Positions 1 to 64,000 of a DNA stretch of 64,000 nt are shown in pieces. The DNA is from Hydnum rufescens UP504. Its lineage: Eukaryota; Basidiomycota; Agaricomycetes; Cantharellales; Hydnaceae. The stretch is taken from assembly GCA_014904985.1 (NCBI GenBank), contig MU128990.1, positions 152,423 through 216,422 on the forward strand, in the 5' to 3' direction. The position numbers and the translations under genes are program-made. The notes below the pieces were generated by a model. That model worked only from the letters and a program-made list of their open reading frames with translations, searched no databases and had not been told where the DNA came from. How positions within the stretch are numbered: position 1 is the first letter of the stretch; every line of letters starts with the position of its first letter.

Positions 1-63
1 AATTTCAGTTGATTAATACTGTATAGGAAGGAAGATGAGATAACGTTCATGCCACTGGAACGA

Positions 64-970
64 TCAGCCGCACGCACTTTGAGTTCGAATACACGTCACA
101 TGGAGTGTTCTTGGAGAACACCCTGCATTGCCGTTGCATGGTGGTAAACCAGCATCGAAAGACAATCCACTATCCCAGTTTGTTCCAGCAACCCGTCTGG
201 AAAAGGGGACAATAAGGCGGGGAATGAGCTCATTCCATCGCTGCGCCAACGCTCCACGAGATGCTGAGCCACGCGACTTGGGCTGCTTTGCAGGTGTAGG
301 GGCTTCACTAACGAATAGATCGTTCAACCCATCACTCTCCAATGTCGCAATAGGGTTCCAGCTGCGATTATCATCCTGCAATGATGTAGAATCAGGACAA
401 GTGGAGACTCCGTTATCGCGATTTTTGGAAAGAACATCAGGGGCCAGGCCCACTGACGAGGCGACCTGGAGAGACGAACGCGAACGTGGGGGAGTGTGCT
501 TAGAACCAATCATCCTATACAGCCATGTCTCGCCTGAGTTGGCATCCCGATGTAGTCCATGTTTTTCATGTAACCTGGGTTTCTTGGGCAATATAGGAGG
601 TACACGAATGTCATGAGCCGGAATCGTATTGGGTGGGATTGCAGGGCTGGATGACGGTGCTGTCATACCAATGGATGAGAAAAATGACGTTCCCATACCG
701 ACTTCTTCAAGGTCAGCTTGACAATCGATACCGCTGGAATGATGTGGACGTTTGCGACTTGGGCGTGGGTTTGGATGGGGAGAGGAGTTCGGTAGAGAGG
801 CGGGTGGCAATAAATCAGATGTATTGCCGAAAAAGTTCGGGATAACAAGTGGTTCAGATACAGCGCCAGGGTTTTCGGCTTTCTTCCGCGATCGTCGTGG
901 CTGCCGTGGTTTCCGCGGTTTCGTTGCTGTCAGGGGAGCTGAGGAATTCGTGAATGAAGGATTTTGAGAC
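64..970 (-). CDS. Candidate N-terminal exon of a KDZ-type (CxC1-like) transposase, partial
   Basis: A minus-strand frame stays open from about 970 down to a stop at 64. It has no clear ATG and follows an acceptor-like TAG near 970. The N-terminal half is basic and proline/serine rich, with Lys/Arg clusters near the start. The C-terminal third carries a W..LIP.LI.P segment followed by a C...C..RTL.V.CI pattern. That resembles the N-terminal cysteine cluster (CxC1) found ahead of KDZ (Kyakuja-Dileera-Zisupton) transposases in basidiomycetes. The catalytic part would lie off the left edge of the window after a further splice. The family assignment rests on this short pattern only. The gene could be a fragment of a decayed element or an unrelated low-complexity protein. 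Confidence 0.35.
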
Positions 971-1536
971 TACCTGGTGACATGCCTTGGGGATTGTTAC
1001 GTGAACACAACGAAACTGCGGCTGCCTGGACCACACCCCCATGGGAAGCGACATGTGGGTTTGAGGAGCCGCCAGAAGGTGGTAGTGTTGATGAATTTAA
1101 GCTCGAGGGGTGTGAGACGTGGAGGATATGATTTCCATCCCGTCGACCTTGTACAAGCGATGTTGGTGGCGGACGCTGAACCGCAGGCTCCCATTCAAGA
1201 GAGTTTCGAGTTTCCTATCTGTCGCCAGTGGCCTAGGCTGCGTTGGGATTGGCTTTTCATCGATAGATTGCGTAGGAGTTCTTATGCTCACGTGAATTGA
1301 CAAGCCCGCTCCAACCATAAGGGCCCTTCAACCCCACCAGATTTCTCACTGATGGAGACTGGTAGGGAGGCAGTTGAAACGACCGACAGTATCGCTCGTT
1401 CCGGAACGTCGCACATAACTAGACTAACGAACGGAGCGACAAGCATAAGGCATAAGAGGATTTTAGACGAAGCAGAAGTGGTGCGAGTACATCGACGTTC
1501 CACGGATTTTGCCATCATTAGCAAATACAGCAAATC
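971..1536. other. No gene assigned
   Basis: Several short frames are open on both strands, for example a minus-strand frame at 854-1054 that could be an upstream exon of the KDZ-like gene. None has a recognisable domain, and splice phases could not be fixed. An intron between about 970 and 1001 would be only some 31 bp, which is too short. Confidence 0.5.
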
Positions 1537-2489
1537 TCACTCGACAGCGTCGTCTGTAAGAAGGCTATAGAGAGTACCTATATCAGCCTGCATCTCAGAC
1601 ATATCCGTGTGAAGACCGGAAACTTCGTTTCGAAACATGGCCATCTCCAGGCGAATGGCAGCCAGCTCGGCTCTTATGTGCTCAAGCTTCAAAATTATCT
1701 ATCGTAAGAGAGATGGTGAGAAATAGTCTAGATGTGTAGAATGACGATTTGAACCTCAGATGTTTCTGGTATACCCTTTCCGGATTCGGTTGCAACGGGG
1801 TGGGAGGGAGACATCGAATCAAATTCAAACCTCACCGTGGGCTTGGACGGCGATGAAGATTTGGAGGACGATCGTGTGTTTTTCATTTGCCGGGCTGTCC
1901 GCTTTGAGGGGGAATCTGTATGAGCAGATCCCATTAGTTTTTGACTATGAACAAAGTAATGATACTGTCCCACATACTGGAGGGTGAAGGTCCCGAGCGT
2001 TCGGAGTGTTCGGAGTCGTTCAGAACGTGGCAAATGTCCTGAAGATCGCGAATGCGACGTTTCCTGCTCGAAGTCGGACCCGTTACCCTCCGCACCATCG
2101 TCGTTTGGCTCGGCTTCGTCATCCTCAGCATCAGGGGGTTGCTCAGCCTAGTAAATAAAAGACATGAGTCCACTGCAAAGGGACCCGGGGGCTGCCAAAG
2201 GAGGACACACCCAAACTGAGAAGGGAAAAAATCAGACTCGCGATGAATGAAGGAGAGCATGCATTCAACTTACAAAGAAAGCCACACTTGGAGCCACTAC
2301 CGCATGCGTAGAAACGTTTGTCTCGGTTAGGGCCTTCAGCGATCACGCAGATCCTTGCTATAACATCATAATTAGTTCAGTTTAGGAGAATAAACAGGGA
2401 AGGAGACGATACTTACCGAAAACAGAGCATTTGCACAGCGGCTTGTTGTTCCTGAACTCGACATTGCGCTTGATTACCCACCTTCCCAT
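1537..2489 (-). CDS. GRF zinc-finger protein with C-terminal coiled coil (five exons)
   Basis: The proposed exons are 2417-2489, 2274-2357, 2211-2215, 1755-2147 and 1537-1698. All phases agree and give 238 residues. Residues 19-53 form a GRF-type zinc ribbon: C-x-C near the start, then GPN..KRFYAC, then the second cysteine and a terminal F-x-W. GRF domains bind DNA or RNA in topoisomerase III alpha, APE2 and NEIL3, and they are widely amplified as small stand-alone proteins in mushroom genomes. The middle is acidic, then Ser/Lys rich. The last 53 residues form a heptad-like helix (LEHIRAELAAIRLEMAMF), a probable dimerising coiled coil. Introns are 59, 58, 63 and 56 bp. The third exon is only 5 nt and supplies the conserved Trp. 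The start at 2489 is the nearest in-frame ATG, so a further 5' exon is possible. Function beyond nucleic-acid binding is unknown. Confidence 0.65.
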
Positions 2490-2801
2490 GATTAGTTGGA
2501 GGTGAAGGTGAGAATTGGGGCATGGTATTTGCATCCGTACAAGCCCGCAGGTAGAATATCTCAATGGGTACGACTGGAGGACGCAGAGCGATGAGAACTT
2601 ACGCGGAGTTAGATATTTGTTAGCCCGAAATGACGATGGACACCTCGTTCTCTGAATCAGTGTAGGATCCACAAAGTTAGGTCCTGGGACATGGGGGAAG
2701 CATAAGTGAGGGATTGGTAGCCCCAAGGAAGGGGATGGACGACCAAGTGAGGCTGCGGCCAAATTTGATTCCGCAGCCAGGCGGACCCACCCCTTCTGAG
2801 G

Positions 2802-2900
2802 ATCCCACGGCCTAATTCCGGGGTCCCATGACCTAATCCAAGTGTCCCAAGGCCTAACTCGGGCGTCCCCAGGCCAACTTTGGGTGTCCCCAGACCAAGA
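2802..2900. repeat. 21-bp tandem repeat, about 4.7 units
   Basis: Copies of a TCCCA/TCCCC-(A/G)GCCTAA-like unit begin at 2803, 2824, 2845, 2866 and 2887, exactly 21 bp apart, with about 60-75% identity between units. The array is followed by GC-rich stem-loops. This looks like the terminal or subterminal part of a repeat element rather than coding sequence. Confidence 0.75.
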
Positions 2901-2912
2901 ACCCCGGAGCTT

Positions 2913-2982
2913 CTCGGGGGCTACCGCCCCCGAACCCCCAGGTTTTCTGGAGGGGACCCAGGGCTGAAAAATCAGCCCTGGG
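2913..2982. repeat. Two GC-rich stem-loops
   Basis: The first is TCGGGGGCTACCGCCCCCGA at 2913-2932. The second has an 11-bp perfect stem, CCCAGGGCTGA / TCAGCCCTGGG, around an AAAA loop at 2957-2982. They lie immediately after the 21-bp array and probably belong to the same repeat element. Confidence 0.7.
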
Positions 2983-3106
2983 GAGCCCTATTTTTCAAGC
3001 AAATAAATAGGTGAGTATTCCAAGTATACCATTATAAGTTGTACCTCCGTAGGTAGGATGTGCCTATAGGGTATTACATAGCTAACTAGGTACTTAAAGG
3101 TGTTTG

Positions 3107-3620
3107 CCTAAGGTGGGAGTTGCAGCCTGTTCAGCCACCACTAGTTCATGAGTGAACGCTGAGGAAAAGTAGGTGATTTCGCGAGCCGAACAACTAACCC
3201 ACCTCGCTAGGCTGGGTCTGTAAACTCCGTCATGGTGAATTCCCTCACTATGGACCTGGGTAAATGTCAATGGAGCGCAGTTGCAGCTCAACGCCCCCGG
3301 GATCGAAGTATACCGGCTCTCCTCGACAGGGTTGCTTCCATAGACAAGAAATTCTGCGGCAACTGTACCGTACTCCAGGGCGAGCTGATTTCTTGGGCAA
3401 TCTAGTGAGTTTCATGCACAAGACTATGCTTGCTCCGACTGATCGGGCTAACCGGGTCCTGAAGGTTGGCCCATTCACGAACTTCAGCTCTGGCATAGCC
3501 GATGTCTTTTATGAACCATAGAAGGGCGCCATGATCCATGGAAAGTTGGAAACAAACAATTAGACATCGGGATTAGAGGGGCCCTGGCCGAAATCCAGCT
3601 ACAACAGGAATAAGCAATGC
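3107..3620 (+). pseudogene. VPS13 C-terminal fragment, copy 1 (broken)
   Basis: In shifting plus-strand frames this stretch encodes pieces typical of the VPS13 C-terminal region (bulk lipid-transfer protein at membrane contacts). Examples are the QEILRQLYR block, ADFLGN, and after an apparent intron PFTNFSSGIADVFYEP (in other VPS13 proteins GLFTN.SSG..D.FYEPYQG). The 63-bp intron at about 3404-3466 (GTGAGT...AAG) sits in the same place in the other two copies. Stops interrupt the frame near 3150-3240 and after FYEP at about 3519. Only the last few hundred bases of homology remain, so this is a dead fragment. It marks the left edge of segmental copy A. Confidence 0.75.
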
Positions 3621-4055
3621 AAAGCACTGAAAGCAGGATAGCCTCAAATTTTATCTCCAGCTGTGGTATACCCCAGAGCTTGCAAAGGAACATCTCTACT
3701 CTAGAACACCATTAGTTGCCTAAAGCAAGAGATCTGAACAAATTTGGAACCCTCAAACAGAGATTGGAACAAATGTTGAAGTGGTTGGAGATTGAACATG
3801 ACTCTCAGAATTGAAGACAGCAAGTTGATCTGCAGCAAGCAGGGAATAAATGTTCACAGCCACCTCATCACATTTGCCTCAAGGACCTCAATGATGACTA
3901 AATTCTTGAAGACAAATGGAGAAGGTGCAAAGCAAGCAAGAAATAGATCGGGTTAATCCACCTTGTAGCCTGTAATAAATGGTTGCAACCTCCTCAAATC
4001 AGCTCTGGGACTTCTTGATGGTGGCCGATTGAAAAGATGAAGGGGGGGGGGATCA
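3621..4055. other. Nothing recognised
   Basis: AT-moderate sequence between the VPS13 fragment and the end of the TPR gene. There is no supported ORF and no obvious repeat apart from a G8 run near 4041. Confidence 0.5.
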
Positions 4056-7000
4056 TTAAGAGAGAGCAAGATCTCGACGGAATGATTCCGCTTGATCTGC
4101 AGCAAACAGGCTCGCGGCCTCCTTACTTGACTTGAGAGCCTCTTTAAGGCGACCAGATTTCGAAAGACAATGCGAGAGGTTGGCAAGAGAGTAAGCAAGA
4201 TCTGGGCGGAATACTTGCGGTCGATCTACAGCTAGCCGACGATAAATGTTCACGGCCTCCTCACTTGCCTTGACTGCTCCTCCATGGCGGCCAAATCCCA
4301 AAAGACGATGGGAGAGTGTGTCAAGAGAGGAAGCAAGATGTGGGCGGTATGATTCCGTTCGGTCTGCAGCTAGCAGGCGATAAATGCTCGTGACTTCCTC
4401 ACTTGATTTGAGAGCCTCTTCCAGGTGATCAGAGTCCGAAAGACAAAGCGAGAGGTTGGTAAGAGAGCGAGCAAGATCTGTGCAGAATACTTGCGGTCGA
4501 TCTACAGCTAGCAGACGATAAATGTTCACGGCCTCCTTAATTGCTTCAATTGCTTCTCCATGGCGGCCAAATCCCAAAAGACGAAGGGAGAGTGTGTTAA
4601 GAGAGAAAGCAAGATCTGGGCGGAATGATTCAGGTCGATCTGCAGCTAGCAGGCGATAAATGCTCGTTGCTTCTTCAATTGCCTTAATTGCGTCATCATG
4701 GCGGCCAAATCCCCAAATATTTGAGGAGAAACTGGTAAGAGAGAGAGCAAGATCTGGGTGGAATGATTCCGGTCGATCTGCGGCTAGCAGGCGATAGATG
4801 CTCGTGGCTTTCTCACTTGATTTGCCAGCCTCTTCAAGGCGACCAGAGGCCGAAAGACGACGCGAGAGGTCGGTAAGAGAGTGAGCAAAATCTGGGCGAA
4901 ATACTTGCGGTCGATCTGCGACTAGCAGGCCATAAGTGCTCACGGCTTCCTCGACTGCCTTGAGTGCTTCTTCGTGACGACGAAATTCCGAAAGACAACG
5001 TGAGAGGTTGATAAGAGAGAGAGCAAGATCTGGGCGGAATACTTGCGGCCGATCTGCGACTAGCAGGCGATAAATGCTCACGGCTTCCTCGGCTGCCTTG
5101 AGTGCTTCTTCATGGCGACGAAATTCCGAAAGACAACACGAGAGGTTGATAAGAGAGAGAGCAAGATCCGGGCGGAATACTTGCGGTCGATCCACGACTA
5201 GCAGATGATAAATGCCCATGGCCTCCTCAACTGCCTGAAGTGCTTCTTGACGGCGGCGAAATTCCAAAAGACGAAGGGAGAGATTGTTAAGAGACAGAGC
5301 AAGATCTGGCGAAATAATTCCGGTCGATCTGCGGCTAGAGTGGCGATAAATGCTCACGCCTCCTCACTTGGCTTGAGGCCTCGTAATGGCGACCAAACTC
5401 CGAAAGATGCATCGAGAAGTTGTGCAGAGACTGAGCAAGATATAGGCGGAATAGCATCCGGGTGATCATGTGCCTCCAGGCGGTAAAGGCTCACCAGCCT
5501 CCTCACTCGCTTCAAGCATTTCTTGATGGCGGCCCAATTTCCAAAGATGAGCGGACGAAGGCGGTAAGGGAGTGGGCGAGATGTGGGCGGAATACTTTCG
5601 GTCGATCTGCAACTAGTCGGCGAAGAATGCTCATGGCCTCCTCGCATGGCTTGAGTGCTTCCTCATTGCGGCCAAGGTACCAAAGGCAGGCGGACAGACC
5701 GATGAGTGAGGAAGCAAGACCTCCCATCTCTCCTCGAAGTCGGCGTACAGTACTACTACCGTACGTCTGGACTTCAAGGGCTTCATCCCGAAGGTCCAAA
5801 TCCCTCAAGTTCAACACCAATTCGTACATCGTTTTTCGATAGCATAGCTGAATCACGTTCGGCCTGCGGGGCTCCATGCAGTTCGTCCAGCAGCTGCAAT
5901 GTTGCCAAAACAGTTCTCGAAGTTGTCGTGTCGGGTCCCAATCTGTGGCCAGCTGAGTCCCCATCCCATAAACGGTATTTTCATGTCCGTGACGACCAGA
6001 ATATCCGGTAAGATCCTGCCGACCTCCGCTGTAAGCTCGGATATGTGCGTCGTGAGGTATGAGACATGACGATCATGCCCAGTTCGTAGTATAGTCATGC
6101 CGGGGATCTATTCAGTCTTCATCAGTGCCTAATTTTATCTTGAAGTAGCGTGATATGTACCTTGAGTCAGGTGGTGCCGCAGTCGCTCGTAACCCCAGCT
6201 CTTCGAAGCATCTCTGTACAGCTGCACCGATCTGTTCAAACACTGCCTGACCCGCCGGACGCTCAAAGAAGGCGTGCAGTCCTGCTGCAGAAATAGAAAC
6301 CTGATAATGGGGTGGTTATCATCTGACCAAACAGCCGTGCACAGACATGGATTACTGACGGGAGTGCTTTCAGAGGTTACCAGCGGTCTTGCTGAGACTG
6401 ATGGGCCAGGAGACACAATCGTCTCTGCTCTCTCCGCAGGGCCAAATGCTCCCATTGATGTAACGATCTTTATGATAACAATAACTCATTGGCACAAGAT
6501 GAGAATGTGTGTATTGAATGTGCACTCACTTGGAATGTGTGCAAGCAATCTGTCACATTGTCTCCGTGCATCGATATCGCAGTCATAACTTTATCCCGCC
6601 GGATATAGCGCGTTACAAGACGCAAACGGGACCATCGTGTTGCGTCAGCAGAGATTGCCATCAAGTTACTATAGCCATAGCCGAAAGACATATTTCGGTA
6701 CAGCAAATGTGCAAGATATTGGAACACATACCTTTTCAAAGCGAATAGACTTGAAGCCGTTGGGTACTATCGGGGATATTCCTCCCTTCACCCGTTCACC
6801 AAGGAGTGAAGGATCTTCAGGACTCGAAATAAGATATGGGTGCATTCATCTTTTCCATCCCCCATGGTGTTAACTGCGTCCCTCATCCCCGACACTACAT
6901 CCAGAACTTGGGTGAGCGGGGCTGTAAGTGCGAGAGGGACGGCAGGAATATCCTCCGAGATGGAAGTCACGGCGAGCGCAACATCCCAGCCTGGGCCGGC

Positions 7001-8414
7001 GGTCTCGTGGAGGTAATGCAGGTATACTGGCTGAGGCATAACTGGAGGTTCAGGGAGAGTGCGTTGAACGATGGAAGTGGATGGTTTCTTAGAAGAGAGA
7101 TCACGAGATGGGAGTGGCGATTGGACGCTACGTCTTCTCGGTGAAACGAGTTTCCTGGAGGGCATGGGACGTCCTATATTGTAGAGAGAGGGAGGGGATG
7201 TTTGCGAGGCGATGCGAGGCGATACGAGGCGATGCTCACCGCCGAGATCATCATCCCTGAATACCCTGGGCCTAGTCCCAGCCGGATCGCTAGACGTGGA
7301 CGGCAAAGACAACTCTAAGTTTCGCATGTTTGCCTCATCTTCATGAGTTTCCGGTGCCAACTCGAATATACTCGGCCCCGGGGTTCCACCGTCGTCGGAT
7401 TGCGCCCCCAAGATCGTGTCTACTCCATCTCCTCCGCCTATGTCAAGGCCATGCAATGTGGTCGTCCTCGTGACCGAGAGAATAGATTGGATGTCCTCCA
7501 CTATATGATCCGCATTCGAAGCTCCTCTAGCTTCTTCGATGGACCGCCCCAACTCTGTGATGGAGGTTAAAACTATTTCAAGCGCCTGTTCCATTGCACT
7601 TGCATCATCCAAGGGGCCCTTGAGCAGTAACTCGGAGGTATGGCGAAGTACTCTTTAGGGGGCGAGCGTTAAAGATGCCATGGGATAAGAAATGTACGGT
7701 ACTTACGTGGATAAAACGGGCAAACCACTGGTCAGGATGGATGCATTACGATAATCTCGTTCCGTCGGATGAGACGGCAAAAGAGCTCCATCTGGAGGAA
7801 CACAGAGCAACAGGAGTCGGCAGGTGGCAAATGCACGGTTCGCGATCGACGTTAATGGCGTGCCGAATCTCCCCAAGGCCTGCGCTTGCCTTGCTATGTC
7901 CACCGCGCGATCGAAAGAGTTGGTAAGTAACCTTGGAGGATTTCTGTATCTTTCCAATGCCTCCTGAGCAGCTACAGCTTCAACAGTGATGACAAGAGGG
8001 ACCCTAGATCGCGTCTATGAGTAGATACAAGAGAATAGAACTGGAAGTGTCCCACAGATATGATAAATCGAGGGGAGAAACATCGGGATTGCGATTGGCA
8101 CTATGCGCGATCCACCGCCTTATCGCCTTGGCCGCTCGCTTTGAGTCCGAGCCCTTGTATAAGCCACACACAGTGAGCGCGGAAGATCAACTCAATGATG
8201 CAGGTCTTACCCTGACAAAATCCTCACCAACTCCTACACACTTCATGTTGAATGTCCGACAGCCCGAGCAGACACCATTTGTCAGCCCAGATTCCAGGGA
8301 GCAAGGGATGTTTTGAAGACGGCAAGGCCAGCAGCCCTGGTCGCGCGGAACATCGCTCGCCTGAGATGTAGCAGCATTGTTCCTTGTGAGGATACGCCGG
8401 AGTCGTCGGAGCAT
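4056..8414 (-). pseudogene. Zn2Cys6-helical-TPR gene, copy A (frameshifted)
   Basis: The exon layout matches copy B. It begins at 8414 with a short basic leader and a Zn(II)2Cys6 cluster of spacing C-x2-C-x6-C-x10-C-x2-C-x6-C (about residues 26-57). A spliced basic helix follows (KRAAKAIRRWIAHSANR). The linker and helical exons at about 7960-6790 remain open, including the segment whose frame is broken in copy B. After that the copy decays. One base is missing near 6790 relative to copy B (GGGTGAAG versus GGGCTGAAG), and the TPR part is split into three frames (5964-5512, 5647-5354, 5357-4056). About ten TPR-like units remain against fourteen in copy B. It is probably non-functional unless it is expressed as truncated pieces. 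Confidence 0.75.
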
Positions 8415-8762
8415 GTGGTTAGGGAGACAGTATGGTTCAGCACTTCAAAACAAATGGGCATGGGGACACAGTAATGAGAAGGGCCTGTGAAAGGAAAGGG
8501 TTTCCGTCTGACCCTGTAATCCCCAAATATGGCAAGTTTGTGACAAGGGGAACGAACTGTATAGTACAGTAATACCGGCAATAGTTGGGCCACGATATGG
8601 ACTGCCGAACTGAAATTGCTCATTTCAAATTAGCGTGACCCCTCGACTCGCCACAATGAGCCTTTCTCCTTTTGTATTCTGTCAACTGGACACTCGCTGG
8701 CGAATTTCCATCAAGAAATCCCAGAACGGGAAGTACACCCCTTCAAGGTCTCACTATCGTTC
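8415..8762. promoter_or_regulatory. Divergent intergenic (shared promoter) region, copy A
   Basis: About 350 bp separate the starts of the minus-strand Zn2Cys6-TPR gene and the plus-strand gene. The same head-to-head layout exists in copy B, so a shared bidirectional promoter is likely. No specific operator could be identified. The 5' end of the plus gene may extend into this region. Confidence 0.45.
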
Positions 8763-9914
8763 ATGGCAGTTCCCCACTACCCCTGGACAATAGCGGGCCA
8801 CCTGCCCAAGCTCCTTCAAGAACTTGCCAAAATTCCTGTCGATGGCGGTACCAATTTTGCAGATCTGCTTGTTGGCACACCCGACAGGGCCGTTTTGATC
8901 GGCGAGGCCCAATCTGCCGTGCTCGCTCAAATACGACACTACGAAGACAGACTCGCCGCCGTCGAGGCTACTCATGAAGAGGAGGTCCAAGAGATTCAAC
9001 AGTAAGTGCAAGACACGCCTTTCTGGGATCGATTATTTGAACGAGCATTACTTAAAAGCGCCCTCAGGAGGCTGAGGCAATTATATGACGCTCTCCACTA
9101 TGGTGCAGACAATCAACCGGTTCACGACACATTGGCCCATCTTCAGGCAGTCCTCAGTGGCACAGCTCCCCCTGTAGTAAGTGGTACTCGCTATATTGGG
9201 GATGTTGTGGATGAAGTAGAGCATCTAGACATCTCCGTCTCCTCAAACTGGCCCAACATATGGACCAATCCTGGAGATTCTCCTTCACCATCTAGATAAA
9301 ACTCGAGAGAAGGTCATACTCCGTAAGTCTAAGTGACAGGATCAGATTATTTCATTCACCTGTTATCTGTCCAGGAGTCAATGAGGATCTCTTTTCAGCA
9401 GAATATATCTCGGGTGGCCTCCGTGACAAACTTCGACTTGATACTAACATCAGTCCTCGGTTTTATATCAAACATATCAATGCCCATGGGTACACAAATG
9501 GCGGGACCAAGTGGGAGCTTGTCAGTACTACACAACCCTTGGGACGGCATCAGAGAGAGCTGCATGTCGTACTCAGGACAGACCCCTACACCCTTGTGCT
9601 CTTAGGCCATGAATGGAGGTGGAAAGCAGACAGAACACAAGTCCTCGGTAAGGAGAATGCTACCACCAGTGATATTTCTGTAGCATTGTTAACTTTTTTT
9701 TTCTTTCTTTTGAACATTAGATTGCAACATAGCCCGATGCACACTGCAAGGCATTGAACTGAAACGATTTGGCCAGGTTAAGGAGGTGGATGAACATGAC
9801 TGGCCAGTAGAAGCTGATTACTACCATTGTAGTGTCTATGGACGAGTAAATGCACTACATCAAACGAGGTCAATGGTGCGCAATATGGGAGACAGGATTC
9901 GGACTGTGTTATAA
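8763..9914 (+). pseudogene. Divergent partner gene of unknown family, copy A (one frameshift)
   Basis: Exons are 8763-9001, 9068-9322, 9375-9647 and 9721-9914, with phase-consistent introns of 66, 52 and 73 bp. The N-terminal part is helical (HLPKLLQELAKIP, then an Ala/Glu-rich helix). The C-terminal 150 residues are highly conserved with copy B (RFYIKHINAHGY, HRELHVVLR-like, YTLVLLGHEWRWKADRT, then VDEHDWPVEADYYHC). I do not recognise the family. One extra T at about 9278 breaks exon 2 relative to copy B, while the junction near 9180-9230 that is shifted in copy B is intact here. Copy A is therefore probably a recent pseudogene, or the T is a sequence error. Pairing with the TPR gene suggests co-regulation. 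Confidence 0.6.
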
Positions 9915-9916
9915 TA

Positions 9917-11910
9917 TCAATGTACAACTATGTGGATCATGTAATGTTGTTTGCAAGCAATGAACATGCAATTGGCTGAACGGCAGCAGAATGGCCGTTG
10001 CAATGAGCGCTTTGGCAATGGCATCCCATGACGGGCAGTGAAATCCTCGGAGCCCAAGGGGACAACGGAGTCGACTGAGTCAGAGTGACCGATCAAACTG
10101 CTCAGATTCTGCGACCACTGAGACTCCACACGTTGGAATACGCCAATGGAGTGGTTTGCTTCTTTCCAATACATTTTGTGTAATGCAATGATGTGAATGG
10201 AAATGCGGACTTACATACGTGAAGTGCGCTGGCTTTTATGACTTCGCCGTAAGCAAGGATAAACTAGTGCGTGTCGTCAAGTACGGTAATGAGCGTCAAC
10301 TCGCATTTCAAACCTATCTGTAATCAGAGTTATTGTCCAATCAGTCGGTGGTCCAATGAGGAATAATCAATGCACTTACTGCCCGCCTCTTGCATGGATT
10401 TCACAGTAACAGAGACACCGCCTATCAGGCTCATCGCCTCGAACCACCACAAAATTGAGCTGATCGAGAACGACTGCAACGCTTGTCCCTTCAGTTCGTC
10501 TCCAAGCTCAAGACGGGAGAGATGTGACGCCCAATACCGGCATGCAAACTGGGCTTCCAGTGACAACAGCAGTTCTCACTTTCTCTTCAACCTCACGGTT
10601 CAGGAGCGACGGTCCCCAGATCCCATCTACACCCCACTTTAGATGCGTGGCCACGAGTTCAAAGCATCGCATAGTGTCCGAGTTCCTGCTCTGGCACGGG
10701 GACAACCACGAATTCGGAGAGAAAGCATCGTGACAGATCTGTAATGAAGTCAAGGAATGAAGGATGTGCCACGGGGAGCCTCATGAATGTCGGACGGTGA
10801 GAGGATGACCGAGAGAAGACACCGCAAGGTGACTTCAACGATGTGCATTTCGTACTGAACAAATCGAGCCAACGAATAGAACGGGAGAGGCTCGCACAAC
10901 AGCACGAGGCTCCCAACGACAATTTGAAACCGTCTTCTAAACTCTCAAGGGTTATACGACGGGAGGGAGTTGCGGAACACACATGCAGAAATCGTCCAGC
11001 TGGATATATGGTATCCGTTCTTGGGCTGAGCGGGTACCAAGTATAAGGTGACGATGTGTGGATCTCACGCACGATCATCGCTAATACATCGGAACGCCAT
11101 AGGTACGTAAACGGATAGCTTCCTGAACTTTTCTACCAGCGAGTTCGTCTCGGCGTCCGTTGTGAAATCCGTAGGCATCGGAAGAGCACGTTTCTGTGGA
11201 ATTTTAACCAATTCAATGAAGATATCTGAACGATTGATGCCTCCATGTTATGGAGCATCTTCACGAGGTTCGGAACTTTGTTGGACATGAGGATAGGCGA
11301 AGTTGTGGACAGCTTGTGATCAAGATCCGTACGAAAAGGTATTTGGAAGAGGAGTGCAAACCCAAGTCGCAAAATATCGGCGGCACCCTTCTCCTCACAC
11401 TCGTCGAGAGCATCAAGGATGATAAGCATAGGCGCCAACGGGGATTGATAGCGAGAAGGAGCCTCAAGGTTAATCCATGAAGCTCGGACAACAATATCTT
11501 CTGCCCAAGCGTCGGATCTTGTTTTAGGGCATCCGCAATGATGTCCTTGAACGCACTGTCCGATTTCGCGAGTCGCAGAGCCTGCGTCAGGAATACAAGT
11601 AGCAGGCGACGTAGGGAAATATCGCCGCCCACTCAACGGCTGCTTAGGCAATCGCTGATTTGCCGCTTCCAGCGAGTCCGTTGAGCCGGTACACCGGCCG
11701 TCACCACTCCCCAGCTACGACGTGATCTTGGCCAACATAGCTACACGAGCATCTTCAACACACGACACTGGTGCGTCCTCGCCTCCAGAACGGTGGCTTG
11801 CATACATGGCACGAGGAGACAGCAGAAAGTCCTGGATCTGTGACCTTCGTGCGAAAATGTGGAAATCGTCTTCAACTTGGACTGGATCAATGGGTGCGCT
11901 GGACAATGGG
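9917..11910 (-). pseudogene. NACHT-WD40 (NLR-like) pseudogene, 3' truncated
   Basis: Read right to left in shifting frames, it shows a pre-NACHT segment near 11720-11780, then a Walker A motif GLAGSGKSAIA at about 11650-11690 followed by a stop. The NACHT core block (LRRLLLVFLTQALRLAKSD, 11632-11560) comes next, then Walker B MLIILDALDEC near 11410. Later come the hallmarks of the basidiomycete NACHT family: HPSFLDFITDLSRC (near 10760), FACRYWASHLSRLEL (near 10540) and WWFEAMSLIG. The first WD40 begins with LIGHSDSVDSV (near 10070) and the homology ends at about 9990. These proteins are STAND NTPases implicated in fungal non-self recognition. Stops and several frameshifts make this copy dead. 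It abuts the 3' end of the copy A partner gene. Confidence 0.75.
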
Positions 11911-12230
11911 CCGTACCGGTAGAAGACACCACTTTGTATTTGAAGAAATAATGCATTGATTATCTACGCTCGGATCTTCATGCATTAATAATTGATGACT
12001 ATCGTTGAAGTCTCCTTGGAGACTCACAAGCTTAATTCACACCCACGCGAAGCGAGAGATTGGGCTTTTTAGCCTCTGAGATGGGAACGGTATCGATTGT
12101 GTCGTAGGCGCGTTCCATCGGCATCTCGATGAAGGGGGCGTCCGTTGAGGTCTTCCCAGGGGCCGGTAGGGATGTACGCGTAAGAAAGATCAAATAACTG
12201 GGTGGCGCACTCACAAGCATTACAAGGAGG

Positions 12231-12363
12231 GAGAACACCATGCTCACTACGGAGACCATCATACCCGAGTACGTTAAGCCCAGTCCCAGCCAGATCACCA
12301 GCAAAGACAACCCCGAGTTTCGCATGGTTGGCTCATCTTCACGAGTCTCTGGTGCCAAGCCGA
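12231..12363 (-). pseudogene. Zn2Cys6-TPR gene copy C, fragment 1
   Basis: About 130 bp match the linker exon of copies A and B (58000-58135 in copy B), including the stretch encoding LAPETRED. The frame is broken. The match runs up to the left target-site duplication of the inserted non-LTR element and resumes beyond it at 14056. Confidence 0.75.
12350..12363. repeat. 14-bp target-site duplication, left copy
   Basis: TGGTGCCAAGCCGA occurs here and again, identically, at 14056-14069, bounding the non-LTR element. Copy B of the host gene carries the same word once, which shows the pre-insertion state. Confidence 0.9.
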
Positions 12364-14055
12364 TGATGATGATGAATATCTCGATATTTTACCTGCAACT
12401 ACCGGCTGCTCCCGAAGGGCGCCAAGGGCAGGGGACCGAAGGTCCAGGGGGTACAGTGTATATACATTGGGAGAATATGAAGAGAGTAAAATATCGTCCA
12501 TGGCCGCAGACCTCGAACTCCTCCGTCCCGAGATACTACGACCAATATCAGATGGATTCCGCACTTTATCTAGTCTCCGCTGTCATCTTGGTCGTCGGAT
12601 ACATATCGTGGTTTAGAGTTAGCTTTCGTATGCGGGTACTCTGTAGATGGCTGGCTAGGTCCCGAGGGGAGGGCGCTGGCGCCCGACCTCTTCGTTTCCT
12701 GACAGTTTTCGTTTTCTCTCTGAACGTAGTGAAGGGGATGAATCGCGGATGTTGTCGTCGACCTCGATTTCGTTGCCCGCAAGGGGTCGACGTGGTAGCA
12801 GGTTGTCATTAGGCTGGGTGAGGGTGGTCTTTGGGCCCCTCTTGGGGGCGCGTTCCTCGTATCGGGATGTCGTGCATGGGAATCCGAGGATGAAAATGGT
12901 GTGAGCATTGAAGAATCGTTGTGCATCGGGTTGATGAGCAAAAGTGAGGACTATTGAAGCGCTGAGAGGTCGCGGGATCCTGTTCTCTGATACGAGCCAT
13001 CGTGCCGGGAGTGGGCGTACGAAGCTCGGGAATTCGGTAAAGTTGGCTGCAATCTCGCGTTCAACTTCGGTTGGGCTAATCTGAGATCCATCATCTCGTG
13101 TCAAAGGGACGTGGTCAAGTTTCACTCGGAAATATTGACTATCAGGGCATCCTTGAGCCTTTTCGAATCGTGGGAATACGGTTTTAGCAATAAGAGTCGC
13201 ATAAGGGTGGAGGTCATTGGCTGTGCAAGAGGGGCGAGCAATGGCGATAGGGTTACCGGCAATAGAGTAGAGGACAGACATTATCGCGACGTTGGTTGGG
13301 GCATGCGCCTCTTGGAGGGAATGGTTGACTTTGTCAACCACCGTTTGACCCATTACTCGCTCGTCAGGTGGGATAGGCGGCCAAACTTGGATGTTGAGGC
13401 GACTGGGGTGGTTCCGACGCGTCGGGCTTTGGGGGGTGCGAACTGGGAAGAGCGGTTTGGAAGGTGGCGAGTTGGGGTTATAGGTTGAGGGCGTTCTGAA
13501 CGCGTCCATGTGCTGTCTGCAGGGTGGGCAGGTGTGTCTGTTACAATGGGGGCTGGCATCGGTTGAGCAGTATTCATGGTATTAGGTTTCGGAGTGGGGT
13601 TGGCATTGGAGGTGATCACGGTGTCAGTGAGGAGTCTGTTTTGCTTTACAAGCTCTGCGTTCGTATTGGTGAGGGTGAGGACTGTGTTGGCGTATGTTGC
13701 GTGATCCTTCTCCTGGTGAGCGAGGAAGGTCTGTGCAGTTCTGAGGCGGTACTCAGGAACATTCTTGAATGCAGCAGCATGTAGTAACCAAATCAAGTTA
13801 ACGTGTTCAGGTGACAGTGATGAGGCCAAACCGAATTTTTCAAGCAAAAGGAGCGTGCCTTTGAGGAGGGTGTCTAGTGTGTTAGCGTTGAGTGGTAGAG
13901 AGCCTTCCGGCTCGTCAGCAGCATCCGGGACGGCGGGCGCGATTTCCTGCGGTGGGGATTTGCCTGTAGAGGGGCGTTGATGTTGCTTTGGCATGGCTGT
14001 GAATTGCAGTTGTCGAGCCGTGTTGCCGCTTCGGTAAACTGAGAGGAACAAACCG
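12364..14055 (-). mobile_element. ORF1-only non-LTR (LINE-type) element, about 1.7 kb
   Basis: Reading on the minus strand, the element has a short 5' leader (14055-13995), a gag/ORF1-like coding region and a 3' region with stem-loops (GGACCTTCGGTCC). It ends in a short (TCA)n-type tail against the left TSD. The simple-repeat tail and the 14-bp TSD point to target-primed reverse transcription. No endonuclease or RT domain is present, so the element lacks ORF2. Because the 5' end is kept, ordinary 5' truncation does not explain this. It resembles the half-LINE (HAL1) arrangement known in mammals, but here in a fungus. Confidence 0.7.
12655..13994 (-). CDS. LINE ORF1/gag-like protein, two overlapping frames
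   Basis: The first frame starts with ATG at 13994 and runs to 13353. It has a short Pro/Ala-rich leader, a leucine-rich helix (TLLKGTLLLLEKFGLASSL) and a coiled-coil-like stretch (TNAELVKQNRLLTDTV). The second frame, 13509-12655, overlaps it and carries a segment resembling the gag of Tad/CRE-type fungal LINEs (RWL..., LSASIVLTFAHQPDAQRFF) and a basic tail (RSERKRKL). No CCHC knuckle is seen after the RNA-binding segment. The frame change within 13353-13509 could be a mutation or a programmed shift. Two frames and the missing knuckle suggest a degraded or specialised ORF1. Confidence 0.55.
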
Positions 14056-14069
14056 TGGTGCCAAGCCGA
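14056..14069. repeat. 14-bp target-site duplication, right copy
   Basis: Identical to 12350-12363. The host pseudogene sequence resumes immediately after it. Confidence 0.9.
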
Positions 14070-15060
14070 GTACTCGGCCTTCGGGTTCCAGCGTCATCAG
14101 ATTATAGCCAGAAGCCCGACTATGTCGAAGTCACGCAATGTGGTCTTCATGGCCCCGAGAATGTCTTCCATATGACCCACATCGACGGCTCCTCTATCTA
14201 GCTTCTTGGAGGACTGCTTCAATTCTGGGACGCAAGCTAAGATTATTCCAAATGCCTCTTCCATTCCGCTCGTGTCAACCCTGGAGCAGCAGCTCCGACG
14301 TATAGTGGACTATTCTTTGTGGGAAACGTGTGTTAAAGATACCACGGGAAGAGGAATGTGGAGTAACTACGAAGGTAAATCAGGCGAACCAGCGGTCACG
14401 ATGGACGCATTACGACAATCTCCTTCAGTGAAATGAAATGGAAAAAGAGCACCGTCTGCAGGAACACACAGAGCAACAGGACTTGGCAGGTGGAAAATGC
14501 ACGGTTCAAAATCGACGTTGGCGGGGTGCCGAGCCTCCACAAGTCCTATGCTTTTCTCATTATAGGTCACAAGAGTTGGTAAGCAACTTGGGAGGATGCG
14601 CAGGTCCCTCCAATGCCTCCTGAGCAGCCACGGCTTCGAGGATCATGAGAAGGAAGATACTAGATCCCGTCCATGAATTGAGCGAAGGAACATCAGGATT
14701 GCGGTTGGCGGGATGAGCAATCCACCGCGTTCACCTTGGCCGCTCGCTTTGAGCCTGAAGGCTTGCATGAGCCACAGACGGTGAGTGCGGAACGTAGGTC
14801 TCGCCCTGGGAAAATTCTTACCGACTCCTAACATTTCATGTTGAATATTTGACAGACCGAGCAGACACCGTTTCTTAACCCAGATCGTCAAGTGCAAGGG
14901 GAGTTTTGAAGACGACAAGACCAGCAGCCCTGGTGGCGTAGAATATCGCTGGCTGAGGTGCACCATGGGTCATTATAAGGGGGCGCCAGAATCGTCGAGC
15001 GTGTGGTAGTGAGGAAAGCGCGCCTCGGGAACCTCCGCAGTGATCGGAAACGCGATCTAC
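14070..15060 (-). pseudogene. Zn2Cys6-TPR gene copy C, fragment 2
   Basis: This covers the N-terminal half of the gene in degraded form. The Zn2Cys6 cluster is recognisable at about 14830-14960 (GCWSCRLQ, VCSVC, FNMKC) but interrupted by stops after the third and sixth cysteines. The basic helix (SKRAAK) and the linker (FATCRLLLFCVPADGALF-like) follow in several frames. The TPR part is absent. The 5' side at about 15060 joins directly to VPS13-like sequence, and no divergent partner gene remains. Confidence 0.75.
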
Positions 15061-17430
15061 GAGGATCTACGTCGAAGCCGGTTCTATTCAGTATGATGCT
15101 CGCACAACTGCTCCGCGGCAATGATTTTCGATTAGGGGACTCACAACGGTCTCGGGTATGGTGTCCTGGTGCTTCTCTCCGTGCCTTCCACTCATGCTTC
15201 CTGATGCGTTGTCCCCTGAGGCCCTAAGTGCCAGACCGGATATCATTCTGGGAACTCCATCTCTAACTGAAGTGCTATGTATACATCGGAGTATCTCGGG
15301 AACTTGGCTATGAGGAATGTAAACCTTCCCAGGTGGTTACACTGGCGCCAAGATTGATTTTGAGACATCGTCTAGGGAAATCTCTCCGTTTCCGAGAACG
15401 TGGGGCGTCTTTACCGCCGAAAATCGACCCTGGAGCCTGGGAAGAGGGCTCCGATGCAACTTATGAGACCTAGAAATGAGGAGCCTCCGACAGTTGCATG
15501 GTCTCAATACACGATGGCACGAGAAGTAAGGACTAGTTCAGTGCTTCTCATCTCACTATTAGCTTATGAGGCCGCCCCCAACTAACATCCACAAAGTCGA
15601 TATCGTGCAGTTGCGGGTATCATCTCGTGGCGAGGAATATCAAATCCCAACCGCCGAATCTCATTAAGACAGACGTTGCAATTGAAGGCGCCAATCCTCT
15701 TGTGACCTTTTCTTTCGAAACACGTCGGTGGCCATTTCGAGTTGAGAGACAGTGACGTTTCTACACTTTCTTCCCAGAACGTAAGGTGTTTCTATAGCTA
15801 ATCACTGGAATTCATGGGGTTCTAAAATATGCTGTATAGTATGATACGCATCACGAAGATGGAAGCTCGGGTACCCAAGTTCCACTATACCTTGTGCTGC
15901 CTCATTCGTCGGTAGCTTATGCCTAGGGTTCCCTTCGGCATCCTATAAAAGGCTTCATTTGTACTCAAACGACGACACCCGTGACGTCCGCATGCTAGAA
16001 ATAGGGACCCTTATTCCATTCAAGCTCCGAACCCCGCATGGACCCTACACTATCTTCCTTGATAGTTCGTGCTAAGGTCGGAACGCAAACCCTCGCTGTA
16101 TCGAACTACGTTAAATCCCTCAGCCTTTTGCAGATCCAAGCCCCGTCTGCAGAGCTCGTCTCGGGCAGTGACCTTAATGGGAATGGAGGCATTCGTATCA
16201 GTCGTCGCCGAGGACGGATAGATCCTCTAACTGTTAACTTGGACTTGGCGGGTTTCGGTGTCTTGCTAATCCATCAACAGATGGTGGAACTCGTGTGTAT
16301 TTCCTTGACGGCTGTCAGTCTCGAGTACGCCCATAGCAATGCCGCGCAAACTATAAATGTATCTCTATCAACCCTGCGGATTCTCAGCCGGCTTGGCTTT
16401 TTGATGCTCTGTGCCCTGCAGTTCTCCACGAAACCCCTCTATCGAATAGAGACGGGCCTTGCGGAGGTCTTCTGGCGACACCAGCCTCCACGACGGCACT
16501 TAAGGATGACTGTTCGCGGAGTTGATGTTCTAGTCGAGAAGTTTCCTGATACTTGGGTATATGCTCCCGCCCCATTGCAAGACTGCAAGTTATGACGATC
16601 AGTGTCGACGAGGATATCCTTTCTACACTCTTTGACTTCTCCTAGGTCGAAGGAAGTTCATGGGAGGTCGAGACACCGGGGTGCGTGATCCTATACTCTA
16701 AGGCTGCGTCATGTGGTTCTTTACTGCCTTAATCCCTAACCCGGGTGTCATTCCAGATCTGACCGATGTTGCGGACTGACAGGAATTGCATTCTGAAGTG
16801 TTGGAGTTGCAACCTGTTCAGCCGCCACTCTCGTTCATGAGTGAACGCTGAAGAAAAGTAGGTGATTTCGCGAGCCGAACGAATCCTACTACCCCATCTC
16901 GCTAGGCTGGTTCTGCAAGCTCCGTTGGCAGTCGTGGTGAATTCCCTTACTAAGGCCCTGGGTAATGTCAATGAAGCGCAATTCTAGCTCAACGCCCTCG
17001 GCATCGAAGATGCACGGATGAGTACACCAGTTTTCCTCGACAAGGTTCCTTTCCATTATAGACAAGAAGTTCTGCGGCAACTGTAACGTATTCTAGGGGC
17101 TGCTGATTCCCTGGGCAATCCAGTGAGTTTCATGCACGAGATTGTGCTTGCTCAGACTGATCGGGCCAGCCGCGTGCTGCACGTTGGCTTGTTCACAAAC
17201 TCAGCTCTGGCATAGCTGGAATGATTTACGAACCAGAGAAGGGTGCCGCCTTGATGCATGGAACAAAGAATTAGGGATCACAATTGGAGGGGCCTTGCCC
17301 CAAGTCCAGCTACAACAGGAATAAGCAATGTAAATGGGGGTCGGCAATACCATATAATCGGCAGTTCCCGGGTCTCCCTTTGAGATTCTGCGAAATGCGG
17401 CATGCAGGATTGTGCTTGCCACAATGGAGA
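15061..17430 (+). pseudogene. VPS13 C-terminal fragment, copy 2 (longest)
   Basis: Plus-strand pieces follow the order of the VPS13 C-terminal half. EPGKRAPMQLMRPRNEE is near 15430-15490. A 185-residue open exon at 16038-16595 contains LAGFGVLLIHQQMVELVCIS and SLEYAHSNAAQTINVSLSTL. ISVDEDILSTLFDFS follows near 16600, then the FMHE/ADFLGN-like block and a degraded FTN.SSGIA..YEP end near 17240. Stops and shifts are frequent elsewhere (for example FDFS followed by TAG), so the whole is a pseudogene. The open exon may simply have escaped mutation. The functional VPS13 gene should lie outside this window. Confidence 0.7.
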
Positions 17431-18799
17431 TATTAGTGTAAGGCTACTGATGAGAATGGTATTTCCCCTGATGACTCAGCAGATGTGAGCGTATTTGATA
17501 GACCGGAGAGCCCTAGCTGCTTGGGTGAATTAGCAGGAAGGATATTATTAAAGAGTCCTTAGATCTGTAGGCAAGCTCAAGCTTGCCCTTTTATACTATG
17601 TACAAGACATTGAAGAAAATACAGGAGAACAGTAGAATGTTCAGGTACTATACTACTGGCACCAACAAGAAAGATCGGGTAGCAGTGACAAGTGCCAATC
17701 CCCGACTCTTAAGCCAGTTGTCATGTGAATATTTTCCATCAAGTTGGTTTGTGTATACTCAAGAAGACAGGGTTCAATTGAACTCATGAGGGGGAAAAGA
17801 AGGATGAAGGAAAAGAGAATATGGAGGTTAGCATTGGAGAGGAACAATGTATACTACCCAAAGAAAATCATGCATACATCCTAGGTCAGTACAAATGTTG
17901 TGCAACAGTATCATACACTCAATGGCAAAACAGCCATTATGTACCCCCACTGCAGATTATCTGTGATGCACTATCTTCACAGTGCCTGCAAAGGTTGGGA
18001 AGACAACCTGCAGATTGCACAAATTGTCTTTGGCAAGTGGGAAGTTTCAGCCCACAGTCTTGAATATCAAAGAGAGGAAAACACGGTGAGGAAACAAAAA
18101 GTGACACAGCATCGACAATATTTCAAATTAATCAACATAGCCAAGAGTCATGAAGGAGACCTACTATTTGCATGCTGCATATTCGCAGCCACATGGAGCC
18201 CAAGAGACACCCACAATTGGGGAATGTAAGGCACTCCTCCAACAAAGGATCATAGCATTTACAGTCTCAGGAACAATGAGAACTGTATCCAAGATATCCA
18301 ATCCAAAACAAGAAGGTGAGGCTGCATAATTCAATTTAAAGGACACTGTAGATTTGCCAATCATACAGAACCTCATTGCCCCAAAACATAGGGAAGCAGC
18401 CACTGTTGGCAGCATTGCCTCCAGACAGACCAAATTGGAGAGCATGGAGACTACAACTCTTCTCAACAGGGTCCAAGCCACATACAACAAGCCAGAAGGA
18501 TTCAGATCGGACATGTGCACAAGGAGGATTTGTTGGTAATCAAGACTCACGGACATATTCTGTATATAGTAATTACCCCTATTTCCTTTCCTGTCCTCAC
18601 TGCAACTATAGTATAGTTTCTTGGTAACATCCAACTCTCCTCAGTTCTCCATAATGAGACTGAGGTGAGCTGTGCTTCTCCATGCATTCCCTTACATATT
18701 CTCATTCCACTTTCCCTAGTCATATACCTAGGTAAACCTTCCTTAATAGAATATCAGTTCTCTGTAATGAGACTGAGTCATATACCTAGTCTCATGACA

Positions 18800-18811
18800 G
18801 GTTATGGGCCC
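18800..18811 (+). other. Copia primer-binding site (half initiator-tRNA)
   Basis: GGTTATGGGCCC lies directly after the LTR end and complements the CAU-anticodon arm of initiator methionine tRNA. The gag ATG at 18804 overlaps it. Confidence 0.7.
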
Positions 18812-19631
18812 ATTGACCCCATCTTCTAGTACTGCCATGCCTGCTACTGTTCCCTCATCTGCCTTTCCTACTCCATCTACTACTATGGCAACTTCTGCAG
18901 ATCCAACTGGATGCTTATTCACATCAATCCCAAAGCTTGCTAATGATGGTGGAAATTTTATGCTGTGGAAGTATTGTGTAAGAGAGATTCTTGAAGCATG
19001 TTGCCTACTTGATTACATCACTGGTGACAGTATACAAACTGAACCCAGCACTGGCGATGCAAACCATGGTGACTGGATTACCAGGAACTGTGAAGCACAA
19101 CAGCAGATTACACTTACACTGGAGGATGACCCACTTCTTGGTGTCATGCACCTAGACAATGCTGTGGCTATCTGGGATGCCCTCTGTATGCGCTATGAAG
19201 GGACTGGAGTACAAGCCATCTCATATCTAATGAGCAAAATTTGGTGCAAGCAATTTAATGATACCTCAGACTTGCAAATGCAGATAAATGAACTGTGTGC
19301 AAGTGCCCTTAAGCTCAAAAACCTTGGATTTGACCTCCCTGACAACATTCTTGCCATCGCTATTCTCCTTTCACTACCACCCTCATATGCCAACCTCCAA
19401 ACATCAATTGGAGTAGCAGGTGACAACAAGCTCAGCTCACATAAGGTCACAACCTTAAGTCTTGCTGAACAACAACATTGGCATGAAACTGGCAAGGCAG
19501 CTTTTCAGGCATGTGCCATGAAATCTAACAGTGGAAAGGATGCAAAGGATGGTAAAAAGTACAAGAAGTTGGACATACTGTTGAGAGATGTTACTCAAAA
19601 GGTGGTGGAATGGAGGGACAGGGTCCTCTGA
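18804..19631 (+). CDS. Copia Gag
   Basis: 275 residues. A Ser/Pro/Thr leader is followed by a typical UBN2/Retrotran_gag_2-like fold: LANDGGNFMLWKYCVREIL near residue 35, WDALCMRYEG near 120, an L..IWCKQF helix, then ILLSLPPSYANLQTSI near 195. The C-terminal end is lysine rich. No intact CCHC knuckle is seen; the sequence shifts frame at about 19620 into the protease region. Structural protein of virus-like particles. Confidence 0.8.
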   Translation: MGPLTPSSSTAMPATVPSSAFPTPSTTMATSADPTGCLFTSIPKLANDGGNFMLWKYCVREILEACCLLDYITGDSIQTEPSTGDANHGDWITRNCEAQQQITLTLEDDPLLGVMHLDNAVAIWDALCMRYEGTGVQAISYLMSKIWCKQFNDTSDLQMQINELCASALKLKNLGFDLPDNILAIAILLSLPPSYANLQTSIGVAGDNKLSSHKVTTLSLAEQQHWHETGKAAFQACAMKSNSGKDAKDGKKYKKLDILLRDVTQKVVEWRDRVL

Positions 19632-20208
19632 AACAAGATGATAAATGCAATGACAAAGCCAAAGTAGCTGAGACATCCAACCAATTGAATACAACCAACT
19701 TGAAACTGATCACACTGTTTATGGTGAGTGTGGATGACAATGACAACGAAAGTGAAAGTGATGATGAACATGTTGAACTACATGTTGCTAATCAACTCGT
19801 AAAGCCTAAGTATCATCAAGGGTGGATCGTGGATTCCGGTGCATCAATGCACATGTCTTCTCACCATGACTGGTTTACAACCTACTGGAAAATCCATCCA
19901 CCACACCATGTCTGGCTAGGTGACCACCACTATATAGAAGCAGTGGGCGAAGGTTGTATTATGGTGGAGATGGCTGTTGGTAATGGGAGAACCATTCCTG
20001 GAGCATTCTAATCTGTCTTACACATCCCTGACCTAAATGGGAATTTACTCTCTGTGTGGCAACTTGGCCACTCTGGGTGCTTGACCCAATTCACTGTGAA
20101 CAAGTGCATCATCCAAAACTCAAAGAATGAGGTTGTAGGGCTTGCCCCTATTGATGGAAACCTATATATGCTGCAAGTCTCAGTCTATGCTGAGGAAAGA
20201 GTGTGTAT
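19610..20208 (+). pseudogene. Copia protease and pre-integrase start, truncated
   Basis: The aspartic protease motif WIVDSGASMHM (near 19830) is the canonical Copia D-S-G-A-S active site. A stop at 20009 is followed in frame by a WQLGHSGCLTQFT segment and the GAG-pre-integrase start. The sequence then runs into the U LTR. Confidence 0.75.
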
Positions 20209-20211
20209 CAG

Positions 20212-21900
20212 TGTGGAAGATAAAAAGATCCAGTATCAGAAAATGTGAAATTACACCACTTCCAGCCATTGGATGATCACATGACCAATTACAAAATTAA
20301 TTATGGCTATGCACAGAAACCGAATCCATTCTATAACTCTGTCAGTTTTGATTGGAGAGGCACACCCATATAATGCTTGGAAAGCCACAATTAACACCTT
20401 TCAAATGATACCAAACACAAGTTGAACAGATGAAAACTGCACTCTCCAGGCCAAGTTTACTATCAAAATCTGGGATTTCCAGTAAAAAACAAATGTCTCC
20501 ATCAGTTCACATCCAATCCTCTTGGAACAACTGCACCTAGAAAGATATAAAAAATACGCATCCAATGGTACTAAGCATGTGAAGAACAGATCAAAACTGA
20601 ACTCTACAGAATGATATTACCATCAGAATCAACACCCATCAGTATTTTATGAATTTCTGTCAGTTCACATCCGATCTTCTCAGAACCACTGCTTCCAGAA
20701 AGCTATTAAAAATCCACATTGAATGGTACCAAGCACGCCTATTTCGGATACAAACTGCTGTCTCTGCATTGAATCCCACACCATGCACTTGTTCCTTTTA
20801 TTAACCAGTAACAAAAACACCTTAACCACTGGACTAGGCTCAGATTAATCTCCAAAACCTGGAGATGTCCCTTAATTTTGCTTCCCATGAGCTCCAAGAC
20901 ACATCACAAGACCAGTGACATCATGCTCCAACTACTCCACAAGCTCAGCAAATTAGTGACATCATTTCCTTTATGAATCCTTTTGTTCTCTTTATGAATG
21001 ACATCACTATGACATCACACTCTATGGATGACTCAGCTATGACCACATTATGACATCATTTCTTTATTACTCTTTTGTTCTGCTCCACTATGACTCCCCC
21101 ATGACATCACTATGACCTCATAGGTTTATTACTCTTTTGTTCTTGCTCCATGCACAGCCACCTTCAGATAGGTATATAAGCTAGCAGATTTTCTTGTACC
21201 CCCCCATCTCCTCACTCTGGAAATCAACCACTGTCTACTACTGCCTACCATTCTGCTTATAATCTAAAGAACTGTCTATCTAATGCCATCTGGAGCTAAG
21301 TCATCTTCAAGGTTGTTGAGACCAAGCTACTGGAAGCCATCTACATGAAATACTGAAGCCAAGGATAGTTTCAGAACCTAAGGTTAGAGTTGCTGGACAT
21401 CCAAGGAAAAAGTAAGCATAATGAAATACAAGTCAGGAAAGAAGATTGAAGCATACTAACAAAACTAACCAAGCATTGACCATTCTATAACCCACAGATA
21501 TCTGAATTTTAACCAGGAGGATGTAAACAAGGACACACAAATATCAGTAAATGAACAAACACAACATGAACACATATAAGCCTTTCTACAAGCATCCCTT
21601 GCATATAAGGATATGGACTAGCTATAGTCAATGATATATCATAGATGCTTATAGGAAGGCTTATACATTGTATGGAATGCTTCCTATAAGCATTCCATAC
21701 AATGTATAAGCCTTCCTATAAGCATCTATGATATATCATTGACTATAGCTAGTCCATATCACATTCCATTCTCCAATAAACACATACACATCTTGCAGAG
21801 AGTGATCAACCATTGAAGTGAACCAACCCATTTGAATAAACAGAAACACAGTCTCCCATCTACACACTGGCTGAACCAGATTTTTATTTGACAGTCATCA
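20212..21900 (+). repeat. LTR of Gypsy element U, left copy
   Basis: Begins TGTGGAAG and ends TGACAGTCATCA, i.e. TG...CA. It carries a TATA-like GTATATAAGC at 21171-21180 on the plus strand, oriented toward the gag that follows. The same 1.6-kb sequence occurs at 44441-45999 in inverted orientation with roughly 90% identity. Homology continues about 20 bp past the LTR end into the presumed primer-binding region. Confidence 0.65.
21610..21760. repeat. Perfect 71-bp-arm palindrome inside the U LTR
   Basis: Arms 21610-21680 and 21690-21760 are perfect reverse complements around a 9-bp loop. The right-hand LTR copy has this sequence only once, so the left copy gained an inverted duplication. Confidence 0.85.
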
Positions 21901-23353
21901 GAGCTCCCAACCCTTCTTCTATAACTGGTGGTCCTTACAGGGGAAATTCTCACTTTGATAAACCTTTCACCTCTCCAAAAACATTCCACACCAGTAACAT
22001 AACAACATCAACAGACTCAGAAACAATGGCCAGAGTAGCAAATCCACATGCAATGGCCCACAGGCAGAGATGCTCCACATTTTAAGGGAAAATGTCTTGA
22101 CAACTTCCTCCTTGACTATGAAGCTTGCTGTGATGAAGCCCTCTATGACGACCACAAGAAATGAAAGAACATTATCTGGTTCTGCAGTAATAAAGAAGCT
22201 GAACTACTAAAGAAACTCCCAGAAGTTCAGAACCCATCTACCTTTGAAGCCCTGGCAGCTCGTCTCAGGAAACTCTATGGACAGACAGACAGATGACAAT
22301 GATACACTTGAGAATGACTGGCAGACTTCTGCCAACAAAAGAGAACAATTGTCAATGAGGCAGATCTGGATGAATACTATTGTGAATTCATCACACAAGT
22401 ACAGTGCCTTGATGAAAAGAAAGTCCTAGCTGAGCAAGACTGAGATGACCTTTTCTGGCAAGGGATTCCATGACATCTCCAGAATATTGTGCTCCCATTG
22501 TTCTGCTATGTCCCAGGATTCGATGACACAAAACCATTGGACTGCACAACAGCCTATGACACAATGAAGACCATACTCAAAGAAGATCTTTATTACAACT
22601 TCAGACATCTCAACAAGGATAGACCATGAACCACCACAAAGGCCAAGAAGTCTAAACCCAGGATCAGTTATTACAAATCATGCGGCAGATATAGTGACTC
22701 CTCAGATGAATCAGAAGCCTCAGAAAGTGAAGAAGAAAACAGCAACTCAGATAGCAAAAGTGAAGAAGAGCCAGTTGCCATATCACCTTTATCCATTAAA
22801 AAGGTCTCCACCAAATCAAAGCCTATAGTCATCCCTTCACTACACAATGTGACCGAACAAATCAGTGACCTCACACAGTCCTTCAATGAAATGAAAATTC
22901 ACATGGCACAATCACAGCCAAATGGACAAGCTCTTAATCCTTATATGCAACCTTCCCACCCAGAAATGCGGATTCAAGGAAGCCCAGCTACCTATCCTAA
23001 CAATCAGCCACTTGGGTCTAATCATACTCAAGGCCCTAACATGTCAGCTGGTGCCACTCTCTGTTGGTTCTGTGACAAAACAGGAGCACATAATGTTGGA
23101 ATGAAGAACTGTCCAGATGCTCAGGCTATGGTTTGCCAGGGCATTATCAAGTATTATATTGAAGGAAGACTTGTAAAAATGGATGACACCCAACTACCAC
23201 AAGGAATAGCAGGAAAAGGAGGAATTAAACAAGCCATTGTGGATAATATCAAATGAATCAGGGATGAATCCTCTCATCAATGAACCACTGGGCAATCAGT
23301 ATTGTCAATAAAAATGGATGCTCTCCCTTCACAACACACTCATATGCAATAGC
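21901..23353 (+). pseudogene. Gypsy element U Gag (decayed)
   Basis: A capsid-like segment near 22070-22270 (GKCLDNFLLDYEACCDEALY, then FEALAARLRKLYG) is interrupted by TGA codons. A Ser/Glu-rich stretch precedes a C-terminal open part (22849-23256) that holds a degenerate zinc knuckle, CWFCDKTGAHN...C. The gene continues without loss into 28461, because the foldback element E1 sits between with a short duplication of the target. Confidence 0.7.
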
Positions 23354-23733
23354 CACCTTGGTCAGTCATCTAAGCCTACCTAGTTAGGTACCACTTTTGG
23401 GGCAGATAATGGTACCTAAGTAGGTCCCATCACTATTCCGGCCGAAATGGCCATTTTACGGCCTGCACCTTCTGGCCCAGAATTGGCCGAAATGGCCGAA
23501 AATTGGCCGAAACTGGGACTTAGAGAATCTCAGACTTGCAGGACAGCAGGCCATATGGACTTATCGGTGATAATAGTGTTCCATTTATAATTATTTATTT
23601 ATTATCACTTATTATACATATATTTGAGGCCTGCCTAGGCGGGCTTTCTGGTTACCCATTTGCATGTTGAGCACTCACCCAATTAGGACTTATTTATTTA
23701 TTTATTTATTTAAAAATTCAATTAGTAAAAAAA

Positions 23734-24038
23734 TACCACACCCGCTTGGGCGGGTGTGGTACCGTCCGTAGAAATAAAATAAAAAACTACTTAGTAGCAC
23801 CACACACCCGCATGGGCAGGTGTGTGGTACCGTCCTTAAAAATAAAATAAAAATAAAAAATAAAAAAACTACTTAGTAGCACACACCCGCTTGAGCGGGT
23901 GTGGTACCATCCGTAGAAACTTAGAAAAAAAACTAAGTAGCACCACACCCGCTCAAGCGGGTGTGGCACTGTCCGTAGAAATTTAAAAAAAAAGAACAAC
24001 CTAGTAGCACCACACACCCGGCCTAGCGGGTGTGTGGT
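23734..24038. repeat. E1 left subterminal cluster of five H hairpins
   Basis: Five ACCACACCCGC/GCGGGTGTGGT-type hairpins lie at 23734-23761, 23799-23829, 23881-23905, 23940-23966 and 24009-24038. They are separated by A-rich spacers of 35-70 bp ending in CTAGTAGC or TTAGTAGC. The matching cluster in E2 lies at its right end (43129-43310), which shows that E2 is inverted relative to E1. Confidence 0.85.
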
Positions 24039-25640
24039 GCCTTCCGCTTCTTCATCGGGGCACGGTGGGCTCGTCGCTGGCCATTTCAAGGGAAGGGGGG
24101 CCGTGGCTTGGCGGTTCACCGTTGGGCCGGTCGTTTGGACTGGTCCCGGGTGTCTGTTGGGGTGGGCACACCTGCGGTAGCGGGTGTGTGGTCTGGCCTG
24201 GTTTCACTCCTCGGTTCGGCGGTTTCGTTCGGCACTCGTTTTGGTGGGTCGCGTTGTTGGTTTCCATGTGGCGGGGGCGTTGTCATTCCCTGGGGGGGGT
24301 TCCTTTGGCGGGTCTTCATTTTGGTGTTTGTGGTAAGGCGGTACCTAGAATAATCAATAATGTGTTAGTAAAAAATTAAAACCAGCGTAAAAAGAGCAGC
24401 ATCTGCTGCTCTTTTTACGCCATTGTGGGTACGAGGTTACTTACCTTGTATAGAACCACACACCCGCCGTAGCGGATGTGTGGTTCATGCGGGTTCCGGC
24501 GTTGTTTCGTGTCTTCGTTCGGCGTGTCGTCGTCGTGGGTTTCGGCGGGTTATCGTTTCGGGGGGGGGCAGTTTCCTTTCACGGGTCTTCATTTAAAGCG
24601 AGAGCCTAGAATGATGCATGTATTAGTTAGAAAATTAAAACTGGCGCAAAAAGAGCAGCATTTCGCTGCTCTTTTTGTGCCATTGGGGGTGTACAGCTTT
24701 ACTTACCTTGTAGTACCACACCCGCTTCGGCGGTGTGGTACTCGTTCATACCGCGGTCGTGTGCCTTCCTCTATCGGGTTTCGTACGGGGCTCAGGTGGG
24801 TTTGGGGGTTGTCGGGCACGGACTCGTTTAACCTAGAAACTATAATAAAAAATGAATAATATGTAGTAAAAAGAAAGAAAAAACCTACGCGAAAGGAGCA
24901 GTGTATTGCTGCTCCTTTGGCGCAATAAAAACTTATCTTAAGATTTACCACACACCCGCCGAAGCGGGTGTGTGGTTTGTCTGGGGGTTCCGTGGTCCTG
25001 TGTCGTGCGTCCTCGTTCTGGTTTGTTTGGCGCTCGTTCTTTTGGCGGGCGCGTTTGTGGCTTTCGTTTTGCGGGGCATTGTCATTTGCGGGGGGGGGTT
25101 CGTTTGGCGGGTCTTCATCTTTTTTTGCTGTATGTACTTTTTCGGCGATAACCTTAGAATAATTAATAACGTGTATTTTTTTTAAAAATTTAACCAAGCG
25201 CAAAAAGAGAAGCAGCATTCGCTGCTCTTTTTTTGCGCCGTAGGGGGAAACTTTTACTTACCTTTATGTAAGAACCAAAACACTGGCTGAAGGGGGTTGT
25301 GTTTTCTGTTTTGGGGCGTTTGATTTGGGTGGAAGTGTCGTTGGGTGGTTTGTCGTTTTGAGGCCGCTCGATCGGCCCGGTCCCATTTTGCTTGGCGGGT
25401 CCTCGTCGTAATTGCGTTTCGGTTTTGTCGGGTTTTTGCGGCGGGATTTCTTTCGGTGGTCATTTGGCGTATGGTTGTCGTTTTAGTTTTGGTCATTTTT
25501 TGGCGGGTTTCGTTCGGTTAAACCTGGACCAAGGCATGACTTGGAATATTAAAAAAAAGTACGTTAAGTATAAAAAAAATTTCACAAGGCAGCCGCAAGG
25601 AGTAGCTTGCGGGCTTACTTCTTTTTGCGGCTAATTGTAT
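24039..25640 (-). repeat. E1 left arm: exon/intron-like hairpin modules
   Basis: Read on the minus strand, each module has an exon-like GC-rich stretch ending in an H hairpin, a GTAAGT-type donor 10-20 nt later, a P hairpin (GCAAAAAGAGCAGC / GCTGCTCTTTTTGC), an ACTAAT-like branch site and a CTAG acceptor. P hairpins lie at 24385-24420, 24642-24680, 24888-24922, 25198-25238 and, degraded, 25590-25632. Open frames on either strand are low-complexity and inconsistent from module to module, so I call no protein. Confidence 0.7.
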
Positions 25641-26560
25641 CTAATTGAAGAAAAATACCCTTATTGACCCACAAAACAAAAACCCGATTTTTCAAGCGGG
25701 TGTGTTGTCGCGTGGGTCATGGTCATGCATGTGCGTTGCTGCTGCTGTTGTGCTTGTGCTTGCTGCGTGCCGTTTTGCTGCTGCTGCTTTTGCTGCTGCT
25801 GTGTTGTGTGTGGCTCTTGGCGCTTGCTGTTTGTGCTTGTTTGGTTGGCTGTGTTTGTCGTGGTGGCGGTTTCGCATTTTGTGCTGGGTGTGGCTGCGTA
25901 GTTTGGCGAAATTTCAAGCCGGCAATTGCAAACAAACTCGGCGAAACCCCAAGTGGGTGGCACTGCAAAGCAACGTTACCCAATAGTAAAAACAAAGGCA
26001 TGTTATTATTTTAAAAAATAAATTACTATAATAAAAATATTTTTGCCCAGGAAACCCCGGAAAGAAAAGCCAATGAATTAAGAAGTTCAGAAGGGCTTTT
26101 CAATTAAGGCAATTGAGGATGGTAATTGCAAGAGTGGATTGGGCCAACTTCTACCACATCGAATGGCCCAAATTTAAAATAGTACATTGGGTATATATTT
26201 AACACCCCCACGTGGGCGATTTGGAATTATTCTCGCGACGATAATTTCGGCATTTTTTTCAATTTTTCACGCTTAAATCTATTAGGGATTTGAAAGGGCG
26301 TGAAATTGGAAATGCGATTAATCGTTCGAGATAAATCCCCAATCCGGCCCCCAACGAGGGGGTTAATATACCCATTACTAATTTTAATTGGCCCAAAATT
26401 TCGGATCTGTTGGTAAGAAAGTGGGCCCAAATTCCACTCTGGCCAATAGCCTTTTTCCATGCTTATTTGGGGTCTGACTCTTTTATTCATTTTGGGCTTC
26501 CTTCGGTTTTCCCTGGGGGCCAGAATTATTTATTATTTATTTAGTATTAATCCCTTAAAT
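25641..26560. repeat. E1 central region with CTG tract and diverged palindrome
   Basis: A CTG-rich tract (25736-25805) precedes an AT-rich palindrome centred near 26283. Its arms are clearly related to the perfect central palindrome of E2 (GGGCCAACTTCTA.., CTCGCGACGATAATT..) but have diverged. The central region is followed by the plus-strand right arm. Confidence 0.6.
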
Positions 26561-27613
26561 ATACATGCTGTTATATTGTGTTTACTGTGGTTTGGCCAGC
26601 ACCAGCGGGCTTGGGGCGCTTTCTTGAGGGTATCGGGGGCAATTGGGCCAGGCATGGAATCTACATCTTGTCCCAGTTCTCCGAACCACCAAAAGGCAAG
26701 GCCGGCCGAAAAGGCAAGCGGATTGAACCCCCACCCGGAAACCCCGCCACTTGCGGGTGTGTGGTCCAACCACAAGTTTGAGTGGTTTTGTCTAGAATAC
26801 CCAACGGCGCAAAAAAAGGGAAGCAGGCAAAAGCTTTGCTTCTTTTGGGCTTCCCTTGGGGGACTCTTATACTACCATTTTTCGTATTATCTAAGATTGA
26901 AGGGGCCCTTTGAGGGTCAAAGGCACGGACGAAAAACCCGCAAAACGAGGACCAGATGGCAGCGCGCCCAAACCAAAAAGGACGGCGCAAAAACGACGCG
27001 ACAACCAAACGGAACGCGGCCACACGAAGACGCCACACGGAAGACGCCAAACACGGAAGACGCACCACACGAGGAATGCGCCACACCGCAACCCATGGGC
27101 AACGCGCCAAAATTGACCCAGAACCACCACACCCCGCTGGCGGGGCGGTTGTGGTACTTTAACCATAAGGTTTGAGTCCCCGGACCCCCCCGTAAATACC
27201 AAAAACCGCGGCCAAAAAGAGCAACGCGGGAAAGGCTGGCTCTTTTTCCGGGGCTGCTTTCCGGAACTTTACTAATGTGCTATTATCTAGCTGGGGCCTT
27301 CGGTTCCAAAAAAACGGGCACCGACGTTACCCACAAAACGACCCCAAAACCCCAAACGGCCACGCGACACGCCCCAACGCGACGGCCAAAACCCGCCGAC
27401 CCCGGCCAATGGGGGGCAAATACTTTGGCCAACTTCTACTATCTCTGTCTAACGCCGACACGCCCAAACGACTGGAACCACACCACAAAAACGACGTGAC
27501 ATGCGCGCCGCGCCAAACGAGGACGCGACCACGCCAAACGAGGATGAAACCGCGCCCAATGCGGGCCCCAGAAATCACACACCCGCCCCGGCGGGTGTGT
27601 GGTCCTATATAAG

Positions 27614-27722
27614 GTGAGTCCCCGTCCCCCCCTGTAGCTACACCCATGCAAAAAGAGCAGCCAAAGCTGCTCTTTTTGCATGGTGTTTAACTCTTAACTA
27701 ATTTAAAACTCTTATCCTTTAG
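27614..27722 (+). other. Intron-like segment with P hairpin (E1)
   Basis: GTGAGT donor, P hairpin at 27646-27682, ACTAAT branch-like site and TTTAG acceptor; 109 nt. The H hairpin at 27576-27601 ends 12 nt before the donor. Confidence 0.6.
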
Positions 27723-27882
27723 GTCTTGACTTCCCTTGCAAACGAATACCGACGCGAGCCCCCCCCTGCAACCCCATTTATCAACGCCCGAACAACGGGG
27801 CACAGAGAGGACCCGTATGTACGACCCAGAGTATACGGCCCCAGTACCCCACACTCCCACAGTGGGTGTGGGGTACTACAAA

Positions 27883-27998
27883 GTATGTTTTCTTTTTTAT
27901 TTTCACTTCTTGTTCTTGTGGCGCAAAAAGAGCAGCATAAGCTGCTCTTTTTGCGCTGCGTTACTGTTCTACTAATGTTTCATCAATTATTTCTTTAG
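27883..27998 (+). other. Intron-like segment with P hairpin (E1)
   Basis: GTATGT donor, perfect P hairpin at 27921-27956, ACTAAT at 27971-27976 and TTTAG acceptor; 116 nt. The H hairpin at 27844-27876 ends 6 nt before the donor. Confidence 0.6.
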
Positions 27999-28460
27999 GT
28001 CCTGAACCAGAACCCCCGCGAACCCCCAAATACGAACCCGCCGAATGAGACGCCGCAAACGATAACCGCGAACGAGCCCCCACAAACGAAAACCGACTCC
28101 CTCGAGGGAGTGCCCAAAGGGAACCGGCCCCCGACTGGGGGTGTATGGGTATGGGCAGATGTGGGTGCATAACCCGCATGAACCATCTGCCCCCTGTGGT
28201 GGCAGACCCCCGGGGGGGGGGTAATATGTATATAGTGTAATATGTATATAATAATAGTAGTAATAATAATAATAAATAGTAAACAAATAATAATAAATAA
28301 GTATATAATCTAGCACAGCCATGGATTGGCCGACAGATGGCCCAAAAACTGAATTGGAATGGCCTGATTTCGGCTGTAAGGTTTGGGGGACCTATTAGGT
28401 ACCATTTTCTGCCCCGAAAGTGGTACCTAAATTAGGTCCCCTATGTGACTGACCAGCCTG

Positions 28461-31400
28461 CAATAGCAGCAGGTCCTTTCATATCTGCACCAGCTGCCAA
28501 AACAAATAAACCAGATCATCATCATAATCCCTTGGGAGATAGAACCAATCAATGTCCTAAGCATCGAATGTATGTTGATGTGCCTCCATGCAGCCCAACA
28601 CAAGACAAACCTTCAGTTAATCAGCCAGACTCATCATCCATGAACCCAGAACCAGTACAGCCAGCCCCAGAGAAATCTCCACAACCAAGTTATCCACCAG
28701 GAATACTGCCCTCCTCAATTCTAAACAAAGCAACAATGGAGAAGCCCACTCATAAGAAAACTAATCCTCCTCAAATTGATCCCCAAGAAGAAATGATAGA
28801 CATTGAGATAGCTCAACCAGAGAAATGAATCCCAAAGAATCCTCCAACATATCATTTCACTACAGACTTTCAAGATGCTTGCAAAGACAAGGAAATAGCA
28901 AAGAAGGTGCTAAATCAAACAGTTGAAATAACTCTTGGAGACTTCCTTGGAACAGCCCATGGACCTGCAAAAATACTTGCAGCTGGACTTAAACTCAAAT
29001 GCGAATATAATCCAAAACATCAAGAGCCACTCACAGTCAATCATGCTACCATAAAACTGCATTTTCCTGCAACAGAAGCCTCTGATTATGACTCTGATGA
29101 TGAGGCAGAACTAGAAGACTACTATGATCTTATGATGATGAAGGATTTGGATGAAGAACCATATCCACAAACACAAACACAAGACCCTCATCAAGTTCAA
29201 GTAAATCTTGTAGGAGTCCTTGGACCAAACCCTTTGTTCACCATGGATACAGGAAAAATTGTGGCTAAAGCAACAGGACAGAATGGAACCAAAGACATCG
29301 TACTCATGATTGACACCGGATCCAAATTAAACCTAATCTCCCAGGAAGTCCAACAAAAGTTAAACATCCCAATGGACTATGATGGACAAAACTGGATGTT
29401 ACAAGGAATCAACAGCAGACCTGAACCTCTAGTTGGATGCTGCTGAAATGTTCCAATTGAAATAGGAGGGATACGATTCAACCACCACTTCTTTGTCAAA
29501 AAGGGAAGCTTTGAAGGCCATGACATACTTCTTGGACAACCCTGGCTAGTAGGAGTTGGTGCTCAAATCAAATATGAAGGAGCTACAAATGGAATCCACA
29601 GAATGGACATTCAAGTCTACAAAAAAGGGAACCCATCAGGATCATCAGTTTCTCTCCATGCCCTTATGAACAAATCTAGGGAACAGGATAAACTTGTTCT
29701 TGCAGCAGCAGTGATACCACCAGATGAATGGCCCCAAGATACAAGCAAACCAAGCCCACCACAGCTGCAATATTGATATAGAACAAATGGAGTATCATTG
29801 ATCCAAACTGCACCCAAACCCCTACCACAAAATTATGAATACTATCACACAGAGGCAACCCCATCTGACCAATCATTACAAGGAAATTCGCCATTTATTC
29901 CAATACTTGGTAGGGAATTGTCAGAGGCCTTATGACTCCCAGAAATGCACACAAAGGACTTCAATCCAAGCACAAACAAGTACCTCATGGATGCCATTAT
30001 AAACAAGGAAAGCATATCAGCATGGTATCTTCACAAAACTTGGAAATTGACCTCTGCAGCATCAGGAAATCAGCTTGAAGACAACCTCATGCGCATTTAT
30101 AATGAAATAAAGCCAAACCTTGTCAATAAATCTCCTGAAAAAGCAGAAAACTTCAGCTATCATATTGGCCAAGTCATCAGGAATGCCAGAAAAATGAAAT
30201 ACAAGACTGTGGATAAGAAGAAAAATCCAATACCCTTAGGAGTCACTTGAAAACCAGTCATTCATCTTCCCTACAAAAATCTTCTGCCAATAACACCTCT
30301 CACACTTCCCACACATCCCCCTAGCTTGAAGGACTTCCAATACACCAAGAAACTCACCCCAGAGGGCATTAAAAAGATAATCAAGAATATCCCTAATGAC
30401 TTCCTTTCAGAAGAAGAACTAGACTTACTGCTCTATGTGGTTGCTCAAAGGGAAAGAGGTCTCACATTCAATGAATCTGAATGAGGAATCTTCAAGACAG
30501 AATATTTCCCAGATTATGTTATGGAAACAGTCCCTCACATTCCATGGGAACTGCCTCCAATTCATCCATCGAAAGCTATTGTTGCAACACTTATCAAAAT
30601 GATTAAAGATCAATTGGCAGCTGGAAAATATGAAACATCATGGTCTTCTTATTGTTCCCAAATGTTCGCTGTAGCAAAACCTAAAGGAGGCATTCAAATA
30701 GTCCATGATTTGCAACCCCTAAACATGGTTTCTGTTAAAGACTCAGGATTACCACCAAACATCAATGATTTCACAGACAGCTTTGTAGGACACTCAGCCT
30801 ATATTGTTGCAGATCTCTATGCAGGATATGATGGATAATGACTAGCAGAAGAATCCCAAGAACTCACAACAAGTGATTCACCACTGGGACCTGTAAAGCT
30901 CACAACATTACCCCAAGGATACACAAACTCTATGCAAGAATTCATGAAAACAGTCACACACATGATTAGACCTATGATCCCAGACAAAGCTGAAGCCTTC
31001 ATGGATGATGTAGCTGGAAAAGGGCCAAAAACGCGGTACAATGACAAACCAATACCTGAAAACCCAAAGATTTGATGTTACATATGGGAATTTGCTCAGG
31101 TTGTTGATGAATTATTTGCCACCTTCATTGAAGCTGGATGTACAGCCTATGGATGCTGTGGTTCAGGTTTAAACCTGTGGAACCTGAGTTTAAACCTGAA
31201 CCTGACCCAGGTCAGGTTCCATTGGGGTCAGGTTTCATTTCATTTTCTTCAGGTCAGGTTCAGGTTTTGCCCTTGCCCTGAATCCAAAAACCAGTCTGAA
31301 ACCAGGTTTAAACCTGAACCTGAAAGGTAGGGTGTAGGTTCCATTCCATGTAAATTCACCACTATCCTGGCACCAAATCTGGCAATTTACACATGTGACT

Positions 31401-34400
31401 ATAGTTCTGGAGTCAGAAGTCACATGACCTGGCCATCAAATGAGGTAATTGGTACAGGTCACAAGTCACATGACAGAATGTAGTGACTAAATACCATCTC
31501 CAGAAGATGTGTGAGCAGTAAATTGAAGTGAAAGGGGGCTAGGAAGGAGATGTGGATCTAAAGCAGGATGTAAAGGGAGTGGCAGAGGCAGAGACTTGAG
31601 CAGGGGGTCTAGATATTCTGTAGTACCCCCTGAAAATGTTGGCTTCCCTCATACCTCAGGTTTCAGGTTTAAACCAGGTTTAAACCTGAACCTGACCTGA
31701 ATGAGACCGAACCTCAGGTCAGGTTCAGGTTTTGCCCTCATGGGTGATTTTGGAACCTGGTCAGGTTTAGGTTTTGCCCAAATTGGGCAAAACCTGACCA
31801 AAACCTGACCGTGGCAACCATAGTACAGCCTCTGGATCAAAACTTGTACTTGCTACACCACTTATACATATTGTGGGAAATGTTTGTTCTATGGAAGGAA
31901 GAAGACCACATCATGGAATCATCACAAAAATAAAAAACTGGCCCTGCCCAACAAATGTGACACAGGCCCATGGATTCCTAGGAACAGTTGGAGTTGCTTG
32001 AAATTGGATTTGGCAATTTGCCAAGATAGCCAAACCTCTCACATTACTCACCAAGAAAACTCCCAATGAATTTGAATGGAATGATCAAGCTGAGGAAGCC
32101 ATGAATCAACTAAAAGAAGCCTCCACAGACCTCCCAGCTCAAAAATCTTTGAACATTGACATAGCCAGAGTATTAAAAGAAGACAAACAAACATCTGATT
32201 ATGGCCTTGTGACACTTGTAGTGGACAGCTCCATCATTGCAGTAGGCTGGATCAAATATCAAACCCTGGAAGATGGACATCATCCCATTGTCTTTGGATC
32301 AGTAACCAACAACAAAGCTGAAACCAAGTATTCCCAGCCATAAATCAAATTAAAGGGGTTGTTTAAAGCACTCAAAGCCCAAAGAAATGACCTCTGGGGA
32401 ATCCATTTCAAAGTGGAAGTGGATGCCAAATTTCTAAAGCAAACTATCAACACACCAGGATTACCAAATGCAGCTATATCACAATGGATTTCATATATTC
32501 AGCTGTTTGATTTTGAATTATCGCATTTTCCAGCAACAAAACACCAAGGTCCAGATGGATTATCCAGGCACCCAGCACATGAAAATGACTCAGTCAACTC
32601 AGAAGATGAACTAGAACCAGATGAACCAGGCCATTTTATTACTGGGCCATGATCTCTTGAAGAATATGAACACTGGATCTTGCACAGTTCCTCAGCATCC
32701 ATGTTATCAACAACAAGAATCAAAAGGGAATCCTATGAAGACATCATTGAATTCAGGCAAAATAACACAGTACTCTCAATCAAGCCACAGGAAAATACAA
32801 CAAGAAATGGTGGATTTGTGGCTCTCTCCTATCAAGCCCACTCATCTGTTCAAAACCATCCCAAAGCACTCTCCCAACATTCACAGTCCCAACACTCAGA
32901 AACTGATTCAGAAATTAAAGAACACACTCTCAAACTCAAGGATTCTGATGGAAAAGACTATTGTGAAAGGATCCAATACTACCTGGAACACATAAAAATA
33001 CCCCCAGGAGTCAAGAACACCAAGACATTCATTCAGGCCACCAAACACTATTTTATGTATCAAGGAACCCTGTGGAGAAGACCTAGAAATGGCCAATTAC
33101 CATTAAAAGTTATCAAGAACCCAGATGATCAAGCTTGCTTATGTAAGGCTGCACATGACAAATCAGGCTACCACAGATGAGACCTGACTTTCAAGAAATT
33201 ATCTGATAGATTCTTCTGGCCAAATATGCTATCCTATGTGGCCTGGTATTGCTGGACATGCCATGAATGCCAATTAAGGTCTACAACCCGACCAAAAATC
33301 ACTTTAAGCCTGACCTATGTTAATACCATATTACATAAATTTAATATGGACATGGTCCATATGCTGGTATCAAATGGATTCAAATATATCATGGATCTTC
33401 AGGACAATCTCTCCAGATGGCTGGAAGCAAAAATGTTACATAAGGCCTTGAGTAAGCATGTTGCCCAGTTTCTATTTGAGGATGTCATGTGCTGGTTTGG
33501 CTGTGTATTACAAATCACAATGGATAACGGAATGGAATTCAATGGACTAGTTCAAACAATGGCAGATGAATATAATGTTCCAATTGTCTGAGCTGCCCCT
33601 TATCACCCAGAAGCAAATGGAATGATAGAATGTGGGCACAGGACCTGGATAAACTCACTATTCATTGCATGCAAAGGGAACCTGAGCAAATGGTCAAACT
33701 ATTTTTATTTGTGCATGTGGGCAGACCAAGTGACAGTAAAATGAACAACTGGCTACACCCCCTATTACCTACTCTATGGAATAAATCACATGTTTCCATT
33801 CAATATCACAGACACATCATGGTACACATTAAAATGGGGAACTATCCAAACCACAGAAGAATTACTAGGAATCTGTGGAATCCAATTGGTGCATGGAGAC
33901 AAAGATATTCAAGCTGCCTCAAATACCATCCTTCAAGCAAGAATTTGAAGTGCTCAGGATTATGCCAGACGAAATGAAAACACATTGGTCGACAGAAACT
34001 ATCAACTGGGTACAATTGTACTGGTATTCAATTCAGTATTACAAATGCAACATGGATGAAAAGGGGAAATACAGTGGATTGGGCCATACCAAGTTCAGCA
34101 TCACCATCCCCATGGATCCTATCAACTGGCAGAATTAGATGGCACCCCAATCAATGGAATATTTGCTGGAAACTGCTTAAAGAAATACCATATGTGCAAC
34201 CAAATAGCCACAATGGACATCACTGGGAATGAGAGCCACAGTGCCATGGACCAAGAATTAAATCAAAATAATATAGCAAAATGTGCAAAAAATATGGACC
34301 AAGCTATGAAATATGGGGGAACAACAATTACAACAAAACAGCACTTCCTGGTATCACTTGGACCAGAAAATCAATTGAGAACCTATCTTTGGCTGCCACT

Positions 34401-34958
34401 GAGAGCTACAGATTCATGGGGCTATTGGGAAAACAAAATTGTGGAGTGGAAATGAAGGAACCTTCTATAAGAACTCCTAGGGAACCCCTTGGAGGAGCCC
34501 CAGATCTCCAAATCCACTTATGAATCCCCTGAAGAGACTCCATAAAAGGAAAATTCAATTCTCAAAAAGGAAATCCCTGAAATATTTTTTTTACAAGCTG
34601 CATCACAAGACCACAACTAAAACTATGGATTCAAGATGACCCTAGAGCATGAGGCAAAGAAAATCCTGAATTAACACCCCTAGAGCCATGGAATGTTGAA
34701 TTGCAGAATGTGCCGAAACTCATGAAAACTCTTTCTGACCATCTTAAAAAACCTGCAGCTGCATCAAAAATCAACATCCCTCCCCTTCTGGTTCCTCTCT
34801 CTATATGGCTATGTAACCCTCTGCACTCCTGACTGATTGCCACAAAGTCTAACTTAACAATATGGCATAATGAATTCTGGCAACCCTTCATCTTTTCATT
34901 CTCATTCCATTTGGTATCTATTGTCCACACACAACAACTCCATCGACCTGTCAACTAA
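28461..34958 (+). pseudogene. Gypsy element U Pol: protease, RT, RNase H, integrase (decayed)
   Basis: One frame, broken mainly by TGA codons, encodes in order: a Pro-rich linker; protease LMIDTGSKLNLIS (near 29310); RT with SSYCSQMFAVAKPKGG (near 30645) and the catalytic FMDDV box (near 31000); RNase H (near 32200-32650, ending LSRHPAHE); integrase with an H2C2-like region (CWTCHECQL, near 33250), DDE segments MDMVHM and TMDNGMEF, and PEANGMIE; then a GPY/F-like module ending near 34190; and a C-terminal tail to 34958. This is the Ty3/Gypsy order. Stops occur at, for example, 28826, 29444, 29935, 30248, 30481, 31072, 32000, 32650, 33178 and 33589. The short element M1 interrupts it at 31148-31822. 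It is not functional. Confidence 0.85.
31148..31822. mobile_element. M1: 675-bp TIR element in U Pol
   Basis: Ends TATGGATGC... and ...GCAACCATA, flanked by the 8-bp duplication GTACAGCC (31140-31147, 31823-31830). The interior is dominated by palindromic CAGGTTTAAACCTG words near both ends. It has no coding capacity and is a hAT-type MITE. Other copies are M2-M5. Confidence 0.85.
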
Positions 34959-35098
34959 ATTATCTCAGCTGGTATCTAAACTACAACAAGGAATGGCCAA
35001 ATAACATCAAACATGAGTATAGTAAGCCCCAATGAGTATAAAAATGGCATGATGACTAACCAACGACACCCAAGCCCGCTTTCCACATCCATTGTACC
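34959..35098. other. Spacer between U Pol and third ORF
   Basis: 140 bp with no feature recognised. Confidence 0.5.
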
Positions 35099-36419
35099 TT
35101 GTCAAAGCCATCCTCTCTCAACATGTCTGACTCCACTCATTTTGATTCAACTGTGACCTCTGTTCAAAGCTATATGTTAAAATACATCCAAATGCCTGCT
35201 CCCTCCCCTACTCCACCCATGCCACTTGTAGAACTCAACCTGGATGGAGACATCTTCCTTTCATCTCAAGTCAAAAAGGAACAAAATGTAACCAACAAGG
35301 TATGGAATGTGGGTCAACCAAAAAAGACATTGCTAATGACAAATCAGACCTTTTGGCCTGATTCTATCTCCTCTTTGCATGCTATTGTCAAGAATTACAA
35401 CATCAATGAATCCTCTACCAATGTGCAGCCACTCTCAGGGCTCAAAACCCAGCAAACCATTGACCCTTGTCTCACATTGTGTCCCCAGACCATTAATCTC
35501 TACCCACATGCTATACTTCCTCCATCCATTCCTCTTCCCACTCAACCCTCAAAAGAACCTGAATTGATTCAGAAGAACATCGTCAGTCACCAGACAACTC
35601 CTACTGTGCAGCAGTTGGATGAATCCTCAGACTCTCCCACAGGGTCTCTCACCTTGAAAAGCACTCATTCTTCATATCATCCTTCCCATCAGTCCTATTC
35701 TCCTTCCCAGCCTCCTTGCACACCCTGCAGCCTTCATAAAATCAGTATACCATGACCTGGCAAAAATGCCAACTCTTACTGCACATGGCCATCCTATTGA
35801 CAAGTGATTATAGATTGCAAGTACAATGCAGTGCAGAAACTTGACAAGATCCAATGCAAGTATGAAGAGAAGCAAAAGGAGGATATAAAGGACAATGCAG
35901 AACTACTTGACCAGTTAAGTCATACCATCTCCAATCACAACCTTCAAATGGATTCTCTCATGCCACCCCTCTCTCTTCTTTCAGCAACCCTACATCAACA
36001 AGAAGCTGACCTCAAGGTGAAAGCCAAAGACCTCAACAGACATGACCTCAAACTCTTACAACATGAGCAGTGTGTAACCAATTGGCATGATTGGTTACTC
36101 TATCCGTCTACATATCACCATGTTACCCAAGTCAACTGTCTCACTAAAATCTTTATCCAAGCCAGGCTGGTCAGTCAAATTGGGGACCTAATTAGGTACC
36201 ATTTTCGGGGCAGAAAATGGTACCTAATAGGTCCCCAGACAGTATGGCCAAAACATGGCCAAAATACAGCCATTCTGATTCATTTCAGCCAATCCATGAC
36301 TGTGCTATATTATATGTTTATTTATTGTTATTATTATCATTATTACTACTATAATTATATACATATTATGCTATATACATATTATCCCCCCCAGGGTCTG
36401 CCACCACAGGGGGGGGATG

Positions 36420-37800
36420 GTTCCTGCAGGTCACACACCTGCATATACCCACCACACCCGAGTGGGGTCCATATGCCCTGGTTGGGGCTGGGTCCATTTG
36501 GGCACTCCCTTGAGGGAGCGGATTTTCATTCATGGGTGCTTGTTCATGGTTTTTGTTTGCGGCATGTCATTCAGCGGGTTTGTGGTTGGGGGTGTACATG
36601 AGTTCTGGTTCAGGATCTAGAGAAATTAAAAATGAAAGATTAGTTAAACAGTAATGCAGCACAAAAAGAGCAGCTTATGCTGCTCCTTTTGTGCCACAAG
36701 AATAAAAAATAAGAAGAAAAAGAAAACTGACCTTGCAGTACCCCACACCTGCTGCAGTAGGTGTCGGGTACCGAGGCCCTGTACTATGGCTCGTACATAC
36801 AGTGGGTTGTATAGGTCCTCCCTGCGGTTTTCATTTGTGGGGGGTTGTTTGTGGGTTTCATTCATGGCATGTCATTCTGTGGGTTTATGGTCAGGGGTTT
36901 GGGCGGGTTCTGGCCAGGATCTAGAGAAATAACAATAGGTTAGTAAAAAATGAATGAATGCAACACAAAAAGAGCAGCATATGCTGCTCTTTTTGCACCA
37001 CGAGAATAAGAAATGAAACAATAAAAAATACCTTGTAGTACCCCACACCCACTGCAGTGGGTGTGGGGTACTGGGACCATACTCCGGCTCATGTATGGCA
37101 GTTTGTGCAGGTCCCCCAGGACCTTGTCGCTTGGGTGTCAATAGGTGGGGTCAGGAGGGGGGGGTTGTGTCAGTATTTGTTGGTGTGAGAAGTAAAGACC
37201 TACAATAGAGAGTTATAAATTAGTTAAGAATTAAGCACCACGCAAAAAGAGCAGCTTTCGCTGCTCTTTTTGTGTGGTTGTAGCTATGGGGGCAGTGACT
37301 CACCTTAAATAGGACCACACACCTGCCATGGCGGGTGTGTGGTTCCTGGGCCCTCATATGGTGTGGTCATGTCCTCGTTTGGCGCATTACCATATGTTGC
37401 ATCCTCATTTGGTGCGTTGCCATGTATCGTGCTGTTTGGCATGTTGCCATGTGTCGCGTCATGGGTGTGGTGCTGTGTGTCACGTTGTTGGCATGGTGCC
37501 ATGTGTTGTGTTGTGGGCATGGTGCCATATGTCGCATCATTGGTGCTGTGCCATATCTCATGTGGTGGGTGCATTGCCATATGTTGCATCATTTGGGGTG
37601 TCTTCATTTGGGGTGTCTTCATTCAGGGCATTGCCATTTGGGCCCTCATTTCATGGGTTTTCATCATGCCTTAGACCCCAGGTCTCAATCTAGAAGAATA
37701 CAAGATATGTTAGTAAAAAGATTCAAAGAGGCACAAAAAGAGCAGCTTCACTGCTCTTTTTGCACCATTGTATCTACAAGCAAAAAAAACCTCACCTTAT
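36420..37800 (-). repeat. E2 left arm modules
   Basis: Minus-strand modules have P hairpins at 36659-36694, 36963-36998, 37239-37277 and 37731-37766. Each is followed (minus strand) by TTAACTAA-type branch-like sites and CTAG acceptors, and preceded by donors such as GTCAGT near 36733. H hairpins include 37031-37072 and 37315-37342. Confidence 0.7.
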
Positions 37801-37889
37801 GACCACACACCCACTGTGGCAGGTGTGTGGTCATACACTTGCCTTTTCAGGTGGTTCATTGTTGTGGTTGTGGAGATGAAAAGAAGATG

Positions 37890-38545
37890 CAAAATTCAAT
37901 GCCGGCAATTGCCGATACTCAAGAAGCGCCCAAGTGCTGGCACCACAAGCACAGTACACAATAGTAGCAAGCATGTAGATATGGAATAGATAATATATAA
38001 TAAATATTTATCCAATAAAATGTGAAGAAGAAGAAAATAATGAGTCAGAGCTCAATAAGGCATGAGATGGCTAATTGCAGAGTGGATTGGGCCACTTCTA
38101 TCCATCAGAATTGGCCCAAATTTAAATATAGTAATGTTATATATACACACTACATGGGTGATTGATTATCTCGGACAATTCTTGCATTTTTCAAATTTTC
38201 ACACCTTCAATTCCTATTTAGGGAATTGAAGGTGTGAAAATTTGAAAAATGTGAGAATTGTCCGAGATAATCAATCACCCATGTAGTGTGTATATATAAC
38301 ATTACTATATTTAAATTTGGGCCAATTCTGATGGATAGAAGTGGCCCAATCCACTCTGCAATTAGCCATCTCATGCCTTATTGAGCTCTGACTCATTATT
38401 TTCTTCTTCTTCACATTTTATTGGATAAATATTTATTATATATTATCTATTCCATATCTACATGCTTGCTACTATTGTGTACTGTGCTTGTGGTGCCAGC
38501 ACTTGGGTGCTTCCTAAGTATTGGCAATTGCCAGTGTTGAATTTC
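37890..38545. repeat. Long central palindrome of E2
   Basis: The arms, about 325 bp each (37890-38214 and 38222-38545), are near-perfect reverse complements around a 7-bp loop. Only the outer 60 bp show scattered mismatches. A CAG-rich tract (38598-38625) flanks it, as the CTG tract does in E1. Confidence 0.9.
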
Positions 38546-39228
38546 ACAACTATGCAGCCACACCCAGCAACAGAAAGGCAGCCACACAACCATGACACAA
38601 CAGCAACAGCAACAGCAGCAGCCCTAGTGCATGACCATGACCACATGACCACACACCCACTGAGGTGGGTGCATGGTCATAAGGTAAGTTTTGTCTCAAT
38701 ACATACAATAGTGCAAAAAGAGTAGCACAAGCTACTCTTTTTGCACTGCTGTGAATTTTTATACTAACATAGCCTTTATTATTCCAGACCAAAACCAAAA
38801 CAAATGACAGGCTGCCCAATGAGTGGCCCGGGCCCCAGTGGAAATATGCAAAACCACGTGAAACGAAACGAAATGAAGCCAAATGAAACCACACCCAACC
38901 CCATCCCAAACCCAACAAAACCACACCACACCCAATGAAACAACACCAAGTGAAAACATGAGAGGTGGCCATGTGAACCACACACCCACTGCAGCAGGTG
39001 TGTGGTTCTATACAATGTAAGTAATCTTGTGCACCCCCAGTGGTGCAAAAAGAGCAGCAAATGCTGCTCTTTTTGTGCTGGTTTTAAATTTTTAACTGAT
39101 AATGTTTTATTCTAGGTATCACCACAAATGAAGACCCATGGAGCGAGCCCCCCCCTGAGATCAAACTCCCACAAAATGAGACCTCTGAGTGACAATGTGC
39201 CAAATGAAGACATGAACCACACACCCAC

Positions 39229-40449
39229 TGTTGGAGGGATAAATCCCTACACCCTAGAAACCCCATCCAAGGCCAATTTTCTAACCAACCAAACAAATGA
39301 ATTGATCATCCATCCGATCCTTAATTTTCACATTGTTCATTCACTGGAGAAACAATCCAAATTCTACACGTCCAAAACCCACCATTCCACATCGTTCCTT
39401 TGCGTTAAGGGTGAAGAATTGTGATTATGTAATGATGTGGACTGTGCCTGGCCTTCGTTCTGGACCCGCGGACCTGTCACATGATTCAAAAAGGGATTAT
39501 GTCACTCTAAAGGAGTATTTTTCGAATTTCTCCGTCATTTTTGATCAGATCTACTCGAAACGACCGCGCCCAGAAAGATACGAGTCGTACCTATTGAACC
39601 GTACCAAACACAAAACGAACGGATCAAAACTGCGGTCCCTGTAACTATATCTTTTCATGATTCATACTCTGAAGGAGTATTTCTTGATTTTCGAAGCCAA
39701 TTCTTATCGTATTCGTTCGCGAGTACCACTCCCGGAAAGCTGTTAAAAATGCACATCGAACGGTACCAAGGGCAAAACGAATTGACGAGAACTCCATTTT
39801 TCACAAGACAACCCCTTCCTCATGACTCCCCCCTTGCTCCACCAACACAAATGACAAATTGGTTCTGGCCCACTTAATTCCAATGCAAAGGACACTCAGG
39901 GCGACCTATTCCACCATTTCTTAAGGGAATCTATCCAGTTTCAAGGCAGGAATGCCTTGTAAAGTGTTTTTTTGTCTCTTTTCACTTGATTCTTGAATAT
40001 CTCCACCAGTTTTGAAGCTTTTAGCTTCATTTCTTTTTCATTATGCTTCCCTTATCTCCGCTTTTCTTCCAAAATTTTGAATTGTGGTCTGGAATGTATA
40101 TAAAGGGGAGGGGGCATGTAAATATTTGGTTTTTCCCCCTATCACAGTCTGAGGCACTGAAGTATTGCCACTGTTTGGAGGAGATTTCCCACTTGTCAAG
40201 ACTGTGTACAGCCGCATTAAGACTGAATAGTCAAGAGGATGACTTTAGGGTGTGGCCTTGACATCTTAATTTTGTGATGCTGATCTATTCCCTTGAGCAA
40301 CCACTGTTCATTGGGATTTTCTATTAACCAGAAAGACCTTCATTTCCCTGGACCTGAATATTTGAATTGTCCCCATGGCTCCCTTCTTTTGTCCTATCCT
40401 CAATGACATGGACAGTAGTTGGATTGGTTTAATAACCATCCTGCTTACA
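39229..40449 (+). mobile_element. S1: solo LTR in an H hairpin of E2
   Basis: Starts TGTTGGAGGGATAAATCCC and ends CCATCCTGCTTACA. It splits an H hairpin of E2: the left half ACACACCCAC and the right half GCGGGTGTGTGG lie on either side. Related copies are S2 and S3. The flanking 5 bp match only partly (CCCAC/CCATG), so the duplication is unclear. Confidence 0.65.
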
Positions 40450-41632
40450 CCATGGTAGCGGGTGTGTGGTTCTATACAAGATAAGTAATTAGTGCACCCC
40501 CCCCCCCTCACCAACACAAAAAGAGCAGCCCTTGCTGCTCTTTTTGTGTTTGTTTTAATTTTTAACTAATAAATTCTCTATTATTCTAGGCTGCCACCTG
40601 AACCACCTGCCAAACAAACCCCCTCTCCACAAAATGACAACGCAACATGCCAAGGAACACCTCAGATGAAACCTGGGACCAAGAACGCACGACAGGGCCA
40701 CAGGGACCCCAGACGAACCACACCCGCTTCAGCAGGTGTGTGATAATTCTAAGGTAAATACAACCATGCAAAAGGAGCAGTGTATGCTGCTCCTTTTGTG
40801 TGGCTCTTCTTTTTTTTCTTTTACTAACATATTTACTATTCTAGATGGTCAAGCAAAATGACAACCTGCCAAACAAACCTGCCCAACACCCCCCTGGGAA
40901 TGATGATGCGACCCACCAAAACAACATGTGCCAAATGAAACATGCCAATGACGACTGGCCAGACCAAACCCAAGAGAGTACCACACACCCACTTCAGCAG
41001 GTGTGTGGTAATTTTAAGGTGAGTACAACTGTGCAAGAGGAGCAGCATACACTGCTCCTTTTGCATGGCTTCTCTTGTTTTTTTTTTTACTAACATATTA
41101 TTTATTATTTTATTTTGTCATCTGGACCCAACACCCACGACCCTGCCAAATGAACACAAGAGAACAACAACCCACCTGCCAAAGGACCCAACACCCATGA
41201 CCCCACCGAATGAACATGAGAGAACAACAACCCACCCACCAAATGAATCCTGCAAACAGCAACAAGTCGAAACCACCATGAAAGCCCCAGACAAACCCCA
41301 CACCCACTTCAGCAGGTGTGTGGTAATTTTAAGGAGAGTACAACTGCACAAGAGGAGCAGCATACGCTGCTCCTTTGTGTGGCTTTCCTTGTTTTTTTTT
41401 TTTTAAATTTTTTACTAACATATTATTTATTATTTATTTTGTCATTTGGACCCAACACCTGTGACCCTGCTGAACAAACACAGGAGAACAACAACCCACC
41501 CACCAAATGAATCCTGCAAACAGCAATGAGTCAAAACCATGACACAAGCCCCAGACGAACCCCACACCTGCTGAAGCAGATGTGGTAATCTTTAAGGTAA
41601 GTATATATATACATGTCCAACTATGCAAAAGG

Positions 41633-42938
41633 TATGGATGCTGCGGTTCAGGTTTAAACCTGTGGAACCTGAGTTTAAACCTGAACCTGACCCAGGTCAG
41701 GTTCCATTGGGGTCAGGTTTCATTTCATTTTCTTCAGGTCAGGTTCAGGTTTTGCCCATGCCCTGAATCCAAAAACCGGTCTGAAACCAGGTTTAAACCT
41801 GAACCTGAAAGGTAGGGTGTAGGTTCCATTCCATGTAAATTCACCACTATTCTGGCACCAAATCTGGCAATTTACATTTCTGGAGTCAGAAGTCACATGA
41901 CTTGGCCATCAAATGAGGTAATTGGTGCAGGTCACAAGTCACATGACAGAATGTAGTGACTAAATACCATCTCCAGAAGGAGATGTGGATCTAAAGCAGG
42001 ATGTAAAGGGAGTGGCAGAGGCAGAGACTTGAGCAGAAGGTCTAGATATTCTGTAGTACCCCCTGAAAATGTTGGCTTCCCTCATACCTCAGGTTGCAGG
42101 TTTAAACCAGGTTTAAACCTGAACCTGACCTGAATGAGACTGAACCTCAGGTCAGGTTCAGGTTTTGCCCTCATGGGTATGGTTGCCACAGTCAGGTTTT
42201 GGTCAGGTTTTGCCCAATTTGGGCAAAACCTAAACCTGACCAGGTTCCAAAATCACCCATGAGGGCAAAACCTGAACCTGACCTGAGGTTCGGTCTCATT
42301 CAGGTGAGGTTCTGGTTTAAACCTGGTTTAAACCTGAAACCTGAGGTATGAGGGAAGCCAACATTTTCAGGGGGTACTACAGAATATCTAGACCCTCTGC
42401 TCAAGTCTCTGCCTCTGCCACTCCCTTTACATCCTGCTTTAGATCCACATCTCCTTCCTAGCCCCCTTTCACTTCAATTTACTGCTCACACATCTTCTGG
42501 AGATGGTATTTAGTCACTACATTCTGTCATGTGACTTGTGACCTGCACCAATTGCCTCATTTGATGGCCAAGTCATGTGACTTCTGACTCCAGAACTATA
42601 GTCACATGTGTAAATTGCCAGATTTGGTGCCAGAATAGTGGTGAATTTACATGGAATGGAACCTACACCCTACCTTTCAGGTTCAGGTTTAAACCTGGTT
42701 TCAGACCGGTTTTTGGATTCAGGGCAAGGGCAAAACCTGAACCTGACCTGAAGAAAATGAAATGAAACCTGACCCCAATGAAACCTGACCTGGGTCAGGT
42801 TCAGGTTTAAACTCAGGTTCCACAGGTTTAAACCTGAACCACAGCATCCATACTCATGGGTGATTTTGGAACCTGGTCAGGTTTAGGTTTTGCCCAAATT
42901 GGGCAAAACCTGACCAAAACCTGACTGTGGCAACCATA
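41633..42938. mobile_element. M2: TIR element in a P hairpin of E2, itself split by M3
   Basis: TATGGATGC...CAACCATA ends, with 8-bp duplication GCAAAAGG (41625-41632, 42939-42946). GCAAAAGG is the 5' arm of a P hairpin, so the hairpin was the target. M3 is inserted at 42178. Confidence 0.9.
42178..42852. mobile_element. M3: TIR element nested in M2, opposite orientation
   Basis: 675 bp, same family as M2 but inverted, flanked by the perfect 8-bp duplication CTCATGGG (42170-42177, 42853-42860). Confidence 0.9.
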
Positions 42939-43128
42939 GCAAAAGGAGCAGCAGGGGCTGCTCCTTTTGCCTGGTTTTTCTTTTTTTAACTAATTTATTA
43001 TTTATTATCATAGGTATTCTTCTGAACCCGCATCCCCCAACTGAAGCCACGACTCTGCTGAGTGAAAACACATGACCATGGGTGAGGGGGAACCCCAATG
43101 GTGAAGCGTGAAATAATGTCCCTGGTAC

Positions 43129-43310
43129 CACACACCTGCCCAAGTGGGTGTGTGGTGCTACTAGATAGTTGTTATTTTAATTTTTTTTGTTCTTTGATTT
43201 CTATGGACAGTATCACACACCCACTAGAGTGGGTGTGTGGTGCTACTAAGTAGTCTTTTTTTTTTTTGATTTCTACAGAGTACCACACACCAGAGTGGGT
43301 GTGTGGTATG
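43129..43310. repeat. E2 right subterminal H-hairpin cluster
   Basis: Three ACCACACACC.../GGTGTGTGGT hairpins with T-rich spacers, the mirror image of the cluster at the left end of E1. Confidence 0.8.
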
Positions 43311-43957
43311 ATAATAAATAAATAAATAATAAGAATGAAACATGGACTCCTGAATGAAACCCCGCTGACCTGGGGTAGCATAAGTATAATATAGTGATAA
43401 TAAATAAATAATTATAAATGGAAGATATTATCCCCAATAAGCCCATATGGCCTGCTGCAAGTCTGAGATTCTCTAAGTCCCAGTTTCGGCCAATTTTCGG
43501 CCATTTTGGCCAATTCTGGGCCAGGAGGTGAAATCATAAAAATGGCCATTTCGGCTGAAATAGTGATGGGACCTACTTAGGTACCATTATCTGCCCTGGA
43601 AGTGGTACCTAACTAGGTAGGCTTAGATGACTGACCAAGGTGATCCAAGCAGCAGATATCATGCGACAGCAGCATCACTTAGACACCCCATATACAGCAT
43701 TCATCCTTCATCATTGTATTGCTCCCACACTTGCCAAGTTATCTGAATCCCTCCGTGCTCCACACGATCTCACCCCTTCCATCTTGACTGATGACTGAGC
43801 TGTCAAATATTATAAGAAATACATGCATGACATTCAGTATGACCTAAAGGACAATGAATGGGCCAAATTTAAGGACACCCTGACTGCATACAAACTAACG
43901 GAACTTCCATCCAACCCAGTGACCAATGAATCAGATGATGACATGAATGGCTGGTAG

Positions 43958-44440
43958 CCCATCACCACAATTGATCCTCATCTCGCAGTACACATGCCTC
44001 ATCCAACGCAGTCCTCTATCCTCTCCCCTCCTTCCCCTATCCTCTTCCCCTCTCTCTCATTAAAACAAAAAGAAATATGTGCTTGCCCCAATGTACCATC
44101 TCTCTCACCTGAAGGAAAAACCCCTCCTTTTCCCTTCTTTCTCTCCATGTAAAAACTATGTCACCTGTTGGCAAAACAATGTCCATTTCTCCTGACTCTC
44201 ATTTCTCTCAAAGTCTGAAAGCCTTTATGTTGCTTGAATCTTTTCTTAAAACTGACCTCACCTGGCAATGTGAACTTGTCAAAAAAAAAAAAAATCAATC
44301 AAAAATCAAAAGAAAAACAACAAGTCAAAAGAAACAAAGTCATAACCCATATAAAACAAAATTCCACAAGTCTGTAACAACAAAACACACGAATTAGAAG
44401 ACTTGCAACTTAACCAGTATAGAAGAAGGGTTGGGAGCTC
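43958..44440 (+). other. 3' non-coding region of Gypsy element U
   Basis: A pyrimidine-rich stretch with an A14 run at 44281-44294 is followed by a purine-rich AGAAGAAGGGTTGGGAG (44421-44437). It lies directly before TGATGACTGTCA, where a polypurine tract would be expected. Confidence 0.4.
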
Positions 44441-45999
44441 TGATGACTGTCAAATCAAAATCTGGTTCAGCCAGTGTGTAGATGGGAGACTGTGTTTCTG
44501 TTTATTCAAATGGGTTGGTTTGCTTCAATGGTTGATCACTCTCTGCAAGATGTGTATGTGTTTATTGGAGAATGGAATGTGATATGGACTAGCTATAGTC
44601 AATGATATATCATAGATGCTTATAGGAAGGCTTATATGTGAGGGATGCTTGTAGAAAGACTTATATGTGTTCATGTTGTGTTCATTTGTTTACTGATATT
44701 TGTGTGTCCTTGTTTATGTCCTCCTGGTTAAAATGCAGATATCTGTGGGCTATAGAATGGTCAGTGCTTGGTTAGTTTTGTTAGTATGCTTCAATCTTCT
44801 TTCCTGACTTGTATTTCATTATGCTTACTTTTTCCTTGGATGTCCAGCAACTCTAACCTTAGGTTCTGAAACTATCCTTGGCTTCAGTATTTCATGTAGA
44901 AGGCTTCCAGAAACTTGGTCTCAACAACCTTGAAGATGACTTAGCTCCAGATGGCTTTAGATAGACAGTTCTTTAGATTATAAGCAGAGCTGTAGACAGT
45001 ACTAGACAGTGGTTGATTTCCAGAGTGAGGAGATGGGGGGGTACAAGAAAATCTGCTAGCTTATATACCTATCTGAAGGTGGCTGTCCATGGAGCAAGAA
45101 CAAAAGAGTAATAAAGCTATGAGATCATAGTGGAGTAGAACAAAAGAGTAATAAAGAAATGATGTCATAATGTGGTCATAGCTGAGTCATCCATAGAGTG
45201 TGATGTCATAGTGATGTCATAGTGATGTCATTCATAAAGAGAACAAAAGGATTCATAAAGGAAATGATGTCACTAGTTTGCTGAGCTTGTGGAGTAGTTG
45301 GAGCATGATGTCACAGACCATGTGGAGCATTCTGGGAGGCAAAATGAAGGGATATCTCCAGGTTCTGGAGATTAATTTGAGCATAGTCCAATGGTTAAGG
45401 TGTTTTGTTGCTGGTTGAGAATGGGGACAAGTGCATGGGATGGGATTTAATGCAGAAACAGCAATTTGCATCCATAATAGACATTCTTGGTATCATTTGA
45501 TGCATATTTTTAACAGCTTTCTGGGCCAAGCAGATCGGATGCAAACTGACAGAGAAATTTGTTTTTTACTGATGGGTGTTGATTCTGATAGTAATATTGT
45601 TCTGTAGAGTTCAGTTTTGATCTGTTCTTCACATGCTCAGTACCGTTGGATGCAGATTTTTTATATCCCTTCAGGCACAGTTGTTCTGAGAGGATTTAAT
45701 GCAAACTGACGGAGATATTCGTTTTTTACTGGAAATCCCAGATTTTGATAGTAAAATTGGCCTGGAGAGTGCAGTTTTCGTCCGTTCAACTTTTGTTTGG
45801 TACCGTTTGAAAGGTGTAAATCGTAGCTTTCTAAGCGTTATATGGGCATACCTCTCTGATAAAAACTGACAGAGTTATAGAATGAATTCAGTTTCTGCAT
45901 GTAGCCATAATTAATTTTGTAATTGGTCATGTGATTGTCCAATGGCTGGAAGTGGTGTAATTTTGCATTTTCTGATACTGGATGTTTTTATCTTCCACA
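44441..45999 (-). repeat. LTR of Gypsy element U, right copy (inverted)
   Basis: Reverse complement of 20212-21900, without the 71-bp inverted duplication. Its TATA-like box points left, toward the 3' end of U. It interrupts the gag of Gypsy element T at 46000. Confidence 0.7.
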
Positions 46000-46400
46000 C
46001 TGAATAGCAATGTTAAGTTTCAGAGCACAGAGGAAGGGATCAGCCTTCTTTTGATCACCACCAAAGACCTCTGGATCAGCTGCCTTTGGGGGACATGCAG
46101 AGATGGAAGGAGTAGTGGCAGGAGCAGGAGGAACTTCAATGACAGGAGCAGGGAGGTTCTCAACAACAGCCTTGGTGATCACCTCAACTTCAGCCATCAG
46201 GGTTTCACAAGAAGAGGCATCAGTCTGAAGGTGAGTCACTAGGTTCTGAAGTATAGTGTTCTGTTGCTCCAGCTGCTCATACTGTCATTGTTGTGCCTCC
46301 ATCATTTGATGAAGGCCTACTCCAGCAGCACCAAAGATGGAGAAAGCATCAGTGGGGATTTCATCCATGAGGAGAGGAGGTAGAAGGGATAAGGAAGATG
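46000..46400 (-). pseudogene. Gypsy element T, start of Gag (truncated)
   Basis: On the minus strand, after the T LTR leader, a frame with a Pro/Ala linker and the capsid start PEVFGGDQKKADPFLCALKL matches the N-terminal end of fungal Gypsy Gag. It is cut by the inverted U LTR at 46000 and split in its leader by M4. The rest of T is missing. Confidence 0.65.
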
Positions 46401-46411
46401 TTTGTGGGGTC

Positions 46412-47046
46412 TATGGTTGCCACGGTCAGGTTTTGGTCAGGTTTTGCCCAATTTGGGCAAAACCTAAACCTGACCAGGTTCCAAAATCACCCATGAGGGC
46501 AAAACCTGAACCTGACCTGAGGTTCAGTCTCATTCAGGTCAGGTTCAGGTTTAAACCTGGTTTAAACCTGAAACCTGAGGTATGAGGGAAGCCAACATTT
46601 TCAGGGGGTACTACAGAATATCTAGACCTTCTGCTCAAGTCTCTGCCTCTGCCACTCCCTTTACATCCTGCTTTAGATCCACATCTCCTTCTGGAGATGG
46701 TATTTAGTCACTACATTCTGTCATGTGACTTGTGACCTGCACCAATTACCTCATTTGATGGCCAAGTCATGTAACTTCTGACTCCAGAACTATAGTCACA
46801 TATGTAAATTGCCAGATTTGGTGCCAGAATAGTGGTGAATTTACATGGAATGGAACCTACACCCTACCTTTCAGGTTCAGGTTTAAACCTGGTTTCAGAC
46901 CGGTTTTTGGATTCAGGGCATGGGCAAAACCTGAACCTGACCTGAAGAAAATGAAATGAAACCTGACCCCAATGGAACCTGACCTGGGTCAGGTTCAGGT
47001 TTAAACTCAGGTTCCACAGGTTTAAACCTGAACCGCAGCATCCATA
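46412..47046. mobile_element. M4: TIR element in the T leader/gag
   Basis: TATGGTTGCC...GCATCCATA, with exact 8-bp duplication GTGGGGTC (46404-46411, 47047-47054). Confidence 0.9.
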
Positions 47047-47162
47047 GTGGGGTCAAGGAGATGAGTTTTGATCTTCTGTCAGGGTGACACTGCTGTCGAA
47101 GCCACAAACAGAAAGAGGAAAGAGATTAATTAACCACACACTATTGCAGTGGGAATCCTGAG

Positions 47163-48882
47163 CATACACCACACAACAAGGGACACACAAGTCTCGCACC
47201 TATTGCATGTTGGATTTACACTTGGTGTCAGTGGACAGGTTATAATTCAGCAGGGAAAATACACAATGTATGTACCACAAATATATAGGAGTTAGAGGGC
47301 AATAAATCACCCAGGGTAACAATGCAGGGCTACCACAACTGCTGATAAAGTGCCTCACCAAAGTGCTGATAGAGCATTGGGTGTCAGCTGACCTCTGAGT
47401 TGGCTGCTACCTCCAAGTATCCTTCAGCACCTCCAACAGTCCTTGGTCGGTGCCTTTGGCACCTCAGACTTGTCTGTGGTGTTGGAGGGATAAATCCCTA
47501 CACCATAGAATCCTCATCCGAGGCCCATTTCCCTTACAAATGAATCAATTATATGTCACCATGCTCATTTAAATTTATCATCATTCATTTATTCAAGAAA
47601 TCAATTGGATTCCCACCCCTTTCCAACTCATAATATCACCTCATTCCTTTACCATGTCCACCAGTCAATTTATTGACTATCTGTCAGACTTCAACAGTCC
47701 TCATCAAAAAGAGGCAGTTTATGCCCTACATCAAGTCCATTTTCTTTGGACAAGGCAATTCAACTTGCCATTCTTCCTCAAGACTGTATGGCTTGTCTGT
47801 TCTTCCAAGCCATCCTACTGCCTTAAGGGTGACAAATTGTGATTATGTAACAACACGGACCGCGCCTAGTTCCAATTCTGGACTCATGGATCCATCACAT
47901 GATCCAGATAGGGGCTGCACTACTCTAAAGGAGTATTTTCGAATTTCTCCATCATTTTTGATTGGATCAACTCGAAATGACCATGCCCAGAAAGATATGA
48001 ATTATACCTATCGAACAGTACCAAACACAAAACAAACAGATCAAAAATGCGGTCCCTGTAATGATATCTTGCCATGATTTATACTCTGAAGGAGTATTTC
48101 TTGACTTTCAAAGCCAATTCTTATCAGATTTGTTTTCAAGTACCATGCCCTAAAAGCTGTTAATAATGCACATCAAACGGTACCAAGGGAAAAACGAGTG
48201 GACGCGAACTCCATTTTTCACAAGACAACTCCCTCCTCATACTCCCCCTTTGCTCCACCATTCAAAATAGCGAATTACTTCTGGCCCTCTTATGTCCGAT
48301 GGAGAAGACCCTCAGGGAAACCTATTCCACTTTTCCTTAAGGGAACTTGTCCAAATTTGAAGGAGGAATAGCATGTAATGTGTCAATCTCCCCTTTTATC
48401 TTGAAATTGGAATATCTCCATCAGTTTTGAAGATTTTAACTTCATTTCTTTTTCTCTGTGTGTCCCTTAAGTCCGACTTTTTCACTTTTTATTGAGTCAA
48501 AGTCTGTATTGTATATTAGGTGCAGCTAGCACACAAATTCATTAGTTCTCCCCCTCCCTCCAGTTTGAAGCTCCTTGAACAGCTGCTGGTCCCTGGGTGA
48601 TTTCTCACTACAAAAAGCAAATTATAACTACACTTTGACTAAGGTCTCAAGAAGAGATTCTTAGGGTGTGGTAATCTGACTGAAACACACATTTCCACTT
48701 AATTGCTTGGGCTTTGTTGGCTCACTGCAATTTCCCCTGTTCAAAAGACCTTCCCCCACTCAGACCTGAACATCCAGATTAGTTCTCTGATTCCCTCCTT
48801 CATCCCCAGCTCAACCTTGTGGACAGTAGTTGGATTGGTTAATAACCATCCTGCTTACAGCAGACTTGCACTGCCAACATCA
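47163..48882. mobile_element. Insertion flanked by 16-bp direct repeats, containing LTR S2
   Basis: CAGTGGGAATCCTGAG occurs at 47147-47162 and 48883-48898, but once in the intact T LTR copy. The inserted DNA is about 320 bp of unrecognised sequence, S2, and a 23-bp tail. A 16-bp duplication suits target-primed retroposition (SINE or LINE remnant), but no A/B boxes or poly-A were recognised. Confidence 0.55.
47480..48859 (+). mobile_element. S2: LTR, same family as S1
   Basis: Starts TGTTGGAGGGATAAATCCC and ends ATCCTGCTTACA; homologous to S1 throughout. No clear 5-bp duplication. Confidence 0.65.
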
Positions 48883-49691
48883 CAGTGGGAATCCTGAGAG
48901 ATTGAAACTGGTGATCCCCCAACTGTGAAGGGCTATAAGTACTACTTCCTGCACACAGCCACCACAACCCATCAGTCAGCCTCCCCAGCCACCATCACTA
49001 AGCCTCACTAAGCTGACACAGCTGTGTTATGAATCCTGTGTGCACCTCCACATGGCTGTGCCCCAACTTCCAAGGCAGTGCATGTTTGGGTACTCCAAAG
49101 GTGTCCAAAGTGTCAAAGGACCATAATGATGCTGATGGAGTAGGGATTGGGACAGGTGATGTGGATTCAGGGACTGGGGGCAGAGGAGGGGGAATCTGGA
49201 TTGGCAACTCCATGGACTCATGTGGGGAGTATGGATGCTGCGGTTCAGGTTTAAACCTGTGGAACCTGAGTTTAAACCTGAACCTGACAGGCTGGTCAGC
49301 CACTTTTTATACCTATCTTAGGTACCAATCTGGGGCAGATTTGATACCTATGGAGGTCTGTATATAGTTGGGCCCAACTCTGGCCCAAACAATTGATTAG
49401 CCTACCCCTGAGCAAGATGTGGGCCCAAATTTGGGCCCAACTAGGCCCAACTGGGCCCAAACTGGGCCCAACTGGTCCTAACCATAAATAGCAACATAAT
49501 GTATTATATAATCAATTTCCATATTTAGAGATATTACATAATCAATTTCCATATTTAGAGATATTACATAATCAAGTTCCATATTCAGACATATTACATA
49601 AGCAATTTCCATATGGGCATATTACATAAGCTTCCATATTTGAAATGATTACCTAAGCTATTATATACAGTTATATTACCTAATCTAATTA

Positions 49692-49966
49692 TATAAGCAA
49701 AAAAGTGGACAAAGGGGGGGGCCCCAGGGGGGATTTGTTGAAAGCCTTGAGCCTTATATGTTCCTCAGAATGTCTGTGTGCAAGGCTGATCCCCAGTTGT
49801 GAGATGTTTGAGTGTCACTTAATACATCACTTGTATTAAGTGACACTCAAACATCCCACAACTGGGGATCAGCCTTGCACACAGACATTCTGAGGAACAT
49901 ATAAGGCTCAAGGCTTTCAACAAATCCCCCCTGGAGCCCCCCCCTTTGTCTGCTTTTTGCTTATAT
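49692..49966. repeat. Central palindrome of E3
   Basis: Two arms of about 135 bp (to 49826, and from 49832), nearly perfect, around a 5-bp loop. Confidence 0.9.
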
Positions 49967-50263
49967 AATTAGATTAGGTAATATAACTATATATAATAGC
50001 TTAGGTAGTTATTCCAAATATGGAAGCTTATGTAATATTTCTACATATGGAAGTTGATTAGGTAATAATCCAAATATAGAAATTGATTATGTAATATGCT
50101 CATATAGAAATTGATTATGTAATATGCTCATATATAGAAATTGATTATGTAATATGTCCAAATATGGAACTTGATTATGTAGTATGTCTAAATATGGAAA
50201 TTGATTATTTAAGCAACTACTTATGGTGTACTACATAAGCACATTATTATGTAATTGATCAAA

Positions 50264-50350
50264 CCCTAACCCTAACCTCACTGGACATGGGGGTAGACGT
50301 TCCCAACCACACTCCAGACAATCCTAACCCTAACCACCAACCCTAACCAC
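50264..50350. repeat. Interstitial telomere-like CCCTAA repeats in E3
   Basis: CCCTAACCCTAACC at 50264-50277 and again near 50323-50347, followed by degenerate CCAACCACC units. TTAGGG is the usual fungal telomere repeat. Confidence 0.65.
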
Positions 50351-50592
50351 CAAACTCCAACCCCCAACCACCAACTGTCCCCAACCACCAACATAATTAC
50401 TATATTTGGCATACTACAGCATGAGGTGAAGTTGGGCCCAAGGTAGCCACAAATGGGCCCAACTTGGGCCCAAAGTCTGTGAGCTAGGGGTATTAAAGAC
50501 CCTGAGTTGGACCCAATTATGTTCCATATTGCTTGGGACTTAGTTAGGTATTAAAAATGCCTCGTTTTTCCACCTAAGGTAGGTGTCATAAC

Positions 50593-51379
50593 TGTCAGGA
50601 TCGAATTGACATTTGCTTCCGCCTAAGGACTTACCCATCGGAGTATCATTCTTCATTGACTCTATCATATGGCACCTACTTCCTCAAATGCTCTTGTCTC
50701 CTCTCTCCCTCCATTCACTACAGGGGTTATTGTCATCCTTGCCATTATTGGCATTTCTCTTATTATTATTGCCCTCGCTCTATCGGGCCTCAGCCAGCGG
50801 GCTATGGGCTGGGTAGTCAACCAGTGGCAGCATTGGTGCCCTTGTCAGCACCTGTCGTTCCCTCATTCCCCATGTGAGTCCATGGAGTTGCCAATCCAGA
50901 CTCCCCCTCCTCCTCCTCTACCCCCAGTCCCTGAATCCACATCACCTGTCCCAATCCGTACTCCATCCACATCATTACGGTCCTTTGACACTTTGGACAC
51001 CTTTGGAGTACCCAGGCATACACTGCCTTGGAAGTACATACGCTAAGGGGGATACATATGGAAGTTGGGCATAGCCATGTGGAGGTGTGCACAGGATTCG
51101 TAACACGGCTGCATCAGCTTAGTGAGGCTTAGTGATGGTGGCTGTGGAGGCTGACCGATGGGCTGTGGAGCCAGCATTCTAGGAAGATCCGGAAGGTTAT
51201 GGAAGACAGCAGAAGGTTCTGGAAGGCTGGAGGCTGTGTGCAGGAAATAGTATTTATAGCCCTTCATAGTTGGGGGATCACCAGTTTCGATCTCTCAGGA
51301 TTCCCACTGCGATAGCATGTGGTTAATTAATCTCTTTCCTCTTTCTGTTTGTGGCTTCGACGGCAGTGTCACCCTGACA
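50593..51379 (+). mobile_element. Solo LTR of the T family
   Basis: TGTCAGGATCG...GGTGACACCCTGACA-type ends (787 bp), flanked by the 5-bp duplication ATAAC on both sides, inserted in E3. Its orientation is opposite to the split T LTR. Confidence 0.85.
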
Positions 51380-51629
51380 ATAACTGGCTGACCAAGGTGG
51401 TAAATTGACCACTATTCTGGCACCAAATCTGGCAATTTACACATGTGACTATAGTTCTGGAGTTAGAAGTCACATGACTTGGCCATCAAATGAGGTAATT
51501 GGTGCAGGTCACAAGTCACATGACAGAATGTAGTGACTAAATACCATCTCCAGAAGATGTGTGAGCAGTAAATTGAAGTGAAAGGGGGCTAGGAAGGAGA
51601 TGTGGATCTAAAGCAGGATGTAAAGGGAG

Positions 51630-52077
51630 TGTTATGAGTCATACTCGTAACCTTGCTTACATATGCAGAATAATGAAGCCAATCATGCCATCACGTGACC
51701 TTCCCCCTCACTGCCATTGTGCCTTCCTCTTTCAGCACTTCCTATTATATACATCCCTCCTTTATTCAACATCCCTTTATTCATAAACCCTTTTGATCTC
51801 TAGAAGTACAAGTAGTTACTTGATGTCTCTTTAGACGATTGAGAATATATTGTCAACCAATTGAATTCCCCTTTTGCAATCTCAGTTATCGCTCATGACT
51901 CTCATCTTTAAACCTTCGCATATTAACTCTCAAGAAGCCAGTCTTCCTCATATGTACTCATCTCTCATGACCTTATGTAATGCTTCGCAACTCTCTCATC
52001 AATTGCCTTAAGGGCATTTCCTTGTATTTGACTTGATTACATAATCATATCTCTCACCTCAAGTACAACCCTTAACA
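51630..52077. mobile_element. LTR1: 448-bp solo LTR in M5
   Basis: TGTTATGAGTC...ACCCTTAACA with 5-bp duplication GGGAG (51625-51629, 52078-52082). A related copy is LTR2. Confidence 0.85.
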
Positions 52078-52594
52078 GGGAGTGGCAGAGGCAGAGACTT
52101 GAGGAGAGGGTGTAGATATTCTGTAGTACCCCCTGAAAATGTTCGCTTCCCTCATACCTCAGGTTTCAGGTTTAAACCAGAACCTGACCTGAATGAGACT
52201 GAACCTCAGGTCAGGTTCAGGTTTTGCCCTCATGGGTGATTTTGGAACCTGGTCAGGTTTAGGTTTTGCCCAAATTGGCCAAAACCCGACCAAAACCTGA
52301 CCATGGCAACCATAGCAGGGAGTGAGGGAACAACAGGTGCTGACAAGGGTGCCAATGCTGCCACTAGTTGACTACCCAGCCCATAGCCTGCTGGTTGAGG
52401 CCCAATAGAATGAGGGCAATAATAATAAGAGAAACATCAATAATGGCAAGGATGACAATAACCCCCTTAGTGAATGGAGGGAGAGAGGAGACAAGAGCAT
52501 TTGAAGAAGTAGGCACCATAGGATAGAGTTGATGAAGAATGATACTCTGATGGGTAAGTTCTTAGGCAGAAGCAAATGTCAATTTGATCCTGAC

Positions 52595-52730
52595 ACCTGG
52601 GCTGCTTGGGGGGGCCCCTTGATTGTATTGCAGGGGCCCCTGGGGGCCCCCTGGTAAAAACATCTAGTTAGATATAATAAATGCAAGGCTCATTATATCT
52701 AATATGATGCAGAAAAGTGGCTGACCAGCC
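52595..52730. repeat. Short fragment ending in an E3-type terminus
   Basis: A GGGGCCCC-rich stretch ends in AAAAGTGGCTGACCAGCCTG, the exact reverse complement of the left end of E3. It is probably a small internally deleted relative or an end fragment. Confidence 0.5.
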
Positions 52731-52744
52731 TGGGCCAGCCTGAA

Positions 52745-54302
52745 ATGAAGTGCTGTTTTCTTGCCACAATACCACACCCTAAGGATCTCTTTTTGAGGCC
52801 TTAGTCAAAGTGTAGTTAGAATTCACTTTTTCAAGTGAGAAATCATCCTGGGACTCACAGCAACTCAAGGTGCCTCAAACTGGAGGGAGGGGGAAGACTA
52901 CTGAATTTTGTGCTTCATACACCTAATATACATTCCAGACCACAATTTAATGGATGAAAAAAAAAATTGGACATAAGGGAAGCATAGGGAAAAGAAATCA
53001 AGTTAAAACCTTCAAAACTGGTGGAGATATTTAAAGATCAAGCTGAAAGGGGGAGATTGACACATTACAAGCCATTCCTCCCTTGAAACTGGACAGATTC
53101 TCTTATGTAATGGTGGAATAGGTTTCCCTGAGCCACATCTCCTTCAGACATAAGGTGGATGGAACCATATTGTTGTTTGTAATGGTGGGGAAAAGGGGGA
53201 GTTATGAGAAGGGGTGTTAAGGGTCATTTGTAGTATGAGGAGTTGATTATGTAATCAGTCAAGTACGAAGAGAATTCTTTAAGACAATTGACAAGGAGTC
53301 ATGGCACAAGGATTATGTAAGGTCACAAAAGATGAGTATGTGAGAGGAGCAAGGTGGAAGACTAATTCTCAATGAAGCTTAACAGAAGAGAAGAGTTCAC
53401 AAGAGACAAAAGGCTTAGTCATGAGAATGAGAGTTCAATCGAAGACAATATATTCTCAATCTTCTAAGGAGTGAGGTTACAAAAAGTAGCTACTTATATA
53501 CTGAGAGATCAAGGTGGGATTGGTAAGGTAGTTACTAAGAAGGGAAGGATGAATAAAGGACAGGGAGATGTCAGTGGGAAGGAGTGGATTAATAAAGAAG
53601 GAGGATTGGGAGTTGTAAGCAATGGGCGGAGAAGTCATGTGATTGTGGGAGAGCCATGGTTAATCTCATGAGGTTGCAAGTACAACTCATAACAAGGGGG
53701 TTATCTTGTGAAAAATGGAGTTTGTATCCAATTGCTTCTCCCTTGGTACCATTCAATGCACATTTTTAACAGCTTTTAGACTGTTGTTATTGAGAGTGAA
53801 TCAAATAATAATTGGTTACAAAAATCAAGAAATACTCCTTCAGAGTATGACCCATGGAGAGAAAATGCAGAGACTGCAGTTTGATCTGATAGTTTTGTAT
53901 TTGGTACTGTTCAATAGGGACAAATTGTATCTTTCTGGGTGCTATTTTCCCAAGTCAATCTGATCAAAACTGACAGATAAATTCAACAAATACTCCTTGA
54001 GGGTGTGACAACCCCTTCTTGAATCATGTGACAGGTCCACCACCAAATGTGATTCGTGGCATTACATAATGGCACATGATAGTGATACAAGGGATGGTTC
54101 AAGCCTGGAAGAGAATTGAATTTGAAGTAGGGTATAAACACACCCCTTTTTGATGTGGACTGTTGAAGTCTGGCAGACAGACAATAAATTGACTCATGTT
54201 CATGGTAGCAGAATATAGTGAAATAGTGGATTCCTGGGGAATAGGATTCCAGTTAATAAATTCATTTTGGAGGGGAAATTGGCTTCGGATGAGGTTTCTA
54301 TT
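52745..54302 (-). mobile_element. S3: LTR of the S family, truncated, split by LTR2
   Basis: Reverse complement of S2 from about 52745 to 54302. The first 25 bp of the LTR (TGTTGGAGGG..) and the ...CTTACA end are missing. LTR2 lies at 53215-53694. Beyond it the flank of copy B begins. Confidence 0.65.
53215..53694. mobile_element. LTR2: 480-bp solo LTR in S3
   Basis: TGTTAAGGGT...CTCATAACA with 5-bp duplication AGGGG (53210-53214, 53695-53699). It is in the opposite orientation to LTR1. Confidence 0.85.
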
Positions 54303-54514
54303 GTAATCAAGGTCATCATGGCTGTGTCATTTTAGGACACAGAGCGAGGAGTTTCATATGAGCACATAAAAGTCCAGGCAAAAGATGCTTCTATTCTGGC
54401 CAACCCCACAACTACAATCCTCACAGGCCACACTAATTACATAATCGTACAAGAAAGGAATAAGATGAAAGGAGGGTCCAAAGCAGACTCTAGTAATATA
54501 GACACTAAATTACA
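54303..54514. other. 3' flank of the TPR gene, nothing recognised
   Basis: About 210 bp between the S3 remnant and the stop of the TPR gene. It presumably holds the 3' UTR. Confidence 0.4.
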
Positions 54515-57500
54515 CTAATTACCCCCTAATCCTTGCTGATTTTTGAGAGAGTGTGAGACCTGTGGAACATGTCCAGTTGCTCTACGGCGATAAATACTCA
54601 TGGCCTCCTCATTTGCCTTGAGGGCCTCTTCATGGCGACCCAATTCCGAGAGACAACGCGAGAGGTTGGTAAGAGAGCGAGCAAAATCTGGGCGAAATAC
54701 TTGTGGTCGATCTGCGGCTAACAGGCGATAAAGAGTCACAGCCTCCTCATTTGCCTTGAGGGCCTTTTCATGGTGACCCAATTCCGAAAGACAACGCGAG
54801 AGGTTGGTAAGAGAGTGAGCAAGATCTGGGTGGAATACTTGTGGTTGATCTGCCACTAGCAGACGATAAATGGTCACGGCCTCCTCATTTGCCTTGAGGG
54901 CCTCTTCATGATGACTCAATTCCCAAAGACAATGTAAGAGGTTGGTAAGAGAGCGAGCAAGATTTGGGTGGAATACTTGCGGTCGATCTGTGGCTAACAG
55001 GCGATAAATGGTCACAGCCTCCTCATTTGCCTTGAGGGCCTCTTCATGGCGATCCAATTCCGAAAGACAATGCGAGAGGCTGTTAAGAGAGCGAGCGAAA
55101 TCTGGGCGGAATACTTGTAATCGATCTGCAGGTAGGAGGCGGTAAATGATCACAGCCTCCTCATCTGCCTTGAGGGCCTCTTCACGGCGACCCAATCCCA
55201 AAAGACAATGTGAGAAGTTGGTAAGAGAGCGAGAAAGATCTGGGCGGAATACTTCGGGTCGATCTGCAGCTAGCAGGCGATAAATGGCTACAGCCTCCTT
55301 ATTTGCCTTGAGGGCCTCTTGGTAGCGACCAAATCCCAAAAGACAACGCGAGAGGTTGGTAAGAGAGCGAGCAAAATCTGGGTGGAATACTTGTGGTCGA
55401 TCTGCAACTAGCAAATGATAAATTTTCATGGCCTCCTCAATTGCCTTAAGTGCTTCTTGATAGCGGCCAAATCCAAAGAATAGACAAATGGAGAGGTTGT
55501 TAAGAGAAAGAGCAAGATCTGGACGGAATAATTCCGGTCGATCTGTGGCTAGCACGCGATAAATGCTTAAGGCCACCTCACTTGACTTGAGAGCTTCTTC
55601 GTGCCGACCAAATTCCGAAAGACAACGTGAGAGGTTGGTAAGACAGCGAGCAAGATCTGGGCGGAATACTTGTGGTTGATCTGAAATGAGCAGACGATAA
55701 ATGCTCATAGCCTCCTCTGTTCTCCCAAGCGCTTCTTGATAGCGGCCAAATTCTAAGAGACGTAGGGAGAGATTGTTAAGAGAGAGAGCAAGATCTGGGC
55801 GGAATAATTCCAGTCGATCTGCAGCTAGCAGGCGATAAATGCCTAAGGCCTCCTCACTTGACTTGAGGGCCTCTTCATGCCGGCCAAATTTCGAAAGACA
55901 GCGTGAGAGGTTGGTAAGAGAACGTGCAAGATCTGGGCGGAATACTTGTGGTCGATCTGCAACAAGCAGATGATAGATGCTCATGGCCTCCTCGATTGCC
56001 CCCAGTGCTTCCTGGTGACGGCCAAATTCCAAAAGACAAAGGGAGAGGTTGTTAAGAGAACGAGCAAGATCTGGGCGGAATAATCCCGGTCGATCTGCGA
56101 CCAGCGGGCGATAAATGCTTATGGCTTCCTCACTTGACATAAGAGCCTCTTCATGCCGACCAAATTCCGAAAGATGAATGGAGAAGTTGTGAAGAGACTG
56201 AGCAAGATATGGGAGGAATGCACCCGGGTGATCTGTGGCTTCTAGGCGGTAAATCCCCACAGCCTCCTCACTCGCCTCAAGCATTTCTTGATGGCGGCCC
56301 AATTTCCCAAGATGAGTGGAGAAGGTGATAAGGGAGTGAGCGAGATGTGGGCGGAATACTTGGGGTCGATCTGCAACTAGTGGGCGAAAAATGCCCACCG
56401 CCTCCTCACATGGCTTGAGTGCCTCCTCATTGCGACCAAGGTACCAAAGACAGGCAGAGAGACTGGTGAGTGAGGAAGCAAGATCCGCCATCTCTCCTCG
56501 AAGTCTGTACAGGACCACTACTGTAGTCTGGACCTCAAGGGCTTCATCCCAAAGCCCCAAGTCCCTCAAGTTCAACACCAATTCATACATCTTTTTGGAT
56601 AGCATAGCTGAATCAAGTTCAACATGCGGGGCTTCATGCAGTTCATTCAGCAGCTGCAATGTTGCCGAAACCGTTTCGCGAAGTTGCCGCCCCGGGTTCC
56701 CAGTCTGTGGCCAGCGAGTCCCCCATCTCACAAATGGTATTTTCATATCCGTGACGGCCGAAATATCCGGCAAGATAGTGCCGACCTCCGTCGTAAGCTC
56801 GGATATCTGCGAGGTGAGGTATGCGACATGACGATCATGCCCAGTTTGTAGAGTGGTCATGCCCGGGGATCTATTTAGTCCTCATCAGTGCCCAATCCTA
56901 CCTTGAAGTAAGCACGATACGTACCTTGAGCCAGGTGATTGAGGAGTCGCTCGTAACCCTATCCCCTCGAAGCGTCTCTGTACAGCTGCACCAATCTGTT
57001 CAAACACTGCCTGACCTGCTGGACGCTCAAAAAAATCACGAAGTCCTGCAATAATTGAAGCCTGATGGGGGGTTATCATCCGACTAAACAGCTGTGGACA
57101 CAGATGGATCACTGACGGGAGTCCTTTCAGAGGGTGCCAACGGTCTTGCTGAGACTGATGGGTCTGGAAACGTAATCGTCTCTACTCTGTCCAAAGGGTA
57201 GAATACTGTGATTGAGGTAATGATCTTGATGATAACATTAGCTCGTTGGCATGAAGTGAGAACGCGTGTCTTGAATATACACTCACTTGGAATGTGTGCA
57301 AGCAATCTGTCAGATTATCTCCGTGCATCGATATCTCAGTCATAATTTTATCCCGTTGGATAGAGCCCTTCGGAAGATGTAAACGGGACCATCGTGTCGC
57401 GTCAGCATAGATGGCCATCAAGTTGCTGTAGTCATAGCCGAAAGAGACATTATGGTACAGGGAATGTACAGGAATTTGGAAGACATACCTTTTCAAAGTG

Positions 57501-59176
57501 AATAGACTTGAAGCCATCGGCGTATCATCGGGGGTGTTCCTCCCCTTCAGCCCGTCCACGAAGGAGTGAAGGAACTTTAGGACTCGAAGTAAGAGATAAG
57601 TGCATTCATCTTTTTCATCCCGCATGGTTTTAACCGCATCCCTTATCCCCGACACAACATCCAAAACTTGGGTGAGCGGTGTTATAAGCGTGAGAGGGAC
57701 AGCAGGAATATTCTCCAAGATGGAGGTCACGGCGAGAGCAACATCCCATCCTGGATCAGCGGTCTCGTTGAGGTAATCTGGGAATAGTGGCAGAGGCGTG
57801 CCTACGAGTTCAGTAAGAGGACGTTGAACGATGGAAGTGGATGATTCGTCAGAGGAGGAATCATGAAATAGGAATGATGGCGATTGGACGCTACGTCTTC
57901 TCGGTGACAAGGGTCCTCTGAAGGGCATGAGATATTGTAGGTTGGAGAGAGAGGAACGAGGCGAGGTTTGCGAGGCGATGCCAGGTGGTGCGAAGTCATG
58001 CTCACCGTGGAGATCGTCATCCCCGAATACCCTGGGCCTGGTCCCAGCGAAATCACTAGACGTGGGCAGTAAAGACAACTCCAAGTTTCGCACGGTTGCC
58101 TCATCTTCACGTGTTTCTGGTGCCAAGCCGACCGTGTTCAACCCGGAGGTTCCGCCGTCATCAGGCTGTAGCCCCAAGTCCACAGCTGCTCCATCCCCCC
58201 GACTACGTCGAGACCATGCAATGTGGTCGTCTTCTTGACGCCGAGAATGGATTTGATGCCCTCCACTACATGACCCACATCGGCAGCTCCCCTAGCTTCT
58301 TCGAGGAACTGCTCCAGCTGTGTGATACAGCCTGTGAGTATTTCAAGTGCGTGCTCCATTGCACTTGCGTCATCCAAGGGTCCCTTGAGCAGTAGCTCGG
58401 AGGTCTGGCGAAGTATCCTTTAGGGAAAGGAATATTAAAGACCCCATGGCATTAAAAAGGTACGGTACCTACGTGGATAAAACGGGCAAACCAGCGGTCA
58501 GGATGGACACATTACGATAATCTCGCTCAATCGGATGAAGTGGAAAAAGCGCTCCATCTGGAGGTACCCGGAACAACAGGAGTCGGCAGGTGGCAAATGC
58601 GTGGTTCGCGATTGACGTTAGTGAGGGTCCAAACTTCCCCAAGTCCCGCGCCTGACTTGCGATGCGCATCGCAAGGTTGAACGAGTTGGTAAGTGTCTTT
58701 GGAGGATTCGCGTGTCTCTCCAATGCCTCCTGAACAACTACGGGTTCGACAGTGAAGACAAGAGGCACACTAAACCCTGTCCGTGAGTAGATACGGGAGA
58801 CTAGAACTGGAAACATCTTACAGGTGTGATAAATCGAGGGGAGGAACATTGCGGGTGCGATTGGCGGGATGGGCGATCCACCGCCTTATCGCCTTGGCTG
58901 CTCGCTTTGAGCTCGAGCTCTTGATAAGGCATACATTGTGAGCGTGGAATATCGACTCAACGATGTGGGTCTTACCATGGGAAAATCCTCACCGACTCCT
59001 ACACACTTCATGTTGAATGTTCGACAGACCGAGCAGACATCGCTTGTCGGCCCAGACTCCAAAGGGCAGGGGGTGCATTGAAGACGGCAAGGCCAGCAGC
59101 CCTGGTCATGCGGAACATCGCTTGCCCGAGATGGAGCATGGGTCGTCGTAAGGAAGCGCCGAAATCCTTGGAACAT
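54515..59176 (-). CDS. Zn(II)2Cys6 - helical domain - TPR protein, copy B (one-base frameshift)
   Basis: Exons: 59176-58976, 58919-58822, 58769-58473, 58417-57287, 57181-56925 and 56870-54515. All phases agree only if one base is restored in the G6 run at 58195-58200; the product would then have 1,446 residues. Residues about 26-57 form a Zn2Cys6 cluster (CWPC, VCSVC, MKC). A basic helix (KRAAKAIRRW) follows, then a Ser-rich linker. Near 430-500 a helical segment (VALAVTSILENIPAVPLTL, then DVVSGIRDAV) resembles the MLKL-type four-helix-bundle N-terminus reported in many basidiomycete STAND proteins. From about 730 there are 14 TPR-like units of 46 residues (GRHEEALK..EEA..IYR). TPRs bind partner proteins; Zn2Cys6 clusters bind DNA. 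The combination is unusual. It is divergent from the 59690 gene. Confidence 0.7.
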
Positions 59177-59689
59177 GTGGTTGGGAAGGAAGTGTGGTTT
59201 GCCAGTTCAAAACAAACGGGCATGGAAAGAAAGGGCTTCCGTCTACTCTGCGACCACCAAATATTGCAAACTTGGTTCCAGTGGAATGAGATAACAGCAA
59301 GGTGGGAGGTGTATGACAAATTATATTTCTCGATTTCAGATACCTGTCCTCTAGCCGAGAGCGCCTGATTACATAATATTACGAGATCCTGCTTCTTTTG
59401 TCCAAACATAGATGGCGGTCTCTCATGTTTTGAGTCCCATCCCCTGACATTCACTCGTAATATGCTCATTTTAGAATGGCGCCATTTGCCGAAACACTTC
59501 TGGGAATACAAGCGCTGTGGCTGCTTGTTACTAACTGAATGATCTTTCTCCTTTTGTCAATGGATTCCCTGTCAACTGGTACACTCACTGGCGAAGTTCT
59601 ATGATCCATTTGGGCAGAGAAGTCCCAGAACGGAACGTACATCATCGCCCTCGAGCTTCCGCCATCATCCTCGACGTAGTATCCCAGGT
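59177..59689. promoter_or_regulatory. Divergent intergenic region, copy B
   Basis: Same head-to-head position as 8415-8762 in copy A but about 170 bp longer. Part of it (59570-59690) aligns with the 5' part of the copy A partner gene and may hold a first exon. No specific motif could be assigned. Confidence 0.4.
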
Positions 59690-60839
59690 ATGGGGCGCAC
59701 TACCAACTCTCAAGAGTGCCTCGGAACCTTGGCGAACTTGCGGCCATTCCTGCGAATGCCGGTACACACTCCGCAGATTGGGTCCTTGGGACATCCATCA
59801 ACTTTTTGATCCAGGAAGAGCAATCCGTTTTGGAGGCCGAAAAACGACGATGCGAAGAGGCAATTGCTGCGGCCGATGCTGCACATGAAGAAACTGGCCA
59901 GCACCTTCGCCAGTAAGTACAAGACACGCCTTTCTAGGATCCATTATTCGAACAAGGTTTACTTAAAGAGCGCCCCAGGTGGCTAAGCCAATTAAATGAC
60001 GCTCTCCAGTATAGCGTAGTGAATGATCCAGTTCCTGAGACATTGGACTATCTTCGGGCAGTCCGCAATGGCCCAGCTCCTCCTGTGGTAAGTGGTATAC
60101 GCGTTGTATTGGGGATGCGGTAGGTGAAGCAGAGCACCTAGGCACGTTCGTCCCCTCAGATTCGCCCAATGCGTACACCAATCTTGGAGATCTTCTTCAT
60201 AATTTAGATGAAGTTCGAGAGACGGTAACGTTCCGTAAGTCTACGTCAAATATCACTTCCCTCAAATCTCACTTGTTCTCCGCCAAGGGCTCTTTGAGGA
60301 TCGCTTCACGACAGAATGTATCTCGGATGGCCTCCGCAAGATACTTCGACTTGATGCTAAAATCAGTCCTCGGTTTTACATTAAATCCATCAACGCCCAT
60401 AGGTACACAAATAACGGGACCAGGTGGGAGCTTGTCAAGACCACCCAGCCCTTGAACCGCCACCAAAGAGAGCTGCATGTTGTACTTAGGGCGGACCCCT
60501 ACACCCTGGTGCTCTTAGGCCATGAGTGGAGGTGGAAAGCAGACAGAACACGAGTCATCGGTGAGGAGAACACTATCACCAGCAATATTTCTGTAGCATT
60601 GCTAACTTTTTTTTGAACACCCCCCCTGCATACTTCTGGTGGTAGACTGCAACATAGCCCGACACTCCTTACAAGGCATTAGACTCAGGCGATTTGACCA
60701 GAATATGGAGGTGGACGAACACGGCTGGCCAGCAGAAGCCGATTACTACCATTGCAATGTGTACGGACATATAAAATCGCTACATCAAACGAGGTTGATG
60801 CTGCGAGATATGGGAGGCCGGATTCGGAGTGTATTATGA
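59690..60839 (+). pseudogene. Divergent partner gene of unknown family, copy B
   Basis: Homologous to 8763-9914 over its full length: helical N-terminal part (NLGELAAIP, then an Ala/Glu helix), splice sites at the same places, and the strongly conserved C-terminal region (ISPRFYIKSINAH, YTLVLLGHEWRWKADRT, GWPAEADYYHC) ending at 60839. The last intron contains a T-rich tract. Relative to copy A there are two extra bases near 60100-60115, which shift exon 2 unless they are spliced. The segment broken in copy A is intact here. The start is uncertain, since no ATG aligns with that of copy A. I do not recognise the family. Confidence 0.55.
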
Positions 60840-61800
60840 TATGATAACGATGGATCATGTAATGCTATTCCCGAGGCTGCACCTTCCCAATGCAACATAC
60901 TGTACGCGCACAAAATCTAGCAAAGTATCACGTCACTCGCGAAAAAGTTGCTGAACCCCTAGCAAAGCTGTCACACTTGGGGGTGCTTTGCTACGTGCCC
61001 TAGGATGTCACACGGCTGAAGAATTGATAGAGTCCCTAATTATTCAGTTCTGGCCACAGAAACCAATTTTCTATGCTACCAGGGGTTTCTTTTGAGCGAA
61101 AAAAGGACAATGAAAAAGGAAGCGGACAAAAGATCAAATGAGGGATTAAACGAACGAATGAGCATGGGGAAACCGTGATACGGCAGTTTTTCAAGAAGAA
61201 ATGGGGAAAAGAGTGGCATTTCTCACAATTCAACTATAAGCGTGTATCTAGAGACCCGTAAGATGCAGCGAAGCTTTTCAAACTCGACAGAAGTTTGTTC
61301 CCTATACTCATGTTTGGAGATATGCTTGACAAATGCATCCATAGGCCCAACAAAATCATTGATGGCATGGTATGAGGGATGAGACTGGAACTAAGAGAGT
61401 GATCCCAAGGAAAAGAAAAAAAAAGAGCTTTTCCACCGTCGGAATCTATCCCTTTTCCGGATATGTCAGGCGGAACGGCTGCTAGATATGTCACACTACC
61501 ATTGGCAGTGGCTGTCACTTTGCTAGTGTCACACGTCCTTACACCCCCCTTTGCAATTGAGATTAACACAAATGTCATCACAAAAAAATATCTTTGCTAG
61601 ACTTCGTGCGTGTACAATAGCATCCATGTTGATGCAATAATTGCAACAATCTGGCCTTGGAAACCATGAGATTCTCCCTAGATGCTTTGAGGTATGGAGC
61701 AACCCCCACGACTGGCTCAAGTAAATCTAGTCCAGTCGCCCGGCGAGCCGACTCTGAAGTCCATCTTTCACCTGCTAACCCGGTGCACTGGTAGTCCTTT
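60840..61800. other. No gene recognised
   Basis: Short minus-strand frames (61036-61233, 61234-61581, 61529-61720) have no recognised domain. One minus-strand stretch contains a Cys-rich segment near 61640-61690. This region is absent from copy A, where the NACHT-WD40 pseudogene follows instead. Confidence 0.45.
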
Positions 61801-62420
61801 CTCTCCTCTTGGCTGTTTCTCGAAGAAAGGGTGCGAAGGTCTCACTCACCGTTTTTATCCAGTTTCAAGCAGATTCCGGTCCACGGCAGCGCCGCAAGGT
61901 CCCGTTGGCCTCTGGACTCAATTTCGGCATGCTTTGGGGTGCGCGTTCTGGCTTTGCCGCTTTGGCGTTAACTGAAAACTCGGCCAAATGGATCCGCACG
62001 CCATTTCCAAAGACGGATCCTTCCAGTTTCAGACTTCCTCTCATTACGACACTCGATCCCACCGTGTATCCGAAAATATCCCACGATCGTTCTGCACCAT
62101 TGTACTCCCATCGAACCTCGAATGGTCGTATTTGTAAGAATACAACCAGAACCGGAGAAGCTCCCAAGAGTCCATTCGGTGCAGTTAGACCATCTTGTCC
62201 ATCTGAACATCGAGTCACAAGATCTGGTTGAGTCCATGAACTGGTGTAACCCATAATCACATGACTAAGACCGATGATAGGGCTCAAACCAAGTGAGTTT
62301 CTGATCGTTAACACGGACATTCCAACTGATCCAACGTTGAAAAGCAGCTTGGGCTCTCGGACAAGATGGACGCAAACTAGATTTCCGGCTGCATTGCTAG
62401 TACGCAGACGGCCATGAACT
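61801..62420. other. Open frames on both strands, product unrecognised
   Basis: A plus-strand frame (61809-62231, 140 codons) and an overlapping minus-strand frame (61865-62320, 151 codons) are both open. From position it could be an upstream part of the VPS13 fragment, but I could not match either frame to a family. Confidence 0.35.
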
Positions 62421-62439
62421 TACATTATATGTTAATCTC

Positions 62440-63890
62440 ATTTGAGGCTGTTTGTGGCAAAGACCCAGAATCTTGTGGAGCCATGAGAGTCCGGATCTAC
62501 AGCCCCCTTGTCCTCCTCAACCACACTGGGCGTCCTTTTTCCTTGCGTTCGGGACTTCCAAAGTGGTCGCCAATCAAACTGGAAACGCGATCGATTTGTC
62601 AAGCCGGTTCCATTCAGTACGAGGCCCGAATTATTAGAGACGAACCTCAATTGATTCCTTTGGGTCCTGCAGTGTCCTCACATAACCGGACCTGTAACAA
62701 TGAATTTCTTTCTGATTAGGGGGACTCGCAATGGTCTCAGGTATGGTGTACTGGCGCTTCTCTCGCGTGCCTCCCTCCCGTGTTTCCTGATCGTCGTTGT
62801 CCCTTGAGGCGTCAAGCACCGAGGCGGAGATCATCCTGGAAACTCCATCTCCCTCTCAAGAGCCATACGTCGGAACATCTTGAGAACTTGGCCATGGGAA
62901 ATGTGAACTTTCCACAGTGGTTACGCTGGCGCCAAGGCTCATTCTCAGAAATATCCTGGGGAAATGTCACTGTTTCCGAGAACATGGGGTGCCTTTACCT
63001 CCGAAATCAACGTATCCTGGCATCAGTACATGATGGTACAGGGGAGAGCCCTGACGCGAACGACTTACATGGAATCCCTATTTATGCGAATTTGTCGAAA
63101 TATTACCATCGGTTCAGTCGAGAAGGAAGGACCAGTTCAGTTCCTGTCATCTAACCCGTACAGCGATGTTCATGCTGAGAAGTTTTCTGACACGTTATTC
63201 TAGTTCATGGTGTATCGTTCATAAAACATTCTTCCGTCCTATTGCAATCCATGGCGACTAGTGTCGACGAGGACTTCCTATTCGCACTTTTCGACTTCTC
63301 CAAGGTCAAAGGAAGTTCATGGGAGACACCAGAGTGCGTGATCCTATACAATAATGTTGCCTCCTGAGTCCACTGGACGCCTTTTTAGTGTGTTGATTCC
63401 TCATCCGGATGGCATTCCCCATCCGACGATGGCGCAAACGGGCAGGATCTGTGTTTTGAAGTGTCGGAGTTATACCTGTCCGGCTATCACTCTCCTTCGT
63501 GCGGACGGAACAAGTGAACGCTGAAGAAAAGTGGGGGATTTCGCGAGACGGACGAACCGTCCTAACCAACGTTGGTCAGCTAGTTCTGGAAACCCCTTTG
63601 GCACTCGTGCTCAGCTCTCTCACTATCACTCTGGGTAATACCAATGAGGCGCAATTGCAACTCGACGCCGTCGGGATCAAAGATGCGTGGATGAGTGCAC
63701 CAAGTCTCCTCGACAGGGTTATTTCCTGTTGTAGACAGGAAGTCCTGAGTAACTGTCCCGTAAGCAATCCGGTGAGTTTCATGCCAAAGATTATACTTGC
63801 TTCAACTGATCGGGCTGACGACGTGTCTTACGAGCCCAGGGGCGCCGTGATAATGGAAACAATCAATTGGGACTCGAGATTATGAAGGTA
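62440..63890 (+). pseudogene. VPS13 C-terminal fragment, copy 3
   Basis: The plus strand encodes RVRIYSPLVLLNHTGRPFSL near 62490-62540, like the VPS13 adaptor-binding (SHR-BD) start in which a Y.P..L.N.TG pattern recurs. VDEDFLFALFDFSKVKGSSW follows near 63260-63320. The C-terminal block at 63499-63885 has VNAEEKW, LVLSSLTITLGNTNEAQLQL and LDRV. Frame changes and stops separate the pieces, and the 16.0-16.5 kb exon of copy 2 is missing here. It is not functional. Confidence 0.7.
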
Positions 63891-64000
63891 ATTGAAACTG
63901 GATCACCCATTCTGTAGGTTCTTCTGATGTTCCTGGTCTTGGCGAAGAAAGGCCTCGCCTCTACTACGCTTGGCTCATCAGTTGCAGCGACGTCTTGTAC

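What the first reader, a model, noticed from the sequence alone, without database searches (positions are those of the whole stretch)
23354..43642. Modular foldback transposons E1 and E2 built from repeated hairpin-bearing exon/intron-like units
Seen: two large TIR elements in one host retrotransposon, each with two arms of modules facing outward from a central palindrome. Each module carries an H hairpin (CCACACACCCGC / GCGGGTGTGTGG) and a P hairpin (GCAAAAAGAGCAGC / GCTGCTCTTTTTGC). E1 has 9 and E2 has 11 recognisable P hairpins. The two elements are mirror images in terminus type and in the position of the H-cluster, so they are two copies of one family. Known foldback elements have tandem repeats in their TIRs, but I know of none built of splice-signal modules with a conserved pair of stems. 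No transposase is visible.
Basis: partly seen in the sequence, partly recalled or inferred. Interest (0 to 1): 0.9.

Follow-up and report, generated by a model that had tools for sequence, protein, structure and literature searches.

The report
KDZ transposons with mirrored intron arrays
A mushroom genome carries many copies of a jumping DNA element that seems to code for no protein but contains two outward-facing rows of well-formed introns, each pairing one RNA hairpin at the exon end with another inside the intron, and the same kind of row also follows the stop codon of a gene that tends to lie near a transposase gene.

Summary
E1 (23354-28460) and E2 (36163-43642) are transposon insertions with 7- and 8-bp target duplications; matching empty sites occur dozens of times. 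The source is almost certainly Hydnum rufescens UP504. The modules are genuine intron units: H hairpin, 7-11 nt, GTRAGT, about 28 nt, P hairpin, about 17 nt, ACTAAY, YAG. Exons and spacers have diverged to about chance level while both hairpins stayed conserved. Sense-strand loops favour GNRA (P) and UNCG (H), so the selected product looks like RNA. Exons look non-coding. Arms diverge from a palindromic centre with CCAAT and TATA-like motifs, and 22 of 22 arms carry outward AATAAA near the end. 'Foldback' is only partly right: the arms are not inverted repeats of each other. Two gaps are filled. The likely mover is the KDZ superfamily: 9 of 10 KDZ genes examined have the same kind of terminus downstream. 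The modules have a likely origin: the same array follows the stop codon of a multicopy gene ('gene2') in 15 loci, and gene2 tends to lie divergently from KDZ. I infer a spliced 3'UTR intron array, mirrored in non-autonomous copies, acting in RNA surveillance or expression. No RNA data exist here.

The parts
23347..23353 (.). left target-site duplication of E1, CAATAGC
   Evidence: repeated at 28461-28467
23354..28460 (.). element E1: B-type end left, A-type end right
23354..23368 (+). E1 B-type terminus CACCTTGGTCAGTCA, followed by a subterminal palindrome with GGTACC
23730..24040 (-). E1 H-hairpin cluster beside the B end
24345..24444 (-). E1 left-arm intron with P hairpin (GTAAGT ... ACTAAC ... 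AG), H hairpin just upstream
24606..24706 (-). E1 left-arm intron with P hairpin
25920..26650 (.). E1 centre, degenerate copy of the central palindrome (approximate limits)
27614..27722 (+). E1 right-arm intron with P hairpin
27883..27998 (+). E1 right-arm intron with P hairpin
28446..28460 (-). E1 A-type terminus CAGGCTGGTCAGTCA
28461..28467 (.). right target-site duplication of E1
36155..36162 (.). left target-site duplication of E2, ATCCAAGC
36163..43642 (.). element E2: A-type end left, B-type end right
36617..36731 (-). E2 left-arm intron with P hairpin
37200..37303 (-). E2 left-arm intron with P hairpin
37690..37795 (-). E2 left-arm intron with P hairpin
37900..38520 (.). E2 central palindrome, axis about 38218; candidate divergent promoter (CCAAT motifs, TATATA)
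38684..38787 (+). E2 right-arm intron with P hairpin
39017..39115 (+). E2 right-arm intron with P hairpin
39232..40450 (.). later insertion in an E2 H hairpin (begins TGTTGG, ends TTACA; possibly a solo LTR)
   Evidence: read; not tested
41628..42935 (.). later palindromic insertion in an E2 P hairpin, flanked by GCAAAAGG on both sides
   Evidence: read
43120..43320 (+). E2 H-hairpin cluster beside the B end
43628..43642 (-). E2 B-type terminus CACCTTGGTCAGTCA
43643..43650 (.). right target-site duplication of E2

Best explanation
Shown by sequence: E1 and E2 are DNA transposon insertions with the ends of KDZ (Kyakuja-Dileera-Zisupton) elements and no transposase of their own. Each carries two outward-facing rows of hairpin-bearing, spliceosomal-type introns with non-coding, T-poor exons, on either side of a palindromic centre. 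The same array directly follows the stop codon of a multicopy gene ('gene2'): read in one locus, and aligned over its first 381 bases in 15. gene2 copies that have a listed KDZ gene within 20 kb are more often divergent from it than expected. Inferred: the centre is a divergent promoter; both arms are transcribed outward, spliced and polyadenylated near the ends; KDZ transposase moves the elements in trans; E1 and E2 arose when a gene2 3'UTR array and its end were mirrored around a promoter and the coding parts were lost. Most likely function (inferred, about 0.35): the introns make the element's transcripts look like well-spliced host mRNA, raising accumulation and avoiding nuclear silencing of unspliced or badly spliced transposon RNA. 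The P hairpin folds out the intron middle so that donor and branch point lie close. The H hairpin covers the place where an exon junction complex would land, and so could spare an mRNA with introns behind its stop codon from nonsense-mediated decay.
For: KDZ link: of 10 KDZ genes (taken from the 20 best-scoring matches) whose downstream DNA I fetched, 9 have an inward-facing end with at most 2 mismatches to CASSYTGGTCAGYCA about 1.6-1.9 kb from the domain (0.25 such matches expected in the 28 kb by mononucleotide shuffle). Target duplications are 7-8 bp with CA..TG termini, as reported for KDZ (PMC12730594, passages). Introns: a search by splice signals alone finds 56 in 64 kb of elements and 0 in 130 kb of other DNA in hand; 49 of 56 hold a perfect 11-bp stem of any sequence between donor and branch point. 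86 of 89 recognised introns face outward from their element's own axis. Constraint: same-arm module pairs match near chance in exon bodies (0.59 vs 0.59 shuffled) and spacer 1 (0.43 vs 0.42), but H zone 0.74 vs 0.53 and P arms 0.90-0.92 vs 0.62-0.64. Between related modules of different copies, non-CpG divergence is 0.105 in exon bodies, 0.111 in intron spacers, 0.063 in the H zone, 0.015 in P stems. RNA level: sense P tetraloops GNRA 39 of 107, antisense 1; H loops UNCG 20 of 88, antisense 3. Folding z-scores -5.2 to -10.1 in 5 of 5 modules. Centre and ends: CCAAT and TATATA-like motifs in most of 18 half-centres; AATAAA outward 80 in 22 of 22 arms, inward 26 in 14 of 22. Origin: the stretch across the stop codon into the first P intron aligns over its whole length in 15 loci, the read one included, at 93-100% (40 of 946 candidates scored); gene2 places with a KDZ gene within 20 kb: 16 divergent, 10 tandem, 3 convergent. 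The H loop spans about -19 to -27; the exon junction complex is deposited 20-24 nt upstream (title in the reference list of PMC6173133).
Against: No RNA, protein or excision data. 6 of 11 module elements lack a target duplication. One of 10 KDZ genes had no such end, and I could not read a KDZ element from end to end; a candidate 17-kb pair (A end C2:731526, B end C2:748678) has no matching target duplication. In some searches the modules had been chosen by P arm, donor, branch point and acceptor patterns, so those sites are biased towards identity; H was not used. G-U over A-C excess in P stems is weak (40 vs 24, p=0.06) and partly explained by CpG decay; in H it is nil (42 vs 38). With the loosest grouping of modules GNRA is the majority in 0 of 3 groups. 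6 of 21 spliced arms have a longest ORF above the 95th percentile of shuffles, so a short peptide is not excluded. Of the 15 array-bearing gene2 loci only 4 have a listed KDZ gene within 20 kb (3 divergent: C189, C103, C384; 1 tandem: C9), the KDZ list being capped. The surveillance function is a proposal by position and analogy.
Confidence: 0.55

Rival explanations
1. Passive relics: an exon-intron unit with hairpins was captured once and multiplied like a minisatellite in the arms. The hairpins persist through DNA-level palindrome correction or gene conversion and do nothing.
For: Arms vary in module number (7-18 P hairpins in 11 elements); other elements with the same ends are plain foldbacks with repeated arms and none or few intron-like signals.
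Against: Splice signals and stem sequence survive while exons and spacers have lost detectable similarity (with the selection bias noted). Loops are RNA-type and strand-specific, which DNA correction does not predict. The array is held at 93-100% behind a stop codon in 15 loci, though recent spread alone could also give this.
Confidence: 0.25
2. The introns are carriers: each releases a P hairpin (and each exon an H hairpin) as a small structured RNA, like a snoRNA host gene with one small RNA per intron and non-coding exons.
For: One conserved hairpin per intron at a nearly fixed distance from the branch point; exons that look non-coding; favoured tetraloops.
Against: P is only 32 nt; no Rfam family reached its gathering score in 23000-44000.
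Confidence: 0.15
3. H and P palindromes are DNA sites bound by transposase or a host protein in the element ends.
For: Palindromic arrays, found with the element ends in 55 of 64 hairpins checked and in the gene2 locus read.
Against: Position is fixed to splice signals rather than to the ends; loop preference is strand-specific; of 20 KDZ loci L009-L028 only L014 holds an exact P arm, and there a module element adjoins.
Confidence: 0.07

Closest known systems
KDZ (Kyakuja-Dileera-Zisupton) DNA transposons
   Same: same kind of terminus as 9 of 10 KDZ genes examined; CA..TG ends; 7-8 bp target duplications
   Different: no transposase; mirrored intron arrays, not mentioned in the passages seen of PMC12730594
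Foldback elements (FB, Galileo, Tetris)
   Same: non-autonomous, palindromic centre, modular arms of variable length
   Different: arms are not inverted repeats of each other; modules are hairpin-bearing introns (FB and Galileo are recalled; Tetris seen only in a search listing)
Introns as self marks against transposon silencing: HUSH in human cells; SCANR in Cryptococcus
   Same: introns or good splicing protect transcripts (PMC8770142 abstract; PMC5851062 passages; PMC3744415 abstract)
   Different: those are host defences; here a transposon would carry the introns itself; not tested
Nonsense-mediated decay through 3'UTR introns in fungi
   Same: junctions behind a stop codon are an NMD signal, and the EJC acts in Neurospora NMD (PMC6173133 passages)
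   Different: here a hairpin sits at each predicted junction where the EJC would bind; effect untested
snoRNA host genes
   Same: non-coding exons, one structured element per intron (recalled)
   Different: hairpin much shorter, no Rfam match at gathering score

Membership tests
KDZ DNA transposon (non-autonomous member) | termini shared with KDZ-transposase-encoding elements | tested here: met
   9 of 10 KDZ genes have an inward-facing end about 1.6-1.9 kb from the domain
KDZ DNA transposon (non-autonomous member) | CA..TG ends and 7-8 bp target duplication | tested here: met
   E1 7 bp, E2 8 bp; 5 of 11 module elements have one, 6 have none; KDZ values from PMC12730594 passages
KDZ DNA transposon (non-autonomous member) | encodes a KDZ transposase | tested here: not met
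   no ORF of 260 aa or more lies within E1 or E2 (one of 266 aa from the left flank ends 439 bp inside E2); no C82 place among the KDZ matches listed, of which only 150 of 584 candidates were scored. Hence 'non-autonomous'
KDZ DNA transposon (non-autonomous member) | moved by KDZ transposase | not testable with these tools
   needs an excision or transposition assay
Foldback element | long inverted repeats that fold the element back on itself | tested here: not met
   self-BLAST of E1 and E2 shows inverted matches of about 50-70 bp at the ends and short module matches; no long arm-to-arm repeat apart from the centre. L029, L033 and L041 with the same kind of ends do meet it
Spliceosomal intron | donor, branch point, acceptor at intron spacing | tested here: met
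   56 by signals alone against 0 in 130 kb control; lengths 88-133 nt in 89
Spliceosomal intron | spliced in vivo | not testable with these tools
   no RNA data
Introner element | intron inserted in coding sequence of host genes | tested here: inconclusive
   only two P clusters far from exact TIRs were read: an element (L066) and an array behind the stop codon of gene2 (L065); none inside coding sequence
Protein-coding exon array | frame kept across exons | tested here: not met
   30 exons: lengths mod 3 are 6/14/10 (0/1/2), no common open frame; 15 of 21 spliced arms have longest ORFs within the shuffled 95% range, 6 above it

The most novel reading that the evidence does not exclude
A DNA transposon superfamily has evolved a dedicated RNA device against RNA surveillance: a row of introns placed behind the stop codon of its own gene, each with an intron hairpin that brings donor and branch point together and an exon hairpin set over the exon-junction-complex site. 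The transcript would then be read as well-spliced host mRNA without triggering decay. Parasitic copies have mirrored this device around a divergent promoter and spread as many protein-free elements.
Probability: 0.25. Interest if true: 0.9.

Novelty: new variant of a known kind. Interest (0 to 1): 0.72.

Why it matters
Introns protect transcripts from transposon silencing in human cells and in Cryptococcus, but I know of no transposon described as carrying a row of purpose-built introns. If the array is spliced and functional, it gives a natural and mutable system to test how intron structure, exon junction complexes and 3'UTR introns set the fate of transposon RNA. It also gives KDZ elements, of which only Zisupton was well characterised as a transposon according to PMC12730594 (passage), a defined non-autonomous family and a candidate second gene. 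None of the titles and abstract starts listed describes such arrays; those lists are short or capped, and the one paper naming Hydnum rufescens with transposable elements (PMC7550596) was not read.

Tried and rejected
Rejected: strict foldback; coding exons (a short peptide stays possible); known RNA families (20 matches listed, none at its gathering score; the miRNA matches are palindrome look-alikes); random hairpins. Introners are not excluded genome-wide (one search read two clusters only). G-U against A-C asymmetry in P stems was inconclusive, in H nil (42 vs 38). A peptide from a spliced arm found one weak Hydnum protein (38% over 51%, E 0.0075), so that search shows no annotated protein that clearly corresponds. 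The exact P hairpin gave 0 hits in viral contigs and 2 in prokaryote genomes, taken as chance. Grouping module hairpins by single linkage put 104 of 107 in one group and was uninformative. Pfam found nothing at E 1 in four gene2 pieces.

Rows dropped: 45 of 162 P hairpins with ambiguous intron direction left out of the loop counts. 25 of 89 introns left out of the module comparisons: 20 because the donor chosen lay in the H stem, 5 by a crude position filter that also removed two outward introns of E2 and one of L036. L039 and L043 left out of the centre alignment. In one search, 26 of 150 gene2 rows left out, 21 of them further fragments of a gene already counted and five separate weak places (two of which, C221 and C4, would have added divergent pairs); 150 KDZ rows used, the listed ones. 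First-draft figures mended on checking: outward introns (81 by a rough midpoint, 86 by own axis) and ORFs above the shuffled range (6 of 21).
Full report
OBSERVATION. The window lies in a 63.2-Mb genome of 539 contigs. The closest KDZ proteins found for it belong to Hydnum rufescens UP504, and their contig lengths (132100, 332720, 155211, 665372, 539377) equal those of contigs C178, C42, C151, C3 and C6 here, so the organism is almost certainly that mushroom (Cantharellales). E1 and E2 have the stated ends and 7- and 8-bp target duplications. The joined-flank query of E1 matches 40 scored places, 34 over the whole query; that of E2 matches 39, two of them its own flanks, 34 nearly whole; best identities 99% and 97%. 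This shows clean insertion into one retrotransposon family. The terminus CASSYTGGTCAGYCA occurs 1,295 times (reversed control 3), in elements of more than one kind; the P arm occurs 4,143 times (control 0). The number of module elements was not counted; several hundred is my guess from these figures.

ANATOMY. I fetched 20 stretches and took 11 complete module elements for analysis (E1, E2, L031, L034, L035, L036, L038, L039, L040, L042, L043). Ends come in two types, A (CAGGCTGG) and B (CACCTTGG): 9 of 11 elements have exactly A at one end and B at the other, L040 has a variant of A with B, and L043 has B at both. Hairpin P lies in an intron: donor usually about 28-34 nt before it, ACTAAY about 16-20 nt after it, acceptor about 25 nt further on; intron length 88-133 nt in 89 cases. 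H ends 7-11 nt before the donor in 95 of 100 cases found. Splice signals alone pick out 56 introns in 64 kb of element and none in 130 kb of control, and 49 of the 56 have a perfect 11-bp stem of any sequence between donor and branch point, 20 a perfect 10-bp stem just upstream of the donor. 86 of 89 introns face outward from their own axis.

CONSTRAINT AND RNA. Modules of one arm (84 pairs) are near chance in exon and spacer sequence but share both hairpins. Related modules in different copies (87 pairs) differ at 10.5% of non-CpG exon sites and 1.5% of P stem sites. P arms, donor, branch point and acceptor helped choose the modules, H did not; the P threshold allowed 4 of 14 mismatches, so bias should be modest there but strong at the splice sites. 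Some stem changes are paired: position 7 is A-T in 89 and G-C in 26 of 117, mixed in 2. With direction taken from the splice signals, P loops are GNRA in 39 of 107 and antisense GNRA in 1; H loops are UNCG in 20 of 88 and antisense in 3. GNRA and UNCG are the two classic stable RNA tetraloops (established knowledge). Grouped by flank similarity, GNRA is the majority loop in 11 of 27, 4 of 14 and 3 of 8 groups at three thresholds, and in 0 of 3 at the loosest. Five of five modules fold better than all 200 shuffles; P forms in all five, H in four.

NOT CODING. Thirty exons have lengths 6/14/10 in the three residue classes and no shared open frame. Longest ORFs of 21 spliced arms lie within the shuffled 95% range in 15 and above it in 6. 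Exons are T-poor (7-19%).

CENTRE AND ENDS. A palindrome of about 250-300 bp per side is nearly perfect in 5 of 9 elements aligned (E2, L031, L034, L035, L040), interrupted in 3 and decayed in E1; L039 and L043 have other or shortened centres and were left out. Aligned outward from the axis, most of 18 half-centres share GGCCAATT and GGCCCAATCC, then an A+T-rich TATATA-like stretch; most are then followed by a first exon ending in H and a donor. AATAAA near the ends: outward 80, in 22 of 22 arms; inward 26, in 14 of 22. These are the parts of a divergent promoter and of poly(A) signals; function is inferred.

KDZ. Pfam PF18758 has at least 154 matches here (150 of 584 candidates scored; control genomes 0 of 14). 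I fetched DNA downstream of 10 KDZ genes out of the 20 best: 9 have an end of this kind facing inward. KDZ elements in the literature make 7-8-bp duplications and, for two Kyakuja families, have CA..TG ends without TIRs (PMC12730594, passages only). So KDZ transposase is the likely mover.

ORIGIN OF THE MODULES. One P cluster far from any exact TIR (C2, about 7.6 kb) turned out to be three intron modules directly behind the stop codon of a gene (L067 and L065; no Pfam match in four pieces), closing with a B-type end of 2 mismatches. The gene has 150 scored matches in the genome, fragments included. The stretch from its last codons across the stop codon into the first P intron aligns over its full length in 15 loci, itself included, at 93-100%; I could not read the letters of the other 14. 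gene2 places within 20 kb of a listed KDZ gene number 29 of 124 used (11.8 expected at random): 16 divergent, 10 tandem, 3 convergent (p about 5e-4 against one quarter). In the 10-18.1 kb range, chosen after seeing the list, 15 of 20 are divergent. The simplest model is a parent of perhaps 17 kb with KDZ reading to the A end and gene2, with its intron array as 3'UTR, reading to the B end; E1 and E2 keep the array, mirrored, and drop the coding parts. Of the 15 array-bearing loci, 4 have a listed KDZ gene within 20 kb, 3 of them divergent.

FUNCTION. Introns raise mRNA accumulation cumulatively in Cryptococcus (PMC3744415 abstract). Badly spliced transposon transcripts feed SCANR RNAi there (PMC5851062 passages). 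In human cells introns counteract HUSH silencing (PMC8770142 abstract). Junctions 50 nt or more behind a stop codon can trigger decay through the exon junction complex, which acts in Neurospora NMD too (PMC6173133 passages). The first gene2 junction is about 163 nt behind the stop (L065 524 and 687). With a gap of 6-11 nt, the H loop spans about -19 to -27, the complex's landing site. I therefore propose intron mimicry plus junction shielding; this is inference, with no experiment behind it.

CpG. E1 has CpG observed/expected 0.97 and E2 0.25 inside a host retrotransposon of 0.07; eight other copies have 0.78-1.09 and L043 0.13. E1 may thus be younger, or less methylated, than its host element.

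Noticed in passing
window 49288-51399 (and 52718-52732): A third element with A and B ends and 30-bp tandem repeats in foldback arms (inverted match 89.6%), without hairpin introns; it lies inside another palindromic repeat.
   Followed up: partly
window 41628-42935, also about 49230-49287 and 51400-52316: A palindromic repeat with TATGG..CCATA ends and CAGGTTTAAACCTG motifs; in E2 it is flanked by GCAAAAGG on both sides, an 8-bp duplication.
   Followed up: no
L029, L033, L041, L044: Plain foldback elements with the same kind of ends but different arm repeats (main inverted matches 93-99.7%); L029 contains copia-like retrotransposon frames. KDZ-type ends seem to serve several unrelated foldback families.
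   Followed up: partly
L065 and L067 (C2:5000-8800): Multicopy Pfam-less gene with 150 scored matches, often divergent from KDZ: candidate second gene of KDZ elements.
   Followed up: partly
window 4110-5675 and 54586-56437: Two 138-bp tandem arrays; the second encodes a tetratricopeptide repeat protein (788-aa frame).
   Followed up: no
window 18798-19631: Gag of copia type (PF14223) upstream of the host retrotransposon region; host DNA between E1 and E2 has CpG observed/expected 0.07.
   Followed up: no
L045 and L062: Candidate 17.1-kb KDZ element on C2 (731526-748678) with A and B ends but no matching target duplication.
   Followed up: partly
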